A stretch of 64,000 nt of DNA from Flavitalea plasmicola. GTDB taxonomy: Bacteria > Bacteroidota > Bacteroidia > Chitinophagales > Chitinophagaceae. The translations under genes were made by a program, and so were the position numbers. The stretch is from NCBI RefSeq assembly GCF_030546645.1, contig NZ_JAUOTO010000012.1:1-64000 (forward strand), read 5' to 3'. This document shows, one piece after another, positions 1 through 64,000 of this stretch; the first letter of the stretch is position 1; each line of letters begins with the position of its first letter. The notes under the pieces are model-generated. The model was not told the DNA's origin and did no database searches. It saw nothing but the letters and a program-made list of their open reading frames with translations.

Positions 1-905
1 AGCTCCCGGTGACGGTATTCCCCCATCCCCTTGTTCCTGTCCCCACGCTCCTCCACCCAGGGCAATAAGGTCCCCCGTTCCAGCCCCTGCAAATAACCTT
101 CCCAGAACTTCCGCTCCTCCCGTTCATCCCGCCCTCGTATAAACCGGATATAATCTCCATAATTGTCTTCTGCTCCCCCTCCCGCCTCCCGGCCCTCACA
201 CAAACGTTCATAATTATCCATCACCTCTTCCATCAGCACCGGCATCGACCATCCATCCACCAAAATATGATGGATCGACCACACCAGCTGATGACGACCT
301 CCGCCCAGCAGGATCACCGTCACGCGCATCAACGGCGGCCGGTCAAAATCAAACCCCCGTCCATGTTCCTCTTTAATAAATGATTCCACTGCCGGCCGTT
401 GATCCTCCTCCCCAAGCTCACGGTAATCCACCACCTCAAACGGCAGTTCCACATTCCGGTACACGCATTGCACCGGAATGCTCAGTTCCGCATAATGGAA
501 ACCGCTCCGCAAAATGCTGTGCCGTATCAACAGCAGCTCCCAGCTCCGGCGGAACAGATCCACGTCCATCTCTCCCAGCACACAGCTGAACAGTACCGAG
601 TAGGCGCTGGAATGCCCATCGTAAATGGCATGAAATAATATACCTTGTTGTAATCCGCTCAGCGGATGAATGGATGATATATTCTCTGAGCGCTTTTTTG
701 ATTTGAATAGTCCACTATTCAGATAAGCGACAAGCTCTTCCCGGTGGGACCGGATATAGTCGATCAGATCCTGGTTGCTCCTGATCGATTCGAGTTCTTG
801 TGGAGACAGCTTTTTCTTGTTCCCTTTTACAACGATAGCTTCTTCTCTTACTTCCAACGAGAGATTCAGATCGTTCAATCTTTTCAGGAAAGAGGATAGA
901 TCCAT
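1..905 (-). CDS. Non-ribosomal peptide synthetase, N-terminal part (docking + condensation domain); truncated by window edge
   Basis: The reading frame starts at the ATG at 903-905 and runs open to the left edge, so only about 301 residues are visible. Residues 1-60 (MDLSSFLKRLNDLNLSLEV...) look like a TubC-type N-terminal docking domain, which pairs one NRPS/PKS subunit with its upstream partner. A condensation domain follows from about residue 75 (IHPLSGLQQGILFHAIY), with the catalytic signature HHILVDGWS near residue 220, matching the family HHxxxDG motif that forms the peptide bond. A docking domain at the start implies that this subunit receives an intermediate from another synthetase outside the window. 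It lies 271 bp downstream of the carbamoyltransferase gene on the same strand. That gap holds a T-rich tract (minus strand) just after the carbamoyltransferase stop and a 6-bp hairpin near 987-1003, and I see no convincing promoter in it. Product and adenylation specificity cannot be read. Confidence 0.93.
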   Translation of the reverse strand, partial: MDLSSFLKRLNDLNLSLEVREEAIVVKGNKKKLSPQELESIRSNQDLIDYIRSHREELVAYLNSGLFKSKKRSENISSIHPLSGLQQGILFHAIYDGHSSAYSVLFSCVLGEMDVDLFRRSWELLLIRHSILRSGFHYAELSIPVQCVYRNVELPFEVVDYRELGEEDQRPAVESFIKEEHGRGFDFDRPPLMRVTVILLGGGRHQLVWSIHHILVDGWSMPVLMEEVMDNYERLCEGREAGGGAEDNYGDYIRFIRGRDEREERKFWEGYLQGLERGTLLPWVEERGDRNKGMGEYRHRE

Positions 906-1176
906 AGCGACAGTCAAAATATTTATTTCAAGGATGGTCTCGGTCTTAAAAGGCACTAAACTATTGGACAGACGTTTCCTCTGACATTCCTGGGGGTCAG
1001 GAACGCCTGGTCAATAATTTTACAGTCTCAAATAATTACGCTTTGCTTGAATTTTGGAGAGGGTATCGAATTGATCAAATAAACTACTTGCAAGTGGACT
1101 ATAATGAATACTTGTCAAGATAACTAAATCTCATCATAAAAAAAACAAAAAAAATACATAAAATCACGCATGTTTA

Positions 1177-3249
1177 TTATTTCTTAATAATGAAGCGGTC
1201 CATTATTAAATAGTCGATCCTGGAGGTATAGAAGAAATCCAGCGCATCCATCGGTGTCTCCACAATAGGCATCCCACGGCGGTTAAGCGAGGTATTTAAC
1301 AACAGGGATATACCCGTGATCTTCTTGAATTCCGAGATCAGCTTGTAATAGTCGGGGGACAGCCCGGAATGGACCGTCTGGACACGGGAAGTGCCATCGA
1401 CATGTGTAATTGCCTTCAGTTTCTCTTTCCATTCATCCTTCATCCTGTTTACAAGGATCATATAGGGGCTATCCTGGTCTTCCTCGAAATAGATCGTTAC
1501 GTCCTCCTTTAGAACGGAAGGGGCGAAAGGCCTGAAGTCCTCCCGCAGCTTGATCTGCAGGTTAATGAAGTCTTTTATTCCGGGGTTCCTTGGATCAGCA
1601 AGTATGCTGCGGCTGCCCAGCGCCCGCGGGCCGAACTCTGAGCGCCCCTGGTACCATGCCAGGACTTTCCCATCCGCCAGCAGCCTGGCAGACCTTTCAA
1701 TGTATTCATTGAGATAGACGCACTTTACTGTTTGATCGTTTTTTCCATGCAGCTTTTTATCCAGCAGCAACCTGGCCATCCCGGAGAAATTGAAGGCGCT
1801 CGTAAAAAGGGAGGCAAGAGAATAATTGGAAGACCTGATCCTTTCCAGCTTTATGATATCGCTTAAATATTCGGGAGCAATGATGCTGCGGAAAAAGTCG
1901 TCGCCGCTGATCTCGAAGGTCCCGTCCGGCCGGCGGTCGAAACCTTTAAAGCCCTTCACCGTGTCTTTCTCCATCACGATCTGGTAAACCCCATAATCCG
2001 GGATGTTGAACTGCAGGACGAACTCATGGCCCGCTAGCCCGTTTAGAGGAACGTCGTTCACCAGCTGAAAAAAGTGATCGATGTATGCCGCGGTAACCCG
2101 CGGCTCATTGTTGATGACATAGCTGTCCAATGCACCATACAGCATAGCCGTAGGATACACTTTGCCAAAGCAGGTGCTCCCGGTGTGGACGATCCGCTCT
2201 TTTCTAAGCACTTCCAGCCAGCCGTAATACGCGCATCCGATGGCAACCCCATTGTCTCCGGCAGCCGGTGTGACATAGAGATCGGTGACGGGGGTCAGGT
2301 GCCGGATCCTGGCGTTTGCCACTGCATTTAAAGCGACGCCTCCGCTGTAACAGAGCTTTCTGACGCCATTCAGTTCACACCTGCATTGAATGATATATAT
2401 GATGGCTTTCTCTATCTCGTGCTGGACCCACCATGCCACATCAGCATAATATTGAAAGTTGTTCTTGAAACTTTCCAGGCTCCGGGATGGCCTGTCGAAC
2501 TTTTTTAAGGCTTCATAATTGATAAAGACACGCCCATCCTCCAATAAAAAGATCCTGTCGTTATATATACCCCGACGGCCATAGGGAGCCAATCCCATCA
2601 ATTTCCCTACGTCGTTGATATCCCTGAAACAATATTTGCTTGCTGCGGAATAAATACCCCCGATGGAATCCTTCACGGAGGGATGCATGGGAAAGCCTTT
2701 CATTCCGTATCCAAGTACGGAGAACCCTTTATATAAGTTTTGGAAGCCGGCATTGGAATAGCCATAAAAACTGTCCCGTTCAACATACAGGTGCTTATTA
2801 AGCTCCATCTGCTCTTTATCAGGAATAATGGCCCCGTCCAGGTCCATACAGTCGTCATAGGAATTTCCCTTCCCGTCTATCACCAGGATATTGAATTCGT
2901 CGAAGGGACAGGTGCCGATAGCGCTGTATGCATGAGCGAGATGATGTGAAATGGAGACGACGGGAGGGGAGCCTTCATCCACGAAAAGCCGGGGCCCGTA
3001 AAATTCCCGGTTGCCATATTCAAACATGTGCTGCGTAGCGTTCTGCACTACCAGGTCGATATCTCCCAGGGTGATCCCTTCCGCATCCAGGCAATATTCA
3101 ATGGCAAGCGTGTCATTGAAGCCGTCATGCTTTATCCGGGTGATTCTTTCTTTTTCGATGGCGACGCAAATTCTCCCATCTTTCAGCAAACAGGCGGACC
3201 CATCATGCAGCAGGCCGGTGCCAAGAACGTAAGTGTGCTTCTTTCCCAT
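1177..3249 (-). CDS. NodU/TobZ-family carbamoyltransferase with an inserted SCP2-like domain
   Basis: 690 residues, about 100 longer than the usual 560-600. It should transfer a carbamoyl group from carbamoyl phosphate through carbamoyl-AMP to a hydroxyl of a small molecule, as TobZ and NodU do. The Kae1-like half shows HDGS (H15), the metal-binding HHLAH (102-106), VIDG (D125), GGVALNAVAN (303-312) and GDNG (D332). The C-terminal half shows GRSEFGPRALGSRSILADPR (536-554), then FRPFAPSVL and NTSLNRRGMPIV. Between these halves, residues about 381-507 form an extra segment whose pattern resembles a sterol-carrier-protein-2 fold: strands around 410-435, then DGTFEISGDDFFRSII, then IIKLERIRSSNYSLASLF. 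Start ATG at 3249. It lies 13 bp after the SGNH gene and is probably in the same operon. The family call is secure; the SCP2 call rests on my reading of the pattern, and the substrate is unknown. Confidence 0.93.
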   Translation of the reverse strand: MGKKHTYVLGTGLLHDGSACLLKDGRICVAIEKERITRIKHDGFNDTLAIEYCLDAEGITLGDIDLVVQNATQHMFEYGNREFYGPRLFVDEGSPPVVSISHHLAHAYSAIGTCPFDEFNILVIDGKGNSYDDCMDLDGAIIPDKEQMELNKHLYVERDSFYGYSNAGFQNLYKGFSVLGYGMKGFPMHPSVKDSIGGIYSAASKYCFRDINDVGKLMGLAPYGRRGIYNDRIFLLEDGRVFINYEALKKFDRPSRSLESFKNNFQYYADVAWWVQHEIEKAIIYIIQCRCELNGVRKLCYSGGVALNAVANARIRHLTPVTDLYVTPAAGDNGVAIGCAYYGWLEVLRKERIVHTGSTCFGKVYPTAMLYGALDSYVINNEPRVTAAYIDHFFQLVNDVPLNGLAGHEFVLQFNIPDYGVYQIVMEKDTVKGFKGFDRRPDGTFEISGDDFFRSIIAPEYLSDIIKLERIRSSNYSLASLFTSAFNFSGMARLLLDKKLHGKNDQTVKCVYLNEYIERSARLLADGKVLAWYQGRSEFGPRALGSRSILADPRNPGIKDFINLQIKLREDFRPFAPSVLKEDVTIYFEEDQDSPYMILVNRMKDEWKEKLKAITHVDGTSRVQTVHSGLSPDYYKLISEFKKITGISLLLNTSLNRRGMPIVETPMDALDFFYTSRIDYLIMDRFIIKK

Positions 3250-3262
3250 GGATTATAAATAG

Positions 3263-5362
3263 TTATTCCTGTACGGCGGAGATCATTAATGTATGGATCT
3301 CGCCGAAAGTATGGTACAATGAGCCTATCGACCTGTCTAATGATCCGGCGGCGGAAAGACCATTCCGATCTTCGGCTTTTTTCCGGGGCACCCGCGAGCC
3401 TGCCGGCCATTTTATCAGAAGCCTGTTCGCTCCCTTTATCAACCCCGCGGAAGGGAATAACACTTTCTTCGTTTGCCATTTGTTACCTACGTCCATTTCA
3501 TCGATCGGCGCGTCATTCAGCAATAGCCTTGCTTTCCCTCCATTTTCAGTAGCAGGGATCCGCCAGGTGATATCTGCATACACCGGGACATTTCTTTCCA
3601 TGAAGAAAAGGAACTCCGATGTTATGTCATACGCTTTGTAATAACAGCTGCTTGCGCCGGCCACCTTCTGAATAGAGAACATATGGTAAAATGATTCCAA
3701 TAAATTCACCGGTGCATTCTTTACACCGTGCTCCCTGTTCAGCAACACTTCGATCTGACCATGAATGTCGATCCCAACGGTTTGCAATGCAGCGATCATG
3801 GCATGGATGAGCTCATAGTCCAGTGTCTTGGCATTCTCCGCATGCAGCAGGCCCGTACCTTTATTATATTGATCGGCGAGCCCTTCCGCCAGGATTTGCC
3901 CGTAACTTTTACAAAGGGCAGTGGAAGCTTTCCTGCAGGCCAGCGAAGAGAAGAGCGTCATGAACCTTGCGGAGATACGGGAAATCTTCACAGCCTGCAT
4001 ACAATGGTAGTTCAGGATCTCGCGCGGTTGTCCAAACCTGGAATTAAGGGTAGCAGCCAACAAATGTGCCAGGGCGACCAGGTCCGTGCTTAATTCACGG
4101 GCGGATGACGACTTCACATCTGTTTTTTTTCCATCAAACAATGGCAGCAAGACATCGAAGGCGGCGTCCATTGCCAGTTTGATCCCTTCATGATTCAGAT
4201 GGCAATAATCCAGGAAGAGGTCCCGTCCCGGGATCTTGCCTCCAAGATGATCTTTGAATACGGCAGGAAGGTCCACCACATGGAATCCATACAGTTTTGA
4301 CTGTTCAAGAATGGTGCGCCGGCAGGAGGAAAAGCACCTGGGGGTGTGGTTTGTAAGCCGCTTTACTATCGATGTATCCCGGGCGGATTCCAGCAAGTGA
4401 CGGGCTTCCTCGTATTTTTCATTCCTGAGGTGGCATTCGGCCAGGTACTCGTATCCAAGAGGGTTCGTGGGGTCCAGCGCTATCATCTGTTCGGACTCCT
4501 TCTGTGCGTCCGGCAGGCGGCCCGACTGTAAATACCTTTTTGCCCTTTTCCCAGCCGCGATCCATTTGTCCGTATTGTCTTCAGGCAGCCCGGCAACGAT
4601 CTTCTCCAGCGGAGTGCTTTTCCAGGAATCCAGGTTATATTCAGGGATGATGAACAGAACGGGTATGCCATGCCTGGCAGAGAACGAAGCCATGGTGGCC
4701 ATATAGTTCTTGACCAGTTCGGCCAATTTATCGTCCAGCTTTTCTTTCACCTGCATAAGGTCCAGGGAATGCAAGGCATTTGTCAAAGACTGAATTTCAT
4801 ATTCTGAAAAGACAGGTGAATCATACAAGCTGTACGCCCAGTTATTGCCTGCAAAAATAATGATCAGGTCCGGGTCGAGCCTTAAACAGGATTCGCTTAA
4901 CCTCGAAAGTTCTTCCAGTGTAAGGCCGCTTTTCGCCAGGTCTACGACCTCGAAATCGGTAAATCCTTCTACTGCCTGCAAGCGCGAACGTAATTCGATG
5001 GCAGGATTAAAAAAGGGATCGTAAAAATATCCGCGCGCGACGGACTCGCCTAATAACACCACCCTTTTCCCTTTTTTTGGAAATATGACATGCTGATTGG
5101 CCCACAGCCTCCAGTCCGCTGCAAAGCGGGTATCCCGCACGTAGAGATCCATGCCTTCCTGCTGTTTCAAGGACCATATACCTATCCGGTCATATTGGTC
5201 CGGCGGCTCATTATCCTTAAGGACAGGCGTGGGTTCGGGCGCTGCGGCATCGGGGGACGGCCCGTTTATGAGGGATGCAAGCGTATCCAGCTTTACAGCG
5301 CTGGCTTCTCCGCCGGTCACTACCCGGGCAAGTTCTGCTGCCAGTGAATAGGATCTGTTCAT
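3263..5362 (-). CDS. SGNH/GDSL hydrolase-fold protein with internal TPR segment
   Basis: 699 residues without a signal peptide, so probably cytoplasmic. SGNH blocks are visible: GESVARGY (nucleophile S107), a glycine in KSGLTLEEL (about 145), FAGNNWAYS (N173/N174) and DYCHLNHEG (D385 and H388 completing the triad). Between blocks III and V, residues about 265-330 resemble tetratricopeptide helices (DAQKESEQMIALDPTNPLGY and a second helix pair). After the hydrolase there is a helical region (410-560) and a C-terminal beta-rich segment (about 590-665) that may be a sandwich domain. SGNH proteins of this sort often act as acyl-esterases or as O-acyltransferases on polyketides, peptides or glycans. 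It lies between two carbamoyltransferase genes with gaps of 13 and 32 bp, which argues that it modifies the same product. Substrate and direction of reaction are unknown. Confidence 0.85.
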   Translation of the reverse strand: MNRSYSLAAELARVVTGGEASAVKLDTLASLINGPSPDAAAPEPTPVLKDNEPPDQYDRIGIWSLKQQEGMDLYVRDTRFAADWRLWANQHVIFPKKGKRVVLLGESVARGYFYDPFFNPAIELRSRLQAVEGFTDFEVVDLAKSGLTLEELSRLSESCLRLDPDLIIIFAGNNWAYSLYDSPVFSEYEIQSLTNALHSLDLMQVKEKLDDKLAELVKNYMATMASFSARHGIPVLFIIPEYNLDSWKSTPLEKIVAGLPEDNTDKWIAAGKRAKRYLQSGRLPDAQKESEQMIALDPTNPLGYEYLAECHLRNEKYEEARHLLESARDTSIVKRLTNHTPRCFSSCRRTILEQSKLYGFHVVDLPAVFKDHLGGKIPGRDLFLDYCHLNHEGIKLAMDAAFDVLLPLFDGKKTDVKSSSARELSTDLVALAHLLAATLNSRFGQPREILNYHCMQAVKISRISARFMTLFSSLACRKASTALCKSYGQILAEGLADQYNKGTGLLHAENAKTLDYELIHAMIAALQTVGIDIHGQIEVLLNREHGVKNAPVNLLESFYHMFSIQKVAGASSCYYKAYDITSEFLFFMERNVPVYADITWRIPATENGGKARLLLNDAPIDEMDVGNKWQTKKVLFPSAGLIKGANRLLIKWPAGSRVPRKKAEDRNGLSAAGSLDRSIGSLYHTFGEIHTLMISAVQE

Positions 5363-5394
5363 AAGTATAAGGTCTGTACTGCTTTACCAGGTGA

Positions 5395-7161
5395 TTAAAC
5401 AAAAGTGTACACGTCGTGCCTGATACCTGCTCTTTTCTCTTTTTCGATGTCATAATTTTCCAGTATCAGCTTCAGCGCATGAAGTGAGTTTTCTGATCTT
5501 ATTATGACAAATTCGTCCATGACCAGGCAATCGATGTCCGTCTTTATAAAACATTTAAGGGCGTCTTCAGGAGAGCATACGATGGGTTCTCCTTTGACAT
5601 TAAAGGATGTATTCAATAGGATAGGGCACCCTGTTAGCTTTTCAAATTCCCGGATCAATAACGCGAAGGGAAGATTGGTATGTTCATTCACGGTCTGGAC
5701 CCTTGCCGAACCGTCCACATGCGTAATAGCCGGCAGATCGATGGTCGAGGACACCTGGCAGGTCTCCAGCATAAAGGGGGATGGATGATCTAATTGGAAA
5801 TGCTCTGCAACCTTGTCTTCCAGCACTGCGGGAGCGAAGGGCCGGAAACCTTCTCTTTTTTTCACCATCGCATTGATCCTGTCACGCATGGTCGCGTTTC
5901 TGGGATCGGCCAGGATCGATCGCGCTCCCAGCGACCGGGGCCCGAACTCCATCCTCCCCTGGAACCAGCCGATGACAAGCCCTTCCGCCAGCTTGCCTGC
6001 CACCATGCTCAGCATCAGGTCCCTGCTTCCTCTATAGTTATGGTATTGAAGGGAGGTCGACTTTAATAATTGCTCGATCTCGTCGGCGGCAAATTCCGGA
6101 CCAAAGTATACATGGTCAAGTTGCTTTTTCTGCTGCAATGCCCTACCCTCAACGGCATGGATAGCCATTGCCGCGCCGATGGCGCCGCCTGCATCATTGG
6201 AAGCAGGCTGTACAAAAAGCTTTTCAAAAGGGCCGTCCCTCAGGATACGCCCGTTGGCAACGCAGTTTAACGCGACACCGCCGGCCATGCACAGGTTTTT
6301 TTCACCCGTCCTGCGATGAAGATAGCGCGCCTTTTCCAGCAGCATTTCTTCCAGTACTACCTGTAAGCTTTTGGAAAGATCTTTATGGAATGGGGCGATT
6401 ATCGAGTCCGGCCGCCTGGCAGGATGCCCCAGCAATCCCGGCAGCGCATCCGAGAACATTCTTTCGCCGGACAAAAAATCAAAATAACCCATATTCAGCT
6501 TATACTGTCCTTCCGCTTCCGGCTGGAGGAGATCCATGAGTTGTTTTACGTACAATGGTTTCCCATAAGGAGCCAGCCCCATTACCTTGTATTCTCCGTC
6601 ATTGACCCCGAACCCAAGAAAGCTTGTAATGGTGCTATAAAGTAATCCCAAAGAATGCGGAAAATGAACTTCTTCAAACAGGTGAATGGCATTGCCATTG
6701 CCGGCGCCATAGGTAGTGGTTGCCCATTCCCCCACTCCATCCACGGTCAGGATAGCCGAGGTGTCGAATCCGGAGAAAAAAAAGCTGCTTGCGGCATGCG
6801 ACATATGATGTTCCACAAATCTGATGGGCCCCTCATAGCCGAGGACCTCCCGGATCTCCCTTTCCGGCCTGCCCGGGTCGAGCTGAAGCAGAAAAGACGA
6901 GGACACCTCCGGGATGCGGCTCCATATCTGCCGGGATGCTTTTTTTTCCGGATCTTCATAATACGCAATAAGATCTATATCCGTAATGGCCAGCCCCGAT
7001 TGCTTCAGGCAATACAAGAACGCCTGGCAAGGAAGGGAAGCATCTGCCTTGATCCTGGAAAACCTTTCTTCCTGGGCAGCGGCGATCAGGACGCCGTCCC
7101 TGAGGATACAGCAGGCCGAATCGTGATAAAAAGCCGAGATACCGATGATATTTAATCCCAT
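5395..7161 (-). CDS. NodU/TobZ-family carbamoyltransferase
   Basis: 588 residues from the ATG at 7161, the standard family length. An in-frame extension to 7227 would run into the end of the asparagine synthetase gene and adds nothing conserved (GLNIIGISAFYHDSA is the family N-terminus), so it was not used. Visible motifs are H13 in YHDSA, HHMSH (118-122), TVDG (D141), AGGVALNCVANGR (293-304), SNDAGGA (D323) and GRMEFGPRSLGARSILADPR (402-421), followed by FRPFAPAVL and NTSFNVKGEPIV. It has no insert, unlike the neighbour at 1177. The likely reaction is ATP-dependent O-carbamoylation of a natural product or sugar. It sits 25 bp after the asparagine synthetase and 32 bp before the SGNH gene, so co-transcription is likely. 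Confidence 0.94.
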   Translation of the reverse strand: MGLNIIGISAFYHDSACCILRDGVLIAAAQEERFSRIKADASLPCQAFLYCLKQSGLAITDIDLIAYYEDPEKKASRQIWSRIPEVSSSFLLQLDPGRPEREIREVLGYEGPIRFVEHHMSHAASSFFFSGFDTSAILTVDGVGEWATTTYGAGNGNAIHLFEEVHFPHSLGLLYSTITSFLGFGVNDGEYKVMGLAPYGKPLYVKQLMDLLQPEAEGQYKLNMGYFDFLSGERMFSDALPGLLGHPARRPDSIIAPFHKDLSKSLQVVLEEMLLEKARYLHRRTGEKNLCMAGGVALNCVANGRILRDGPFEKLFVQPASNDAGGAIGAAMAIHAVEGRALQQKKQLDHVYFGPEFAADEIEQLLKSTSLQYHNYRGSRDLMLSMVAGKLAEGLVIGWFQGRMEFGPRSLGARSILADPRNATMRDRINAMVKKREGFRPFAPAVLEDKVAEHFQLDHPSPFMLETCQVSSTIDLPAITHVDGSARVQTVNEHTNLPFALLIREFEKLTGCPILLNTSFNVKGEPIVCSPEDALKCFIKTDIDCLVMDEFVIIRSENSLHALKLILENYDIEKEKRAGIRHDVYTFV

Positions 7162-7186
7162 AATGGATATTGGTCTGTGATGGTTC

Positions 7187-9052
7187 TTATGAATTTTTAA
7201 CTTTAAAAAGGTCCTGGAAGATACCAAAGGTCAGCACGATCATCAACAGGTCGGTCTCGAAAGTCTGGTTCAAACTGAAATTCCTGCCGCTGTATATTCT
7301 CTTCAGGTTTTCGATCGTGTCCGGATTAAAGATCCCTTGTCTCTTTATACGGTCATACGACAGCATGTCATTCACCCATTCTAGGTTCCTGCCAAGGAGA
7401 AACTGGCTGCCGGGAGCGACAAAACTGAATTTTTCCCTGTCGATAATGGATGACGGGACATATTTCCTTGCACATTTCTTTAAAATATATTTCTCGGTGA
7501 TGCTGCTGAACTTGATCTTTACCGGTATCGTTTTAATGAATTCGATAAGATCGATGTCGAGGAATGGATATCTAGCCTCCACAGAATTCGCATAGCTCAT
7601 CCTGTCTCCATGATCCGCGCATAAATGATCTGAGACGCGGAACTTGAAATCAAGATAGGATCTGATATGTGAAATATTACGACCGCGGATTTTACGCTTA
7701 TCGACAATCCCTTCCCTGACACTATCCAACAAATGGAAAGTCTCATTCAGCTCATCCGAATACAACGATCTTTTTATACTGCTGAACGCATAATAGTTCT
7801 TTTCATAAAAGAAGCTGTCGTGCCCCCATAAATCACATCGGAGCTCCCGTTCCAGCATCTCGTCGCAGTCATTGTGGCTGTACAGGCTATTGGGTCTCCG
7901 TGCATCCAATCTATACCCGACATAACCTCCGAACAGCTCATCCGCCCCTTCTCCGGAAAGCACCACCTTGATATTATTTTTTTTCACAGCAGCAGAGAGG
8001 GCCAGGCTGCAGGTATTATACGACTCTTTCAATGGAGCTTCGGAATAATACACGGCATCCGCCAGTCTGGACCCGATGTCCCCGGGATCAAAGGTCAATT
8101 CATGGTGGGTTGACCGCAGGGATGGCAGGATAGCATTCCGGTATTTTTTCTCATCGATCGCAACATCACTGAAGGCAATGGAGAAGGATTGACTTACCTG
8201 ATCGGTTAATCCGTTGACCAACCCCGCTATCAACGATGAATCCACTCCCCCGCTGAGGTAATATCCAACAGGCACGTCAGCATTCAGTCTGTAGCTAACG
8301 GAACGGTTCAGCAACTGATCGAGTTCTTCCACATAATAATCTTCCGGCAATGCCGGCCCCGCTTCACTTTCCAAAGGGTATACCAGGTCCCAATATTCTT
8401 TCATGACCAGCCCTCCTTCATCTACCATGATAAAGTGTCCCGGCGGCAGGCTATTGATCTTATCAAACATAGTAGTCGGGCTTACCATGCCTGGAAATGT
8501 AATAATTTGATCCAGTCCTGTCAGATTCAATCTGGGCGTAACTGCAGGATGCGCCAGCAGCGCTTTGATCTCCGAAGCGAAAACAAACACATCATTTTGG
8601 AAAGTATAGAATAAAGGTGCGATGCCTACCTGGTCCCGGGCAATGAAGAGGGCTTTCTTATTCTTATCATAGATGGAGAAGGAAAACTGCCCGTTTATTC
8701 TGTTAAGACAATCTACTCCATAGGTTTCGTATAAATGTAAGATAACTTCTACATCGCATGCCGATCTGAAAACATGTCCCTGCTGCATCAGCTCCCGTTT
8801 CAAATCTACATAGTTATATACTTCGCCGTTGCAGATCAGGACGAGGGACTTGTCTTCGTTGAACATCGGCTGGTTGCCCGTGGTCATGTCTATTATGGCA
8901 AGCCTTTTGAATCCCAATCCAATTGCACCATCAATATAGTATCCGGAGTCGTCAGGCCCCCGGTGATTCAACCGTTCCATCATCCTCAGGAGCAGCTCAT
9001 CCGTGACCTCATATTTATTGTATTTATCAAATATTCCTGTGATCCCACACAT
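7187..9052 (-). CDS. asnB: Asparagine synthase (glutamine-hydrolysing), class-B AsnB type
   Basis: 621 residues from the ATG at 9052. The start was chosen because processing of MCGITGIF exposes Cys2, the nucleophile of class II glutamine amidotransferases; an in-frame extension to 9166 would bury it. The N-terminal glutaminase shows LNHRGPDDSGYY and CNGEVYN, and the C-terminal synthetase shows the PP-loop YLSGGVDSS and SGEGADELFGGY. The enzyme transfers ammonia from glutamine to a beta-carboxyl activated as an adenylate. In secondary-metabolite or polysaccharide loci, AsnB homologues often amidate the product instead of making free asparagine. Its position between an FkbM methyltransferase and two carbamoyltransferases favours such a tailoring role here, by inference. 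A TAnnTTTG promoter element lies about 145 bp upstream, so it may start its own transcript. Confidence 0.93.
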   Translation of the reverse strand: MCGITGIFDKYNKYEVTDELLLRMMERLNHRGPDDSGYYIDGAIGLGFKRLAIIDMTTGNQPMFNEDKSLVLICNGEVYNYVDLKRELMQQGHVFRSACDVEVILHLYETYGVDCLNRINGQFSFSIYDKNKKALFIARDQVGIAPLFYTFQNDVFVFASEIKALLAHPAVTPRLNLTGLDQIITFPGMVSPTTMFDKINSLPPGHFIMVDEGGLVMKEYWDLVYPLESEAGPALPEDYYVEELDQLLNRSVSYRLNADVPVGYYLSGGVDSSLIAGLVNGLTDQVSQSFSIAFSDVAIDEKKYRNAILPSLRSTHHELTFDPGDIGSRLADAVYYSEAPLKESYNTCSLALSAAVKKNNIKVVLSGEGADELFGGYVGYRLDARRPNSLYSHNDCDEMLERELRCDLWGHDSFFYEKNYYAFSSIKRSLYSDELNETFHLLDSVREGIVDKRKIRGRNISHIRSYLDFKFRVSDHLCADHGDRMSYANSVEARYPFLDIDLIEFIKTIPVKIKFSSITEKYILKKCARKYVPSSIIDREKFSFVAPGSQFLLGRNLEWVNDMLSYDRIKRQGIFNPDTIENLKRIYSGRNFSLNQTFETDLLMIVLTFGIFQDLFKVKNS

Positions 9053-9196
9053 GCTACTCCTATTCAGATTATTTTTTTCTGATATATTAAATGCTAACTG
9101 TCGATTATAGATAATGGAAAATACAAAGAATGCAGGCGAGCGTCTTGCAAAACCCCTGCCTGGCACATAGTGCTAATGAATCAGGACCTAACTAAC

Positions 9197-9204
9197 CAAA
9201 TATA
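9197..9204 (-). promoter_or_regulatory. Possible Bacteroidota -7 promoter element upstream of asnB
   Basis: The minus strand reads TATATTTG, an exact TAnnTTTG match, in the AT-rich 180-bp gap between the FkbM and asnB genes. The nearest TTG upstream is only 10 bp away, too close for a standard -33 element, so this is a weak call. Confidence 0.3.
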
Positions 9205-9231
9205 ACTAATTGGACAAGCTTTAAAAAAAAT

Positions 9232-9996
9232 TTATTTCATCCATATCCCTTTTCGTCCCTCCGGGATAAAATAATGATTATGGCTCACCGGGAACACATC
9301 CCCATATATATCCAACGGCCGTAATCTTCCACTCTCCAGGTAGAAAACTTCATACCCCATCGGACGTATCATTTCAAAGAACCGGATCCTTTCCCCCTTA
9401 GCAACCAGCTCCACCAGCAGGATAGGCCGGTGTTTCCTCAACGTCTCCATCATGGAAGAAAACACCTGGATCTCCAAACCCTCCACATCACACTTGATAA
9501 AATCCAATCCTGGCAATTCACTGAACAAGGCATCGCCCGAGGCATTCCTCACTTTCACCGACTCCGCATACACATAAGGTTCCCCCGCCCGCTTGATCCT
9601 CGCATACGCGAATTGCTTATTATTACCCACCCTGGGGATCCCCATTTCCACATAGTCCCCTTCTCCGCCCAGGGCCACCTGCATCAGCTCGACATTATCC
9701 GCTTTCTTGCTCCGCAGCAGGTTCCCCAGCACCTCATTGAACCCGGGTATGGGCTCGATCGCAATGATCTTGCCGGAAGGGCCGGCCAGCCGGCTCATTT
9801 CCAATGTATAATAGCCGAGATGAGCGCCAATGTCCACACAAAAAGCTCCCTTTTCGATAATATCCTTAAGGAAATAAACATCCTGGTAGATCAATCCCAG
9901 TTTGCCCGTGGGATACAGTCGTTGAAAGGTGCCTGCCAGCAAGGATAGGTATCTTTTTTCCCCTAATAGTTTGATCAAGACCTTTTTGATTCCCAT
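9232..9996 (-). CDS. FkbM-family SAM-dependent methyltransferase
   Basis: 254 residues from the ATG at 9996 (MGIKKVLIKLLGEKRYLS). A seven-codon-longer form would need a TTG inside a hairpin. The Rossmann-type SAM site is clear: FCVDIGAHLGYYTLEMSRLAGPSGKIIAIEPIPG, with the acidic residue after IIAI. The later motif FIKCDVEGLE is typical of the FkbM group (FIKIDVEGxE). Members O-methylate polyketides, peptides and sugars, often in polysaccharide or siderophore loci. It probably belongs to the tailoring set with asnB, the SGNH protein and the carbamoyltransferases downstream, although a 180-bp gap follows it. The methyl acceptor cannot be inferred from sequence. Confidence 0.88.
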   Translation of the reverse strand: MGIKKVLIKLLGEKRYLSLLAGTFQRLYPTGKLGLIYQDVYFLKDIIEKGAFCVDIGAHLGYYTLEMSRLAGPSGKIIAIEPIPGFNEVLGNLLRSKKADNVELMQVALGGEGDYVEMGIPRVGNNKQFAYARIKRAGEPYVYAESVKVRNASGDALFSELPGLDFIKCDVEGLEIQVFSSMMETLRKHRPILLVELVAKGERIRFFEMIRPMGYEVFYLESGRLRPLDIYGDVFPVSHNHYFIPEGRKGIWMK

Positions 9997-10006
9997 ACAA
10001 TTTGGT

Positions 10007-10076
10007 TCTGACCGCAAGCTACGAGCTTCCGGCGAAATTTCCCATCCTTCACGCGCTTGCCGGTGCTCCGGTCAGA
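10007..10076. repeat. Interrupted inverted repeat between oxyR and FkbM genes
   Basis: TCTGACCG (10007-10014) is repeated inverted as CGGTCAGA (10069-10076), and just inside them GCAAGC (10014-10019) pairs with GCTTGC (10055-10060). The structure overlaps the oxyR stop codon (10072-10074). Part of it (CCGCAAGCTACGAGCTTC) resembles the AGCT-heptamer repeats found elsewhere in the window, so it may be a decayed copy. It could act as a terminator or mRNA-stabilising hairpin, but has no clear T-run. Confidence 0.5.
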
Positions 10077-11007
10077 TGGGCACCACGTTCTGGTTTTTAT
10101 TCTGCCGCACCTTTTCAGGGATGGATTGAATGATCTCTTCCTTTAACGCCTGTACAAGCCGCTGTTTTACAAAATCCCGGTGAACCACCAGGCTCACCTC
10201 CCTCATGGGAGCAGGGCGTTTGAAATGACGTACGAGCTGCGTCTGCTTTTTGGTCAGGTCCATAGCCGCCAGTTCCGGAAGGATCGTGATGCCGTCATTA
10301 AGTTCCACCATCCGCCGCAGCGTCTCCAGGCTGCCCGCCTCGTAATCGAAATGGCTGCCTTCCTTACTGGCTTTGCGCAGCTCGCAGAGACGAACGATCT
10401 GGCTGCGAAAGCAGTGCCCCTCCTCCAGCAGCCAAAGCTTATTAGGGTCGATGTCCTGGGCCAGCATATACGTCTTTTTATAGGCCGCATTCTTCCGGGA
10501 GACATAGACCAGCAGCTCCTCATAGAACAGCACATGCTCGCGGATGCCATTCTCCTGGAGAGGGGTGACCAAAATGCCCACATCGATGCGCCCTTCCCGG
10601 AGACGGCCTACCAGCGTCTCGGTAGTCATTTCATTCACAACCAGCTTGATCAGTGGGTATTTTGCTGTAAAGCCCTGTACAAATAAAGGCAGCAGGTAAG
10701 GCGCCAGGGTAGGGATGATGCCGATACGCAATTCCCCCGTCAGCACCCCTTTCTTCGCCTGCACGATCTCCTGGATAATATCCTTTTCGGCCAGGATCTT
10801 CCGGGCCTGCTCGATCAGTTCCCGTCCCGCCTCCGTGGGAAGCACCGGCTGTTTGCTTCTGTCGAAAATCTTGACCCCCAGCTCTTCCTCCAGCTTCTGC
10901 ACCTGCATGCTCAAAGTAGGCTGCGTGACAAAACAATTGGCGGCGGCTGTCGCAAAGTGGCGATAGGTGTCGATGGCTACGATATATTCCAGCTGTATGA
11001 ATGTCAT
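10072..11007 (-). CDS. oxyR: LysR-type hydrogen peroxide sensor/regulator OxyR
   Basis: 311 residues. The N-terminal winged helix-turn-helix (residues 1-60, AAANCFVTQPTLSMQVQKLE) is followed by a periplasmic-binding-protein-like sensor domain. The segment GHCFRSQIVRLCEL puts cysteines at residues 199 and 208, the same spacing and numbering as the redox pair C199/C208 of E. coli OxyR. Peroxide sensing by disulfide formation is therefore well supported. Usual OxyR targets are catalase, alkyl hydroperoxide reductase and Dps genes; none of these is in the window. The gene lies between a carbamoyltransferase (76 bp upstream) and the FkbM gene, all on one strand. A tandem OxyR-type operator covers its own start codon, which points to autoregulation. 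Confidence 0.93.
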   Translation of the reverse strand: MTFIQLEYIVAIDTYRHFATAAANCFVTQPTLSMQVQKLEEELGVKIFDRSKQPVLPTEAGRELIEQARKILAEKDIIQEIVQAKKGVLTGELRIGIIPTLAPYLLPLFVQGFTAKYPLIKLVVNEMTTETLVGRLREGRIDVGILVTPLQENGIREHVLFYEELLVYVSRKNAAYKKTYMLAQDIDPNKLWLLEEGHCFRSQIVRLCELRKASKEGSHFDYEAGSLETLRRMVELNDGITILPELAAMDLTKKQTQLVRHFKRPAPMREVSLVVHRDFVKQRLVQALKEEIIQSIPEKVRQNKNQNVVPI

Positions 11008-11020
11008 AGATTAAATCTAT
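10984..11020 (-). promoter_or_regulatory. Tandem OxyR operator over the oxyR start codon
   Basis: The minus strand reads ATAG-N7-CTAT-N7-ATAC-N7-ATAT. This fits the classical OxyR consensus ATAG-N7-CTAT-N7-ATAG-N7-CTAT with two mismatches, both in the second half-site. The first half-site, ATAGATTTAATCTAT (11006-11020), also has the inner T and A of the consensus and lies in the perfect 17-bp palindrome at 11005-11021. The ATG start (11005-11007) is at the edge of this palindrome, so bound OxyR should block its own expression. Confidence 0.7.
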
Positions 11021-11083
11021 GTAAAGTTAAAATTAATCAATCATACCACCCAAACGCGGAGATATCGTGCGCAACTGTGGAAC

Positions 11084-12823
11084 TCATTGCAGGATGTCAG
11101 TAAAATGAACGAACGTACTTTTAACATATAATTTGTTGTCGCTCCATATAAGATTCGCCTTATTCCACTCCATTGCGCTGCGAACGTCCGGGAAAAATCC
11201 ACTGCCATTTAGGTTGGCGCTTGTATTGCACAGCAATGGTATGCCACTTTTTTCAAAATATTTTCTTAACAAACGATAAATAACAGGGTTTTCATTATTG
11301 TTGATCGTTTGAAGTCTTGCAGAACCATCTAAATGACAGATCGCGGGCACTTTTTCTTTCCATGATTTCCTGACAAAATGTTCAAAAAGCATAAATGGAT
11401 CGGGCGAGCCGGGAGAAAAAACCTCGGGCGCATATTCTTCCAGGCAGATAGGTGCGACAGGACGGTACTGCTCGCGACCTTTAATTTCATTAAGCCTTTT
11501 TTTCATGCCTGATGAATGTGCAGGTGAAAGAATGCTTCTGTTGCCTAAGGCACGCGGCCCTAATTCCGCGCGTCCGTTGAGAAATACCACTGGCTCGTTG
11601 TACTTATGAAGGATTTCGGCCAGTTCTTCTATCCGGCAGTCACAGCAAACAAAGTCATTCCTACCTTCTGTTGCATCATCAGTCAGGCCAGACTCATTTA
11701 ATCCGGGCCCGCTGTATACATCCCATTCCAATGACCTAATTCCCTCGCTGCGAAGCATTTCACAGCATGCCGCACCCAGCGCATTGCCTGCATCGTTAGG
11801 AAAGGGGGGTACCCATACGTGTTTTATCAACGGACTATTCCTGATACTATTGTTCCATTTGATATTCAGTGCGCATCCCCCCACCAGGCACAAATTGGAA
11901 GTTAATTCCGGTTGCCGCTTCCACTGCGCCGATAAGTGCTCAAGAAGCAGTTCTTGTAGAAACTCCTGAAAGGTGGTCAGCATGTCGGTATCGGGAAATT
12001 TGTTTTCCCTTGAAAATTGTTTCGCGGCTGTGATAAATTGATTGGTAACTGTATTTATGATCTCCTTGGAAAGCTCTGTCTCATCGAATCCTTGCGTCAA
12101 ATCTGAAAAGATCTTGTGATACTGCTGCAGTATCTGAGCATTTACTTTTCCCAAAGCCATGTATGCCATCGCCTTGCCCGCAATCGATAAACTATTGGGC
12201 ATTTCGGAAAAAGGTTTAAATGCATGGGAAAAGTTTGTATATATGTTGCCGAGCAATGGAAAAAGAGAGCCTAAATTCCGTACCGCATTTTCATTGTAGG
12301 AAAAATAGAACAGCTGAGGCGGCATACCGCCATCCCATACAAGTACCATTGCGTCTTCTCCTTTTTTTGCGAAGGGGCTCGTGCAATATGCCGCAGCAAC
12401 ATGTCCGGCAACATGCAGATAGCTGCTATAGACCAGGCCCTGATCATAAAAGGAAAAATGACAAGGCTCCATGATATTTTCTTCGGAAGTTACATAATGA
12501 CCATAATCCGCAACTTTTTTAGTTGTAATATCGACCTCCTTTCCCAAAAAGTTAAACTTTATGATGGACGCCTCAATGTTGGTGGATTTGGAAAAATTAT
12601 CCAGCTCCCAAATGCTCCAGCCATCGATAACTATTTTGTCAATAGCCTTTAAGCTGTGCCCGTATTCAGATAATATGCTTTCCACCTGATCAATTGTAAT
12701 GTTGAAAGGTGAGTACCGGGGGGAATTGTTTAGCTTCTCCATCTCATATGAAAAAATGAGCCGGCCATTTTCGATTAGCGCTATCGCGGCATCATGAGTT
12801 AGTTTAATACCAAGTATGGTCAT
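11084..12823 (-). CDS. Carbamoyltransferase (third, divergent member)
   Basis: 579 residues. Family motifs are present but diverged: LTHDAAIAL (H10), HVAGH in place of HHxxH with the first and last His kept, VWDGG, GGCALNIKWN, PNDAGNALGA, GRAELGPRALGNRSIL, YRPVAPICLEEY and CNTSANLNGSG. The metal- and ATP-binding residues of the Kae1-like half and the carbamoyl-adenylate half therefore look intact, and activity is likely. The N-terminal half differs clearly from the two other copies (for example, NSPRYSPFNITIDQVESIL), so it probably has another substrate. The coding sequence is visibly richer in A and T than the genes around it, which suggests separate acquisition. It is 76 bp upstream of oxyR on the same strand. 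A TTG-N17-TAATTTG promoter-like sequence lies 37-66 bp upstream. Confidence 0.9.
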   Translation of the reverse strand: MTILGIKLTHDAAIALIENGRLIFSYEMEKLNNSPRYSPFNITIDQVESILSEYGHSLKAIDKIVIDGWSIWELDNFSKSTNIEASIIKFNFLGKEVDITTKKVADYGHYVTSEENIMEPCHFSFYDQGLVYSSYLHVAGHVAAAYCTSPFAKKGEDAMVLVWDGGMPPQLFYFSYNENAVRNLGSLFPLLGNIYTNFSHAFKPFSEMPNSLSIAGKAMAYMALGKVNAQILQQYHKIFSDLTQGFDETELSKEIINTVTNQFITAAKQFSRENKFPDTDMLTTFQEFLQELLLEHLSAQWKRQPELTSNLCLVGGCALNIKWNNSIRNSPLIKHVWVPPFPNDAGNALGAACCEMLRSEGIRSLEWDVYSGPGLNESGLTDDATEGRNDFVCCDCRIEELAEILHKYNEPVVFLNGRAELGPRALGNRSILSPAHSSGMKKRLNEIKGREQYRPVAPICLEEYAPEVFSPGSPDPFMLFEHFVRKSWKEKVPAICHLDGSARLQTINNNENPVIYRLLRKYFEKSGIPLLCNTSANLNGSGFFPDVRSAMEWNKANLIWSDNKLYVKSTFVHFTDILQ

Positions 12824-12859
12824 ATAATTTACAGTATTTCCCTTTCAAGTAAAAATACC

Positions 12860-12889
12860 CAAATTATGTTTCCTTCACCTGTTCAACAA
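12860..12889 (-). promoter_or_regulatory. Possible promoter of the third carbamoyltransferase
   Basis: The minus strand has TTG (12884-12886), 17 bp, then TAATTTG (12860-12866). This is one base short of the Bacteroidota TTG-N17-23-TAnnTTTG pattern and lies 37 bp before the start codon. Confidence 0.35.
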
Positions 12890-13038
12890 GAAAAAATTTT
12901 GAGACACCGGAGCATATCCGCTATTCCCGGATGAATCAATGGTGCGGATGAAGAACAGGGAAGGGCGAACTGATCGCGCCCATCATAAATTATCCCGGGG
13001 TGTCCCTGAGAATAAGTATATTGTATGAACAGCCCCAT

Positions 13039-14493
13039 ATGATAAAAACGCCCGTTCTTGCCCTGCTCCTCCTTTTTGCGCTATGCACTGCCGGCTTTTC
13101 CCAATCCAAAGAGGTGCTGCAAAAGATCCACGAAGTGGAGACCCATCTCGCCGGGTGGGTGCAAACGCAACATGACCACACCTGGACCCTCTCCGAACGC
13201 ATGGCTCATTATCACCTGAAAGGAGTGAGCATCGCCGTTGTCAATGACTATAAGATCGAATGGGCCAAAGGCTATGGATGGGCAGACAGCAGTGAGGGCC
13301 GCCACGTTACCACATCGACGCTTTTCCAGGCAGCCAGCATCAGCAAGTCGCTCAACGCCATGGGTGTCCTCAAGCTCGTGCAGGATGGAAAGTTGAACCT
13401 CCACATGGACGTCAATCGATATCTCAAGCACTGGAAGCTCACCTACAACACCCTGACAAAAGGCAAAAAGATAACGATGGCCCATCTCCTCAGCCATACA
13501 GCCGGTCTTTCCGTACACGGCTTCCCCGGGTACGACATACAAGACAGCATCCCTTCCATCGAACAGATCCTCGACGGACGGCGGCCCGCCAACAGTCCCC
13601 GGGTATATTCTATGTTCGAGCCGGGCCTGCGCTCACAATACTCCGGCGGAGGCATCACGCTCTCTCAGCTGGTGGTGATGAATATCACCGGCCTGCCGTA
13701 TGACCGGTATATGCATGACAGCATCCTGCTACCCCTGGGCATGACCGCCAGCTTCTACACCCAGCCTCCCGGCCCCGGCAAAAGGGCCTTATTGGCCACA
13801 GGATATAAGAACAATGGTGCCGCCATACATGGCAAGTATCATATCTATCCCGAACAGGCGGCCGCCGGCCTCTGGACAAACCCCACTGACCTCTGCCGCT
13901 TTATCATCGCCTCCCAGCTATCCCTGGAAGGAAAGCAAGGCGGCGTCCTGTCACCAGCCATGACAAGGACAGGGCTCACACCTTATATCGACAGCAATGC
14001 AGCACTGGGCGTATTCATCCAGCAAAGAGGGCCCGGCAAATATTTCTCGCACGGCGGCGCCAACGAAGGTTTCCGGTCGCAATATTTTGGGAGCCTCCAT
14101 GGCGGAAAGGGCGTAGTGGTGATGGTGAATTCAGATAATGGCGCCATCATGGATGAGATCATCAACAGCGTCGCCACTGTATACAAATGGGAAGGCTTCT
14201 ATGCGCCCGTGGTTAAAAAAGAGATTGACGCGCCGGCTGCTTTGGAAGAATACGCGGGCCGGTATATCGTCGGGGGAGACACGGTTCACATCATACAACG
14301 GGATGGCAGATTATTCCTCGACGTGCGCTTCGATCAGTGGCAGCTTCATTTCACTTCGCCGGACGATTTCTTTTTATACGACGACCACAGCGATCTTCAG
14401 TTCATACGCGACAATGGAAGGATCGTCGGCCTCCTGATCGATCATAAGCAGAGGGCGAAAAAGATCACAGCCATCCCCGTTAATAATAAGTGA
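13039..14493 (+). CDS. Secreted serine hydrolase, beta-lactamase/class C PBP-like family
   Basis: 484 residues from the ATG at 13039, chosen because it begins a Sec signal peptide (MIKTPVLALLLLFALCTAGFSQ); an ATG 13 codons earlier would spoil it. The catalytic SxxK motif is seen in AASISKSLNAMG, the tyrosine motif as YSGG (usual YxN, so variant), and HGGANEG gives the third active-site element (K/H-T/S/G-G). The fold matches serine beta-lactamases, D-alanyl-D-alanine carboxypeptidases and esterases of this group. A C-terminal lipocalin-like beta domain of about 90 residues follows (LEEYAGRYIVGGDTVHIIQ). It probably acts in the periplasm. It ends 14 bp inside the convergent lipoprotein gene. 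Hydrolysis of a peptide or ester is likely; resistance to beta-lactams cannot be claimed. Confidence 0.88.
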   Translation: MIKTPVLALLLLFALCTAGFSQSKEVLQKIHEVETHLAGWVQTQHDHTWTLSERMAHYHLKGVSIAVVNDYKIEWAKGYGWADSSEGRHVTTSTLFQAASISKSLNAMGVLKLVQDGKLNLHMDVNRYLKHWKLTYNTLTKGKKITMAHLLSHTAGLSVHGFPGYDIQDSIPSIEQILDGRRPANSPRVYSMFEPGLRSQYSGGGITLSQLVVMNITGLPYDRYMHDSILLPLGMTASFYTQPPGPGKRALLATGYKNNGAAIHGKYHIYPEQAAAGLWTNPTDLCRFIIASQLSLEGKQGGVLSPAMTRTGLTPYIDSNAALGVFIQQRGPGKYFSHGGANEGFRSQYFGSLHGGKGVVVMVNSDNGAIMDEIINSVATVYKWEGFYAPVVKKEIDAPAALEEYAGRYIVGGDTVHIIQRDGRLFLDVRFDQWQLHFTSPDDFFLYDDHSDLQFIRDNGRIVGLLIDHKQRAKKITAIPVNNK

Positions 14494-15310
14494 ACACCAT
14501 CTTCGTCCCCGCAGGCGCCCCGGCAGGTGTGATCGAGCTGATCCTGCCGGTGGCATCCACACCTACGGTATAGTTGATGCCTGCACCCGGTAATCCCTCC
14601 GCTGTCCCGGTGACCTTATTGGTCAGGCTTTTTGAGATATAATCACTGTAGCCCCCAAATCCGTTGACCTGCAGTATATACAGCAACGGCCCCAGGCTCC
14701 CCGCAATTTCCGCCTTATAGCCGGGATTGGCGCCGGCAACATGGCCGAAAGCAACATCTCCCTGCTTGTTCCATGAGCCGCTTTCATTTATATAAACCTT
14801 TTCCTGTGTGACATTCCCACCGGAAACAGTCAACGTGTCGATCTGACTGCCGTCAACCGATCCGTCAAAAGACACGGTGGCAACGATCTTATCGCCCGGA
14901 TAGGCAAAATAGGTTACATAGCCGGAGCCATTTACCCCTGTGTCCTTCACGATCCGGTTCTGCCCGTCATAGGTCAGCTGGTGCGTTTCATACTGTCCCG
15001 CCTGTTCATGCGCATATTCATATCCCGTCGGCAGAGAACCATTGCCAGCATACGTAAATACGAAATTCAAGCTGTCGTCTATCTGATTGCCATTGCTGTT
15101 GTCCTTTACATATTGGTCCAGCCGGATCAGGTGATGATTTGCGTCATACCGGAGGGAATCAATTTGCAGGTAATCCGTTGCATAGGAACGGCAGGAAGCC
15201 AGGTAGGAATTATTCACCGGATTACCCTGGCTGGACGAATCGCTCTTGTGACAGGATAAAAGGATAAGGCAAAAGGCGATCGTACAAAGTAGGGCTGTTT
15301 TTGGGGGCAT
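14480..15310 (-). CDS. Hypothetical lipoprotein
   Basis: 276 residues from the ATG at 15310. A lipoprotein signal is visible (CTIAFCLILLSCHKSDSSSQ, with the acylated cysteine after LLS), so the protein should be anchored in the outer or inner membrane facing the periplasm or surface. The body is rich in Tyr, Asp and Asn and has repeats resembling YD/RHS-like or DUF4595-like strands (LRYDANHHLIRLDQYV, LTYDGQNRIVKDT), a type common in Bacteroidota lipoproteins. No catalytic motif is seen and no function is proposed. It overlaps the convergent serine hydrolase gene by 14 bp and has its own good promoter at 15350-15380. Confidence 0.75.
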   Translation of the reverse strand: MPPKTALLCTIAFCLILLSCHKSDSSSQGNPVNNSYLASCRSYATDYLQIDSLRYDANHHLIRLDQYVKDNSNGNQIDDSLNFVFTYAGNGSLPTGYEYAHEQAGQYETHQLTYDGQNRIVKDTGVNGSGYVTYFAYPGDKIVATVSFDGSVDGSQIDTLTVSGGNVTQEKVYINESGSWNKQGDVAFGHVAGANPGYKAEIAGSLGPLLYILQVNGFGGYSDYISKSLTNKVTGTAEGLPGAGINYTVGVDATGRISSITPAGAPAGTKMVFTYY

Positions 15311-15349
15311 GATCAGGATTGATAAAGTTTTATAGTTTTTTTTCGTGCT

Positions 15350-15380
15350 CAAAAATATACAATCGGATCGACATACGCAA
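15350..15380 (-). promoter_or_regulatory. Promoter of the lipoprotein gene
   Basis: The minus strand has TTG (15378-15380), a 20-bp spacer, then TATTTTTG (15350-15357), an exact TAnnTTTG. It lies 40 bp before the ATG at 15310. Confidence 0.55.
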
Positions 15381-15402
15381 TCCGTCTGCAGGCTTAAAAT
15401 AC

Positions 15403-15430
15403 AAATAGCCCGGCGTTACCCGGGCCATTT
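15403..15430 (-). terminator. Terminator downstream of the OmpA-like gene
   Basis: AAATGGCCCGG pairs with CCGGGCTATTT around the loop GTAACG on the minus strand, with one mismatch in the stem. It is followed by a T-rich stretch (GTATTTTAAG), and the hairpin begins 25 bp after the OmpA-like stop codon. Confidence 0.6.
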
Positions 15431-15455
15431 GCCTTTGCGTGTCCGTCGTGTGCTC

Positions 15456-16295
15456 TTAGTTGTCCGTAGTAGTGCCCGTCTCTAATAATTTAAACAGCTC
15501 GTCCAGCTTGGGTGAAAGGATGATCTCCGTCCTCCTGTTCAATGCCCTTCCTTCGGAAGTACTGTTGGTCTGCACGGGATCATACTGGCTGTGCCCGGAG
15601 GCTTCCACCCTGACAGGATCCACTTTATAATCGATAGTGAGAATGCGTACGATCGCCGTGGCCCGGGCCGTGCTCAGGTCCCAGTTATCTTTAAACCGCG
15701 TGCGGATGGGTACGGAGTCCGTGTGCCCTTCGATGTTCACGGTAATTTCGGGATTACTATTCAGGACCCCCGCCAGCTTGCCCAGCGCTTCCTTGCCTTT
15801 GGGATTTACCACTGCGCTGCCGGAAGGGAACAATAAATTCTCCTGCAGGCTAACATATACTTTCCCGTTCTTGATAGCTACCGTCAGCTCATTGGAATTG
15901 AAGCCCACCAGCGCATCGCTCATTTTTTTACGGATCTCCTGGATGGCCTTCTTCTGCTGGTCCATCAATGCCTGTAGTTGCTCCAGCTTGCGTTGCTGCT
16001 CAGCCAGCTCCTGCTGGCTCTTTCCCAGCTGGGAATTCTTGTTGGCCACGTCGCTGGACAATCGCCCCGCCTGGTTCGTGAGGTCATTGACCTTATTGGT
16101 AAGGTCCCCAACCTGTTGCTTTAATTGCCCAATCGTTGCCTCCTGGTCAGCTACTTTGGCCGCCAGCCGGGCGCTGTCATTCCTCGCGGACTCCAAAGCG
16201 CTTTGGGAAGCCTTGAATTTCTTATTCGATACACAACTTGTTAACAGTAAAATACTTGCGATAATGCTTAGGCCAAGATGGACGGCTTTGTTCAT
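15456..16295 (-). CDS. OmpA-family lipoprotein with coiled coil (peptidoglycan-binding)
   Basis: 279 residues. A lipoprotein signal peptide (LSIIASILLLTSCVSNKKF) is followed by a long coiled coil (about 30-125, with repeats like QLKQQVGDLTNKVNDLTNQ). The C-terminal OmpA/MotB domain (about 150-270) shows NIEGHTDSVPIRTRFKDNWDLSTARA and VEASGHSQYDP...ALNRRTEII, the residues that grip diaminopimelate in peptidoglycan. It should tether the outer membrane to the wall. It stands alone: its terminator lies downstream, and 88 bp separate it from the LD-carboxypeptidase pair upstream, which also acts on peptidoglycan. Specific partners are unknown. Confidence 0.9.
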   Translation of the reverse strand: MNKAVHLGLSIIASILLLTSCVSNKKFKASQSALESARNDSARLAAKVADQEATIGQLKQQVGDLTNKVNDLTNQAGRLSSDVANKNSQLGKSQQELAEQQRKLEQLQALMDQQKKAIQEIRKKMSDALVGFNSNELTVAIKNGKVYVSLQENLLFPSGSAVVNPKGKEALGKLAGVLNSNPEITVNIEGHTDSVPIRTRFKDNWDLSTARATAIVRILTIDYKVDPVRVEASGHSQYDPVQTNSTSEGRALNRRTEIILSPKLDELFKLLETGTTTDN

Positions 16296-16382
16296 GTTAG
16301 TAGATTGAGGTTACAAATACCTTCGATGAATAAGCTCTACACTATACAATCATCAGGCCATAAAAGAAGCGCCGTCAAATCT

Positions 16383-17291
16383 TTACTCTTCCAATGTTAC
16401 CTTATTCTTCCCCACCTTCAGCTTGTATCCCACGCCTGCTTTCAGCGCATAGTTATGCCCGCCATGGCTAACGGGGAACCCAAAAGCCAAAGGGTAGTCA
16501 TACTCCTTCACTACATCGTAAATGATCTCATAGACAGTCTGCCCGAAAGGACGGGTCGTATCTTTCATATCAGTAAAACCTCCGATGATGAGTCCCGCCA
16601 GTCTGTCCAGCCTGCCATTGCGCTTCAGCTGCCAGAACATCCGGTCGATGTTATACAGGTACTCCCCCACATCCTCCAGGAAAAGTATCTTTCCCTTCGT
16701 CTTCATATCCGATGCCGTCCCCGCCAGGTGCGCCAACAGGGAAAGATTACCCCCCACCAGCGCTCCCACCGCCTCGCCCTTCCTGTTCAGCGGGTGAACG
16801 TCACATATATACTTTGCTTTCTTTCCTTCCAGCGCGTCCCGCAATGATGCCACATACACGCTCTCCGCCCCCCCGTCATTGAATGCCCCGGCCATGGGCG
16901 AATGCAGCGTCGCTATCTTAAAGTTAGCATGGATATGCGCATGCAGGACAGTGACATCACTAAACCCGGCGATCCATTTCGGATACTTGATAAAATGAGA
17001 AAAATCTATCCGGTCGATGATACGGCTCAGCCCATAGCCGCCCCGTGCGCAAAGAATGGCTTTGACGGATGGGTCGTCCAGCGCCTCCTGCAGATCGGCC
17101 AGCCTTTCCTCGTCCGTACCGGAAAAATAATTTTCCGAGTGGCTGGCCAGAGTGGTTCCTGCACGCACGGCATACCCCCAGGCACGCAACGTGTCGATAC
17201 AGGTCTGCATTTTTTCAGGAGCCATATAGCCTGCCGGGCAGACAAGGGCGATGGTATCGCCGGGCGCTAAGTAAGGGGGCATGACTGTCAT
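16383..17291 (-). CDS. ldcA: LD-carboxypeptidase, peptidase family S66 (second of a tandem pair)
   Basis: 302 residues from the ATG at 17291, which overlaps the TGA of the upstream gene as ATGA, so translation is probably coupled. Longer in-frame starts fall inside that gene. S66 residues are in place: nucleophile Ser in AGFSDVTVL, preceded by CARGGYGLSRII; Glu in FLEDVGEYLYNIDRMFW; His in PVSHGGHNYAL. The enzyme cleaves the L,D bond between meso-diaminopimelate and D-alanine in released murein tetrapeptides during wall recycling. There is no signal peptide, so it should be cytoplasmic, unlike its neighbour. The two proteins are clearly paralogues by tandem duplication. Confidence 0.93.
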   Translation of the reverse strand: MTVMPPYLAPGDTIALVCPAGYMAPEKMQTCIDTLRAWGYAVRAGTTLASHSENYFSGTDEERLADLQEALDDPSVKAILCARGGYGLSRIIDRIDFSHFIKYPKWIAGFSDVTVLHAHIHANFKIATLHSPMAGAFNDGGAESVYVASLRDALEGKKAKYICDVHPLNRKGEAVGALVGGNLSLLAHLAGTASDMKTKGKILFLEDVGEYLYNIDRMFWQLKRNGRLDRLAGLIIGGFTDMKDTTRPFGQTVYEIIYDVVKEYDYPLAFGFPVSHGGHNYALKAGVGYKLKVGKNKVTLEE

Positions 17292-18313
17292 GAATGTATA
17301 TCCTCCAGGATCACCTTTTCGGCCGTTACCGTCAGCCGGTGAGGCATCCCACATTTCAAAGCGAAATTATTCTTTTGATGGCCCACGGGAAAATCGAAGG
17401 CGACAGGGAAATGAAACGGCTTTACTCTTTCCTGTACGATGTCATATAAAGTACGGCCGAACTCTTCACCGGGATCATCAGGCTTTACCTTAAAGCCTCC
17501 CACCACCAGGCCCTGCAGGCCCGCCAGTTTGCCCGTACGCTCCAGGTGCCAGAACATCCGATCGATGCTGTAGAGATATTCGCCCGTATCCTCCACGAAT
17601 AATATTTTGCCGGTGGTGTCCATGTCCGAGCGGCTGCCCGAAAGCGTTTCAATGGTCTTCAGGTTGCCGCCCACCAGTACGCCTTCCGCAACACCCGTCC
17701 TGTTCTTATCATGCGCCGCGGTAGGATATTGCATGGGAACGCCGGTAAGCGCCTCCCGGATCGAAAGGATGGAAGCCACCTGCACTGGCTCTGCCTTGCT
17801 CCAGTCATCCGGGAAGCTGTTGCACATCTTCGAATGGATGGAGGCCATGTTCAGGTTGCGATGGATATGACAAAGCAGGACCGTGATGTCGCTGAACCCG
17901 ATCACCCACTTGGGGTGATTGGAAAGACCGCTGAAGTCCAATTGGTCCACAATGCGGACCGCGCCATACCCGCCGCGGGCACAAAGGATGGCTTTCAGGG
18001 ATGGGTCGTCCAGCATTTGCTGAAGATCGGCCGCCCTTTCCCCGTCAGTGCCGCCAAAGCTGAAATCCCTTTTGCCAACCGTAGCGCCCACCTTTATTTT
18101 AAAACCCCAGCTCTCTATCTGCTGGATGGCAGGCTCGATCTCCTTCAGCGTAATAAATCCCGCAGGGCAGGTGATGCCGATCACATCGCCCGGAACGAGG
18201 TAGGAGGGGATGCGTGGCAGTGAAGCGACCTTTGTACCTGGAATACCCGCGCTCCATGCAGGAACAGCAGCGCCTGCGGTAAGAACGGAGGTGAGAAAAT
18301 GCTTGCGGTTCAT
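17288..18313 (-). CDS. LD-carboxypeptidase, peptidase family S66, with N-terminal export signal
   Basis: 341 residues. A signal-like N-terminus (MNRKHFLTSVLTAGAAVPAWSAG) resembles Tat or Sec leaders but lacks a twin arginine. The catalytic triad of the family is visible as S141 in VIGFSDITVL, E241 in FVEDTGEYLYSIDR and H312 in PVGHQKNNFAL, with CARGGYGAVR before the serine. It should trim D-alanine from murein tetrapeptides, probably in the periplasm if the leader works. It precedes the cytoplasmic paralogue with a 4-bp overlap, so the operon makes two forms in different compartments. The gap to the divergent gene at 18394 is 80 bp. Confidence 0.9.
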   Translation of the reverse strand: MNRKHFLTSVLTAGAAVPAWSAGIPGTKVASLPRIPSYLVPGDVIGITCPAGFITLKEIEPAIQQIESWGFKIKVGATVGKRDFSFGGTDGERAADLQQMLDDPSLKAILCARGGYGAVRIVDQLDFSGLSNHPKWVIGFSDITVLLCHIHRNLNMASIHSKMCNSFPDDWSKAEPVQVASILSIREALTGVPMQYPTAAHDKNRTGVAEGVLVGGNLKTIETLSGSRSDMDTTGKILFVEDTGEYLYSIDRMFWHLERTGKLAGLQGLVVGGFKVKPDDPGEEFGRTLYDIVQERVKPFHFPVAFDFPVGHQKNNFALKCGMPHRLTVTAEKVILEDIHS

Positions 18314-18349
18314 AGAGCCGAAGTTAAATAAACTTTTTTCGGATCATCC

Positions 18350-18357
18350 TAAATTTG
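18350..18357 (+). promoter_or_regulatory. Possible -7 promoter element for the gene at 18394
   Basis: TAAATTTG matches TAnnTTTG exactly, 36 bp before the start codon. No TTG lies 17-23 bp upstream, so support is partial. Confidence 0.4.
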
Positions 18358-18393
18358 AACATATCTTGCCGACTTTAAAAATAGAATTACGTA

Positions 18394-19278
18394 ATGCGTT
18401 GGTTAATGGTGATCTTATTGTGGGGATGGGGTTGTGAACTTGCAGCGACGGCGCAGGATCTCACTGGCCAATGGTCTGGCGATGTCGTCTTCACGGACCG
18501 AAAACAGAAATTAGTGCTCAACATCGTATCGGGCGACTCTTCTTTCGGGGGGGTCCTGCACTGGTATTTTCCGGAATCCCATTATATCAGGCACTTCATC
18601 CTCAGCGGGCGTTATTACGGCAAGGACTCCATCCTCACCATCCGGGAGGACAGCGTGGGCAGTGGCAGGCCCGAAGGAACGAGAGACCCCGCCGGCGAGG
18701 AAAGGTCCATAGGCCGCCCTCCGGGCGGGTTCTATGTCCTTTATTACAAACGGGTCGGGCATAGGGATCTCCTGGAAGGACACTGGCGCAACCCCGATAA
18801 GAGCACCCGTGACAAATATCCCGATCTGTCCATCCGCCTGGAGAAAAAGATCCCGCCCTTCATACCGGTGGTGCTTCCGTCCCACAAGAAAAAGGACTCC
18901 GTGCAGCAGAAACAAAATGATGCTTTCATGGGCCGGTCCTCCGTCGTGGCAGCCTTTATCCCCGCCCCCCGTGGCACCGACTCGATAAGGGTAGACCTGT
19001 ACGACAATGGCGAGATCGATGGCGACTCCGTCAGCCTGTACCTGAATAACCAACTGGTGGTGGCGCATGTCAGGCTCACCGCCGAAGCAAAAACCCTTGT
19101 CATCCCCATCGATAAAAGCCTCCCGGTGAACAAGCTGGTGCTCTTCGCTGAAAACCTGGGCAAGCTGCCCCCCAATACTGCCCTGATGGAAGTCACTATC
19201 CACGGGAAGACCTATGAGCTTTTCCTCTCTACCGACTATAAACGCAATGCCTCGGTGGAATTCAGCCTGCAGGAATGA
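18394..19278 (+). CDS. Hypothetical exported protein
   Basis: 294 residues. A short signal peptide (MRWLMVILLWGWGCELAATAQ) is followed by a beta-rich region beginning DLTGQWSGDVVFTDRKQKL, which looks lipocalin-like (about 22-140). A Lys/Pro linker follows, and then a C-terminal domain (about 190-294) with VDLYDNGEIDGDSVSLYLNN, a pattern I recognise from other Bacteroidota secreted proteins but cannot name. No catalytic motif is apparent. It is 60 bp upstream of metG, which has its own promoter, so a functional link is not implied. Likely periplasmic or surface-exposed; function unknown. Confidence 0.75.
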   Translation: MRWLMVILLWGWGCELAATAQDLTGQWSGDVVFTDRKQKLVLNIVSGDSSFGGVLHWYFPESHYIRHFILSGRYYGKDSILTIREDSVGSGRPEGTRDPAGEERSIGRPPGGFYVLYYKRVGHRDLLEGHWRNPDKSTRDKYPDLSIRLEKKIPPFIPVVLPSHKKKDSVQQKQNDAFMGRSSVVAAFIPAPRGTDSIRVDLYDNGEIDGDSVSLYLNNQLVVAHVRLTAEAKTLVIPIDKSLPVNKLVLFAENLGKLPPNTALMEVTIHGKTYELFLSTDYKRNASVEFSLQE

Positions 19279-19283
19279 ACACA

Positions 19284-19313
19284 TTGGTCTGACCCCGGAA
19301 ATTCGTAAATTTG
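19284..19313 (+). promoter_or_regulatory. metG promoter
   Basis: TTG (19284-19286), a 19-bp spacer, then TAAATTTG (19306-19313) make a full Bacteroidota promoter, 25 bp before the metG ATG. Confidence 0.6.
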
Positions 19314-19338
19314 CCGTCCTATCAAATAGGACCAACGA

Positions 19339-21477
19339 ATGGATCAACCAAAAAGATACCTGATCACGGCAGCATTACCTTATGCCAACGGGCTGAAGCA
19401 CATCGGCCACCTGGCAGGGGCCTATCTGCCGGCCGATATATACGTACGATACTTACGGGCGCAGAAACGCGAGGTGGCATTTATTTGCGGCAGCGACGAG
19501 CATGGAACAGCCATCCCGATCCAGGCCATGAAGGAAGGCACCACGCCCCGGGCCATCATCGACAAATACCATGCGCTGATCAAACAGAACTTCGCCGACC
19601 TGGGCATCTCCTTCGATATTTATCACAGGACCAGCGAACCCATTCACCATGAGACCTCGCAGGAATTCTTCACCTACCTGAACGATCGCGGCGAGCTGGA
19701 AGTAAAGGAGACCGAACAATACTATGACGAAGAGGCAAAGACTTTCCTGGCGGACCGTTATATCATGGGCACCTGCCCCGTCTGCGGCTACCAGCGGGCC
19801 TATGGCGACCAGTGTGAGAATTGCGGGACCTCCCTGAGCCCGGATCAGCTGATCCATCCTCATAGCACCCTCAGCGGTAAGCCCCCGGTGAAAAAGAATA
19901 CAAAGCACTGGTACCTGCCGCTGGGAAAACACGAGCCCTTTCTCCGGGAATGGATCCTGCAGCAGCACAAAGACGACTGGCGGTCCACCGTCGTCGGGCA
20001 GTGCAAGAGCTGGATCGATGGAGGACTACAATCCAGGGCCGTCACACGCGATCTGGACTGGGGTATAAAAGTACCCTTGCCCGACGCGGCAGGAAAAGTA
20101 TTGTACGTCTGGTTCGACGCCCCCATCGGCTATATCAGCGCCACCCGCCAATGGGGCCTGGATACAGGCAGGGACTGGAAGCCCTATTGGTATGACAAGG
20201 ATACGAAGCTGGTGCACTTCATCGGCAAGGACAACATCGTATTCCACTGCATTATCTTCCCCATCATGCTGCAACTGCACGGCAATATCCTGCCCGAAAA
20301 CGTCCCGGCCAACGAGTTCATGAACCTGGAAGGGGAAAAAATGAGCACCAGCCGGGGCTGGAAGCTGGACATGCAGGATTATATCGACGACTTTATCAAT
20401 AAGGACAACGGCGGCACCCAGCTGGCCGACAGCCTGCGCTATTACCTGACGTTGATCGCTCCCGAGACAAAAGACAGCGAATTCATCTGGAAAGGCTTCC
20501 AGGACGCCAATAACAGCGAGCTGGTGGCCAAGTTCGGGAATTTTGTGAACCGCACTTTTGTCCTGATGCATAAGCTCTGTAATGGGAAAGTGCCCCCGCT
20601 GCACAAAGACCGTCTTGATGCCACCGACGAAGAGATGATGACGGCCATCGGAACGACAAAAACCAAGGTAGAGCAGCTGCTGGAAGGCTACCGCTTCCGG
20701 GAAGCGCAGTTTGAGGTCATCATGCTGTCCGACCTTGCCAACAAATACATGCAGAAAAAGGAGCCCTGGATCGTGGCCCGGACCCTGGCGGAAACGCCGG
20801 AGAATCAACAGCTGATAGATAACTGTCTCCATATCTGCCTGCAGATCACCGCCAACCTGGCCATCCTGATCAACCCCTTCCTGCCATTCACGGCAAAGAA
20901 AATGTTGCACATGATGAAGGTAGTGGAGAAAATGCTCGACTGGGAAAACGCCGGCAAGCTCAACCTGCTCAGCGTCGGATACAGCCTCCGGGCGCCGGAA
21001 CTGCTGTTCCGCAAGATCGAGGACGAGGAAGTGAAAGCCCAGGTCGACAAGCTCCTGGCCTCAAAAGCCGCGCTGGCAGCCCCAACCACTGCACCCGACC
21101 AACCCGTCACCGAAACCCCTGCCCCTGGAGCCGACACTGCAGCAGCCAAGCCCACCATCGTCTATGACGACTTCGCCAGGCTGGACCTGAAAGTTGGCAC
21201 CATCGTACAGGCCGAGAAAGTGGCAAAGGCCGATAAGCTCCTGAAGCTGCTGGTAGACATGGGCGCCGAACAAAGGACCATTGTATCCGGTATCGCCCAG
21301 CATTTCAACCCCGCAGACATCATCGGAAGGCAGGTAGTCGTCGTGGCTAACCTGGCACCCAGGAAAATGAAAGGCATTGAAAGCAACGGAATGATCCTGA
21401 TGGCCGAAGACAAGAGCGGAAAGCTTCATTTTGTCAGCCCGGGAGAGACCATCGAGGCAGGGTCGGGGGTAAGCTGA
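19339..21477 (+). CDS. metG: Methionyl-tRNA synthetase with C-terminal tRNA-binding domain
   Basis: 712 residues. It charges tRNA-Met with methionine. The class I signatures are HIGH (residues 21-24) and KMSTS (334-338). A zinc knuckle is formed by CPVCGY...CENCGT (about 145-165), as in MetG1-type enzymes. The anticodon-binding helical domain covers about 390-550. A low-complexity Ala/Pro/Thr linker (about 570-605) leads to an EMAP/Trbp111-type OB domain (about 610-712; DLKVGTIVQAEKVAKADKLLKLLVD and LAPRKMKGIESNGMIL), which raises tRNA affinity and dimerises the enzyme. The stop codon lies at the first bases of an AGCT-heptamer repeat, so the last two residues (VS) may derive from it. Confidence 0.97.
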   Translation: MDQPKRYLITAALPYANGLKHIGHLAGAYLPADIYVRYLRAQKREVAFICGSDEHGTAIPIQAMKEGTTPRAIIDKYHALIKQNFADLGISFDIYHRTSEPIHHETSQEFFTYLNDRGELEVKETEQYYDEEAKTFLADRYIMGTCPVCGYQRAYGDQCENCGTSLSPDQLIHPHSTLSGKPPVKKNTKHWYLPLGKHEPFLREWILQQHKDDWRSTVVGQCKSWIDGGLQSRAVTRDLDWGIKVPLPDAAGKVLYVWFDAPIGYISATRQWGLDTGRDWKPYWYDKDTKLVHFIGKDNIVFHCIIFPIMLQLHGNILPENVPANEFMNLEGEKMSTSRGWKLDMQDYIDDFINKDNGGTQLADSLRYYLTLIAPETKDSEFIWKGFQDANNSELVAKFGNFVNRTFVLMHKLCNGKVPPLHKDRLDATDEEMMTAIGTTKTKVEQLLEGYRFREAQFEVIMLSDLANKYMQKKEPWIVARTLAETPENQQLIDNCLHICLQITANLAILINPFLPFTAKKMLHMMKVVEKMLDWENAGKLNLLSVGYSLRAPELLFRKIEDEEVKAQVDKLLASKAALAAPTTAPDQPVTETPAPGADTAAAKPTIVYDDFARLDLKVGTIVQAEKVAKADKLLKLLVDMGAEQRTIVSGIAQHFNPADIIGRQVVVVANLAPRKMKGIESNGMILMAEDKSGKLHFVSPGETIEAGSGVS

Positions 21478-21562
21478 TAGCTGCGAGCCGCAAGCCGCAA
21501 GCTACAAGCTGTGAGCGCTTATGTAAGACTCGCTTGTAGCTTGAAGCTTGTAGCTAAAAGCT
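21472..21562. repeat. AGCT-heptamer hairpin repeat at the metG stop codon
   Basis: The left arm (21472-21517) is built of units such as AGCTGCG, AGCCGCA and AGCTACA. A 13-bp spacer follows, and the right arm (21531-21562) carries the reverse complement units (GCTTGTAGCTTGAAGC). The arms can pair over about 30 bp with several mismatches. The left arm includes the metG stop codon. Related copies occur at 41163, 47321 and 48631. It may act as a terminator or RNA stabiliser. Confidence 0.8.
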
Positions 21563-21622
21563 GGCAATTAAATCTCCCCTTCTCTTTTCTACGTATATAG
21601 GGACAAGGCCACACCCAACCCC

Positions 21623-22048
21623 ATGGAGAAAAGAGTGAAAACAGGCGGTATGCTGCTCATCAGCCTCATTGCAGGCTTGTTCATATATGGATATTTCTAC
21701 TTTCGCCCGGGCAAATCACCCCTGGTATCCGCTAAAGCCCCCGTCCCCGTCAACGCAGGCGACCTGATCGGGCTTTCCGATAAAGACGAAGCCCTATTCA
21801 ATCATCAATACCTTTACAAAATACTCTCCGTCCGGGGGGTCGTGCGAAAAGTTAAAAAAAATAAGGGCGGTATCACCGTCCTGCTGGGCGGGGGCCCGGC
21901 GCTCCCCGAATTTGTCAGCTGTACCCTCGATACCCTCTACAACAGCCGTCAACCCGAGCTTCACATAGGAGACAGCTGCACCATCCAGGGCAACTGCGCC
22001 GGCTGTCTCAAAGACGTCATTCTCCTCCAATGTATTATTGAAAAATAA
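21623..22048 (+). CDS. Membrane-anchored OB-fold protein (tRNA_anti-like family)
   Basis: 141 residues. One N-terminal membrane segment (GGMLLISLIAGLFIYGYFYF) is followed by a small soluble domain with strands YLYKILSVRGVVRKVKK, GGITVLLGG and GDSCTIQGNCAGCLKDVIL. This pattern fits the tRNA_anti-like OB-fold family (PF12869 group), widespread in Bacteroidota and of unknown function. The domain would face the periplasm. Two cysteines in NCAGCL are notable. It follows metG after a hairpin repeat and is probably transcribed separately. The family assignment is by pattern, and no function is proposed. Confidence 0.7.
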   Translation: MEKRVKTGGMLLISLIAGLFIYGYFYFRPGKSPLVSAKAPVPVNAGDLIGLSDKDEALFNHQYLYKILSVRGVVRKVKKNKGGITVLLGGGPALPEFVSCTLDTLYNSRQPELHIGDSCTIQGNCAGCLKDVILLQCIIEK

Positions 22049-22294
22049 CAACTGTAGCGCTTCAAAGGACAAAAATCTAGGTATTATCCCTTACTTCTTT
22101 TAAATTCCATACTTAGGACCACTTAATGCCGTTGTATTAATTGAATAACCTTTCATCAGCAACCTGGAATGTCTTAGAGCGTCTTATTAAGGAGCACTGT
22201 TAAAAAAACAGTTATTCCCAACCCGGCGGGTCCAACCTTTCAGGCCTGAAGAAAAATCGAAAAAAATCTAATATCAGCACAACCCTTTTGTGTT

Positions 22295-22933
22295 ATGAAA
22301 CAGAACCTGCAATACAAGATCCTGCCGTACAACCGTTACAACAATTTCTACCAGGAACGGGAGAGCTTTTACAGGAGCTTTATCAATCAGTATTACCTGG
22401 ATTTTGCACACCAGATGCTGTCCCAGGAGCACCTTTCCCCCTATTTCACCAACACCATCATCGCGCCTCAGGATATACAGTTCGGAGCATCTCCGAGAAA
22501 GGTCATCTGGAAAACAGGTATGCCTTCCTTTCAATTGAAGGACATCAATGACTTCAAGGACCATAAGATACTTTTTTATCGCACCAAGCTGCTGCGCCAG
22601 AAAGTGCTGATCCAATTCCATTTTATCCAGGGGATCTTTTACTATTCCCAGCTGAGCTTCCTTTCTTTTACGGAAAAGACCAACGAGATCCTGATAAACT
22701 CCATCAAGGCCAAATACCAATGCTCCGGCTCGTTCGAGAACCAGGAAAAGGTATATATGACGGATATCTGCGGCAACAAGCTGATCATCGAAAAAGGAGT
22801 TTATCTCACCGTCAGCTATATCACCGGCGACGCTCAACCGAAAAAACTCATGCAGGACCAGATGAAAGTACGCATCGATCAATCCAGCAAAGCGGAAGAT
22901 TACGAGATCGATCGCCTGAGCAAGATCCTGTAA
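22295..22933 (+). CDS. Hypothetical protein, family not recognised
   Basis: 212 residues, rich in Tyr, Phe, Lys and Gln, with no signal peptide or membrane segment. The N-terminal half (KILPYNRYNNFYQERESFYRSF) looks helical. The C-terminal half looks beta-rich (KVYMTDICGNKLIIEKGVYLTVSYITG). Codon use is ordinary and a strong terminator follows at 22951, so it is probably a real monocistronic gene. The 246 bp before it hold AT-rich sequence and a small hairpin (ACTGTT...AACAGT near 22196-22213), but no clear promoter. No function can be offered. Confidence 0.65.
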   Translation: MKQNLQYKILPYNRYNNFYQERESFYRSFINQYYLDFAHQMLSQEHLSPYFTNTIIAPQDIQFGASPRKVIWKTGMPSFQLKDINDFKDHKILFYRTKLLRQKVLIQFHFIQGIFYYSQLSFLSFTEKTNEILINSIKAKYQCSGSFENQEKVYMTDICGNKLIIEKGVYLTVSYITGDAQPKKLMQDQMKVRIDQSSKAEDYEIDRLSKIL

Positions 22934-22950
22934 ACTTTTACCATATTATT

Positions 22951-22989
22951 AAGGGCATACCGGGCTTTTTTCCGGTTGCCCTTTTTTTA
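22951..22989 (+). terminator. Rho-independent terminator after the gene at 22295
   Basis: AAGGGCATACCGG pairs with CCGGTTGCCCTT around a T-rich loop and is followed by a T-run (22982-22988). It starts 18 bp after the stop codon. Confidence 0.85.
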
Positions 22990-23035
22990 TTACCTTTAAT
23001 CCAGATAGTTGTTTAACTAACTAATTTCAAACCAT

Positions 23036-25438
23036 ATGAACCGGATCATAAAAAAAGTAGCGGTGTTAGGAAGTGGTGTAATGGGATCAAGGATCGCCTG
23101 TCACTTTGCAGGCATCGGCATACAGACCCTGCTGCTGGACATAACTCCCACGGCGTTGACAGAAGCCGAATCGGCAAAAAAGCTGACCCTCGACCATCCG
23201 GCCGTCAAAAATCGCATCGTCAACGAAGCCCTGGCCGCGGCTGTCAAGTCCAATCCCTCACCCGTATATACGAAGGACGTCATAAAGAAAATAAAGACAG
23301 GCAACTTCACCGACAATATGAAGGACATCGCCGGCTATGACTGGATCATTGAAGTGGTGGTGGAACGCCTGGACATCAAACAGCAGGTATTCACGGAAGT
23401 GGAAAAATACCGCAAGCCGGGGACCCTTATCACATCCAATACTTCCGGCATCCCCATCCACATGATGACCGAAGGCCGCAGCGAGGACTTTAAACGACAT
23501 TTCTGCGGGACCCATTTCTTCAATCCCCCCCGCTATCTGCGGTTGCTGGAGATCATTCCCACACCCGACACCGACCCGGCCGTTACAGACTTCCTGATGC
23601 ATTACGGAGATCTATATCTGGGCAAGACCACCGTGCTGGCAAAAGACACCCCCGCCTTCATCGCCAATCGCATCGGCGTGTATGGCATCATGGCCATCTT
23701 CGGGCTGGTAGAACGGCTGGGCCTGACGATCGATGAGGTGGACGCGCTGACAGGACCGGTGATTGGCCGCCCCAAATCCGCGACCTTCCGGACAGCCGAC
23801 GTCGTAGGGATCGACACCCTGGTGAAAGTGGCGAAAGGAGTGGCGGACAATTGTCCGAAGGACGAACAGAAGGCCGCTTTCAACACACCCGCCTGGCTGG
23901 ACAAATTAGTCGCTAATAAATGGCTCGGAGACAAGACAGGCCAGGGTTTCTTCAAAAAAACAAAAGGGGCCGGCGGCGAAAAAGAGATCCTGACCCTCGA
24001 CCTGAAGACGCTGGAATACGCCCCCCGCCAGAAACCCAAATTCGCCTCGCTGGAGACAGCCAAGCCCATCGATGACCTGAAGACCCGGCTGAAAGCCCTG
24101 GTACAGGGTGCAGACAAGGCGGGCGAGTTCTATCGCCATTTCCATTACGGTCTCTTTTCCTATATCTCCCACCGCATCCCTGAAATTTCCGATGAGATCT
24201 ATCGCGTCGACGATGCGATGATGGCAGGCTTCGGCTGGGAGATCGGCGCCTTCGAAAGCTGGGATGCGCTGGGAGTGGAAGGCACCGTGAAAAAGATGAA
24301 AGAGGCCGGCTATGCCGTAGCCCCCTGGATAGACGAAATGCTTGCGTCCGGAGCCAGCACCTTTTATAAGGTCCAGCAAGGCCGGCGCCTGTATTATGAC
24401 ATCCCTTCAAAAACCTATAAACCCCTTCCCGGCGGCGAAGCCTTCCTGGTGATGCGCAATTTCCAGGGCGAGACGGTATGGAAGAACAGCGCCTGCAGGA
24501 CCTATCATCTGGGTGATTCGGTGCTGGGCCTGGAATGGTATACAAAAATGGGCAGCATCGGAGGTGAAGTGCTGGAAGGTATCCAGAAAAGCGTCGCCCT
24601 GGCCGAAGAGAAATACAAAGGGCTGGTCATTGCGGGGGAAGGACCTAATTTCAGTGCCGGCGCCAATGTCGGCCTGATCTTCATGCTGGCTATCGAGCAG
24701 GACTATGACGAGCTGGATATGGCCATCCGCCAGTTCCAGTCCACGATGATGCGCGCCCGCTATTCGGCGGTGCCCGTGGTCGTGGCGCCGCATGGGCTTA
24801 CCCTCGGCGGCGCTTGCGAGCTGAGCCTCCATGCAGACCGCGTGGTGCCTGCTGCCGAGTCCTACATCGGGCTGGTAGAGCTGGGCGTAGGGCTGATACC
24901 CGGCGGCGGCGGCACCAAAGAGTTCACCCTTCGGGCGGCCGACGAAATGCATGAAGATGAACCCGAGACCATTACATTAAAAAATCGCTTCTTCAATATC
25001 GCCACGGCCAAAGTATCCACGTCCGCCTTTGAAGCCTACGAACTGGGTATCCTGCGCAAAGGCCGTGACATCGTCAGCATCAACCAGGGCCGCAGGATTG
25101 CCGAAGCCAAACAGTCCGTCATTGAAATATACGACGACGGATATGTACAGCCCATCGTCCGCAACGACATAAAGGTCCTGGGACGATCCGCCCTGGGCGC
25201 CCTCTATGCCGGCATCAACGGCATGTGGCGGGGCAACTACGCCACCGACCACGACGTGCTGGTAGCCAAAAAGCTCGCCTATGTCATGTGCGGCGGCGAC
25301 CTCAGCGAGCCCACCCCCGTGACCGAGCAATACATCCTGGACCTGGAACGGGAAGCCTTCCTCAGTCTCTGCGGCGAGAAAAAAACATTAGAACGGATAC
25401 AGAGCGTGTTGAAAGGAGGAAAGCCGCTGAGAAATTAA
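23036..25438 (+). CDS. 3-hydroxyacyl-CoA dehydrogenase/enoyl-CoA hydratase fusion (FadB/FadN type)
   Basis: 800 residues. The order is dehydrogenase first and hydratase second, as in FadN of Bacillus and its Bacteroidota relatives, opposite to E. coli FadB. The NAD-binding site is VLGSGVMGSRIACHFAG (about 10-26). The catalytic region CGTHFFNPPRYLRLLEIIPT and the C-terminal dehydrogenase helices (DTPAFIANRIGVYG, TFRTADVVGIDTL) follow. The crotonase part (from about 500) shows the oxyanion-hole motifs GPNFSAGANVGLIF and GLTLGGACELSLHAD, and GLIPGGGGTKEF. It carries out hydration and NAD-dependent oxidation in fatty-acid beta-oxidation in the cytoplasm. The usual thiolase partner is not adjacent; the next gene encodes a thioredoxin. 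Confidence 0.95.
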   Translation: MNRIIKKVAVLGSGVMGSRIACHFAGIGIQTLLLDITPTALTEAESAKKLTLDHPAVKNRIVNEALAAAVKSNPSPVYTKDVIKKIKTGNFTDNMKDIAGYDWIIEVVVERLDIKQQVFTEVEKYRKPGTLITSNTSGIPIHMMTEGRSEDFKRHFCGTHFFNPPRYLRLLEIIPTPDTDPAVTDFLMHYGDLYLGKTTVLAKDTPAFIANRIGVYGIMAIFGLVERLGLTIDEVDALTGPVIGRPKSATFRTADVVGIDTLVKVAKGVADNCPKDEQKAAFNTPAWLDKLVANKWLGDKTGQGFFKKTKGAGGEKEILTLDLKTLEYAPRQKPKFASLETAKPIDDLKTRLKALVQGADKAGEFYRHFHYGLFSYISHRIPEISDEIYRVDDAMMAGFGWEIGAFESWDALGVEGTVKKMKEAGYAVAPWIDEMLASGASTFYKVQQGRRLYYDIPSKTYKPLPGGEAFLVMRNFQGETVWKNSACRTYHLGDSVLGLEWYTKMGSIGGEVLEGIQKSVALAEEKYKGLVIAGEGPNFSAGANVGLIFMLAIEQDYDELDMAIRQFQSTMMRARYSAVPVVVAPHGLTLGGACELSLHADRVVPAAESYIGLVELGVGLIPGGGGTKEFTLRAADEMHEDEPETITLKNRFFNIATAKVSTSAFEAYELGILRKGRDIVSINQGRRIAEAKQSVIEIYDDGYVQPIVRNDIKVLGRSALGALYAGINGMWRGNYATDHDVLVAKKLAYVMCGGDLSEPTPVTEQYILDLEREAFLSLCGEKKTLERIQSVLKGGKPLRN

Positions 25439-25452
25439 TAGTAAATTGCCGC

Positions 25453-26577
25453 ATGCGCAAGATACTCTATACCACCTGCATCCTGCTGGCTTGCTACGGC
25501 ACCCGGTCATATGCGGCAAGCCCCAAACCCGCGGATTCCGCCTACACCCTCAAAGGAAAGATAGAAGGATTGGCCGATGGCTGGGTCTGGATCTATCACC
25601 GTCAGACGGAAAAGCAGATCGACTCGGCAAAAGTTAAAGGCGGCAGCTTTATCATCAAGGGCTATTCATCCGCTCCTGAATTCTGTCTCCTGGGTGTACC
25701 CGGCCCCAATAATAGAAAGGAATGGCGGCTGGGTTTCTTCCTCCAAAGCGGGGAGCTTGCCCTCACAGGTAAAAAAGATGAGATCGAAAAAGCCATCGTC
25801 AAAGGTTCCCCGGTACAGGATGAATTCCAGCAATTCAATGAGGGCCAGAAGGACCTCGACGCAGTGGACGAAAAGCTTTCGGCCATCTATAAGAAGGCCA
25901 GGATGAATGACAACAAGCAGACAATGGACAGCGTGGAAAAAGCTTCCGGCGAGCTGGAAAAGAAAAAACTGCAATATGTGAAGGAGTACGCGGCCACCCA
26001 CCCCGCCAGCTACGTCACCGCCTACTCCATATATGCCAACTATAGCTACAACCCGGAAGTACCCGTACTGGACAGCCTCTATAGAGCATTGGATCCCGCC
26101 ATCCAGGCTTCTTACTTCGGCAGGCAGATCAAGGTAGCCCTCGATGCCGCCTTGCTGACGGACATTGGTAAACCCGCCCCCGCCTTCGTGCAGAACGATG
26201 TCAATGGCAAGCCCGTGTCCCTGGCTTCCTTCAAAGGACAATATGTGCTGGTGGATTTCTGGGCCAGCTGGTGCGGCCCCTGCAGGGCGGAGAATCCCAA
26301 TGTGGTAAAAGCCTACACAACTTATCATCCTAAAGGCTTTGCCATCCTGGGCGTCTCCCTGGATGACAGCAAGGAAAAATGGCTGGCTGCTATTAAAAAA
26401 GATCAGCTGCCCTGGACACATGTCTCGGACCTGAAAGGCTGGCAGAACAGCGTGGCCGAACTTTACGGCGTGAAAGGCATTCCCACGAACTACCTGCTGG
26501 ACAAGGATGGTGTGATCATCGCCAAGAGCTTGCGGGGAGAAGAGCTGGAAAAGAAGCTGGCAGAATTACTGAAATAG
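25453..26577 (+). CDS. TlpA-like thiol-disulfide oxidoreductase with N-terminal DUF4369-like domain
   Basis: 374 residues from the ATG at 25453. A longer open frame extends into the preceding gene, but this ATG begins the signal peptide (ILYTTCILLACYGTRSYAA). Residues about 30-130 form a beta domain of the DUF4369 kind (YTLKGKIEGLADGWVWIYH), followed by a helical linker. The thioredoxin fold (about 240-374) has the active site WCGPC with C274 and C277, and the cis-proline loop GIPTNYLL. Such proteins are exported and reduce or oxidise cysteines in the periplasm, for example in cytochrome maturation or stress repair. The gene follows the beta-oxidation gene by 14 bp. Partner proteins are unknown. 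Confidence 0.92.
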   Translation: MRKILYTTCILLACYGTRSYAASPKPADSAYTLKGKIEGLADGWVWIYHRQTEKQIDSAKVKGGSFIIKGYSSAPEFCLLGVPGPNNRKEWRLGFFLQSGELALTGKKDEIEKAIVKGSPVQDEFQQFNEGQKDLDAVDEKLSAIYKKARMNDNKQTMDSVEKASGELEKKKLQYVKEYAATHPASYVTAYSIYANYSYNPEVPVLDSLYRALDPAIQASYFGRQIKVALDAALLTDIGKPAPAFVQNDVNGKPVSLASFKGQYVLVDFWASWCGPCRAENPNVVKAYTTYHPKGFAILGVSLDDSKEKWLAAIKKDQLPWTHVSDLKGWQNSVAELYGVKGIPTNYLLDKDGVIIAKSLRGEELEKKLAELLK

Positions 26578-26599
26578 AAAGGAATCCCAAACGAAGTGC

Positions 26600-27256
26600 A
26601 TGGGCGAAGCAGAATTGTATACCTCCAACCACAGAATTGTCATACGCAGTACCTTATATTTCTACGGAGAAGCCGCCGATCAGCAGTTATCCGTCCAGGT
26701 AGCTGATGAGATAGCCTTGCACTGGAACGAGCCAAAAGCACAGGTGAAGATCCGGAAAGAATGGTATGAAGTACGGTTCGAGATCGAAGGCATCTATGCT
26801 CCCGACCTCGCGCCCGCGACCGTCTGGCATAATACCAATCCCCGCCTCAACTATTTCCGGGTGGAAGAATATTCCCTGCATGATATTTCTTTTGTGGACG
26901 GTCTGGGCTCGAACACCGGCTATTTCAAAAGGGCGAACCTCCAGAACCTTTCCACCACCGCCGCTCACGAATATGGGCATACGATCGGGTTGGACCATCC
27001 CAAAGTACTCGATATCCGGGGCAAAGGCCAACCCGGTATCATGTATCCCCGGGGAACCCTGTGCGATCCTGCTTTCCAGTATGACCCTGCCGCGCCTGCC
27101 GGCGCCAAAGGCGGAACATTGAACCCCTTTACCCGCAAAGTGCTGGATACGGATATCCAGGCTTTGAAGCTTTCCCGCCTCACCTTTGATCATCACTCTT
27201 TTTCCGTTCTTGGTGAATTTTCATCCTTATATCATCAGAAGCATTTGGAAAGTTGA
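26600..27256 (+). CDS. Metzincin-type zinc metalloprotease, no signal peptide
   Basis: 218 residues. The zinc site HEYGHTIGLDH gives ligands H123, H127 and H133 with catalytic E124, the HExxHxxGxxH signature of metzincins. A Met-turn candidate, GIMYPRGT (M148), lies 15 residues downstream, as expected for this group. The N-terminal part begins MGEAELYTSNHRIVIRSTLYFYG with no hydrophobic leader, so export is not evident. It follows the thioredoxin gene by 22 bp and precedes an ABC transporter by 37 bp, so leaderless export by that transporter is conceivable but unproven. The substrate is unknown. Matrixin and M10-like proteases are the nearest relatives I can name. Confidence 0.82.
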   Translation: MGEAELYTSNHRIVIRSTLYFYGEAADQQLSVQVADEIALHWNEPKAQVKIRKEWYEVRFEIEGIYAPDLAPATVWHNTNPRLNYFRVEEYSLHDISFVDGLGSNTGYFKRANLQNLSTTAAHEYGHTIGLDHPKVLDIRGKGQPGIMYPRGTLCDPAFQYDPAAPAGAKGGTLNPFTRKVLDTDIQALKLSRLTFDHHSFSVLGEFSSLYHQKHLES

Positions 27257-27293
27257 AGGGAATGGCTATCTTACCTGGCTATAACCTATCACC

Positions 27294-28190
27294 GTGAGCA
27301 GCATCCTTTCCATCCAGTCCGTTACAAAATCATACGGCCCCGTCCGGGCCTTGCACCAGGTGTCCTTCGACGTGCCGCCCGGATCCGTTTTCGGGGTGCT
27401 CGGTCCCAACGGCAGCGGCAAGACCACTTTGCTCGGTATTGTCATGGATGTGCTGAAAGCGAACAGCGGCAGCTATTCCTGGTTCGGCGAGCCGCCTTCC
27501 GAAAAACAGCGGCGGCAGATAGGGACATTACTGGAGACGCCGAATTTTTACCACTACCTCTCGGGAGAAAAGAACCTGCAGGTCGCCGCCGCCATCAAGG
27601 GCAGGGGCCAGGACGATATACCCCGCGTACTGCAAATGGTAAAGCTCAGCGACAGAAAGGCCTCCAAATTCAATACGTATTCCCTGGGGATGAAGCAGCG
27701 CCTGGCCATTGCCTCCGCCCTGCTGGGCAACCCCTCCGTCCTCGTGTTTGACGAACCCACCAATGGCCTGGACCCCGTCGGCATCGCCCAGATAAGGGAG
27801 CTGATCCGCGACCTTTCCAAAGAAGGCAAGACCATCATTCTGGCCAGCCACCTGCTGGATGAAGTGGAAAAAGTCTGTACGCATGTGGCCATCCTTCAGA
27901 AAGGACAATTGCTGATGGCCGGCGACGTCAATGAAGTGCTGACGAATGAGGACTTTGTCGAGCTGGGCACAGAGGGCGGCAGCCTGGAACAACTGCGGTC
28001 CGCCCTGGCCAGTCTCACCGGCGTCCGGCACCTGAAAGAACAGGAAGGCCATCTGCAGCTCTTCTTTGAGAACGGGTCCATACCCCTGTCGGAGATCAAC
28101 CGGCATTGCTTTCAGCAAGGCGTGGTATTGAATCACCTGCAGCTGCGCAAGAAAAGCCTCGAATCGAAATTCATGGAACTGACAAAATAA
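27294..28190 (+). CDS. ABC-2 type transporter, ATP-binding subunit
   Basis: 298 residues, starting with GTG at 27294, directly before the conserved first strand (SILSIQSVTKSYG). Walker A is GPNGSGKTTLL, the Q-loop region is TLLETPNFYHYLSGEKN, the ABC signature is YSLGMKQRLAIASALL, and Walker B is VLVFDEPTNGLDPVGI, with a switch His in LASHLLDE. It hydrolyses ATP to drive the membrane subunit encoded 5 bp downstream. The C-terminal 80 residues are the extension usual in CcmA/NatA-like exporters. Substrate not evident; the adjacent protease gene is a candidate link. Confidence 0.94.
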   Translation: MSSILSIQSVTKSYGPVRALHQVSFDVPPGSVFGVLGPNGSGKTTLLGIVMDVLKANSGSYSWFGEPPSEKQRRQIGTLLETPNFYHYLSGEKNLQVAAAIKGRGQDDIPRVLQMVKLSDRKASKFNTYSLGMKQRLAIASALLGNPSVLVFDEPTNGLDPVGIAQIRELIRDLSKEGKTIILASHLLDEVEKVCTHVAILQKGQLLMAGDVNEVLTNEDFVELGTEGGSLEQLRSALASLTGVRHLKEQEGHLQLFFENGSIPLSEINRHCFQQGVVLNHLQLRKKSLESKFMELTK

Positions 28191-28195
28191 TCTAT

Positions 28196-28999
28196 ATGCT
28201 CTCCTTGCTCAAAGTGGAATGGATGAAGGTAAAGAACTATCGTACGTTCTGGATCCTGCTGGCTATTACAGTGGTCAGCATTCCCGGCATCAGCTACATG
28301 CTGTACGATATTATGGACAACAGCTTCCCCAAGTCCAAAGGGGCCACGATGATCCTGGGCAGCCCTTTCGCCTTCCCGGACGTTTGGCAGACGGTCACCT
28401 GGAATTCCAGCCTGCTGTTCATTATCCCCGCCCTGCTCATCATTACCCTTACCACCAACGAATTTACTTTTAAGACCCACCGGCAGAATGTCATCGACGG
28501 CTGGAGCAGACAACAATTCATCAGTGTTAAGCTGTTCGAGATCGTATTGCTGTCCGTGCTGTGCACGATCATCGTCCTGCTCACCGTCCTGGGCTTCGGG
28601 TACTTCGGAAATAAAGTGCAGGCAGGCATTTCCGTATTGCAGAACAGCCGGTTTATCTTATTTTATTTCGTTGAGATGATGACCTATTCCATGATCGCCT
28701 TCCTGCTAAGCATCCTGATCAAACGGGCCGGACTCTCCATCGGCATCTTCCTCATCTATATGCTGGTGGAACAGATCGCCGTCGGCTTCCTGCGCGTCAA
28801 ATTAAAATTCCAGGGAGCGAACTATCTGCCTGAGGAAGTGGCGGACAGGCTCATCCCATTCCCTTACGCCAAAGCCCTGCTGGCCCGTGACACGCCTCAA
28901 TGGGAGCACCTCATTCCGTCCCTCCTGATCGTAGCCTTCCTCTATCTGATGCTGTACGGAGGTTTCACGGCAAGACGTTTCCTGAAAAGCGATCTCTAG
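28196..28999 (+). CDS. ABC-2 type transporter, permease subunit
   Basis: 267 residues from the ATG at 28196. A 30-codon in-frame extension would overlap the ATPase gene and lacks membrane character, so it was rejected. About six hydrophobic segments are visible, including YRTFWILLAITVVSIPGISYML, LLFIIPALLIITLTT, IVLLSVLCTIIVLLTVLGFGYF, AFLLSILIKRAGLSIGIFLIYM and LLIVAFLYLMLYGGF. The pattern matches ABC-2 permeases that export drugs, lipids, peptides or polymers. It forms an operon with the ATPase, 5 bp apart. The last four bases overlap the convergent epimerase gene. Confidence 0.9.
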   Translation: MLSLLKVEWMKVKNYRTFWILLAITVVSIPGISYMLYDIMDNSFPKSKGATMILGSPFAFPDVWQTVTWNSSLLFIIPALLIITLTTNEFTFKTHRQNVIDGWSRQQFISVKLFEIVLLSVLCTIIVLLTVLGFGYFGNKVQAGISVLQNSRFILFYFVEMMTYSMIAFLLSILIKRAGLSIGIFLIYMLVEQIAVGFLRVKLKFQGANYLPEEVADRLIPFPYAKALLARDTPQWEHLIPSLLIVAFLYLMLYGGFTARRFLKSDL

Positions 29000-29937
29000 G
29001 ACTGGCGCCCCAACAAATGGTCCAATGCACTTTGAATGGAAGGATACAGGAACTGAAATCCCGTCTGCCGCGTCTTTTCGACGCTGACCGTAGCGCTTTT
29101 CAACACTTCGACACTTAGCTCCCCCACCACGATCTTCAGCAGGAAAGAAGGTACATAGACGGGCACATAGTACCTGCCTTTCACCCGCCTGGCCAGCTCG
29201 ATGGTCAGCGTTCGGTTATCCACCGGCTGCGGAGCCACTGCATTGTATACACCCGTCATGGTCTTATCTTCCGCCGCCTGCAGGAACAGGCGACAGAGAT
29301 CATCCACATGTATCCAGCTCATCACCTGCTTTCCGCTGCCTAGGATGGCCGCCACACCCAGCTTCACAGGTCGCCGGAATTCCGCCAGGGCCCCGCCCTT
29401 GTCACTGAGGACGAGCCCGATGCGAAAGATCGTCAATCGTTTACCCATTGATGTTACAGGTGCAATGGACCCCTCCCATAGCCGGCAGGTCTCGCCGAGG
29501 AAATCTTCGTCCACGGGATCGGTCTCCACAAAAGGACGGGGATTGGGGATAACAGGATCGGGACCATACCAGCCAATGCCCGAAGCGCTGATCACGGCCT
29601 GCACTTTATTGGGTATCTCCCTTAATGCTTTTACCACCAGGGCACTGCTGCGCGTACGGCTCTCCACGATCTCCTTCTTCCGGCGGGCCGTCCACCGCTT
29701 GTCAGCCACTCCCGCCCCCGCCAGGTGTATGATGAAATCCGCCGCACGGACAGCCTCGGGATCGATGATCTCCTTGTAAGGATCCCAGTGGGCTCTGCGG
29801 ATGGACGGGATGGCAGGATCACCTGGCGGAGAGCCCCTACGCGAAAGGAGTATGACCTGGTGGCCTCTCTCTACCAGCATCCTGCTGAGCGCCGTGCCGA
29901 TCATACCCGTACCGCCCGTGATAAGGAATGTAGACAT
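28996..29937 (-). CDS. TIGR01777-family NAD(P)-dependent epimerase/dehydratase-like protein
   Basis: 313 residues. The dinucleotide-binding motif is FLITGGTGMIGTALSRML at the N-terminus. The family features DFIIHLAGAGVADKRWTARRKKEI and ISASGIGWYGPDP, and the C-terminal DUF1731-like part (VPSFLLKIVVGELSVEVLKSATV), identify the YfcH/SulA-like group. The usual catalytic Tyr-Lys pair of extended short-chain dehydrogenases is replaced, as is normal for this family, and its reaction is not known. Cytoplasmic. It is convergent with the ABC permease (4-bp overlap). Confidence 0.9.
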   Translation of the reverse strand: MSTFLITGGTGMIGTALSRMLVERGHQVILLSRRGSPPGDPAIPSIRRAHWDPYKEIIDPEAVRAADFIIHLAGAGVADKRWTARRKKEIVESRTRSSALVVKALREIPNKVQAVISASGIGWYGPDPVIPNPRPFVETDPVDEDFLGETCRLWEGSIAPVTSMGKRLTIFRIGLVLSDKGGALAEFRRPVKLGVAAILGSGKQVMSWIHVDDLCRLFLQAAEDKTMTGVYNAVAPQPVDNRTLTIELARRVKGRYYVPVYVPSFLLKIVVGELSVEVLKSATVSVEKTRQTGFQFLYPSIQSALDHLLGRQS

Positions 29938-29997
29938 ATATGGTCCGGTTTATAATTATGTAATTTACCTATTAAATTTTTAGTCCCTCCGGGAAGT

Positions 29998-30025
29998 AAA
30001 AATCCCCCCGGAGAACCAGGGGGAA
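29998..30025 (-). terminator. Terminator of the dcw cluster, downstream of ftsZ
   Basis: On the minus strand CCCCCTGG pairs with CCGGGGGG around a TTCT loop (one wobble pair), followed by ATTTTTAC. It starts about 48 bp after the ftsZ stop codon and is the only strong terminator I see in this cluster. Confidence 0.85.
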
Positions 30026-30072
30026 TAAAACAACTAAAAACAAACTATGATGAATGAATTGTAACCCGATTT

Positions 30073-32016
30073 TCAGTCCGGACGTTTCCCGTCCAGAAAG
30101 GTATTGATCGTACTGATCTCCGTATTGTTATTCTCATCCGTCTTTACTTCATAATTGCTGTAGAAATTCTCCACATTGGAGATAGTGTTGTACAGCTCTA
30201 AATTACGGCGGATGTACGCCGGCACAGTTTCAAACTCATTATTCGGATCGGCAGCATTGATGTTGAACGACAAGTTGCGCAACTTGTTTATCCGTTCGGC
30301 TGCCCTGCGTTTGGGATCATCCGTATCGTCCTGCGTTGCAGGCTCCTCTGCGGGTGAGTTCGGCACCGAAAGCGAGTGAGTTTGGTAGGCCCCAGGCTCA
30401 TCCGCCGCTGGACTGTTATCTCTGAACACGAGTTGCATTTCGGGAGCGTTTTCATCTTCTTTTGACGGATCTGGTACAGTCGTGTTCCGGATAGGTTCCT
30501 TTACAGGTGTGTTGTGTTCCGGCATAGCCTTCGGAAAACCTTCGGCCGCCGACGAGGGGTTGGATTGTCTGTCTGCACGTGGCTCTTCTGCATAGATATT
30601 GGATGGCCTTGCAAGGTATCCTCCGGACGCTGCAGACGACGGAGAACTTTTTGCGGTACTTGCTGTGTGCTGCACCTTGATATTTTCCACCGGAGCAGGC
30701 CCCGGTTCAGGCGAAAGTACCCATTCTATTCTGGTGGTATCTTCATTTTTTTCCACTGGTTTGTCCACATTGGACACCCCTTCTTCCTTCCAGATGCTCA
30801 CTTCCTCCCGGGCAGCCCCTGCAGGCAGCACAGGCGGCTCCGGTTCCAGCGTCATGTCCACCAGCTTCGGGAGCAGGGCATCAGGTAGAGGAGCGTGCAC
30901 AGGTTGCTCCTCTACTGACGGATCCTTTACAGTGGTAAGGACAGGCCGCTTCTCCAGCGTCTGTTCAGCTTCGGGTTGCCCAAGGGTCATGACGATCTTA
31001 TCTTCTTTCTTAGGAGCGGGTTTTGCATCAGCCGCCTTTGTAAAGGGATCTCTATGCTCAAAGCCTGTGGCAATCAGCGTAATGCCAAGGCTCGCGCCCA
31101 GGGTATTGTCATAGCCAAGACCCATGATCACATCCGTATGCTCCCCTGCCTGGCTGAGCAGGTAGTTCTGGATGATCTCTACTTCATCCATGGTGAACTC
31201 GTGCTCGCCTTCGGCGGAATTGATGTTGATGAGGATCCATTTGGCGCCCCGGATATCGTTGTCATTGAGAAGGGGTGAGCTCAGCGCCTCTTCGATCGCC
31301 TTCTGTGCGCGGTTCTCACCTTTGGTTGCCGCACTTCCTAATATCGCTACACCGCCGTTGCGCATGACGGTGCAAACGTCCGCAAAGTCGACATTGATCT
31401 GGCCGGTGCTGTTGATCACATCCGTGATACATTTTGCAGCCGTCGCCAGCACGTTGTCCGCTTTCGCAAAAGCCTCTTTCATCTTCAGGTTACCGAATTG
31501 ATGACGCAGCTTGTCGTTGCTGATCACCAGCAGGGTGTCCACGTACTGCTTCATCACCCGGATACCTTCCTCGGCCTGCAGCTGCCGTTTCTTCCCTTCA
31601 TAGGAGAAAGGCGTAGTGATGATCCCCACCGTGAGGATACCAAGGTCCTTACAGATCTTCGAGATGATAGGCGCGCCTCCTGTACCCGTGCCGCCGCCCA
31701 TGCCGGCCGTGATGAAGGCCATCTTGGTATTTACCTCGAGGATATTTTTGATCTCCTCCAGACTCTCTTCCGTCGCCTGTCTACCGATGTCCGGGTTCGC
31801 GCCCGCACCCAATCCCTGTGTCAGGTGAGGTCCCAGCTGCACTTTATTGGGAACTTTACTCGTCGCGATAGCCTGGGCATCCGTATTACAAATGATGAAA
31901 TTTACCCCCTCTATGTTCTGGCTGAACATATGATTCACAGCATTGCTGCCACCACCACCCACACCAATGACTTTGATGATGGATGATTTTTCTTTCGGTA
32001 GATCAAAATGGATCAT
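30073..32016 (-). CDS. ftsZ: Cell division GTPase FtsZ
   Basis: 647 residues, much longer than the 380 of E. coli because of a long acidic, proline-rich tail. The GTPase and polymerisation core covers about 1-320: IKVIGVGGGGSNAVNHM at the N-terminus, the tubulin signature GGGTGTGGAP (about 105-114) and NTDAQAIATSKV. The tail (about 330-590) is low in complexity. The conserved Bacteroidota motif VPAYIRRNLELYN comes near 600, a likely site for FtsA and other tethers. FtsZ assembles the cytokinetic ring on the inner membrane. It is the last gene of the cluster, 40 bp after ftsA, with a terminator behind it. Confidence 0.98.
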   Translation of the reverse strand: MIHFDLPKEKSSIIKVIGVGGGGSNAVNHMFSQNIEGVNFIICNTDAQAIATSKVPNKVQLGPHLTQGLGAGANPDIGRQATEESLEEIKNILEVNTKMAFITAGMGGGTGTGGAPIISKICKDLGILTVGIITTPFSYEGKKRQLQAEEGIRVMKQYVDTLLVISNDKLRHQFGNLKMKEAFAKADNVLATAAKCITDVINSTGQINVDFADVCTVMRNGGVAILGSAATKGENRAQKAIEEALSSPLLNDNDIRGAKWILININSAEGEHEFTMDEVEIIQNYLLSQAGEHTDVIMGLGYDNTLGASLGITLIATGFEHRDPFTKAADAKPAPKKEDKIVMTLGQPEAEQTLEKRPVLTTVKDPSVEEQPVHAPLPDALLPKLVDMTLEPEPPVLPAGAAREEVSIWKEEGVSNVDKPVEKNEDTTRIEWVLSPEPGPAPVENIKVQHTASTAKSSPSSAASGGYLARPSNIYAEEPRADRQSNPSSAAEGFPKAMPEHNTPVKEPIRNTTVPDPSKEDENAPEMQLVFRDNSPAADEPGAYQTHSLSVPNSPAEEPATQDDTDDPKRRAAERINKLRNLSFNINAADPNNEFETVPAYIRRNLELYNTISNVENFYSNYEVKTDENNNTEISTINTFLDGKRPD

Positions 32017-32056
32017 AACTATAAATGTTTACTACAAAAAACAAAATTGATTATTA

Positions 32057-33445
32057 CTACAGAGCATGATCTTCCTCTTCCTTGAAGAGATCGATGATGC
32101 CGTCCTTGAATTTTCCCCAGAAATCCTTCATCCCTTTCCTGTTGCGGACCTTTTCCTGTTGCAGCAGCTCTCTGTCCTGCGCCGTCCGTACTTCCTCCTC
32201 TTCCTCCTGAACGCCCATTTTCCGCAGGTTGTCCGGTACTTCCATCCTCCGGAACCCTTTATCGAATTGCTTGCGGTTGTGCTCGTAATCGCTGTAGCCT
32301 TTCAGGATAAGCCCGATACACGTGGAATAAGTAGGCTTGGCCAGCTCTTCGATATGCCCCGCCGCCAGGTGCTCCGTGGGATAGCCGATACGGGCGTTCA
32401 GCCCCGTCACATATTCCGTCAGCTGGATGAGATGCCGGAGCTGCGATCCTCCGCCCGTCATGACGATGCCGCCATTGAGCGCTCTGCTATCGAGCCCCAC
32501 CTGCTTCAGGTGATACGTGACGAAGTCCATGATCTCGCTCATCCGCGCCTGGATGATGTTGGCCAGGTTCTTCACGCTGATCTCCTTGGCGGGCATGCCG
32601 CGAAGGCCGGGTATAGTGATAAAAGCATTGGCCTTCGCCTCATTGGAAAGAGCGGAACCGAACTGCACCTTCATCTGCTCGGCCTGCGTCTTCAATACGC
32701 CCAGGCCCGTCTTGATGTCATTGGTGATGTTCTCACCGCCGAAAGGGATCACGGCCGTATGCTTCAGGATGCCTTCGTAGAACACGGCCAGGTCCGTCGT
32801 TCCGCCGCCGATGTCCACAATGGCGACGCCCGCTTCCAGGTCCTCCTGACCCATCACCGCGGCCGCGGAAGCCAGCGGCTGAAGGACCAGGTCCTTCGTA
32901 AGGAGATTACTCTTCTCCACGGCACGGTTGATATTACGAATCGCATTCTTATCGCCCGTAATGATATGGAAGTTGGCGCCCACCTTCACACCGCCATAAC
33001 CAATGGGGTTGGGAATGTTCTGGAAATTGTCGACCGTAAACTCCTGCGGTATCACATCGATGATCTGGTCGCCCGCGGGAATATAGGTCTTATACTGATC
33101 GGCTATCAGCTGGTCGATCTCCCGGCGGGTGATCTCGTCATCCGTATTCTGCCGGACGATGTCGCCCCTCGTCTGAAGGCTCTTGATATGATGCCCGGCA
33201 ATGCCTACGTATACCTCCGAGATCTCCAGGTTGGGGTTGGAAGCATAACAGTTGTCCAGGGCCATCTGGATGGCCTTGATCGTCTCGTCTATATTCAGCA
33301 CCTGTCCATGCTTGACCCCATTGGAGTTGGCGCGGCCAAAGCCTAGTATCTCCAGTTTACCGTACTCGTTCTTACGGCCCGCTATGGCAGCGATCTTTGT
33401 CGTCCCAATATCGAGTCCGACAATTATTGGTTGCTCAAGATTCAT
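32057..33445 (-). CDS. ftsA: Cell division protein FtsA
   Basis: 462 residues. An actin-fold ATPase that anchors FtsZ to the membrane. Visible motifs are VGLDIGTTKIAAIAG (phosphate 1), AGVAIVDIGGGTTDLAVF (phosphate 2) and GGIVMTGGGSQLRHL (adenosine). The 1C subdomain lies between about 85 and 165 (VYVGIAGHHIKS). The C-terminal end has charged segments followed by KDFWGKFKDGIIDLFKEEED, an amphipathic helix fit for membrane binding. It lies between ftsQ (45 bp) and ftsZ (40 bp), the usual order. Confidence 0.97.
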   Translation of the reverse strand: MNLEQPIIVGLDIGTTKIAAIAGRKNEYGKLEILGFGRANSNGVKHGQVLNIDETIKAIQMALDNCYASNPNLEISEVYVGIAGHHIKSLQTRGDIVRQNTDDEITRREIDQLIADQYKTYIPAGDQIIDVIPQEFTVDNFQNIPNPIGYGGVKVGANFHIITGDKNAIRNINRAVEKSNLLTKDLVLQPLASAAAVMGQEDLEAGVAIVDIGGGTTDLAVFYEGILKHTAVIPFGGENITNDIKTGLGVLKTQAEQMKVQFGSALSNEAKANAFITIPGLRGMPAKEISVKNLANIIQARMSEIMDFVTYHLKQVGLDSRALNGGIVMTGGGSQLRHLIQLTEYVTGLNARIGYPTEHLAAGHIEELAKPTYSTCIGLILKGYSDYEHNRKQFDKGFRRMEVPDNLRKMGVQEEEEEVRTAQDRELLQQEKVRNRKGMKDFWGKFKDGIIDLFKEEEDHAL

Positions 33446-33490
33446 AAGTTTAGTTTATTTTTTTCAGTTGTTTTTTAATAGTTAATGGGT

Positions 33491-34510
33491 TTATTTATGG
33501 GGTTTATTGTTTGGCATGATCGCTCTCGGCCTGGGCTGGGCTGCTCCCCGCGCACTATCTCCTCCCGCAGGGATCAGATCGTAATTGGTCAGCGTCTGCT
33601 CTGTCAGAACAGGCCTTTCCAACGGACGCATATCCCGCTGATGGATCGTATCTGACTGCAATTGCTGCGCCGCATGGATCATCGCCCGGATATTCCTCAT
33701 CCCCTGTATCGAATCCTGGCGGCTGCCTTCACTGCCCTTCCTTGTGCCGATCACCTGTCCCGCATAAGCTACGTCCACCCGGGAATATTTGTCAAAGCCC
33801 GTCTGGCTCATCACCTGCTTATAAAACACGAACAGGCGGTGGAATTTTGCCTGGTAATCGCTGCCATCACCAAACCCGATGAGATGGTTGCCGATCGTCG
33901 GGACCAGCTCGAAATTCTTCTCGGGCGTAATGTCCAGCTGCGCGATCTGCGCCATCCAGAACGAATCGCTGCGGATGAACGCGCTCAGCTGACGGATCTG
34001 CACGGTCAGCAGGCTGTCCTCTCCGCGGATCCTGATCCTGGGGGCAGGGTAGCCGGTGAACACAGGCAGCCTGGTCGTCAGCTTGTCGGACAGCGGCAAT
34101 TGCACCCCGCTGCTGTCGATGTAAAAGCTATTCCCCTCTTGGGTAAACACCCTGGCGACGGGCTCCCGCTCAGTGACATTCACCCGCAGGATCCCGTTGT
34201 TGTCAAAGAACAATTGCGCATCCTTTATCCAGACATTTTTCTCCAGCACAGCCTCCATGCGGCGAAGATCAAAGGTGGCCGTTGGCTTGTTCTGCACTTT
34301 ACCGGCGCCCGCACTGGTCAGCAGGTCCAATATCTGTTTCTTGTCGATGAACAACGTGCCCGCACCGCCCGCAATATCGATCCTGTATCCCTTGCAAACC
34401 TTGTTGTTCCTGTAACCGATGGCAGCCACCAATAACACCAGCACGCCGGCGCCCACGGTGCACCACAACGCGATGAAAAAGATCCTCCTGATATTTATTT
34501 TAACAGCCAT
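33491..34510 (-). CDS. ftsQ: Cell division protein FtsQ/DivIB
   Basis: 339 residues from the ATG at 34510 (MAVKINIRRIFFIALW); an in-frame extension to 34564 is not conserved-looking. One membrane segment (IFFIALWCTVGAGVLVLLVAAIGY) is followed by a periplasmic POTRA-like region (IDKKQILDLLTSAG) and the FtsQ beta domain (VWIKDAQLFFDNNGILRVNVTEREPVARVF). It links early and late divisome proteins in the periplasm. Its position between murC and ftsA supports the call, since FtsQ diverges fast. The C-terminal 60 residues are polar and probably disordered. A 105-bp gap separates it from murC. Confidence 0.92.
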   Translation of the reverse strand: MAVKINIRRIFFIALWCTVGAGVLVLLVAAIGYRNNKVCKGYRIDIAGGAGTLFIDKKQILDLLTSAGAGKVQNKPTATFDLRRMEAVLEKNVWIKDAQLFFDNNGILRVNVTEREPVARVFTQEGNSFYIDSSGVQLPLSDKLTTRLPVFTGYPAPRIRIRGEDSLLTVQIRQLSAFIRSDSFWMAQIAQLDITPEKNFELVPTIGNHLIGFGDGSDYQAKFHRLFVFYKQVMSQTGFDKYSRVDVAYAGQVIGTRKGSEGSRQDSIQGMRNIRAMIHAAQQLQSDTIHQRDMRPLERPVLTEQTLTNYDLIPAGGDSARGAAQPRPRAIMPNNKPHK

Positions 34511-34615
34511 TTGAATTTCTTTGAGACCCGCCCGACGACCTGGCGGACCGTCAGACGGGTACAAAAGTGTCCGGGTAGATAATTCCCGTGCACGATCAGA
34601 TCCTATTGTCTTCTA

Positions 34616-35977
34616 TTACTTCTTGTCCAATATCTCCCGGATCGGCCCCACCAGCGCATCGATATCTCCTGCCCCCGCCGTGATCACTAATTCCATTCTT
34701 CTATTTTGTATCTTATCCAATAATTCCTTTTTATCCGTCAGCACTGCCTTACCCCTGGTCATCTTGTCTGCGATCATCCGGCTCGTGACCCCTTCGATAG
34801 GCAATTCCCTTGCCGGATAAATGGGTAATAACAGCACTTCGTCCGCCAGGTCCAGGCTTTCCGCAAACCCGTCTGCAAAATCCCTCGTCCGCGTGAACAG
34901 GTGCGGCTGAAAGATCACCGTGCACCTCCTGCCGGGAAAAAGCCCTTTCGCCCCGCTGATCAACGCCCGCAGCTCCTCGGGATGATGCGCATAATCATCG
35001 ATGAATACCAGGCCGTCCTTCCGGAGCACGTACTCGAACCTTCTCTTCACGCCCCTGAATGCCTCCACCGCCGCCCGTATCTTATCGTCCTCTATCCCCA
35101 GCTGATGCGCCACCGCGATCGCAGCCGTCGCATTCTCCACATTGTGCATACCGCCCATATGCAGGACGACATCATCCAGCACCCAATCCTTGCTCACCAC
35201 CCGGAACCTATAGCTTCCATCGTGCATGGTGACATCCGTCGCGTAAAAGTCCGGCCCTCCCACCGCTAATCCATATGTCAGCTTGCTCCCCCCCTTCAGA
35301 TCCGCCGCCCGCGTCAATCCCCACTTGCTGATCAAAGTCCCGCCCTGCTTGATCTTCCCTGAAAAATCTATAAATGCCTCCTCCACCGCGCCGGCCGTAC
35401 CATAGATATCCAGATGATCGGCATCCATGGCCGTGATCACTGCTATATCAGGGCTCAGCTTCAAAAAGCTGCGGTCATACTCATCCGCCTCTACCACGCA
35501 GACATTGCGTTTGTCGCTCCAGAAATTGCTGTTGTAATTGACGGCAATACCTCCCAGGAAAGCATTGCAGCCATAGCCGCTGTGCCGCAGCACATGAGCG
35601 ATCATCGTCGTAATGGTCGTCTTGCCATGCGTCCCCGCCACACAAATATTAAAAGAACTATGGGTGATCACACCCAGCACCTCACTCCGCTTCAGAACAG
35701 GATACTCATGCTGCTGATAATACAACAGTTCCTGGTGATCCTTCGGCACGGCCGGTGTATACACCACCACATCCGCATCTTTGGGCGCCTGCCCCGGGTC
35801 ATCCTCATAGTGGACGGGTATACCTTCGTTTTCCAGTTGCCGGGTGAGAACGGTAGCTGTTTTATCATACCCGCTGACGGCTGCACCATGGAACCGGAAG
35901 TACCTTGCCAATGCGCTCATACCAATGCCGCCGATGCCGATGAAATAGATCTTCTTAATATCTTTTAGTTCGAGCAT
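34616..35977 (-). CDS. murC: UDP-N-acetylmuramate--L-alanine ligase
   Basis: 453 residues. It adds L-alanine to UDP-MurNAc, using ATP, in the cytoplasm. The N-terminal UDP-binding site is IYFIGIGGIGMSALARYF, the ATP loop is VAGTHGKTTITTMIAHVL, and the central motifs VVEADEYDRSFLKL and YAHHPEELRA are typical for MurC. The start at 35977 overlaps the end of murG by 13 bp, so translation is coupled. No murB or ddl follows, unlike in E. coli; ftsQ comes next. Confidence 0.97.
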   Translation of the reverse strand: MLELKDIKKIYFIGIGGIGMSALARYFRFHGAAVSGYDKTATVLTRQLENEGIPVHYEDDPGQAPKDADVVVYTPAVPKDHQELLYYQQHEYPVLKRSEVLGVITHSSFNICVAGTHGKTTITTMIAHVLRHSGYGCNAFLGGIAVNYNSNFWSDKRNVCVVEADEYDRSFLKLSPDIAVITAMDADHLDIYGTAGAVEEAFIDFSGKIKQGGTLISKWGLTRAADLKGGSKLTYGLAVGGPDFYATDVTMHDGSYRFRVVSKDWVLDDVVLHMGGMHNVENATAAIAVAHQLGIEDDKIRAAVEAFRGVKRRFEYVLRKDGLVFIDDYAHHPEELRALISGAKGLFPGRRCTVIFQPHLFTRTRDFADGFAESLDLADEVLLLPIYPARELPIEGVTSRMIADKMTRGKAVLTDKKELLDKIQNRRMELVITAGAGDIDALVGPIREILDKK

Positions 35978-37059
35978 TGTTTTAATATTTCTTCTGCTAT
36001 CACCTCATCCGCATTCGTCACCGCCAGCCTGTGTATATTTTCTTCCAGCTGCCGCCGCCTCGCTTCATCCTTCAACAATCCAATAGCCGTAGCCACTAAT
36101 TTCTCCTTTGCTTCGCTGTCCTTCACCAGGATACCTGCTCCCTTGTCGACGAGACGCTGCGCGTTCGCCGTCTGATGGTCCTCCGCCGCAAAGGGAAATG
36201 GCACAAAGACCGCAGCTTTCCCGGCCACACAAAGCTCGGCGATGGACATAGCCCCCGATCTCGATATCACCACGTCACCGGCGGCAAATGCATATTCCAT
36301 CTTCGTGATAAAATCCGCCGTCCAGATATTCGGCCTGCCGCTGCAAAGCGTCGCCGCCTGCTGCGCAAATGGCTTTCCCGTCTGCCAGATCAGCTGCACG
36401 CCATCCACCGCAAATTCCTCCAGGTGCGCCGCGATCGCCTCGTTGATACCCCTCGCTCCCAGGCTGCCGCCTGTACATAACAGCGTCGGCTTGTCCGGAT
36501 CCAATCCAAAAGACCGGATAGCCGTGGCCCTGTCCACGACGCTGCTGGTCAGGTGAGCCCGCACCGGGTTGCCCGTAACCTTTATCTTCTCCGCCGGAAA
36601 GAACTTTTCCATTCCGTCGCTGGCGACAAAAATGCCCGTCGCCTTCTTCCCCAGCCACTGGTTAGCCTTGCCGGCAAAGGAGTTCGATTCATGAATAAAA
36701 GTGGGGATGCCTTTTGACTGTGCAGCACGCAGCACCGGGAAGCTGGAATACCCCCCCACACCCACCACCGCATCCGGCATAAACCGCCGGATGATCCCCC
36801 TCACCTGGAAAAAACTCTTCACCAGCTTGAAAGGCAATCCAATATTTTTTATCAAAGAGCTTCTGTTAAGACCCGCGATATCGATCCCCTCTATGTTATA
36901 GCCCGCCTGCGGCACCTTTTCCATCTCCATCTTTCCTTTAGCTCCCACGAAAAGCAACTCTATTCCCGGATCTATTTTCTTCAATGCCCCTGCGATGGCA
37001 ATGGCAGGGAATATATGCCCCCCCGTACCTCCGCCCGCTATGATGATCTTCCTGCTCAT
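35965..37059 (-). CDS. murG: UDP-GlcNAc:lipid I N-acetylglucosaminyltransferase
   Basis: 364 residues from the ATG at 37059. A longer frame to 37302 lies inside ftsW and is not coding. The first glycine loop (IIIAGGGTGGHIFPAIAIAGAL) and the later GGSLGARGINEAI and ISRSGAMSIAELCVAGKAAVFVPFPFAAEDHQ are the GT28 signatures that bind lipid I and UDP-GlcNAc. MurG makes lipid II on the inner face of the membrane. Its ATG overlaps the ftsW stop as ATGA, and its end overlaps murC, so these three genes are tightly coupled. Confidence 0.97.
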   Translation of the reverse strand: MSRKIIIAGGGTGGHIFPAIAIAGALKKIDPGIELLFVGAKGKMEMEKVPQAGYNIEGIDIAGLNRSSLIKNIGLPFKLVKSFFQVRGIIRRFMPDAVVGVGGYSSFPVLRAAQSKGIPTFIHESNSFAGKANQWLGKKATGIFVASDGMEKFFPAEKIKVTGNPVRAHLTSSVVDRATAIRSFGLDPDKPTLLCTGGSLGARGINEAIAAHLEEFAVDGVQLIWQTGKPFAQQAATLCSGRPNIWTADFITKMEYAFAAGDVVISRSGAMSIAELCVAGKAAVFVPFPFAAEDHQTANAQRLVDKGAGILVKDSEAKEKLVATAIGLLKDEARRRQLEENIHRLAVTNADEVIAEEILKQCSN

Positions 37060-38312
37060 GCCACAGCCCCCTCTTTTTCCTTCCCCTCCAAAGCTTCCTT
37101 CTCCACATTGCGCGCCACACTCAGGATGATACCGATGGCCAGACAGGTGAACAGGAACGAGCTGCCCCCCATGCTCACCAGCGGCAGGGTCACACCCGTG
37201 ACGGGAAAGAGGTTGACATTCACTGCCATATTCGCCAACGCCTGGATCACCAGGGTAAAGCTCAGCCCCAATGCCAGAAAGGCGCCAAAGGCAAAAGGAC
37301 ATCTGCGAAAAATGCGGATGCTCCTTAAAAGAAATATTAAATAGACAAACACGATGAAAGCCCCGCCTACCAGACCATACTCCTCTATAATAATGGCATA
37401 GATAAAGTCGGAATAAGGGTGAGGCAAAAAATTACGTTGCTGGCTATTCCCCGGTCCCAGCCCCAGGATACCGCCTTTGGCAATGGCGATCTTTGCCTGG
37501 TTGACCTGGTAATTATTGTCGTCATTGTCTTCCTTCGCCCCATACATAAAAGCCTCCACGCGGCCGACCCAGGTGCCGACACGGACCGTGAGACGCGACC
37601 GGCCCTCAGCCCTTGGTTTTTCCACCACACCGTCGTCCGCCTTGTGCCGGATGACGGCTGCCATCACCAGGATCACTACAGGTATCATGGCAAAACAGAT
37701 CGTCAGCAGCAAATGCTTAGCCTTGACCCTCCCGATGAACAGGAGCATGAGGCTCGTTGCCCCGATCAGCAGCGCCGTGGATAAATTCGCCGGAGCGATC
37801 AGCACACATACCACAGCGACGGGCGCGATCACGGGCAGGAACCCCTTCTTAAAATCCTTTATCACATCCTGCTTTTTGCTCAGCAGGCGGCTGAGGTACA
37901 TAAAGAGGGACAGCTTGGCAAGGTCAGAGGTCTGGAAGGTCATGTTGATGATGGGCAGACGGATCCAGCGGCTTCCCTCATTCAGCTTGACCCCAAAGAA
38001 CAACGTGTAGATCAGCAGGGGTATGGATATAAGGAACAGGATCTTCGCCACCTTCGAATAGATCGTATAATTCACCTGGTGGGCAAAATAGATGACCATG
38101 ACGCCCACCATGATAAAGGCAAACTGCTTGAAGAGATATATTTCCGTATTGCCTTTGTACATCTTGTACGCCAGCAATCCTGTAGAGCTATACACGACAA
38201 GGAGAGACACTACTGCCAGCAGCACCACCGTGGTCCAGATGACCTTGTCGCCCCTGGTCCTGGATCGCAGACTCCTGAAGGGAGTTCTTTCTATCGTCGT
38301 CGTATTGCTCAT
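37056..38312 (-). CDS. ftsW: Lipid II polymerase FtsW (SEDS family)
   Basis: 418 residues from the ATG at 38312 (MSNTTTIERTPF). About ten membrane helices are visible. SEDS-family features include PIINMTFQTSDLAKLSLFMYLSR, PANLSTALLIGATSLMLLF, the periplasmic loop with LGLGPGNSQQRNFLPHPYSDFIYAIIIEEYGLVGG, and the end GVTLPLVSMGGSSFLFTCLAIGIIL. With FtsI it polymerises septal glycan from lipid II. It lies 13 bp after murD and overlaps murG by 4 bp. The large loop between helices 6 and 7 is charged (AKEDNDDNN), which is common in Bacteroidota. Confidence 0.96.
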   Translation of the reverse strand: MSNTTTIERTPFRSLRSRTRGDKVIWTTVVLLAVVSLLVVYSSTGLLAYKMYKGNTEIYLFKQFAFIMVGVMVIYFAHQVNYTIYSKVAKILFLISIPLLIYTLFFGVKLNEGSRWIRLPIINMTFQTSDLAKLSLFMYLSRLLSKKQDVIKDFKKGFLPVIAPVAVVCVLIAPANLSTALLIGATSLMLLFIGRVKAKHLLLTICFAMIPVVILVMAAVIRHKADDGVVEKPRAEGRSRLTVRVGTWVGRVEAFMYGAKEDNDDNNYQVNQAKIAIAKGGILGLGPGNSQQRNFLPHPYSDFIYAIIIEEYGLVGGAFIVFVYLIFLLRSIRIFRRCPFAFGAFLALGLSFTLVIQALANMAVNVNLFPVTGVTLPLVSMGGSSFLFTCLAIGIILSVARNVEKEALEGKEKEGAVA

Positions 38313-38325
38313 CAAATTATTTTTG

Positions 38326-39666
38326 TCATAGATCCCTCACCGCTTCCTTGAATTGATGGCCCCTGTCCTCATAGTTCTTGAACAGATCGAAACTGGCGCA
38401 GGCCGGGCTCAGCAGCACTACGTCCCCCTTGGTAGCAAAATGAAAGGCCGCCTTCACTGCCTCTTCCGCACTGGCCGTGTTGACCATCAGGGCTACGTCG
38501 TTCTGGAAAGCTTCGTGGATCTTCCTGTTATCCACCCCCATGCACACGATGGCTTTCACTTTCTCCTTTACCAGGTCTCTGATCAGGCCATAGTCATTGC
38601 CCTTGTCCACACCACCCAGGATCAGGATGGTAGGCTTATCCATGCTTTCCAGCGCATACCAAGTACTGTTCACATTGGTAGCTTTGGAGTCATTGATGAA
38701 CTCCACTCCTCTTACCGTACTGACATACTCCATGCGATGTTCCAGCGCTTCGAAGCTCTGTATCGCCTCACGGATCTTCTGCTTGCGGATGCCGACGGTG
38801 GCCGACGCGATACCTGCTGCCATAGTATTGTATTGATTGTGAATGCCTTTCAATGCAAAATCATAAATACTCATTTGCCATTTCTCGTTACCTGTCTCGA
38901 TGTTCATTTGTCCCTTGTTGATAAATCCTCCTTTGTTAGTCTCGTGTTGCATAGTAAATGGTAATGGGTTAGAATGAATGGGATACCGGTCTAAATGCTC
39001 TTTAATCACAGGGTCGTCATCGTTGTAAATAAAATGATCGTCCCCGGTTTGGTTCATGGTGATACGGAACTTGCTTCGGATGTAGTTTTCGAACTTGTAT
39101 TCGTAACGATCCAAATGGTCTTCAGTGATATTGGTAAGGACGGCGACGTCGGGCCGGAAAGTGACGATGTCGTCCAGTTGAAAGCTGCTGATCTCCACCA
39201 CATACCACTCCTTAGGGTCTTCTGCCACCTGCCGGGCGAATGAGTAACCGATGTTGCCCACCAGGGCGCAATCCAGCTCCCCATGCCGGCAGATATGGTA
39301 GATCATGGCCGTCGTAGTAGTCTTCCCATTGCTCCCCGTGATGCCGATGATCCTGCTTTTCCCTTTGTGGCGATAAGCCAGCTCGATCTCACTGATCACC
39401 GGAATGCCCTTCGCACGTACCTGTTTTACCAGGTCGTTCTTTTCGGGTATACCCGGGCTTTTCATGACCTCGTCCGCATGCAGCACCTTTTCCACCGTAT
39501 GGCCGCCTTCCTCGAAAGCAATCCCCAGCTGTATCAGCTCCTGCCGGTGGATATCCTTCAAAGGGCCGCCATCCGAAAGAAATACATCATATCCTTCCTT
39601 CGAAGCCAGTATTGCCGCGCCGACACCACTCTCGCCACCGCCCAGTATGACTAAACGTTGTTGCAT
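38326..39666 (-). CDS. murD: UDP-N-acetylmuramoyl-L-alanine--D-glutamate ligase
   Basis: 446 residues from the ATG at 39666. Motifs: LVILGGGESGVGAAILA (UDP-binding), IIGITGSNGKTTTTAMIYHI (ATP loop), LTNITEDHLDRYEY and VEFINDSKATNVNSTWYALE, with ILGGVDKGNDY near the end. It adds D-glutamate to UDP-MurNAc-L-Ala in the cytoplasm. The 205-bp gap to mraY upstream is the largest in the cluster; it holds only two tiny open frames on the minus strand and no clear promoter. Confidence 0.97.
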   Translation of the reverse strand: MQQRLVILGGGESGVGAAILASKEGYDVFLSDGGPLKDIHRQELIQLGIAFEEGGHTVEKVLHADEVMKSPGIPEKNDLVKQVRAKGIPVISEIELAYRHKGKSRIIGITGSNGKTTTTAMIYHICRHGELDCALVGNIGYSFARQVAEDPKEWYVVEISSFQLDDIVTFRPDVAVLTNITEDHLDRYEYKFENYIRSKFRITMNQTGDDHFIYNDDDPVIKEHLDRYPIHSNPLPFTMQHETNKGGFINKGQMNIETGNEKWQMSIYDFALKGIHNQYNTMAAGIASATVGIRKQKIREAIQSFEALEHRMEYVSTVRGVEFINDSKATNVNSTWYALESMDKPTILILGGVDKGNDYGLIRDLVKEKVKAIVCMGVDNRKIHEAFQNDVALMVNTASAEEAVKAAFHFATKGDVVLLSPACASFDLFKNYEDRGHQFKEAVRDL

Positions 39667-39871
39667 GGATCCTCCAGTTCGTTCCCGGTCAAGGGCGGAT
39701 TTATCTCGAACCATAATATCTTTTAATGGCCTCGATGAATCCGTCAGTACGGATTTGTTGGTTCTTCAAGAGTATAGACGTTTACTGCACCACAATTTCT
39801 TCGTTCTTCATTCGGTTAACATCGGGTCCCATTCTTTAAGATGGTTCCAGGGATCGGTTTTTCATACTAAG

Positions 39872-41152
39872 TTATCTGATCTTCAAAGTAGCTATGGCAA
39901 ATGCCACGCACAGTATCGTTACGATCCAGAATCTTGTCACGATCTTGCTTTCATGATATCCAAGCTTCTGGTAGTGATGGTGCAGCGGGCTCATTAAAAA
40001 GACCCTCTTCCCTTCGCCGAATTTCTTCTTCGTATATTTAAAATAGGTCACCTGGATGCTGACGCTGAGGACCTCCACCAGGAATACGGCGCAGAAGATA
40101 GGGATCAGCCATTCCTTCCTGACGATGATGGCAAGGGCGGCAATGATCCCACCCAGGGTAAGGCTGCCCGTATCGCCCATGAAGACCTGCGCCGGGAAAG
40201 CATTGTACCAGAGAAATCCGATACAGGCGCCGATCAGGGCCCCGATAAAGATGGACAGCTCGCCCAGGTTGGGGATATACATGATATTCAGGTATTCCGC
40301 AAACCGGATATTGCCGCTGGCATAAGCGAAGATGCCCAGGCAGCCGCCGATGATGGCGCTGGTTCCCGTCGCCAGTCCGTCCAGCCCGTCCGTAAGGTTG
40401 GCCCCATTCGACACCGCCGTCACGATGAAGATGACGACAACGATATACAGTACCCATGTAAATCCTCTCAAAGCCTGCGGTAGCAGCTTGGAATAATTGA
40501 ACTCATGGTTCTTTACAAAAGGGATAGAGGTGATCGGCTCTTTTGCCGGTACGAAGATCTTCTTCTCTTTTCCCAATTGCACGACCTTGAATCCCGTAGT
40601 GTCTGCCGGCAGCGTCTGCCCTACATACTCCCGATACACCGTCGTATTGGTATTGAAGTATAGCGTAGCGCCTACCACGATACCCAATACCACCTGCCCC
40701 AGGATCTTGAACCAACCCGCCAGACCATCCTTATCTCCTTTTTTATAGGGAATGCCCTGTTCTTTTGCAATGCGTTTGGCCCTTAGCTTTAAATAGTCGT
40801 CAATGAAGCCGATCAACCCCAGCCACACCGTGCTGAAAAGCATCAGCCGTATATAAGCTTTATTCAGATCAGCCAGCAGCAGGGTAGGCACCAGGATCGC
40901 CAGGATAATGATAAAGCCACCCATGGTAGGCGTACCCGCCTTCTTCTGCTGTCCTTCCAGTCCCAGGTCGCGCACGGTCTCGCCCACCTGCTTCTTAAGC
41001 AGGTAGTTGATGAGCCGCTTCCCGAAGATCATGCTGATGATCAGCGAGAACAGGACGGCCAGCAGCACCCGGAACGTGATGAACTGGAACAGGGCGCTCC
41101 CCGGCACCTTGATACCGGCATTCTTTAGCCATTCGAACAAGTGATACAGCAT
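39872..41152 (-). CDS. mraY: Phospho-N-acetylmuramoyl-pentapeptide transferase
   Basis: 426 residues from the ATG at 41152 (MLYHLFEWLKNAGIKVPG). The alternative TTG at 41170 lies in a repeat and was rejected. MraY transfers phospho-MurNAc-pentapeptide to undecaprenyl phosphate, making lipid I. Key motifs: GTPTMGGFIII, GFIDDYLKL (the catalytic DD pair), NLTDGLDGLATG and MGDTGSLTLGG, with HHHYQKLG near the end. It is longer than E. coli MraY (360) because of a loop of about 60 residues after helix 5 (FNTNTTVYREYVGQTLPA...), a feature I associate with Bacteroidota. A long hairpin repeat lies only 10 bp upstream of the start. Confidence 0.97.
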   Translation of the reverse strand: MLYHLFEWLKNAGIKVPGSALFQFITFRVLLAVLFSLIISMIFGKRLINYLLKKQVGETVRDLGLEGQQKKAGTPTMGGFIIILAILVPTLLLADLNKAYIRLMLFSTVWLGLIGFIDDYLKLRAKRIAKEQGIPYKKGDKDGLAGWFKILGQVVLGIVVGATLYFNTNTTVYREYVGQTLPADTTGFKVVQLGKEKKIFVPAKEPITSIPFVKNHEFNYSKLLPQALRGFTWVLYIVVVIFIVTAVSNGANLTDGLDGLATGTSAIIGGCLGIFAYASGNIRFAEYLNIMYIPNLGELSIFIGALIGACIGFLWYNAFPAQVFMGDTGSLTLGGIIAALAIIVRKEWLIPIFCAVFLVEVLSVSIQVTYFKYTKKKFGEGKRVFLMSPLHHHYQKLGYHESKIVTRFWIVTILCVAFAIATLKIR

Positions 41153-41162
41153 CTCTTTATTG

Positions 41163-41290
41163 AGCTGCAAGCTTCAAGCTACAAGCCGCAAGCTTGTGGC
41201 TGACCGTGCAACTTTTTTTATTTAGTTAATCAATTTCTTCTCTCTCCTTTCAAAACCTGACTTGTGGCTTGCAGCTTGTAGCTCGCAGCT
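41163..41290. repeat. AGCT-heptamer hairpin repeat between murE and mraY
   Basis: The arms at 41163-41192 and 41261-41290 are inverted copies with 26 of 30 positions matching, separated by a 68-bp loop. The right arm includes two bases of the murE stop codon (41289-41291), and the left arm ends 10 bp upstream of the mraY ATG. In the dcw mRNA this would form a large stem between the two genes, close to the mraY ribosome-binding region. Confidence 0.85.
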
Positions 41291-42755
41291 ACTTGCGCAG
41301 CAAGTCGAACATCTCCAGCAAAATTTGCTTGTCGTCAAAAGGATATTTCACTCCCTTGATCTCCTGGTACTTCTCATGGCCTTTCCCTGCAATGAGCACG
41401 ATGTCCTCCGGCCTGGCCAGGTTGATAGCCATCCTGATCGCCTCTTTCCTGTCCGCTATCTTGCTATACTTTCTCTTTGCCGCCGTATTCAGCCCCTCCT
41501 CCATGTCCAGTAGTATCTGCTCGGGGTCTTCGCTCCTGGGATTGTCCGAAGTGAAGATGGCCTTATCGCTATACTCACAGGCAGCGGCAGCCATCAGCGG
41601 CCGCTTCGTCTTGTCCCTGTCGCCCCCGCAGCCTACCACCGTAATGATCTGCTCGTGGCCCTTGCGAAGCTTCTGTATCGTGGCCAGCACATTGATAAGG
41701 GCATCGGGCGTATGGGCATAGTCTACCACGCCGACGATCCGTTCGTTCGGAGATATGATATAATCAAATCTCCCTTCAGCGCCGCTAAGCACGCTGAGAC
41801 ACCGGAGGATCTCCGCCTTCTCTTCGCCCAGGCAGATGGCCGCGCCATAAACAGCCAGCAGGTTGTAAGCATTGAACTCGCCGATCAGCCGGAAATGTAC
41901 CTCCTGGTCATTGACGGTCATGACCAGGCCGGTGAGGTTGTTCTCCAGTATTTTTCCTTTAAAGTCAGCAACGGTCTTAAGGCTATAGAAATACTTTTTT
42001 GCATTCGTGTTCTGCAGCATCACCGCGCCCCGCTTGTCGTCAGCATTGCTGATGGCAAAGCTGCTGGAGGGCAGGGAGTCGAAGAACGACTTTTTCACCC
42101 GGATATACTCGTCAAAGGTCTTATGATAATCCAGGTGGTCATGCGTGATGTTGCTGAATACTCCACCCGCATAATGGAGGCCCGCTATCCGCTGCTGATG
42201 GATGGCATGGCTGCTGGTCTCCATGAACGCATACGTACATCCCTCTTCCACCATATTTTTCAGCAGGCTGTTCAGCTGGATGGGATCAGGAGTGGTGTGC
42301 GTGGCCTCCACGATCCGGTCGCCAATGTGATTTTGCACCGTGCTCAGCAGACCGCATTTATATCCCAGGGCTGTGAACAGCTTGTATAATAAGGTCGCGA
42401 TGGTCGTCTTGCCGTTGGTGCCCGTCACGCCCACCAGCCGCAGCCTTTCAGAAGGATGGCCGAAAAAATTATGGGCGATATGGCCGGCGGCCGCGGCGCT
42501 GTTCTCCACTTGCACATAAGTCACATCATCCGCCAGCAAAGCGGGGAGCTCCTCGCAGATCACTACCGCGGCGCCCGCTGCCGTCACCTGTGGAATGTAC
42601 TGGTGGCTGTCCGTATGCGTACCCTTTTGCGCAATGAACAACGAACCCGGCCCCACTTTCCTGGAGTCGATCTGCACGTCATGTACCTCCCTGGCCAGGC
42701 CCCCATGGACCTGGCGGATGCTTACCTTATATAATATGTCCTGCAGATTCGCCAT
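41289..42755 (-). CDS. murE: UDP-MurNAc-L-Ala-D-Glu--2,6-diaminopimelate ligase
   Basis: 488 residues. The third amino acid is added to the murein precursor in the cytoplasm. The ATP loop is LVGVTGTNGKTTIATLLYKL; a later motif is FSNITHDHLDYHKTFDEYI with the catalytic lysine region (RVKKSFF). The substrate motif is DNPRSEDP, where DNPR marks meso-diaminopimelate enzymes (lysine enzymes have other residues). The wall is therefore of the diaminopimelate type, in line with the LD-carboxypeptidases in this window. The stop codon touches the hairpin repeat before mraY. 21 bp follow the ftsI stop. Confidence 0.96.
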   Translation of the reverse strand: MANLQDILYKVSIRQVHGGLAREVHDVQIDSRKVGPGSLFIAQKGTHTDSHQYIPQVTAAGAAVVICEELPALLADDVTYVQVENSAAAAGHIAHNFFGHPSERLRLVGVTGTNGKTTIATLLYKLFTALGYKCGLLSTVQNHIGDRIVEATHTTPDPIQLNSLLKNMVEEGCTYAFMETSSHAIHQQRIAGLHYAGGVFSNITHDHLDYHKTFDEYIRVKKSFFDSLPSSSFAISNADDKRGAVMLQNTNAKKYFYSLKTVADFKGKILENNLTGLVMTVNDQEVHFRLIGEFNAYNLLAVYGAAICLGEEKAEILRCLSVLSGAEGRFDYIISPNERIVGVVDYAHTPDALINVLATIQKLRKGHEQIITVVGCGGDRDKTKRPLMAAAACEYSDKAIFTSDNPRSEDPEQILLDMEEGLNTAAKRKYSKIADRKEAIRMAINLARPEDIVLIAGKGHEKYQEIKGVKYPFDDKQILLEMFDLLRK

Positions 42756-42776
42756 TGCTTATGCGATGTTCTAATA

Positions 42777-44882
42777 TTAGTCTAATTGTATCGTTACCGG
42801 CTCGTTCTTCCTAAGGGCTGATCCGGGCTGGATGCTCTGCACCCTGACCTTTCCCCTCCCTTTAGCCGCCACTTTGAGTTCCATGCTCTCCAGTAAAAAA
42901 AGGGCGTCTTTCAGACCCATGCCTTTCACATCCGGCATGGTTTGCCGTGTGATCACCTCCTTATTCAGTACGGGTTGATAGTTGGCGGCATAGAGACGGC
43001 TCCATTCATTCTTGCCCGCAGAGTCCGTGTATCCCACCCCCAGCGTATGGATCACCTGCTGCATGTCGTGGGTGGAACCTGCGTACAAAAATTGAGCGCT
43101 GTCCCTGGTCATCGGATGAATTGTCGCTTCCATAGGGCCGGATTCGGAACTCATCAGCTTGTCGGCTAATTCTTTAAAGACAGGCCCCGCAACTGCGGCG
43201 CCATAATATTTTTTCGCAAAGGGTTTATTCTTGATCACCACGATGCAGGAATATTTCGGATGGTCGGCAGGGAAATAGCCCGCAAAGGAGGATTGGTAAA
43301 TATGGTCCGCATAGCCACGATTGCCATTCGCTACCAGCGCCGTTCCCGTCTTTCCCGCCACTTTGTAAAAAGAGCCCTTGAACAGGTCTTTGCCGGTACC
43401 CTCTGTAACTACCCCGTTCAGACACTCTTTCAGTTGCGCCAGCGTGGCATCGCTGCAGATCTTTTCGATCATCGTCTCCGGGGAATTTTCCCTGACAGTG
43501 ATGCCTGCTTCCTGGATAGCGCTGACCAGGTAGGGTTTCATCATCCGGCCGTTGTTCGCCACCGCGTTGTAAAGGGTCAACGTTTGCAGAGGGCTTACCA
43601 GCACTTCATACCCAAAAGCCATCCAGGGTAAGGTGGTAGCGCTCCAGGTACGAGACTTCGGGGTTTTTATAATAGGAGTGGTCTCTCCCACCAGGTCGAT
43701 ACCCGTCAGCTGGTTGAACTTTAATTTCTTCAGATGATCGACAAATGCATTCGGGTTACCCGCATAATTTGCCCAGGCCAGCTTGGCCATGCCCACATTG
43801 GAGCTGATCTCAAAAGCCTGCTTGACAGTGAATGTCTTGTTCTCATGCGGCTCCGAATCATACACCGTGCGCCTTGCCACTTTCCAGACGCCTCCCTCCA
43901 GGTCGATATTATCCGACAGCCTGATCTTATGATCCTCCAGCAATGTCAGCATGGTAGCCAGCTTGAAAGTAGAGCCGGGTTCCGTAGCGCGGATAGCATA
44001 GTTGAGGTCTTCCCAGTACGTACCGTCGGATTGGCGGCCCAGGTTGGCGATGGCCTTCACCTTACCCGTGCCGACTTCCATCACGATGCAGGTGCCATGC
44101 TCCGCCTCATTGTCCAACATTCCTTTCAGCAGCGCATTTTCAGCGATATCCTGGATATTCACGTCCAGTGTCGTGACGATGTCCTTCCCGTTCTCCGACT
44201 CGATCTCATATCCTTCAACAGGAATATAAGTGCCCCCGGCAATATAGCGGACCAGCCGTTTGCCCACCTGTCCTTTCAACAGCGTATCATAGGTACGCTC
44301 CAATCCCACGTTCTGGGCATTCGCCCTTGCCAGGCCAATGGTACGATTGGCCAGCAAACCGAACGGATTCAATCTTTTATTATTCACTTCCGCGATAAAG
44401 CCACTTTTATTCCTTCCCTGACGGACCAGCGGGAAGCTTCTTAGCTTTTTATACTGGTCAAAGCTGAGATTGGAATGCAGCAGGTAATATCGGTCCTTCG
44501 TGCGATAGCCACGCTGCAGGTCCTTTTTATACGCCTGTGACGACTGATCTCCAAACAGCCCGGCAAGACAAAGGGACAGCGAGTCCAGGTTCTCGGTAAA
44601 TCGCTTGCCGTTCTTTTCCCGGAGACCATCCGCGCCAAAATCAATATAGATATTGAAACTGGGAATGGACGTGCTCAGCATGCTGCTGTCCTCGCTGTAG
44701 ACAGTCCCTCTTTCCGCGTCCAGCTCGATAAATTTCTGGTGCAGGCTGTCGCTGAGGCTTCTCCAGTAGGCACCCTGAACGCGCTGGATATAGAATGCCT
44801 TACCCAACACCACCAGGCAAAGCGCCGTGATGCCGATGAAGCATAAATATACTCTCCACAATATGTCGCGTTTGACCTCCAT
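42777..44882 (-). CDS. ftsI: Septal transpeptidase FtsI (PBP3 / class B PBP) with C-terminal PASTA domain
   Basis: 701 residues from the ATG at 44882, which follows the ftsL stop (44884) directly. One N-terminal membrane helix (VYLCFIGITALCLVVLGKAFYI) is followed by the PBP dimerisation domain (about 50-230). The transpeptidase domain has the nucleophile motif STFK (S304, K307), the SSN motif (360-362) and KTGT (from 511). The tail (about 640-701; MPDVKGMGLKDALFLLESM...) is a PASTA domain, which E. coli FtsI lacks. It cross-links septal peptidoglycan with FtsW and should be a beta-lactam target. Confidence 0.96.
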   Translation of the reverse strand: MEVKRDILWRVYLCFIGITALCLVVLGKAFYIQRVQGAYWRSLSDSLHQKFIELDAERGTVYSEDSSMLSTSIPSFNIYIDFGADGLREKNGKRFTENLDSLSLCLAGLFGDQSSQAYKKDLQRGYRTKDRYYLLHSNLSFDQYKKLRSFPLVRQGRNKSGFIAEVNNKRLNPFGLLANRTIGLARANAQNVGLERTYDTLLKGQVGKRLVRYIAGGTYIPVEGYEIESENGKDIVTTLDVNIQDIAENALLKGMLDNEAEHGTCIVMEVGTGKVKAIANLGRQSDGTYWEDLNYAIRATEPGSTFKLATMLTLLEDHKIRLSDNIDLEGGVWKVARRTVYDSEPHENKTFTVKQAFEISSNVGMAKLAWANYAGNPNAFVDHLKKLKFNQLTGIDLVGETTPIIKTPKSRTWSATTLPWMAFGYEVLVSPLQTLTLYNAVANNGRMMKPYLVSAIQEAGITVRENSPETMIEKICSDATLAQLKECLNGVVTEGTGKDLFKGSFYKVAGKTGTALVANGNRGYADHIYQSSFAGYFPADHPKYSCIVVIKNKPFAKKYYGAAVAGPVFKELADKLMSSESGPMEATIHPMTRDSAQFLYAGSTHDMQQVIHTLGVGYTDSAGKNEWSRLYAANYQPVLNKEVITRQTMPDVKGMGLKDALFLLESMELKVAAKGRGKVRVQSIQPGSALRKNEPVTIQLD

Positions 44883-44883
44883 C

Positions 44884-45285
44884 TCAGTTGCTGGCGGTGG
44901 TAGTCGAGTCAATCAAAACGACTGGCGGCAGTGTCAGCTCTTTCAGACCGAAAGGTTCGACGGCTTTGGCAAGTTCGCTTTGTTTGCTGCGGAACATCAC
45001 TTCGCTTTTCAAGGTTTTATATTCGTACTGTAATTCTTTCAGCTCTTTGTTGGTCCGGTTGATATCCCGGACGATCTTGTCAGCATAATGGCCATTGTAG
45101 ATATAGACCACCGCAAGCGCCGCCAGGAAAAGGAAGAAAGTGATGTTCTTCATGATCCAGCGATAGCTCAATTTCGGCTTCCAGCGTTGCTTCGCCGCGG
45201 CTCTGGCAGAAGCTTTCGCCGCTGCATGGACCTCTTCGGGTTCGGCATCATGCTCCACCGGGATATGTTGATCTTTCTCTTTCAT
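44884..45285 (-). CDS. ftsL: FtsL-like cell division protein
   Basis: 133 residues from the ATG at 45285, 1 bp after the rsmH stop; an alternative TTG at 45303 would overlap rsmH. A charged cytoplasmic N-terminus of about 55 residues (with HAAAKASARAAAKQRWKPK) leads to one membrane helix (ITFFLFLAALAVVYIYNGHYA) and then a periplasmic coiled coil (IVRDINRTNKELKELQYEYKTLKSEVMFRSKQSELAKAV). This topology and the location between rsmH and ftsI are those of FtsL, which forms a complex with FtsB/FtsQ and recruits FtsWI. The sequence itself is poorly conserved, so the call rests on topology and position. Confidence 0.88.
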   Translation of the reverse strand: MKEKDQHIPVEHDAEPEEVHAAAKASARAAAKQRWKPKLSYRWIMKNITFFLFLAALAVVYIYNGHYADKIVRDINRTNKELKELQYEYKTLKSEVMFRSKQSELAKAVEPFGLKELTLPPVVLIDSTTTASN

Positions 45286-45286
45286 T

Positions 45287-46204
45287 TTATAAGCGTTCAG
45301 CAACGCGTAATTTTGCGCTGCGGGCCCTTGGATTTTGCTTTAATTCTTTGTCACCGGGTACAATCGGCTTGCGGGTAATGACTTTCAGGAGGGGGGCTGC
45401 CTTTGTTTGCCCATAAGGGTCGGAAAGATCCTCATCCTCGAATGAACCTCTCTTAAAGAAATTCTTCACGATGCGATCTTCCAGCGAATGGAAGGTGATC
45501 ACAGCTGCGCGGCCCCCGGGCAGAAGCAGGGCGGGCATTTGCTGCAGCAATTCTTTTAGTGCTCCCAATTCATCGTTGACCTCGATACGTAAGGCCTGAA
45601 ACACCTGGGCAAAGTATTTATTGGGATTCCCTTTCACCACGCTGTTGAGAGCGGTCTTGAAATTCGCAATGGTCTTCAGCGGCACGGACCGTCGCAGGTC
45701 TACGATGGTCCGGGCAAGCGTTTTTGCATTGGTGACCTCCCCGTATTGTTCGAAGAGCTTATGCAGCTGCTGCTCGGAATACGTATTGACGATCTCAGCG
45801 GCGGTCAGCGCCTGCCGTTGGTCCATCCGCATATCCAGGTCGCCCGTATACCGGGTGGAAAAACCACGCTCAGGCTGGTCGAACTGGTGACTGCTGACGC
45901 CCAGGTCGGCCAGTATCCCGTGGACCTGTGTGACATTGTGCAGACGGAGCATCCGGGCGAGATGACGGAAATTATGGGGCAGGAAGGTGATCCGGGCGTC
46001 GTTGGGCAGGTTTTGCCGGGCATCATTGTCCTGGTCAAAAGCATACAATTTGCCTTGCGGACCCAATCTCTCCAGGATACCCCTGGAATGACCGCCACCA
46101 CCGAACGTACAGTCGACATAAATGCCTTCCGGCCGAATCTCCAGTCCGTCCAGCGCCTCGTGGTAAAGTACGGGCACATGGTAGCTGTTGTGCTCCGGAC
46201 TCAT
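45287..46204 (-). CDS. rsmH: 16S rRNA (cytosine-1402-N4)-methyltransferase
   Basis: 305 residues from the ATG at 46204; a GTG one codon earlier is also possible. The ATG overlaps the mraZ TGA by one base (TGATG), so translation is coupled. SAM-binding signature: GIYVDCTFGGGGHSRGILERL; further motifs are GILADLGVSSHQFD, RGFSTRYTGDLDMRMD and ITFHSLEDRIVKNFF. It methylates N4 of C1402 in the decoding site of 16S rRNA. The protein (MraW) is found in dcw clusters of most bacteria. Confidence 0.97.
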   Translation of the reverse strand: MSPEHNSYHVPVLYHEALDGLEIRPEGIYVDCTFGGGGHSRGILERLGPQGKLYAFDQDNDARQNLPNDARITFLPHNFRHLARMLRLHNVTQVHGILADLGVSSHQFDQPERGFSTRYTGDLDMRMDQRQALTAAEIVNTYSEQQLHKLFEQYGEVTNAKTLARTIVDLRRSVPLKTIANFKTALNSVVKGNPNKYFAQVFQALRIEVNDELGALKELLQQMPALLLPGGRAAVITFHSLEDRIVKNFFKRGSFEDEDLSDPYGQTKAAPLLKVITRKPIVPGDKELKQNPRARSAKLRVAERL

Positions 46205-46665
46205 CACTGCGAGAGCCCTCCCGGGTTCATCACCTGCTTAGCCAGGCTGCTGAATGCTTCCGGTGAAAAAGATTCAAAGAACTGTTGGTACTTACTTTTA
46301 TCCCAGATCTCAATTTTGTCAACGGCAGCCACCAGCACAATGTCTTTCTCGAGGCCGGCATGCTCTTTCAGGTTTTGCGGGATCAGCAACCTTCCCGCGG
46401 AATCCAGTTCAGCCATCGTGGCGCCATTCAGGAAATATCTCCTGAATTGCCGAACTTCGGGGTCAAAATCATTTAGTTGGCTTATCCTGGCGAATATGGG
46501 TTCCCAGCTTTTCATGGGATAGAGGCTTAGACATTTTTCAAACCCTCTGTTCACCACGAACTGCGCGGCCCCTTCTTCCGGCATCTGCTTTTTGAAGCCG
46601 ACCGGGAGCAAGAAGCGACCTTTTGAGTCTAGCGTAGCTTCGTATTCGCCCAGAAAACCAACCAT
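46204..46665 (-). CDS. mraZ: Transcriptional regulator MraZ
   Basis: 153 residues. Two AbrB-like (SpoVT/MraZ) swapped-hairpin repeats are visible: FLGEYEATLDSKGRFLLPVGFKKQM (about 4-28) and TMAELDSAGRLLIPQNLKEHAGL (about 80-105). MraZ forms rings of about eight subunits and binds the promoter of its own operon. The operator with three GTG boxes is present at 46701-46723, 36 bp before the start. It is the first gene of the dcw cluster and thus likely controls all thirteen genes. Confidence 0.96.
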   Translation of the reverse strand: MVGFLGEYEATLDSKGRFLLPVGFKKQMPEEGAAQFVVNRGFEKCLSLYPMKSWEPIFARISQLNDFDPEVRQFRRYFLNGATMAELDSAGRLLIPQNLKEHAGLEKDIVLVAAVDKIEIWDKSKYQQFFESFSPEAFSSLAKQVMNPGGLSQ

Positions 46666-46700
46666 TTATGAAGGATTGAATCAAATTATACTAAAACTAA

Positions 46701-46723
46701 CACAAAATAACACTTTTTCCCAC
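46701..46723 (-). promoter_or_regulatory. MraZ operator upstream of the dcw cluster
   Basis: On the minus strand GTG occurs at 46723, 46713 and 46703, exactly 10 bp apart (GTGGGAAAAAGTGTTATTTT then GTG). Known MraZ operators are TGGGN-type direct repeats with 10-bp spacing. Here the first repeat fits best (TGGGA), and the other two keep only GTG. A near-promoter TATAATTTG lies just downstream (46682-46690). Confidence 0.65.
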
Positions 46724-46751
46724 CAGGATGTAGGAATTTGAAAAATTTAAT

Positions 46752-46866
46752 TTTTCCACAGTAGTGTATTACCTTGATGCAGAGACGTTGAGGAATGGTT
46801 TGAAGGTTTCCGGGGCCATCCGGCATGTGCAATGAGTGTGAATTCCGGTGGATAACCTGTTGATAA
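46752..46866. promoter_or_regulatory. Cluster of three DnaA-box-like sequences
   Basis: TTTTCCACA on the plus strand (46752-46760) fits the relaxed DnaA consensus TTWTNCACA. On the minus strand TTATCCACC (46847-46855) and TTATCAACA (46858-46866) each miss TTATCCACA by one base and lie 11 bp apart. An AT-rich stretch (46738-46756) is next to the first box. This might let DnaA act on mraZ or the divergent gene. It is too small for me to call a replication origin. Confidence 0.35.
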
Positions 46867-46906
46867 GCGCGTCTTCAATGTTAATAATACCAATCGATCA
46901 TTTATT

Positions 46907-47311
46907 ATGGCAGGTTATTCCGGCACTCCCCTATTGAAGAAACTGGGGTTGAAAGAAGGGCTGAAATTAAGGCTGATAAACCCTCCGGACGATTATTTCC
47001 AATGGCTGAATGCTGACGTCTCTTCCCAGCTTTGCGCTTCGAAAGAGATCCCTGATTGGGTGCACCTGTTTGCCCCCTCCCGGAAGGATTTTGAGAGAGA
47101 AATGAAGTCGTTGAAGATCGCCTGGAATAAGAACCCAGCCATCGTCATCTGGGTATCCTGGTATAAAAAAAGCTCCGGCATCGTTACGGATCTCACAGAG
47201 GATCTGATCCGGGAGTATGCGCTGAAAAATGGCCTGGTCGACATCAAGGTCTGCGCGGTGAGTGAGCAATGGAGCGGCCTGAAGCTGGTGGTGCCTCTGA
47301 AAAGGCGGTAG
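46907..47311 (+). CDS. DUF3052 family protein
   Basis: 134 residues. The opening MAGYSGTPLLKKLGLKEG is typical of DUF3052 proteins, as are NPPDDYFQWL and the middle PAIVIWVSWYKKSSGIVTDLTEDLIREYALKNGLVDIKV. The family is small, soluble and of unknown function; no catalytic motif is seen. It is divergent from mraZ, with 241 bp between them that hold the MraZ operator and the DnaA-like boxes. A hairpin repeat follows 9 bp after the stop. Confidence 0.85.
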   Translation: MAGYSGTPLLKKLGLKEGLKLRLINPPDDYFQWLNADVSSQLCASKEIPDWVHLFAPSRKDFEREMKSLKIAWNKNPAIVIWVSWYKKSSGIVTDLTEDLIREYALKNGLVDIKVCAVSEQWSGLKLVVPLKRR

Positions 47312-47320
47312 CACCAAAAT

Positions 47321-47403
47321 AAGCTACAAGCTGCAAGCTACAAGCTATGAGCAGGACCTAATAAATCCTTCGCTTGCAGCTTGCAGCTTGAAGCTTGCCG
47401 CTC
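47321..47403. repeat. AGCT-heptamer hairpin repeat between convergent genes
   Basis: The left arm (47321-47352) has units AAGCTAC, AAGCTGC, AAGCTAC. An 18-bp loop follows, then the right arm (47371-47403) of inverted units (GCTTGCA, GCTTGCA, GCTTGAA). It fills the gap between the DUF3052 and GNAT genes and reaches the GNAT stop codon (47402-47404). It may serve as a terminator for both. Confidence 0.82.
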
Positions 47404-48193
47404 AAAACCGCCACCACGTGAACCCTTCGCCCACATACTGAAACCCCATCTGCTCATACATTTGCCGGCCGGTGGCGTTCAGTACGGCGTACAGGTGCCC
47501 CTTCTCTTTCCCCAGGAGGCAAGCGGCCGCCACCAGCGCTTTACCAATCCCTTGTCGCCTTGCTGAAGGTATCACCGCCACATTATAAACGCCCGCGGCT
47601 CCGTATGTTCCCGTGGAGAAGAACACGGCGCTATGCCCCACGATCTTCCCTTTTAATAAAGCCACGAACCGCCGCACCCTGTCCGGATGATAACGCAGCA
47701 TGGCTGCGGAAACGGCCCCGTCGCGGCCCACGTAAGGCAGGCCCTTCACTGATTCCAATGACATTTCATTATCCATGACGATCTGCAGTCGGCTGGGATA
47801 GGCATGATCCTCGCGCATCGCTCCCAGGCCCAGCGCCATCCAGCAGGGGCGCCAGCCATCCTGAAAACCCCTTGCCTTCAGCCTGTCGCCCAGATCCATG
47901 GGCACTGGCGGGTCCAGGCTCCAGCACCCGATGCCCTTATTAGGGCGGGAAGCGTACCAGGCCATCATCTCGTCCAGCTGGTGATCGGCCGAACCTGGGT
48001 CAAGTGAAGGGAACGCGATCATCGACTGATATTCCGGCCCGTCATAGGTATAGGTCATCCCGTCCCGGTGCGCCACCTCTCCACCCCGCGCCAGGGCATT
48101 CTGACAAAACAGCTCTGTGTGATTGGATGCGGCAGCCTGTTCCAATTGCCGGCTTGTAGCATGATCGGGGGTGGGAAGCTGGGTGATAGGCAT
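47402..48193 (-). CDS. GNAT family N-acetyltransferase
   Basis: 263 residues. The C-terminal half carries the acetyl-CoA-binding core: GVYNVAVIPSARRQGIGKALVAAACLLG (motif A with the RRQGIG loop) and HLYAVLNATGRQMYEQMGFQYVGEGFTWW (motif B). The N-terminal half (about 1-130) is another, poorly conserved domain that may be a degenerate GNAT fold. It likely transfers acetyl from acetyl-CoA to an amine; the substrate is unknown. The last codon touches the hairpin repeat. It is divergent from queA with 63 bp between. Confidence 0.88.
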   Translation of the reverse strand: MPITQLPTPDHATSRQLEQAAASNHTELFCQNALARGGEVAHRDGMTYTYDGPEYQSMIAFPSLDPGSADHQLDEMMAWYASRPNKGIGCWSLDPPVPMDLGDRLKARGFQDGWRPCWMALGLGAMREDHAYPSRLQIVMDNEMSLESVKGLPYVGRDGAVSAAMLRYHPDRVRRFVALLKGKIVGHSAVFFSTGTYGAAGVYNVAVIPSARRQGIGKALVAAACLLGKEKGHLYAVLNATGRQMYEQMGFQYVGEGFTWWRF

Positions 48194-48212
48194 AGGTATA
48201 CCAAAAGTTCAA

Positions 48213-48220
48213 TAATTTTG
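48213..48220 (+). promoter_or_regulatory. Possible -7 promoter element of queA
   Basis: TAATTTTG matches TAnnTTTG exactly, 36 bp before the queA start. No TTG at the right distance upstream was found. Confidence 0.35.
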
Positions 48221-48256
48221 CCAGATAACTCCGGCGGCAGTTAGCCGCCTCAGCCC

Positions 48257-49594
48257 ATGGATCCCAGAAACATCTCCATTGCCGACTACACCTACGCCCT
48301 TCCGGCGGAATTGATCGCCCATTATCCGCTGGCCGAAAGAGACGCCAGCAAACTGTTGATATACAAAGAAGGGAATATCAGTGAGGATATTTATCGCCAT
48401 ATTGTGGAATATCTCCCCTCCGGCTCGCTGCTGGTGTTTAATAATACCAAAGTAGTGGAAGCAAGAATTTTGTTCCGCAAGCCCACAGGAGGACAGATCG
48501 AATTATTCTGCCTGGAGCCGCCGGCGGAATATGGCGGCATTGCGGCAGCCATGGCGCAGACGGGCAAAGTACGGTGGAAATGCCTCATCGGAGGCGCTTC
48601 CAAATGGAAGGCAGGGCAGGTGCTGAGGAAAGCTGCAAGCTACAAGCTGCAAGCTACAAGCGGCGAGCTGCGAGATACAGGCGGGGAGACGCCAGCTGCA
48701 AGCGGTGAGCTGCGAGCTGTGAGCGAGGAGATTGTTCTGGAGGCCCGCTATGTCGGTAAGCAGGACGACGCCTTCCTGATAGAATTTTCCTGGCAGCCCG
48801 CGGACCTCAGCTTTTCAGAGCTGCTGCACCGGGCAGGGCTGATCCCCCTCCCCCCCTATATCCGCCGGGCGCCCGAGTCCACCGATGCCGAAAGATATCA
48901 AACCATCTATGCACAACATGACGGGTCCGTAGCAGCGCCCACCGCCGGGCTGCATTTCACGGAGCATGTTTTCGAAACCCTGGCCGCCAAAGATATCCGG
49001 CAGACATTTGTCACACTGCATGTTGGAGCAGGCACCTTCCTCCCGGTGAAAGCACCCACCCTGTCCGACCATACCATGCACGTGGAGTGGATTGCCGTGA
49101 CAAAAGAGACGATCCGGGTATTACTTGAAAACCTCCACCATCCGACAATACCCGTCGGCACCACCTCGGCGCGCACCGTCGAAAGCCTGTATTGGCTGGG
49201 CGTAAAAACGATACGGCATCCCGCCTTGTCACCTGAAAATCTCGTCGTGGAGCAATGGGACGCCTATGACCCCTCCGCTCCGGAGACTGATGCGAAGACA
49301 GCGTTGACGGCCTTATTGGAATGGATGCGGGAACACCAGCTTTCACAGCTGATCACCCGGACGCAGCTATTGATCACACCGGGCTACCGGTGGAGGATCG
49401 CAGGGGGGCTTATCACCAATTTCCATCAGCCCGAATCCACCTTATTATTGCTGGTCGCCTCCCTCATCGGGGAGGATTGGAGAAAAGTATACGATTACGC
49501 GTTGGGACATGACTTCCGCTTTCTCAGCTATGGAGATGGATGCCTGCTGCTGCCCCTCGGGATCAATCCGCCTTCAACGGAAAATCCAGCGTGA
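48257..49594 (+). CDS. queA: S-adenosylmethionine:tRNA ribosyltransferase-isomerase
   Basis: 445 residues, longer than the usual 340-410. QueA moves the ribosyl part of SAM to preQ1 in tRNA, making epoxyqueuosine. Clear family motifs: YALPAELIAHYPLAERDASKLL, LLVFNNTKVVEARI, GSVAAPTAGLHFTEHVF, VTLHVGAGTFLPVKA, HTMHVEWI and NFHQPESTLLLLVASLIG. About residues 125-157 (AASYKLQATSGELRDTGGE...) come from an in-frame AGCT-heptamer repeat (48631-48725) inside the N-terminal half, so the enzyme carries a foreign segment of about 32 residues. The conserved parts on both sides are intact, so it may still work. The 3' end overlaps the convergent sensor-kinase gene by 32 bp. Confidence 0.95.
   Translation: MDPRNISIADYTYALPAELIAHYPLAERDASKLLIYKEGNISEDIYRHIVEYLPSGSLLVFNNTKVVEARILFRKPTGGQIELFCLEPPAEYGGIAAAMAQTGKVRWKCLIGGASKWKAGQVLRKAASYKLQATSGELRDTGGETPAASGELRAVSEEIVLEARYVGKQDDAFLIEFSWQPADLSFSELLHRAGLIPLPPYIRRAPESTDAERYQTIYAQHDGSVAAPTAGLHFTEHVFETLAAKDIRQTFVTLHVGAGTFLPVKAPTLSDHTMHVEWIAVTKETIRVLLENLHHPTIPVGTTSARTVESLYWLGVKTIRHPALSPENLVVEQWDAYDPSAPETDAKTALTALLEWMREHQLSQLITRTQLLITPGYRWRIAGGLITNFHQPESTLLLLVASLIGEDWRKVYDYALGHDFRFLSYGDGCLLLPLGINPPSTENPA
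48631..48725 (+). repeat. AGCT-heptamer repeat inserted in frame within queA
   Basis: Units AGCTGCA, AGCTACA, AGCTGCA, AGCTACA, then AGCGGCG, AGCTGCG follow one another. After a short non-repeat stretch with a small hairpin (GGCG/CGCC, near 48680-48693) come AGCTGCA, AGCGGTG, AGCTGCG, AGCTGTG. All units point the same way, unlike the hairpin copies elsewhere. The length leaves the queA frame open. It matches the repeats at 21472, 41163 and 47321. Confidence 0.85.
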
Positions 49595-50921
49595 ACGTCG
49601 TACCCTTGCCTACCACGCTATCCACTTTGATCTTTCCCCGATGGGCTTCCACGATGGTCTTGACATAGCTGAGCCCCAGGCCGAAGCCTTTCACATTATG
49701 AAGATTGCCTGTATGTGCCCGGTAGAATTTCTCGAAAATGCGTCGCTGTGTCTCTTTACTCATCCCTATGCCATTGTCTTCGATGCGAATGATCAGGCTT
49801 TTGGAAGTGCTGTGCGTGGTGATGCGGATAAGAAGATTTTCCTTCGAATATTTTATGGCATTGTCGATGAGGTTCGATATCAGGTTCGTAAAATGCACCT
49901 CATCGGCATCGATCAGATCGTTCTTCGCGTTCAGCTGCACTTCCGATCTTCCGCCCTTCCCGTCCAGCTGCAGCTGGAAATTTTCCATGGCCTCCTGTAT
50001 GATGGTATGAGCGTGGATAGGCACCAGGTTTAGCTGCTGTTCCTGCCTGTCGAGCAGGGAAGCCTGCAGGATCGTCTCCACCTGCTTGTTCATGCGACGG
50101 TTCTCCTCTTTGATGATACCCGTGAAATACTCCGATTTCTGCCTGTCCTGGATCACTTTCTCGTTCTTCAGCGCATCGACGGCCAGGGAGATGGTAGCCA
50201 GCGGGGTTTTGAACTCATGTGTCATGTTGTTGATAAAGTCGTTCTTGATCTCGCTGAGCTTCTTTTGCCGCAGCAGGGCATTCACCGTCACATAAAAAGC
50301 CGCTATGATCACCAATGTAAAGAAAATGGCGCCCCCGATCATCAGCCGCATTTGCTTTAACACGATGTTCCGGAAATCCGGGATGACCACCACCAGCAGC
50401 TCGTCCGGCAACACACCGGCCGCGCCCAGGTTTTCCGGGGCCTGCAGCGGGTAATACGCCGCAAAATTATTCACCGTATCTTCCAGCTCCTTCAGGAAGT
50501 TCGGGCTCCGGATATCAGGGGGACGAAAGGAGAAACGGCTGGCGCCCAGGTCCGCAGAGATGGAAAATTCAAACTTGGTATCCTTTAATCCCTGGACATT
50601 GAGGGATTTTCGCAATTTGTCATTGATATCTTCCTGTGAGAACTTCTCAGCAATGGTGGGAGGACGCATGAGCTCCCTCATGAACTGATCGGAAGGACTC
50701 CAGGTGAGCCCAGGCCGCAGCCGCAGGGACTTGAGACTGGAGGACGAACCCCGCTGCTCCACCAGCTGATGCCCGACATCGTTCATGGCCAGGATAAGCC
50801 TGTGTTTTAGCAACGACTGCCTGCTTTCCACCATCGTCACTATCCAGTTGATCTGGATATAGATAATGCCGATAAGGGATAGGGTGATCAGGATAATAAT
50901 GACAGGAAAAATTTTTTTCAA
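49563..50921 (-). CDS. Membrane sensor histidine kinase
   Basis: 452 residues, starting with TTG at 50921; an in-frame stop lies just upstream and the next in-frame ATG would delete the first membrane helix. Helix 1 is about 4-27 (IFPVIIILITLSLIGIIYIQI), a periplasmic sensor region spans 28-190, and helix 2 is about 193-217. The dimerisation domain has phosphoacceptor H235 in NNMTHEFKTPLATISLA; the ATPase part shows NLIDNAIKYS, IEDNGIGMS and GFGLGLSYVKTIVEAHRGKI. It lacks an obvious HAMP domain and has no response regulator next to it, so it is an orphan here. It ends inside the convergent queA gene (32-bp overlap). Confidence 0.93.
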   Translation of the reverse strand: MKKIFPVIIILITLSLIGIIYIQINWIVTMVESRQSLLKHRLILAMNDVGHQLVEQRGSSSSLKSLRLRPGLTWSPSDQFMRELMRPPTIAEKFSQEDINDKLRKSLNVQGLKDTKFEFSISADLGASRFSFRPPDIRSPNFLKELEDTVNNFAAYYPLQAPENLGAAGVLPDELLVVVIPDFRNIVLKQMRLMIGGAIFFTLVIIAAFYVTVNALLRQKKLSEIKNDFINNMTHEFKTPLATISLAVDALKNEKVIQDRQKSEYFTGIIKEENRRMNKQVETILQASLLDRQEQQLNLVPIHAHTIIQEAMENFQLQLDGKGGRSEVQLNAKNDLIDADEVHFTNLISNLIDNAIKYSKENLLIRITTHSTSKSLIIRIEDNGIGMSKETQRRIFEKFYRAHTGNLHNVKGFGLGLSYVKTIVEAHRGKIKVDSVVGKGTTFTLDFPLKAD

Positions 50922-51170
50922 TCCATATTATTTTGGTGCAAAAACTAACAACTGTAAAGTTATCTAAAGGTCAAAGGGCTACCCACTTCCGGGCCATGCC
51001 GGAGCGGGTATTTAACGAAGGTTTCACAAAGAAAAGGGATTTCGGGCTAAAATCCGCCTCCCCCAGCCTCCGGAAGCCCCTTCCATCCATTACCCGGCGA
51101 CATCCCGGGGTTCACCCATCTGAGGATAATCGCATTTTGTTATGTCCCAGATTTACTTAATTTAGATTAT

Positions 51171-51722
51171 ATGGAGAGCCCGGCACCTGGCATATTGTTG
51201 ATCGCAGATCCCTTTCTCAAAGATCCCAACTTCATGAGGACCGTTGTGTTCCTTTGCGAACACCAGGACGAGGGAAGCTTTGGATTCGTTTTGAACAAGA
51301 ATTATGATTACACCCTGAATGAGCTGGTCAGCGGTCTGGACGACCTGAAGCTTCCCGTTTACCTGGGAGGACCCGTACAGATGGATACCATCCATTTTCT
51401 GCACCAGTACCCTGACAAGATCAGTGGAGGCTATGAGATCATCGACGGCGTATTCTGGGGCGGCAGCTTCGAGACGGCCATCGATCTGATCCGGGCGGGA
51501 GAGATAGATGTCGCCAGGATCCGCTTCTACATCGGGTATTCCGGCTGGGGCAGCGGCCAGCTGGCCGATGAGCTGAAAGAAAAATCCTGGCTTACGGTAC
51601 AGGCCAGTCGTAAGCTGGTCTTCCATAAAAAGCCGGACGAAATATGGAAGGATGCGCTACGCCATCTCGGCGGGGACTATGAGATCATGATCAACTTCCC
51701 CATCGATCCACAGCTTAACTAG
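51171..51722 (+). CDS. YqgE/AlgH family protein
   Basis: 183 residues. Family features: PAPGILLIADPFLKDPNFMRTVVFLCEHQDEGSFGFVLNK at the start, YLGGPVQMDTIHFLHQ, RFYIGYSGWGSGQLADELKEKSWL and an end with a wall of hydrophobic strands. YqgE/AlgH proteins are conserved and cytoplasmic; a regulatory role is reported for AlgH in Pseudomonas but the biochemistry is unclear. Divergent from the sensor kinase. The 249-bp gap before it is ordinary, with TAATTTAG near 51158 as a weak -7 candidate. A terminator for the convergent gene lies just downstream. Confidence 0.92.
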   Translation: MESPAPGILLIADPFLKDPNFMRTVVFLCEHQDEGSFGFVLNKNYDYTLNELVSGLDDLKLPVYLGGPVQMDTIHFLHQYPDKISGGYEIIDGVFWGGSFETAIDLIRAGEIDVARIRFYIGYSGWGSGQLADELKEKSWLTVQASRKLVFHKKPDEIWKDALRHLGGDYEIMINFPIDPQLN

Positions 51723-51727
51723 ACAGG

Positions 51728-51752
51728 AAAAAGCCCCCGGATCCCCGGGGGC
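51728..51752 (-). terminator. Terminator of the outer-membrane beta-barrel gene
   Basis: GCCCCCGGATCCCCGGGGGC (51733-51752) forms an 8-bp stem with a four-base loop. On the minus strand it is followed by TTTTT, 27 bp past the gene's stop codon. It could also stop transcription of yqgE from the plus side. Confidence 0.85.
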
Positions 51753-51779
51753 CGAAAGAGTATGGATCAACAAATATCC

Positions 51780-52400
51780 TTAGTGGATCGGAAATCTTAT
51801 CCCCGCCTCGATCCCCCACGTATCCAGGTTCTTTACCCCATCCCTGTTATACGGCATATAGTTATAACTACCGCCGATCTTGATCGCCGTCGATGAGTAG
51901 GTGCTCAACGGGATATAGAAGCCAGCTTCTCCTTTCAACGCCCATTTGGCCGTGGAATGCGGGTCGTCGAATTCGCCCAGGTACTGGTCAAACGTTACAA
52001 AATTCACCCCCGCCCCGGCCCCTACATAAGGACGGATAAATCCTTTTTTCACCAGCGTATAGTTGGCCGTCAGCAACACAGGTATCTGCTGCACGGAATT
52101 ACTTACTACCGCCGAGACCGTATTGCCTTTTCCGTCGTCATAAGTCTGCCGCGGATATTTCTGGTAATAGTCATTGTAACCGAAGCTCAACCCCACGCTC
52201 AACTGTGGATTGATCGGATAGGCCAGACCGGCATTGAAACCCTTATACGCCGGATGGGTAACATAATCCCTGAATGACCCCGCAGGAATATTGACATTAT
52301 AGCCTGCAGTCACCTGCAGCTGGTCCTGCGCATGCAGGGCGGGACAGGAAATGAGCAGGATAATAGCCGCCGTGCCCGCAAATTTGAGAATTGTACGCAT
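51780..52400 (-). CDS. Outer-membrane beta-barrel protein
   Basis: 206 residues. A signal peptide (ILKFAGTAAIILLISCPALHAQ) is followed by alternating strands with aromatic ends (LQVTAGYNVNIPAGSFRDYV, SVGLSFGYNDYYQKYPRQTY, PVLLTANYTLVKKGFIRPYVGAGAGVNFVTF) and a C-terminal strand WGIEAGIRFPIH. This is the pattern of small eight-stranded OmpW/OprF-like barrels of Bacteroidota. It should sit in the outer membrane; ligand or pore activity is unknown. It lies 29 bp after the DUF4136 lipoprotein gene, so the two may be co-transcribed. Confidence 0.85.
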   Translation of the reverse strand: MRTILKFAGTAAIILLISCPALHAQDQLQVTAGYNVNIPAGSFRDYVTHPAYKGFNAGLAYPINPQLSVGLSFGYNDYYQKYPRQTYDDGKGNTVSAVVSNSVQQIPVLLTANYTLVKKGFIRPYVGAGAGVNFVTFDQYLGEFDDPHSTAKWALKGEAGFYIPLSTYSSTAIKIGGSYNYMPYNRDGVKNLDTWGIEAGIRFPIH

Positions 52401-52429
52401 TTTATACCTCCTTGCTGTTTCTGCGATGA

Positions 52430-53068
52430 TTAATGTTTAAGATAGGTGGATTGATCGAAAAGGGCCTGCACCTCGGATGCGGCATTGGCTGCACGGAATA
52501 CCTGCTCGCCTCTTGCCAGCCCCGTCCAGACAGCAGTGATCTTATTGCCGTGCGCAGCCGCGTTCTTAAGGTCCAGCAGATCGATCTCCAGCCCTCCGCT
52601 CTGAATTGAATACACACCTACCGCATAGTAAGGCGGATAATATCCATAGCCTCCATAACCCCAGTAGTAGGGATCCCAGTATCCGCCGTAGTAATCCCAG
52701 TAGTCCCCATAGCTGAAGACACCCGTCGATGTATTATACACCCTGGAGACTGCCACTGCCAGGTCCGGTGAGGACTCTCTTCCCACCAGGTGATAGCCCC
52801 GCTGCTGCAGGCTGCTGCTGGCGGCGGCAATGACAGTGGAATCAAAAGCAGTGCGTTCCCTGCCGGTGAGCTGGTTGTCCTGGATGACGTCCACGGAATC
52901 CGTGATACTGAATGTTTTGTAGCTGGAGAAATTGGCGGTCGTGTCGTAATTCGTAATGTAGATACGCGACTCGTCGTTAGTAAGGTTATTCAGCGGGTCC
53001 TTCTTGCAGCTTCCAAATCCAATGATTGTCAGCAACGCTGCCCCTGTTAACCATCCCGTCTTTTTCAT
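52430..53068 (-). CDS. DUF4136 domain lipoprotein
   Basis: 212 residues. A lipoprotein signal (GAALLTIIGFGSCKKDPLNN) gives an acylated cysteine at about position 21. The DUF4136 domain covers about 35-205 (ANFSSYKTFSITDSV, ISS-like helix SSLQQRGYHLVG, LEIDLLDLKN, AVWTGLARGEQVF). It contains a Tyr/Gly-rich insert (DYWDYYGGYWDPYYWGYGG), common in this family. Likely an envelope protein; function unknown. It lies upstream of the beta-barrel gene. Confidence 0.88.
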   Translation of the reverse strand: MKKTGWLTGAALLTIIGFGSCKKDPLNNLTNDESRIYITNYDTTANFSSYKTFSITDSVDVIQDNQLTGRERTAFDSTVIAAASSSLQQRGYHLVGRESSPDLAVAVSRVYNTSTGVFSYGDYWDYYGGYWDPYYWGYGGYGYYPPYYAVGVYSIQSGGLEIDLLDLKNAAAHGNKITAVWTGLARGEQVFRAANAASEVQALFDQSTYLKH

Positions 53069-53220
53069 ACTGGTGCTGTATTTAGTTTACGTAATAGTTT
53101 CTTACAGCACTTAGACGCAAATGAAATGCCTTCGTTTAAAGAACAAGGGGGCTTTAACAGAGGGCTAACAGACGTTAAAAATTGATTAAATTGGTTGGGT
53201 TAGCCGGGCTACAGGACATA

Positions 53221-53250
53221 AAAAATCCCCCTGGCAAAAACCAAGGGGAG
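53221..53250 (-). terminator. Terminator of the atpD-atpC operon
   Basis: On the minus strand CCCCTTGG pairs with CCAGGGGG (one wobble) around TTTTTG, followed by ATTTTT. It lies about 50 bp past the atpC stop. Confidence 0.85.
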
Positions 53251-53299
53251 AAACTAACATTTTTTTCTTTGGGTTCTGGACCGGAAAAGACGGTACAAA

Positions 53300-53563
53300 T
53301 TATTTTGTCTCCACGGGCGCCGCACCTTCCACTAATACGGTCACTTTATTATTAATGACTTCCACAAAGCCGCTTTGGATCGTGTAAAAAGCGAGGTGAT
53401 TATTCTTATCCTTCAATACTTTCACCCTGCCTGCTTTCAACGCACTTACCAGCGGTGCGTGCTTCTCCAGTACTTCGAACAATCCAGTCACGCCGGGTAA
53501 TTGTACGCCATATACATCGCCGCTGAACAGCTTTTTTTCGGGTGTTAATATCTCGAGATTCAT
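53300..53563 (-). CDS. atpC: F1F0-ATP synthase epsilon subunit
   Basis: 87 residues from the ATG at 53563 (MNLEILTPEKKLFSGDVYGVQLPG). It is the short form made of the N-terminal beta-sandwich only, without the two C-terminal helices, as usual in Bacteroidota. It sits in the central stalk and links the rotor to F1. A second in-frame ATG at 53623 would add 20 residues; it lies in a near-copy of the sequence around the true start (see the repeat entry). I prefer the downstream ATG because the protein begins there in the family. It follows atpD by 93 bp. Confidence 0.93.
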   Translation of the reverse strand: MNLEILTPEKKLFSGDVYGVQLPGVTGLFEVLEKHAPLVSALKAGRVKVLKDKNNHLAFYTIQSGFVEVINNKVTVLVEGAAPVETK

Positions 53564-53639
53564 CAGCTGATATTTGTCTTTAACTGGTCTGATGGAACCT
53601 CGCATTATCATGCTCGGTTTCATCAGTTAATATTTGTCG
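53559..53639 (-). repeat. Direct repeat duplicating the atpC start region
   Basis: The 20-base stretches at 53559-53578 and 53619-53638 differ at only two positions and are exactly 60 bp apart. Each includes an ATG in the same frame with the same upstream bases (ACAAATAT...CTGATGAA), so the atpC start region is present twice. Confidence 0.75.
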
Positions 53640-53656
53640 TTTGTGAGCTTCGTCGC

Positions 53657-55159
<1,503 letters not shown>

Positions 55160-55184
55160 TTAAACAGGGTTTTAATTTTGGCTG

Positions 55185-55214
55185 CAAAGGTAAGGGCCAG
55201 CAGGGAAAGTCCAA
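55185..55214 (-). promoter_or_regulatory. atpD promoter
   Basis: On the minus strand TTG (55212-55214), a 19-bp spacer, then TACCTTTG (55185-55192) fit the Bacteroidota consensus exactly. Confidence 0.6.
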
Positions 55215-55260
55215 AAAACTGTTTGAAGTTTATCTGCACGAAAAGTTGAGGCCGAAGGGC

Positions 55261-55268
55261 TAAATTTG
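55261..55268 (+). promoter_or_regulatory. Possible -7 element of the gene at 55279
   Basis: TAAATTTG, the same element as at metG, lies 10 bp before the ATG, so the leader would be very short or absent. No TTG at standard distance was found. Confidence 0.35.
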
Positions 55269-55278
55269 CCCTCCAATT

Positions 55279-56448
55279 ATGCAATTACTATCGGTCAATA
55301 CCCCCGCGCTCGAAAAGGATTTCATACAGGTGAACGTTACGCTGAACCGCACAGTCCCCGGCTACATCCGCCCCATCGACGACGAGATCCGGGAGGTTTT
55401 CGACCCCGCCAGGAATAAAGCCTTCCGGCATGGGGAATGCGCCCGCTGGGTCCTGAAGGATGACGAAGGTCGCCTTATTGGCCGGATAGCTGCTTTTGTG
55501 AACAAACGCTATAAAAATAAAGGGGATGACGTCCCTGTGGGGGGAATGGGCTTTTTCGACTGCATCAATGATCAGCAGGCAGCGGATATGCTCCTGGACG
55601 TAGCCCGGCATTGGCTCACCCAAAAAGGCATGGAAGCCATGGATGGACCCATTAATTTTGGCGAGCGGGACAAATGGTGGGGTTGTGTCATTGAGGGCTT
55701 CGGCGAACCCTCCTATGGGATGAACTTCAATCCTCCCTATTATCCGCAATTGCTTGAAAATTATGGTTTTAAACCCTTCTTTTACCAGCTATGCTTTGGC
55801 CTGGACCCTAAAAGACCCGTGAGCCCAAAGATCACACAGCGACATGCCGCCATCGCCGCCGACCCCGCCTACAGCGCCCGGATGATCGAAAAAGGTCGGC
55901 TGGAGAAATATGCGGAGGACTTTGTCGCCATTTATAATGGCGCATATGCAGGTCATGGGGGTCTCAAGGAGATGCGAAAGGAGCAGGTGATGGCCCTCTT
56001 TTCAAAAATGAAGCCCCTGATGGACGAGAAGATCGTATGGTTCGCATACCACAACGATAAGCCCATCGCCTTTTTTATTAATATTCCCGATCTGAACCAA
56101 TATTTCAAACATTTCAACGGCAAATTCGGTCTTTTCCAGAAGCTGCAGTTCCTCTGGCTCCAATTCCGCGGCGCCTGCCACCATTTCACCGGACTGGTTT
56201 TCGCCACCGTCCCCGAGTTCCAGGCAAAAGGGGTCGATGCCTACATCATCGCCGAAGCCGCCAAAGTGATCCAGCCCGGGACGAATTATACCCATTATGA
56301 AATGCAATGGATCGGGGATTTCAACCCCAAAATGGTTAATATCGCCAAAACACTGGGAGATACCTTTATAAGCAGGAGGCTCGTGACCTACCGTTACCTT
56401 TTTGACAGGGGAAAGGAATTCAAAAGGCATCCCATGCTGTCGGCATAG
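55279..56448 (+). CDS. Predicted GNAT-like acyltransferase, family not firmly named
   Basis: 389 residues, cytoplasmic. The layout suggests two acyltransferase-like halves: residues about 20-180 (CARWVLKDDEGRLIGRIAAFVNKRY, then GGMGFFDCINDQQAADMLLDVARHWL and GPINFGERDKWWGCVIEGF) and about 200-370 (WFAYHNDKPIAFFINIPDLNQ, FATVPEFQAKGVDAYIIAEAAKVI, THYEMQWIGDFNPKMVNIAKTLG). In the second half, VPEFQAKGVDAYII resembles the acyl-CoA-binding loop of GNAT proteins. I recognise the type from Bacteroidota genomes as uncharacterised. The substrate is unknown. It is divergent from atpD with 122 bp between. Confidence 0.72.
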   Translation: MQLLSVNTPALEKDFIQVNVTLNRTVPGYIRPIDDEIREVFDPARNKAFRHGECARWVLKDDEGRLIGRIAAFVNKRYKNKGDDVPVGGMGFFDCINDQQAADMLLDVARHWLTQKGMEAMDGPINFGERDKWWGCVIEGFGEPSYGMNFNPPYYPQLLENYGFKPFFYQLCFGLDPKRPVSPKITQRHAAIAADPAYSARMIEKGRLEKYAEDFVAIYNGAYAGHGGLKEMRKEQVMALFSKMKPLMDEKIVWFAYHNDKPIAFFINIPDLNQYFKHFNGKFGLFQKLQFLWLQFRGACHHFTGLVFATVPEFQAKGVDAYIIAEAAKVIQPGTNYTHYEMQWIGDFNPKMVNIAKTLGDTFISRRLVTYRYLFDRGKEFKRHPMLSA

Positions 56449-56476
56449 TGCAGTCAAGCCCGGGATATCCGGCAGA

Positions 56477-57730
56477 TCAAACCTTTTTCAGGCAATACAC
56501 TGTCCCTTCTGTACTGCTGAAAACAATGTGCGTTCCATCCGCCGCCGGCGAGCTATACACCGCACCAATCTTATTCAGGAACGCAAGGTATTCCTCCTGC
56601 GAATGGATGATGGAAAAAATGTCGTCCCGGTAAGTATCATTCTCCTTGAAATATTGCAACCGGTTAGCCCGATAGCTTTCCGTGGCAAAGCTCCAGGCAA
56701 TAGCCCCCGTTCCCAGGTGAATTCCAAATACCTTTCCCATCAGCGTGGCCGTATAACACATGCCGGCCGTCAGAGCGCTGGACCCGAAGACATTGAATTT
56801 CACGTCCGTACGCCAGATCTCCTTACCATCCTCCGTCCTGAGCAGCAGCAACACCTTATCATCCGAAGTGCCCACCAGCACGGCCGAATCATGATGCGTA
56901 GCAGTAATGACAGGCGCCCATCCCCGGGGATACTGCCTGTTCCAATGGCAATAGCCCTTTTCTACGTCGATGGCATACAGGTTGAAATCCCTGCTGCCGA
57001 TGAACACAAGACCGCCCGCAACCACAGGAGAGAACTGCATCTCCCCCTTTGGAAAGAAACGTTGGCCCAGTGATTTGAGTTTCCATACCAGGCTCCCATC
57101 GCTGGTGTTCAGCGCATAGGTGTATCCGTCAAAAGATCCTACGAACAGACGCCCATTATACAACGCAGGCTTTCCGTGAACCACATTGCCCGTGCTGAAC
57201 TTCCAGATAAGCGTCCCGTTCCTGCTATTCAGCGCGTATATATTCCCGTCACCGGAACCGAAGAAAAGCGTATCCCCCCTGATCACAGGCGTGGATTGAT
57301 AATAATCATATTGATCATACATCCGCTCGCCCCCCGTCCTGAAGATCCAATGCACCCGGCCGTTTGCCTTGTTCAGGCAGTAAACACCGCTGTCCCCGCC
57401 GATCAGGTACAGCCGATCCTTCCCGACGCAGACGCCTGACCTCACCGGGCCCCTGGTAGCGAACTTCCATGCCAGCTCACCGGAGCCGATGTCCAGGCAA
57501 TACAGCGTGCTGTCATTGTTGCCCACGTAGACTTTACCGTCATCGATGACAGGCGAGGCAAAAAAAGGCTGCCTTGCGGAAAATTTCCACGCCAGCACAG
57601 GCAGTGAAGAAAAGTCATCCGTCCCGGCGGGAGTGGGCGCCACGGGTGCCCTTGACGACGGCCCGGGCTGGGATTGGCCCGGCAACGCCAGGCAAAGGGA
57701 TGACAGCAAAAGGAGGTAAAAAGAGCGCAT
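56477..57730 (-). CDS. PQQ-like beta-propeller protein (BamB-like)
   Basis: 417 residues. A signal peptide (MRSFYLLLLSSLCLALPGQSQ) is followed by repeated blades with a regular pattern: VYVGNNDSTLYCLDIGSGELAWKF, LYLIGGDSGVYCLNKANGRVHWIF, LFFGSGDGNIYALNSRNGTLIWKF, LFVGSFDGYTYALNTSDGSLVWKL, VFIGSRDFNLYAIDVEKGYCHWN and two more. This is the PQQ/Ala-Trp propeller with tryptophan docking, as in BamB. No PQQ-binding dehydrogenase motifs are evident, so an enzyme role is not supported. It is likely periplasmic, possibly in protein assembly. It is a single gene, placed between the RND operon terminator and the convergent gene at 55279. Confidence 0.9.
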   Translation of the reverse strand: MRSFYLLLLSSLCLALPGQSQPGPSSRAPVAPTPAGTDDFSSLPVLAWKFSARQPFFASPVIDDGKVYVGNNDSTLYCLDIGSGELAWKFATRGPVRSGVCVGKDRLYLIGGDSGVYCLNKANGRVHWIFRTGGERMYDQYDYYQSTPVIRGDTLFFGSGDGNIYALNSRNGTLIWKFSTGNVVHGKPALYNGRLFVGSFDGYTYALNTSDGSLVWKLKSLGQRFFPKGEMQFSPVVAGGLVFIGSRDFNLYAIDVEKGYCHWNRQYPRGWAPVITATHHDSAVLVGTSDDKVLLLLRTEDGKEIWRTDVKFNVFGSSALTAGMCYTATLMGKVFGIHLGTGAIAWSFATESYRANRLQYFKENDTYRDDIFSIIHSQEEYLAFLNKIGAVYSSPAADGTHIVFSSTEGTVYCLKKV

Positions 57731-57761
57731 GGGCAGTTTTCAGGGAAGTTACAGAAAACAA

Positions 57762-57790
57762 GGGGCATCCTTTATGGTTAAGGATGCCCC
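57762..57790 (-). terminator. Terminator of the RND efflux operon
   Basis: GGGGCATCCTT pairs perfectly with AAGGATGCCCC around a seven-base loop, followed on the minus strand by TTGTTTTC. It lies 74 bp past the pump stop codon and upstream of the propeller gene. Confidence 0.8.
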
Positions 57791-57863
57791 AAATACTCCT
57801 TCAGATAGCTATTTCCCGGGTTCAGGAGGAAGGGGCGATTTTCTAAGATCACAATTTGTGACT

Positions 57864-60800
57864 TTAGAGCTTTTCCCCGCCGGCCACTTCCACCTCCACC
57901 CGCGGCGCCAGCAGCTTATACAACACAGGCGTCACTACCCTCGTCAGCACCGTCGAGCTGAGCAACCCGCCGATGATCACCAACGCCAGGGGCGAATACA
58001 ACGGATTGTTCTCCGCCACCAGCGGGATCAATCCCCCGATGGCCGTCAGGGTCGTGAGAATGATCGGTACAAAACGCGTCTCTCCTGCCTCCTGGATCGC
58101 CTCATCCAGCCCCATTCCATTCTTGCGCAGCTGATCTGTATAATCCACCAGCAGGATGGAATTCTTCACCTCGATGCCCACCAGCGCAATGATACCGATC
58201 ACCGCCACAAAAGAGAAAGTATTCCCTGAGAACAGGAGTGCCAGCACAGCGCCGATGATCCCCAGCGGCACTACGGACAGCACGATGAGCGTACCCCGGA
58301 AGGTCTTGAATTCCAAAATAAGGATCCCCAGGATGCCAAACACCGTGATCAGGATGATCGTGCCCAGGCCGCCAAAACTCTCTTCCTTACTTTCCACTTC
58401 ACCCGCCGCCTTGTAAAAAGCGCCCCTGGGAAAAGCCATCTTATTCAGCTGTCCAAGCACGTCATCCGTCACACGCGTCGTATTAAAGCCATTCTGTACA
58501 AAAGCCGTCACCGTAGTATACCTATCCTTATCATAATGGTGGATGCTGGTAGGGCTGCTCTGGAACTGGACGTCGGCCAGCTGGCTCAGGGGAATGGAAG
58601 TGCCGTTGTAAGCGCTGACATACACTTTATCCAATGCGTCCAGCGACTGCCGCTGCGCCCGGGGCAGACAGACATTGATGTTATAGTCATCTCCATTCTC
58701 CTTTCGGAACTTACCGATGTCAAGTCCCGCAACTGCCAGCCGGACGGTCCGGTCGATCTCATTGACAGGAACACCCAGGATGCCGGCCTTGTCTTTATTG
58801 ACCTTCACCTTGATATCCGTCTTCAACGTCGTAAGCTCATTCTTCACATACAAGGTGCCGGACGTCCGCTTAAGCAGATCTTCCACCCGAAATGCCAGCG
58901 AGCGCAAAGTATCCAGGTCATCGGAGAAGAGACGGATGGCAATGGGCGCCTCAATCGGCGGTCCTTGCTCGAAGTCCTTCACTTCGATGCGGGCGCCGGG
59001 ATAGTCTTTAAACTTCTTCCGCAGCATGTCGATCAGCTGTCTCTTTTTGACAGGCGGCGTCTCCTTCAGCTGGATGAACAGCTGCGCATAGTTGCTCACC
59101 TCGTTCTGTGGTATGACATTGTAATAGATCCGCGGATTGCCCCTGCCCACATTGGTGACATAGTTCTTCAGGTCCGGTACATGGTTGATCTCCTGCTCGA
59201 CCCATCGGGCCACGGAGTCCGTCGCCGGCAGGCTGGCGCCCAGCGGCGTCTCGATATTCACCAGGAACATCGGCTTCTCCGAGGCCGGAAAGACGCTGAA
59301 TCCCACCACCGGCACCAAAAAAAGACATCCCACAAAGATCGCCAGGGCCACCAGCAGGGTAAGCACAGGCCGGCCGATCGCGGCATGCAGCAGCCGGCGG
59401 TAAGATCCGTTGATGAACTTCTTCAGGCCGCGCAAAAAGAAATTGCCATCGGGGTGCTCGTGCCCGCTGAGGATCCGGCTGGAAAGAAAAGGCACGATGG
59501 TAAGCGATACGAACAGGGAGGCCAGCACCGTAGTGACCACCGCTGCCGGAAGGCTGCGGATAAAGTCCCCCGCGCCCTCCGGCAGGAACATCAGGGGCAG
59601 AAAGGCAAAGATCAGTGTCGCCGTGCAGCCAAGGACAGCCAGTCCGATCTGCCGCGTGGCGGCCATGGCGGCTTCCTTCTTCCCATAACCCATCCGCAGA
59701 TAGCGCTCGATATTTTCCACCACCACGATGCTGTCGTCCACCAGCAGCCCCAGGGCCACCACCATACCGACGATGCTCAGCTGATTGATGGTGATATGAA
59801 AAAGGTCCAGTAAGAACAATCCGATCGCCAGGGACAGCGGAATGGAGATCATCACCACGACAGAGGCACGGGGACCCAGCGGAAGTAAGGTCAGCAGCAC
59901 CAAAAAGATGGCTATGACAAAGTCCATCGTAAAATGACCAAGGCGGGTATGGACGCTCTCCGCATTGTTAAAGCTTTTCTCAAACACGATCGAAGGCGGC
60001 AATTCCTTCCGGAACTTTTCCAGCACAGGCTCCATCTCCTTCTCCACGGCAAAGATATTCGTACCCGACTTCCGGCTGGCCGTGACGAAGACAGCCGGCT
60101 TGCCATTGAGCCTTCCGATGTACTGTTGCTCTTCATAATTAAAGTCCACATCCGCCAGGTCCCTGACATAGATGATCCTGCCGCCGACGCTGCTGACGAT
60201 GGTATTCCGGATCTCTTCCACGTTCTTATAATCACCACTCGTCTTTATATTGAACTTACGCGCGCCCATCTCGATGCTGCCTCCGGGAATATTTACGTTC
60301 TCGCTCTGCATGGCGCGGAGCAGGACATTCAGCGGGATCTTATTTTGCGCCAGCTTCTCCAGGTTCAGGGACACGCGGACCTGCTGCTTTGGAAAAGCCC
60401 AGTTATCCACGTTCTTAAGTGTCTTGATCTTCTCCAGCCTCTCCTTCAATTTTTTGCTCCACTCTTCCATGTCCTTATAAGGGGTCGACTCGCTTACAAG
60501 GGCCACCTGCAGGATATTGACGTCCGAAGGCGTGAACTTCTGCACTTTGATGCTTTGGATGTCCGCGGGGAGGTCCGGCCGGATGGCATCCAGCTCACGG
60601 ACCACGTCCTGATATTTCTTATCCGGATCCATTTCGTACTTGAATTCGATCTGGATAACGGCCAGGCCGTCGTCTATCTGGCTGCGGATCCGCTTGATAT
60701 CATCCATTTCATTGATCCTTTTCTCGATGGGATCCACCACGAGCTCTTCCATGTCCTTGGGACTGGTGCCCGGGTAGATAATAATGGCGGAGAACTGGGG

Positions 60801-60926
60801 CGCTTTTATGTCCGGGTCTTCACCCCGGGGCATGTTCAGCAGAGAGTTTACGCCAATGGCTGCCAGCATCACGAATACGATGAGGGTGAACTGGTAGTTC
60901 TTAACTGAAAAATCCGTAATTCGCAT
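57864..60926 (-). CDS. RND-family multidrug efflux pump, inner-membrane subunit (AcrB-like)
   Basis: 1020 residues, normal for the family. Two sets of membrane helices flank two periplasmic porter loops. Helix 4 has the proton-relay pair in GLLVDDSIVVVENIERYL. The N-terminus MRITDFSVKNYQFTLIVFVML and PRGEDPDIKAPQ belong to the HAE1-like group without a metal-site signature, so drugs, dyes or lipophilic metabolites are more likely than metals as substrate. It works as a proton-driven trimer with the adaptor (6 bp upstream) and the TolC-like channel. It is the last gene of the operon and is followed by a strong terminator. Confidence 0.96.
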   Translation of the reverse strand: MRITDFSVKNYQFTLIVFVMLAAIGVNSLLNMPRGEDPDIKAPQFSAIIIYPGTSPKDMEELVVDPIEKRINEMDDIKRIRSQIDDGLAVIQIEFKYEMDPDKKYQDVVRELDAIRPDLPADIQSIKVQKFTPSDVNILQVALVSESTPYKDMEEWSKKLKERLEKIKTLKNVDNWAFPKQQVRVSLNLEKLAQNKIPLNVLLRAMQSENVNIPGGSIEMGARKFNIKTSGDYKNVEEIRNTIVSSVGGRIIYVRDLADVDFNYEEQQYIGRLNGKPAVFVTASRKSGTNIFAVEKEMEPVLEKFRKELPPSIVFEKSFNNAESVHTRLGHFTMDFVIAIFLVLLTLLPLGPRASVVVMISIPLSLAIGLFLLDLFHITINQLSIVGMVVALGLLVDDSIVVVENIERYLRMGYGKKEAAMAATRQIGLAVLGCTATLIFAFLPLMFLPEGAGDFIRSLPAAVVTTVLASLFVSLTIVPFLSSRILSGHEHPDGNFFLRGLKKFINGSYRRLLHAAIGRPVLTLLVALAIFVGCLFLVPVVGFSVFPASEKPMFLVNIETPLGASLPATDSVARWVEQEINHVPDLKNYVTNVGRGNPRIYYNVIPQNEVSNYAQLFIQLKETPPVKKRQLIDMLRKKFKDYPGARIEVKDFEQGPPIEAPIAIRLFSDDLDTLRSLAFRVEDLLKRTSGTLYVKNELTTLKTDIKVKVNKDKAGILGVPVNEIDRTVRLAVAGLDIGKFRKENGDDYNINVCLPRAQRQSLDALDKVYVSAYNGTSIPLSQLADVQFQSSPTSIHHYDKDRYTTVTAFVQNGFNTTRVTDDVLGQLNKMAFPRGAFYKAAGEVESKEESFGGLGTIILITVFGILGILILEFKTFRGTLIVLSVVPLGIIGAVLALLFSGNTFSFVAVIGIIALVGIEVKNSILLVDYTDQLRKNGMGLDEAIQEAGETRFVPIILTTLTAIGGLIPLVAENNPLYSPLALVIIGGLLSSTVLTRVVTPVLYKLLAPRVEVEVAGGEKL

Positions 60927-60932
60927 AAGAAG

Positions 60933-62015
60933 TTATTTTGAAATGGTATCATTAGCAACTTTCACCACAGCCGCCGCCGTCAGATAGCTCACGCCCTCGG
61001 TGATCACCCGGTCCACGCTGTCCAGCCCTTCGCTCACCGCCACTTTATCCTTCGACAAAAAGGCGATCCTTATGGGGCGCTTCCTCACCGTACGGCGATC
61101 TGTATTCAACGTATAGACGAACCCGGTCTTGCCGTCGCCTTCCACCAGCGCTTCGATGGGAATGATCGTCAGGGGCTGGCGGGATGAAGGCTGCAAGGTC
61201 AGATTGCAGAACAGCCCCGGGGCCAGCTTGTGGCCACCCGCCGACACCGTCACTTCGATGGGGTAGGTGCCATTCGTAGGATCGGCGCCCTCTGCCATTT
61301 TTGTGATAGCACCGGTGAAGGACACACCGGGGTAGGCTTCTATATAGACCGTCGCCTTATCGCCTTTTTTCAACACCACCCAGTCGCGGTCCGATACGCC
61401 AAAACGGACCACCCAATCGGCAGCGGTCGTACCGTTAAAAAGAAAGACCGCGTTCCCTGCAGTGGCCAGCTCCCCCTCGTTCATGAATTTCTGCAGGATG
61501 GCGCCTGCGGAGGGAGCATGGATCTGCGCATATTGCTGGTTGAAACGGGCGATACGCAAAGCTTCCGTAGCCACGCCCACCTGCGTATGGGTATTTTGCA
61601 GCTGCTCCAGGGAAGCCACCGTATCCCGGTACAGGTTGTTGATCCGGCCCTCATCCCTTTTTGATTTTTCCAGGTTCTGCGAAGCCTGCTGCACCTGTGC
61701 GTCGATCTCCGTCAGATCAAGCGTTGCCAGCAGCTGCCCCCGTGCCACATGATCTCCCTCTTTTACATAGATCCGGGAGACGATGCCTCCTATCTTGAAT
61801 GACAGACGGGCTTCCGCATTCGAAGCGATCAGTCCCGAATACTGCAGCGTACGGCTGTAATTGCCCACCGTGATGGGCTGCTGTTTTACCAGGATGGGAT
61901 CCTCTCCCGTTCTTTGGCTGGCAGTGGCAGCCTTATTGTCACCGCATTTCACCAGGGCGAATGCAAGGATTGCCGCGAGGGGAAAACGAAGGCTCCGTAA
62001 AAATGTCCGATTCAT
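60933..62015 (-). CDS. RND efflux periplasmic adaptor subunit (AcrA-like)
   Basis: 360 residues. A lipoprotein-like leader (FPLAAILAFALVKCGDNKAATA) has a cysteine near 24. Next come a barrel-sandwich (lipoyl-like) half ARLSFKIGGIVSRIYVKEGDHVARGQLLATLD, a short alpha-hairpin (QVQQASQNLEKSKRDEGRIN), the second half (IHAPSAGAILQKFMNEGELATAGNAVFLF), and beta-barrel and membrane-proximal parts (KGDKATVYIEAYPG, LTIIPIEALVEGDGKTGFVY). It bridges the inner pump and the outer channel. The gene is second in the operon, 37 bp after the TolC gene. Confidence 0.95.
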   Translation of the reverse strand: MNRTFLRSLRFPLAAILAFALVKCGDNKAATASQRTGEDPILVKQQPITVGNYSRTLQYSGLIASNAEARLSFKIGGIVSRIYVKEGDHVARGQLLATLDLTEIDAQVQQASQNLEKSKRDEGRINNLYRDTVASLEQLQNTHTQVGVATEALRIARFNQQYAQIHAPSAGAILQKFMNEGELATAGNAVFLFNGTTAADWVVRFGVSDRDWVVLKKGDKATVYIEAYPGVSFTGAITKMAEGADPTNGTYPIEVTVSAGGHKLAPGLFCNLTLQPSSRQPLTIIPIEALVEGDGKTGFVYTLNTDRRTVRKRPIRIAFLSKDKVAVSEGLDSVDRVITEGVSYLTAAAVVKVANDTISK

Positions 62016-62052
62016 GGTTTGTAGTTTATCATTACTTATTTGAAATATCAGG

Positions 62053-63456
62053 TCAGAATTTGTAAGCTGCCGTCACTCTTTCCAGCTCGGCAGCCCGGTT
62101 CAACACAGTCAGGCATGCCAGGGAATACCGGAGCTCCGCGCTCGTCATCTGCGTGCGCGCGTCGATCAGCTCGATCTGGATGGCGTTGCCCTCCTTGAAC
62201 CGGCGTTCCGCCAGCCGGTAAGTTTCGCGGGTGCTCGCGACCTCATCCATCAGGGATTGCAGCGCTTCCACCGCCGAAGAATAATCGTTGGCGCTTGTCT
62301 GTACCTGCAGCGTCAGCTGCTGCGTCAGCTGCCTGTACTGATCTCCCACCGCCCTGACATCGATCTCCGACTGACGCACCTTATACTTATTATCATTTGC
62401 TTTAAAAAGGGGCCACACCAGCTGCAGGCCTGCCATCTGGTAGAACTGATCGCTGTTGAAGCGGAAGCCAAAACCCTGGAACCCCACATCATAAAAAGCA
62501 TTGAGCTTGGGAACGAGATAATTGCGGGTATACCGGAGGTTGGAGGCCAGTATCCGCTGCATGCTGCCCAGCTTGGCCAGCTCTTCCCGGCCTGCAGGCA
62601 CACCGGGAGAAAGACGGAGTACGGCGGCATCCGCGACAGTCGGTGGCAGGCCTCCGCGCGCGATGGCCCCGGTGGTGTCCGTCTTCAATGAGAACAACGC
62701 TTCATCCGTCTGTACGTCCGCATCCAGCGGCCTGTTGAGTAAAAAATTAAAGTAAGCCCTCGCATTGCGGATCTTATTCTTTGCCTCGATGAGCGAAGAT
62801 TCCACCTGGCTCACCTGCGCCTGCGCACGGAGAACGATCTCTTTCGTGGCCATCCTGTTCTCCACGAATTTCTCGCTCACCCTCCGGTTCTCTTTCACCA
62901 GCCCCAGTGCATTGGTATAGATCTCCACTGCCTTGCCCGCCTGTAGATATTGGTAGTAACCCTGGCGGATCTGCTGCACCAGCTCCCGCCGGTAAACATC
63001 CAGGTCGGCCCGCCGGGCATTGATCATCTCGCCGCTGACTTCCCGGTTATGCCGGAGGTCCGTATTGATCAATGGCAGGGTCACCTCCACTTTCGTATCA
63101 TGGTAATCGTTAGGCAGGAACTGGATGGTCTGGTTACCCACCTGCGGGAACTTATTGGAGGCAGTGAGCTGGTTAAGCGTGGAATAAACGCCATTCAGCA
63201 GATCGCCCACGGGTATGTCCTGACTACGGCCGCCATGCGCCAGTGTGTATTGGGAGCTAAAGCCGGCCTGGGGATAAAAAAGGGATTGCGCTCTTTTCAG
63301 ATCGATCAGTGCCTTTTGCAGATCGTAGCCCTGCTGGCGCAGCACCAGGTTGCTGTCCAGCCCATAGCGGATATATCCTTCCAGCACTTTATCCTGTGCG
63401 GTAACGCCAAGGGCCAACAGCAACCCAAAGCAGAGTGAAATTAATTTTGGTACCAT
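62053..63456 (-). CDS. TolC-family outer-membrane efflux protein
   Basis: 467 residues. A signal peptide (LISLCFGLLLALGVTAQ) is followed by two OEP repeats: LEGYIRYGLDSNLVLRQQGYDLQKALIDLKRAQSLFYPQAGFSSQYT and, later, NTSNRP-like NRPLDADVQTDEALF and LVPKLNAFYDVGFQGFGF. Long amphipathic helices (KAVEIYTNALGLVKENRRVSEKFVENRM and SALEALQSLMDE-type) form the periplasmic tunnel. It makes the exit duct for the pump. It is the first gene of the operon, with the TetR gene and a terminator upstream. Confidence 0.94.
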   Translation of the reverse strand: MVPKLISLCFGLLLALGVTAQDKVLEGYIRYGLDSNLVLRQQGYDLQKALIDLKRAQSLFYPQAGFSSQYTLAHGGRSQDIPVGDLLNGVYSTLNQLTASNKFPQVGNQTIQFLPNDYHDTKVEVTLPLINTDLRHNREVSGEMINARRADLDVYRRELVQQIRQGYYQYLQAGKAVEIYTNALGLVKENRRVSEKFVENRMATKEIVLRAQAQVSQVESSLIEAKNKIRNARAYFNFLLNRPLDADVQTDEALFSLKTDTTGAIARGGLPPTVADAAVLRLSPGVPAGREELAKLGSMQRILASNLRYTRNYLVPKLNAFYDVGFQGFGFRFNSDQFYQMAGLQLVWPLFKANDNKYKVRQSEIDVRAVGDQYRQLTQQLTLQVQTSANDYSSAVEALQSLMDEVASTRETYRLAERRFKEGNAIQIELIDARTQMTSAELRYSLACLTVLNRAAELERVTAAYKF

Positions 63457-63508
63457 GTTTAATTTATTGGTGTCGTGAATTTTATTAACGATGTTAAGTA
63501 ATAGGGTG

Positions 63509-63529
63509 AAAAAAATGCCCTCAAGGGCA
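63509..63529 (-). terminator. Terminator after the TetR-family gene
   Basis: TGCCC-TTGA-GGGCA followed by a run of seven T on the minus strand, 20 bp past the regulator's stop codon. It should separate the regulator from the efflux operon, which would then need its own promoter in the 50 bp that follow. I see no consensus element there. Confidence 0.8.
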
Positions 63530-63549
63530 CACAGGGCAAATACAGGATA

Positions 63550-64000
63550 CTATAAAGCAGCCTTGCCTGAAATATCCAGCGACTTCACCAGCCAGTCGAC
63601 GGATTGCATGATCACAGGCAGGATCTGCCCCTTCTCTGGCACCAGCTTTTCCAGTCGTTCCCGCGTTGCCAGGGACACCAGTCCATGCACCATGCTCCAG
63701 ATAGAAAGACTAAGCACAATCGGATCCGTTTGAGCGATATACCCTTTCTCCATGGCTTCTATCAATGTATCCCTCAGCCGGGTAAGCGCCGCGTCCCCGT
63801 TCTTCCAATCACATCCCATCTCCGTCAGCTTTTTCATCGGCTCCCGCTGGATGAACATCAGGTCATAGTATTCAGGGTTCTCCATGCCAAACCGGATATA
63901 GTTCTCTCCCATTTTACGGAGACGCAATAAAGGGTTCTGGATATCATCCAGTTCCTTGTTCATCTCCAGCATCTTCTGAAAGCCGATCTCATGCAGATTG
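63550..64000 (-). CDS. TetR/AcrR-family regulator, C-terminal part (truncated by window edge)
   Basis: About 149 residues are visible; the frame is open to the right edge (reading NLHEIGFQKMLEMNKELDD), so the DNA-binding N-terminus lies outside. The helical ligand-binding domain shows MGENYIRFGMENPEYYDLMFIQRE and SLSIWSMVHGLVSLATRERLEKL, typical of the TetR C-terminal domain of the WHG (PF13305) type. It is likely the repressor of the adjacent TolC-adaptor-pump operon, released by a pump substrate; this rests on position only. The ATG at 63970-63972 is internal and not the start. Confidence 0.85.
   Translation of the reverse strand, partial: NLHEIGFQKMLEMNKELDDIQNPLLRLRKMGENYIRFGMENPEYYDLMFIQREPMKKLTEMGCDWKNGDAALTRLRDTLIEAMEKGYIAQTDPIVLSLSIWSMVHGLVSLATRERLEKLVPEKGQILPVIMQSVDWLVKSLDISGKAAL

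Follow-up and report, generated by a model that had tools for sequence, protein, structure and literature searches.

In the genome of the Chitinophagaceae bacterium Flavitalea plasmicola, we found a row of minus-strand tailoring genes next to the start of a nonribosomal peptide synthetase (NRPS) gene. The core of this row, consisting of an AsnB-type amidotransferase, a carbamoyltransferase (CT), and an SGNH/TPR protein, is a conserved and portable module that recurs in distant bacteria. On balance, we favor reading the row as the tailoring operon at the edge of a probably large NRPS cluster; the AsnB-CT-SGNH/TPR core would modify a hydroxyl and a carboxylate of the peptide, and two further CTs would act elsewhere.

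Gene content of the locus

The window, that is, the whole stretch of DNA analyzed, comprises the first 64,000 bases (C3:1-64000) of a 183,155-base contig, C3, with window base 1 at the contig start. Open reading frames (ORFs) together with Pfam and NCBIfam matches place three full CTs, an SGNH/TPR protein, an AsnB-type enzyme, an FkbM-family methyltransferase, a LysR-type regulator, and an NRPS start on the minus strand within positions 1 to 12823. The first-pass annotation had named these genes on one strand, apart from the regulator, and all of them are present in the order it gave; the LysR gene is an addition to its list. Its view of the row as tailoring genes of an NRPS cluster is supported; a condensation-domain start lies at the contig end, where the reading frame is open.

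The FkbM-family methyltransferase P0006 (9232 to 9996; ORF 9232 to 10017) matches PF05050 (5.9e-16) and TIGR01444 (3.6e-20). For the LysR-type protein P0007 (10072 to 11007), the best NCBIfam model is OxyR (PRK11151), with 228.5 bits against a cutoff of 329. It is the sole OxyR-like gene of the genome at an E value of ≤1e-30, matching only itself, and is possibly a housekeeping gene caught within the row.

Three carbamoyltransferases

Both PF02543 and PF16861 scored above the cutoff in P0002, P0004, and P0008, and five of the six PF02543 matches in the genome lie inside this 13 kb, the sixth being a 24.2-bit fragment on contig C13. The columns of H35, D36, H140, H144, D163, and D345 and a GRxExGPRxLGxRSI block are invariant in all six aligned CTs, these three included, and we take the conserved His and Asp columns to be the catalytic ones. 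By domains and residues, the three proteins are predicted to be TobZ/NodU-type O-carbamoyltransferases, which would transfer carbamoyl to a hydroxyl. Identity to P0004 is 36% for P0002 and 29% for P0008.

P0004 (5395 to 7161, the aligned and likely start within an ORF of 5395 to 7227; PF02543, 2.6e-74) is 60 to 66% identical to three relatives that are likewise paired with an SGNH protein. In the PDB it matches decarbamoylnovobiocin carbamoyltransferase (9s2t) over residues 32 to 579 (1.8e-105), and GdmN and TobZ also match. P0008 (11084 to 12823; PF02543, 8.9e-63) matches the NodU model NF041651 over its full length with 584.4 bits, which is below the equivalog cutoff of 1000. P0008-type CTs at an E value of ≤1e-90 occur in 1 of 395 Bacteroidota genomes, namely, its own, and in the CT tree P0008 groups with the second CT of a surveyed locus, L062, with a support of 100.

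P0002 (690 amino acids, 1177 to 3249; PF16861, 3.9e-69; PF02543, 5.5e-37) is of the TobZ type and has an insert of about 110 residues, within about residues 350 to 515, between its N- and C-terminal parts. The insert region matched only its own genome in both the family sample (1 of 344 genomes) and the phylum sample (1 of 395), had no Pfam match at an E value of ≤10, and had a single PDB match with an E value of 0.19; a Metabacillus CT matches P0002 without such an insert. A resemblance to an SCP2-type lipid-carrier domain was seen by eye only, without tool support, and is not claimed here.

By sequence, P0002 and P0008 are assigned to lineages other than that of P0004, an insert-bearing type and a NodU-type. 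Since the three CTs come from three separate lineages, three different jobs are a fair reading, and to this extent the earlier suggestion of CTs with specialized steps is supported.

The SGNH/TPR protein and the AsnB-type amidotransferase

The SGNH family is defined by the Ser of block I, the Gly and Asn of block III, and the Asp-x-x-His of block V. All of these are present in P0003 (699 amino acids, 3263 to 5362), as GES, GNN, and DxxH, and an alignment of P0003 with 47 relatives (48 sequences) shows no variation at E106, S107, G172, N174, D385, and H388. Within the protein, TPR separates the SGNH blocks; a helical region follows, and the C-terminal part looks by eye like a beta-sandwich. Its TPR and Lipase_GDSL_2 matches are weak, the latter with 22.9 bits against a curated Pfam cutoff of 32.9, a score threshold rather than a structural feature. 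No signal peptide was seen by eye.

The AsnB-type protein P0005 (7187 to 9052; TIGR01536, 2.2e-138) has its start, reading MCG, at 9052 in an ORF that extends to 9166. It is 42.6 to 53% identical to six AsnBs that lie beside a CT-SGNH pair, in three Chitinophaga and in Agaribacillus, Aminicenantes, and Streptomyces, and about 30% identical to three other AsnBs of its own genome. The seven pair-adjacent AsnBs form one clade with a support of 100/99, in a tree of ten rows that includes three near-copies and has three genes of one genome as the outgroup. This clade occurs in NRPS loci of both Chitinophaga and Streptomyces; in Streptomyces sp. NBC_01431, AsnB, CT, and SGNH stand in the same order and adjoin an NRPS. 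The three genes are also found together in Chitinophaga filiformis and C. ginsengisoli.

Distribution of the module

Among 62 SGNH/TPR loci from many phyla, tblastn found a same-strand CT upstream of the SGNH/TPR gene in 54; measured between the matched segments, the distance is no more than 600 bases in 51 of these. The eight loci without a CT are L073, L076, and L104, which begin less than 1.4 kb from a contig end; L111, L114, and L115, which are weak SGNH matches; and L071 and L075, whose MAGs also contain L072 (with a CT) and L073. The CT is 1.5 to 2.7 kb from the SGNH/TPR gene in L085, L090, and L098, and that of L110 is only 26% identical. The set includes near-copies (L058/L060/L092 and L063/L064) and several loci per MAG (L071/L072 and L073/L075), and the locus counts are therefore not independent events.

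An NRPS was found in the fetched DNA (about 10 kb) of 26 of the 62 loci. In Bacteroidota the fraction was 16 of 21, with CmlA, a PPTase, and a type II thioesterase in three more. The first-pass annotation had held that conservation of the tailoring genes without any NRPS would speak against its reading; this applies in part, as the other 36 loci had no NRPS match in the DNA fetched, among them loci adjoining ATP-grasp genes in Burkholderiales. The CT-SGNH pair is therefore not NRPS specific.

In the CT tree, a single branch with a support of 86 separates the 53 paired CTs from the comparison rows, which are 4 second CTs and 16 genus CTs whose 1.5-kb flanks lack a partner. The tree comes from a quick search and has four long end branches, two of which are paired rows, and the paired set was selected by the presence of SGNH/TPR and two exact peptide motifs. 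L091 and L106 were dropped for length (2 of 72 CT frames), two of the 19 genus loci (L018 and L021) had no frame long enough, and L017 and L084 are the same gene of one genome. Distances between CTs correlate with those between their SGNH partners (r = 0.61, 37 pairs; none of 2,000 shuffles as high), a correlation that may partly follow species descent. When CTs were taken as the starting point, a full-strength SGNH/TPR partner was found in 2 of the 30 P0004-like CT loci inspected in the phylum sample. These two are the CTs most similar to P0004 (itself and one 62% identical), and those 47 to 53% identical have no partner.

A CmlA-type beta-hydroxylase lies near the pair in L061 to L064, L078, L081, L082, and G116, and could make the acceptor hydroxyl on a carrier-bound residue; no CmlA was found on contig C3. 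In L062, CmlA, a P0008-type CT, a P0004-type CT, and SGNH/TPR stand next to an NRPS piece. Among the matches listed for open-license PMC papers, as excerpted, we found no description of the SGNH/TPR-CT pair.

Comparison with known systems

A CT is ordinarily interpreted as an enzyme that decorates a product on its own. TobZ, GdmN, and NovN, O-carbamoyltransferases of the same family as P0004, act alone, on sugars or macrolactams, and we know of no SGNH/TPR partner for them. Nor, to our knowledge, does 4-formylaminooxyvinylglycine (FVG) carry a carbamoyl group. As its biosynthesis requires both a CT and a lipase/esterase according to a published report (PMC8067088), the multiply carbamoylated product suggested by the first-pass annotation is not established.

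The gvg and gvg-like clusters of Pseudomonas fluorescens WH6 and Pantoea PNP-1 (PMC8067088, PMC4010436, PMC8064604) resemble the module in that a NodU-family CT (GvgF, Pnp1D) and an SGNH/esterase (GvgA, Pnp1B) serve one pathway, and loss of either impairs activity. Unlike P0003, which has TPR, Pnp1B is short (972 nt), with no TPR mentioned in the excerpts; these also give no NRPS or AsnB, add gvgB and gvgC to the core, and describe a single amino acid as the product. Compared by description with the gvg core (gvgA, gvgB, gvgC, gvgF), our locus has the CT and the SGNH protein and nothing recognizably gvgB- or gvgC-like.

Across at least 98% of its length, P0008 shares about 43 to 45% identity with annotated rhizobial NodU, as judged from the best 12 of 57 records. 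It differs from NodU in its setting, a gene row of a Bacteroidota genome that includes an NRPS, besides its score under the equivalog cutoff, and no further nodulation genes were recognized among the window proteins scanned. The chitinopeptin-type NRPS clusters of Chitinophaga make Bacteroidota peptides with beta-hydroxylated residues, and sbnA/sbnB are reported as common (PMC9248904); the word carbamoyl, however, is absent from the main text of that paper. PppH of the pseudovibriamide pathway is an SGNH-like NRPS-PKS accessory protein required for products PB and PC, but no CT is named among the accessory genes in the excerpted text, which assigns no function to its partners PppI and PppJ (PMC11796379).

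Proposed pathway and alternative readings

The observations concern which genes the locus contains, which residues are conserved, which genes co-occur, and how they fall into clades; the reaction, substrate, and product that follow are predictions. By analogy with the TobZ family, P0004 would activate carbamoyl phosphate as a carbamoyl-adenylate and pass the carbamoyl on to a hydroxyl, either of the peptide or of a residue bound to a carrier. P0003 would be cytoplasmic and act on, or together with, that carbamoyl-bearing group, perhaps docking through its TPR insert, and P0005 would amidate a carboxylate of the same product. P0008 and P0002 probably act on acceptors other than that of P0004.

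The carbamoyl could also be transient, which we regard as possible rather than probable. Here the CT would turn the hydroxyl into a carbamate leaving group or nitrogen carrier that SGNH/TPR removes, displaces, or moves, and the final peptide would be free of carbamoyl; it might instead contain, for example, a dehydro-residue, a ring structure, or an N-O group. FVG, too, is not known to carry a carbamoyl. For simple decoration, it is odd that a hydrolase accompanies one CT clade almost without exception. In FVG biosynthesis, knockouts of gvgF (CT) and gvgA (lipase/esterase) are each reported to lose activity (PMC8067088), and in PNP-1, disruption of either the SGNH gene pnp1B or the CT gene pnp1D by transposon insertion is reported to impair antibiotic production and/or secretion (PMC4010436). 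However, FVG also requires gvgC (PMC8067088), with nothing similar recognized at this locus, and a short SGNH protein that neighbors a CT in Pantoea sp. At-9b has no match to the P0003 profile at an E value of ≤10. With this, and with GvgA and pnp1B compared by description, the likeness is one of plan and not of demonstrated descent. More broadly, and as a tentative idea, the CT and SGNH/TPR may be halves of one enzyme system across many phyla. The carbamoyl ester would be an intermediate only, on which SGNH/TPR would carry out an undescribed step, whether a relay to a different hydroxyl, a displacement, or an elimination. The peptides would be free or bound to a carrier, AsnB would often take part, and NRPS, ATP-grasp, and FVG-type pathways would be linked by this shared two-step logic.

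It is somewhat doubtful, though compatible with our preferred reading of a tailoring operon, that the genes serving the NRPS are limited to the AsnB-CT-SGNH core and P0002, with P0008 and the OxyR-like gene forming a separate unit, which would leave two CTs rather than three. P0008 lies beyond P0007, the possible housekeeping gene; yet in L062 a P0008 relative directly adjoins the CT-SGNH pair, with CmlA and an NRPS piece in the locus, and such CTs are otherwise rare, as noted above. That the row is a surface glycan or glycolipid locus next to an NRPS by chance is very unlikely. NodU carbamoylates a sugar in Nod factors, FkbM and AsnB are found in glycan loci, and 28 of the 30 best P0004-like CT loci inspected had no full-strength SGNH/TPR partner. 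Among the nine window proteins scanned with Pfam and NCBIfam, however, no glycosyltransferase or polysaccharide export gene was recognized, and the NRPS-related genes of the Bacteroidota loci and the NRPS loci of the AsnB clade also speak against it.

A CT clade that nearly always occurs with one SGNH/TPR protein of conserved catalytic residues, joined in seven sampled cases by members of a single AsnB clade, marks a putative biosynthetic step; its loci are of NRPS, ATP-grasp, and unassigned kinds and come from many phyla. Judged from sequence, the recurring trio points to a shared chemistry. The module offers a genome-mining handle for a peptide class, and the reason for the joint requirement of a CT and an esterase in FVG-type pathways becomes testable in other hosts.

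NRPS genes at contig ends

The NRPS gene (1 to 905, minus strand; ORF 3 to 956, likely start at 905) is incomplete because contig C3 ends at window base 1, an assembly break. The piece covers the first ~300 codons and matches the condensation domain PF00668 (1.7e-41) over model positions 4 to 221 of 456. The segment ahead of this half domain is possibly a TubC-like docking segment, TubC_N matching at an E value of 0.08 only, below the cutoff. NRPS genes also terminate four other contigs of the genome (C5, C6, C7, and the left end of C11), and comparison of contig ends found no overlap of C3 with any of them. C11 was considered as the continuation of the C3 gene and rejected, the 81% identity being to an internal C11 stretch, that is, to a paralogous module and not a join. 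As a separate observation, the left ends of C5 and C11 have a terminal repeat in common.

Locus layout and the three carbamoyltransferases

The gene content proposed in the first-pass annotation, three carbamoyltransferases with an SGNH protein, an AsnB and an FkbM methyltransferase on one strand within 13 kb beside an NRPS, was borne out on the minus strand of 1 to 12823. The window covers bases 1 to 64000 of contig C3 (183,155 bases), in a genome of 8.73 Mb and 19 contigs. Along transcription, the order is carbamoyltransferase P0008, LysR protein P0007, FkbM protein P0006, AsnB P0005, carbamoyltransferase P0004, SGNH/TPR protein P0003, carbamoyltransferase P0002, and the NRPS gene, which runs off the contig with its reading frame still open. 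To the right lies a beta-lactamase-family gene on the opposite strand, followed by genes judged unrelated by eye and, from about 30 kb, a row of cell-division and cell-wall genes, and we therefore place the right border near 12.8 to 13 kb. No Rfam family matched at gathering scores in 1 to 20000. P0007 (10072 to 11007, between P0008 and the FkbM gene) is the only OxyR-like regulator in the genome at an E value of ≤1e-30.

The locus is a variant of the carbamoyltransferase-tailored NRPS cluster, a kind already known. What makes it worth pursuing is its module of AsnB, carbamoyltransferase, and SGNH/TPR protein, together with the unusual company of a NodU-type and an insert-bearing carbamoyltransferase. 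Each of the three carbamoyltransferases has both Pfam domains of the family, and aligning six carbamoyltransferases showed no variation in the His, Asp, and GPR columns. P0002 and P0008 share 36% and 29% identity with P0004, respectively. A search of the whole genome for the family gave six matches, five of them inside this 13 kb. P0008 is a full-length NodU relative, scoring 584 bits against the NodU model, under the model cutoff, and sharing about 43 to 45% identity across at least 98% of its length with annotated rhizobial NodU proteins (best 12 of 57 records); in a sample of 395 genomes of the phylum, it had matches at an E value of ≤1e-90 only in its own genome. In P0002, an insert separates the two parts of the protein. 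Searches with the insert region (1705 to 2202) matched only P0002 itself among 344 genomes of the family and 395 of the phylum, and gave no Pfam model and no credible PDB match.

Distribution of the carbamoyltransferase-SGNH/TPR pair

Relatives of P0003 are rare in the family, occurring in 10 of 294 genomes; in 4 of these, our own included, the match spans most of the length. Scanning GTDB genomes with two motifs drawn from five sequences yielded 62 SGNH/TPR loci, in Bacteroidota (21), Acidobacteriota (15), Pseudomonadota (12), and seven other phyla (11), with three unassigned. By tblastn, a carbamoyltransferase precedes the SGNH/TPR gene in the same orientation in 54 of the 62, and in 51 of these the matched segments lie within 600 bases of each other. 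The SGNH residues are invariant across 48 aligned SGNH/TPR proteins. Among 72,556 plasmid records, P0003 matched one, from Streptomyces sp. NBC_01431.

P0004-like carbamoyltransferases (E value of ≤1e-100) occur in 145 of 395 phylum genomes. Thirty such loci were fetched; a full-strength SGNH/TPR partner was present in two (our own and one whose carbamoyltransferase is 62% identical), weak SGNH-like matches lay nearby in two (L132 and L148), and the flanks of the other 26 held no partner. In a tree of 73 carbamoyltransferases, built with a quick method and having four long end branches, the 53 paired enzymes form one side of a single branch with support of 86; L017, a carbamoyltransferase of the genus with a partner, was counted among them. 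The other side holds 16 carbamoyltransferases of the genus without a partner in 1.5-kb flanks and four second carbamoyltransferases. Distances between the carbamoyltransferases correlate with those between the SGNH proteins (r of 0.61 over 37 loci, a value reached in 0 of 2,000 shuffles).

Second carbamoyltransferases were found in two other loci, L062 (P0008-type plus P0004-type) and L070 (a 668-residue enzyme after the SGNH gene). Two tandem SGNH/TPR copies follow one carbamoyltransferase in L055, L065, L068, L072, L077, and the genome G116 (L042/L043), where both copies lie in a single 1,386-residue open frame.

Genes beside the pair

NRPS matches were present in the fetched DNA of 26 of the 62 loci, including 16 of the 21 from Bacteroidota, one of which (L104) is cut before any carbamoyltransferase. 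Three further Bacteroidota loci (L061, L063, and L064) show CmlA, PPTase, and type II thioesterase genes, and the fetched DNA of two (L055 and L084) shows neither NRPS nor this set. CmlA lies near the pair in L061 to L064, L078, L081, L082, and G116. In four Burkholderiales loci (L085, L087, L089, and L090), the pair sits in rows with ATP-grasp genes rather than NRPS genes, with only the end of one such gene visible in L087. At L099:6406-7971, the gene immediately preceding the pair has a start that by eye resembles a flavin-dependent tryptophan halogenase.

AsnB adjoins the pair in L056, L058, L060, L092, L067, and Streptomyces sp. NBC_01431. In a tree of ten rows, three of them near-copies, these AsnBs cluster with P0005 (support of 100/99), and three other AsnBs from our genome fall outside the group. 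As the fetched stretches of 57 of the 62 loci contain no P0005-like AsnB, we regard it as an optional third member. The order AsnB-carbamoyltransferase-SGNH is common to the window and Streptomyces sp. NBC_01431, where the module is bordered by genes for NRPS, lysine 2,3-aminomutase, and ATP-grasp proteins; in Chitinophaga and Agaribacillus, AsnB is placed after the SGNH gene.

Proposed function and parallels

AsnB-family enzymes form amides with glutamine-derived ammonia, and the carbamoyltransferase family forms a carbamoyl-adenylate and passes the carbamoyl to a hydroxyl. From these families we infer the whole scheme: P0005 would form an amide with ammonia from glutamine, P0004 would make carbamoyl-adenylate and place the carbamoyl on a hydroxyl, which in several relatives could come from the CmlA enzyme, and the SGNH/TPR protein would act on or with the carbamoyl-bearing group. 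This protein is probably cytoplasmic, since no signal peptide was seen by eye.

The nearest experimental parallels to the pair are 4-formylaminooxyvinylglycine (FVG) and the Pantoea antibiotic PNP-1. To our knowledge, the FVG structure has no carbamoyl, and a carbamoyl therefore need not stay in a product. The earlier interpretation is partly supported: a carbamoyltransferase-tailored NRPS cluster with three different carbamoyltransferases is a fair reading, but multiple carbamoylation of the product does not follow. Published reports describe activity impaired by loss of the carbamoyltransferase or the SGNH/esterase protein for both FVG (PMC8067088) and PNP-1 (PMC4010436), and many genera are reported to carry gvg-like clusters (PMC8064604). 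A plasmid of Pantoea sp. At-9b carries a row of PhyH dioxygenase, carbamoyltransferase, short SGNH/GDSL protein, ATP-grasp, and biotin carboxylase genes (L158:7196-13719). Its plan is similar to that of the window, but the SGNH protein is different, and the short protein gave no match to the P0003 profile.

NRPS genes elsewhere in the genome

The genome has 61 condensation-domain matches, with C18 (150 to 215 kb) among the other places. NRPS genes lie on C5 (42.6 kb), C6 (42.5 kb), C7 (14.7 kb), and the left end of C11, each of which ends within an NRPS gene; no overlap of C3 with the ends of these four contigs was found. Together they make up about 114 kb of contig sequence with NRPS/PKS genes. 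CmlA-type beta-hydroxylases and type II thioesterases are encoded on both C6 and C7, and an ABC-transporter-like gene is on C6. The C11 NRPS lies between two enzyme genes, one of the PALP family and the other ornithine-cyclodeaminase-like (L054:571-1518 and 14045-15007). We interpret these as an sbnA/sbnB-type pair that would supply diaminopropionate; such pairs are reported to be abundant among the clusters of Bacteroidetes (PMC9248904). Amid the NRPS genes, C6 also encodes a starch-synthase-type glycosyltransferase and an alpha-amylase-family protein (L051:16287-19811, equal to G000:C6:36287-39811), and C7 encodes a NusG-like protein, a radical SAM/SPASM protein, and a family-10 fucosyltransferase (L053:4958-9271).
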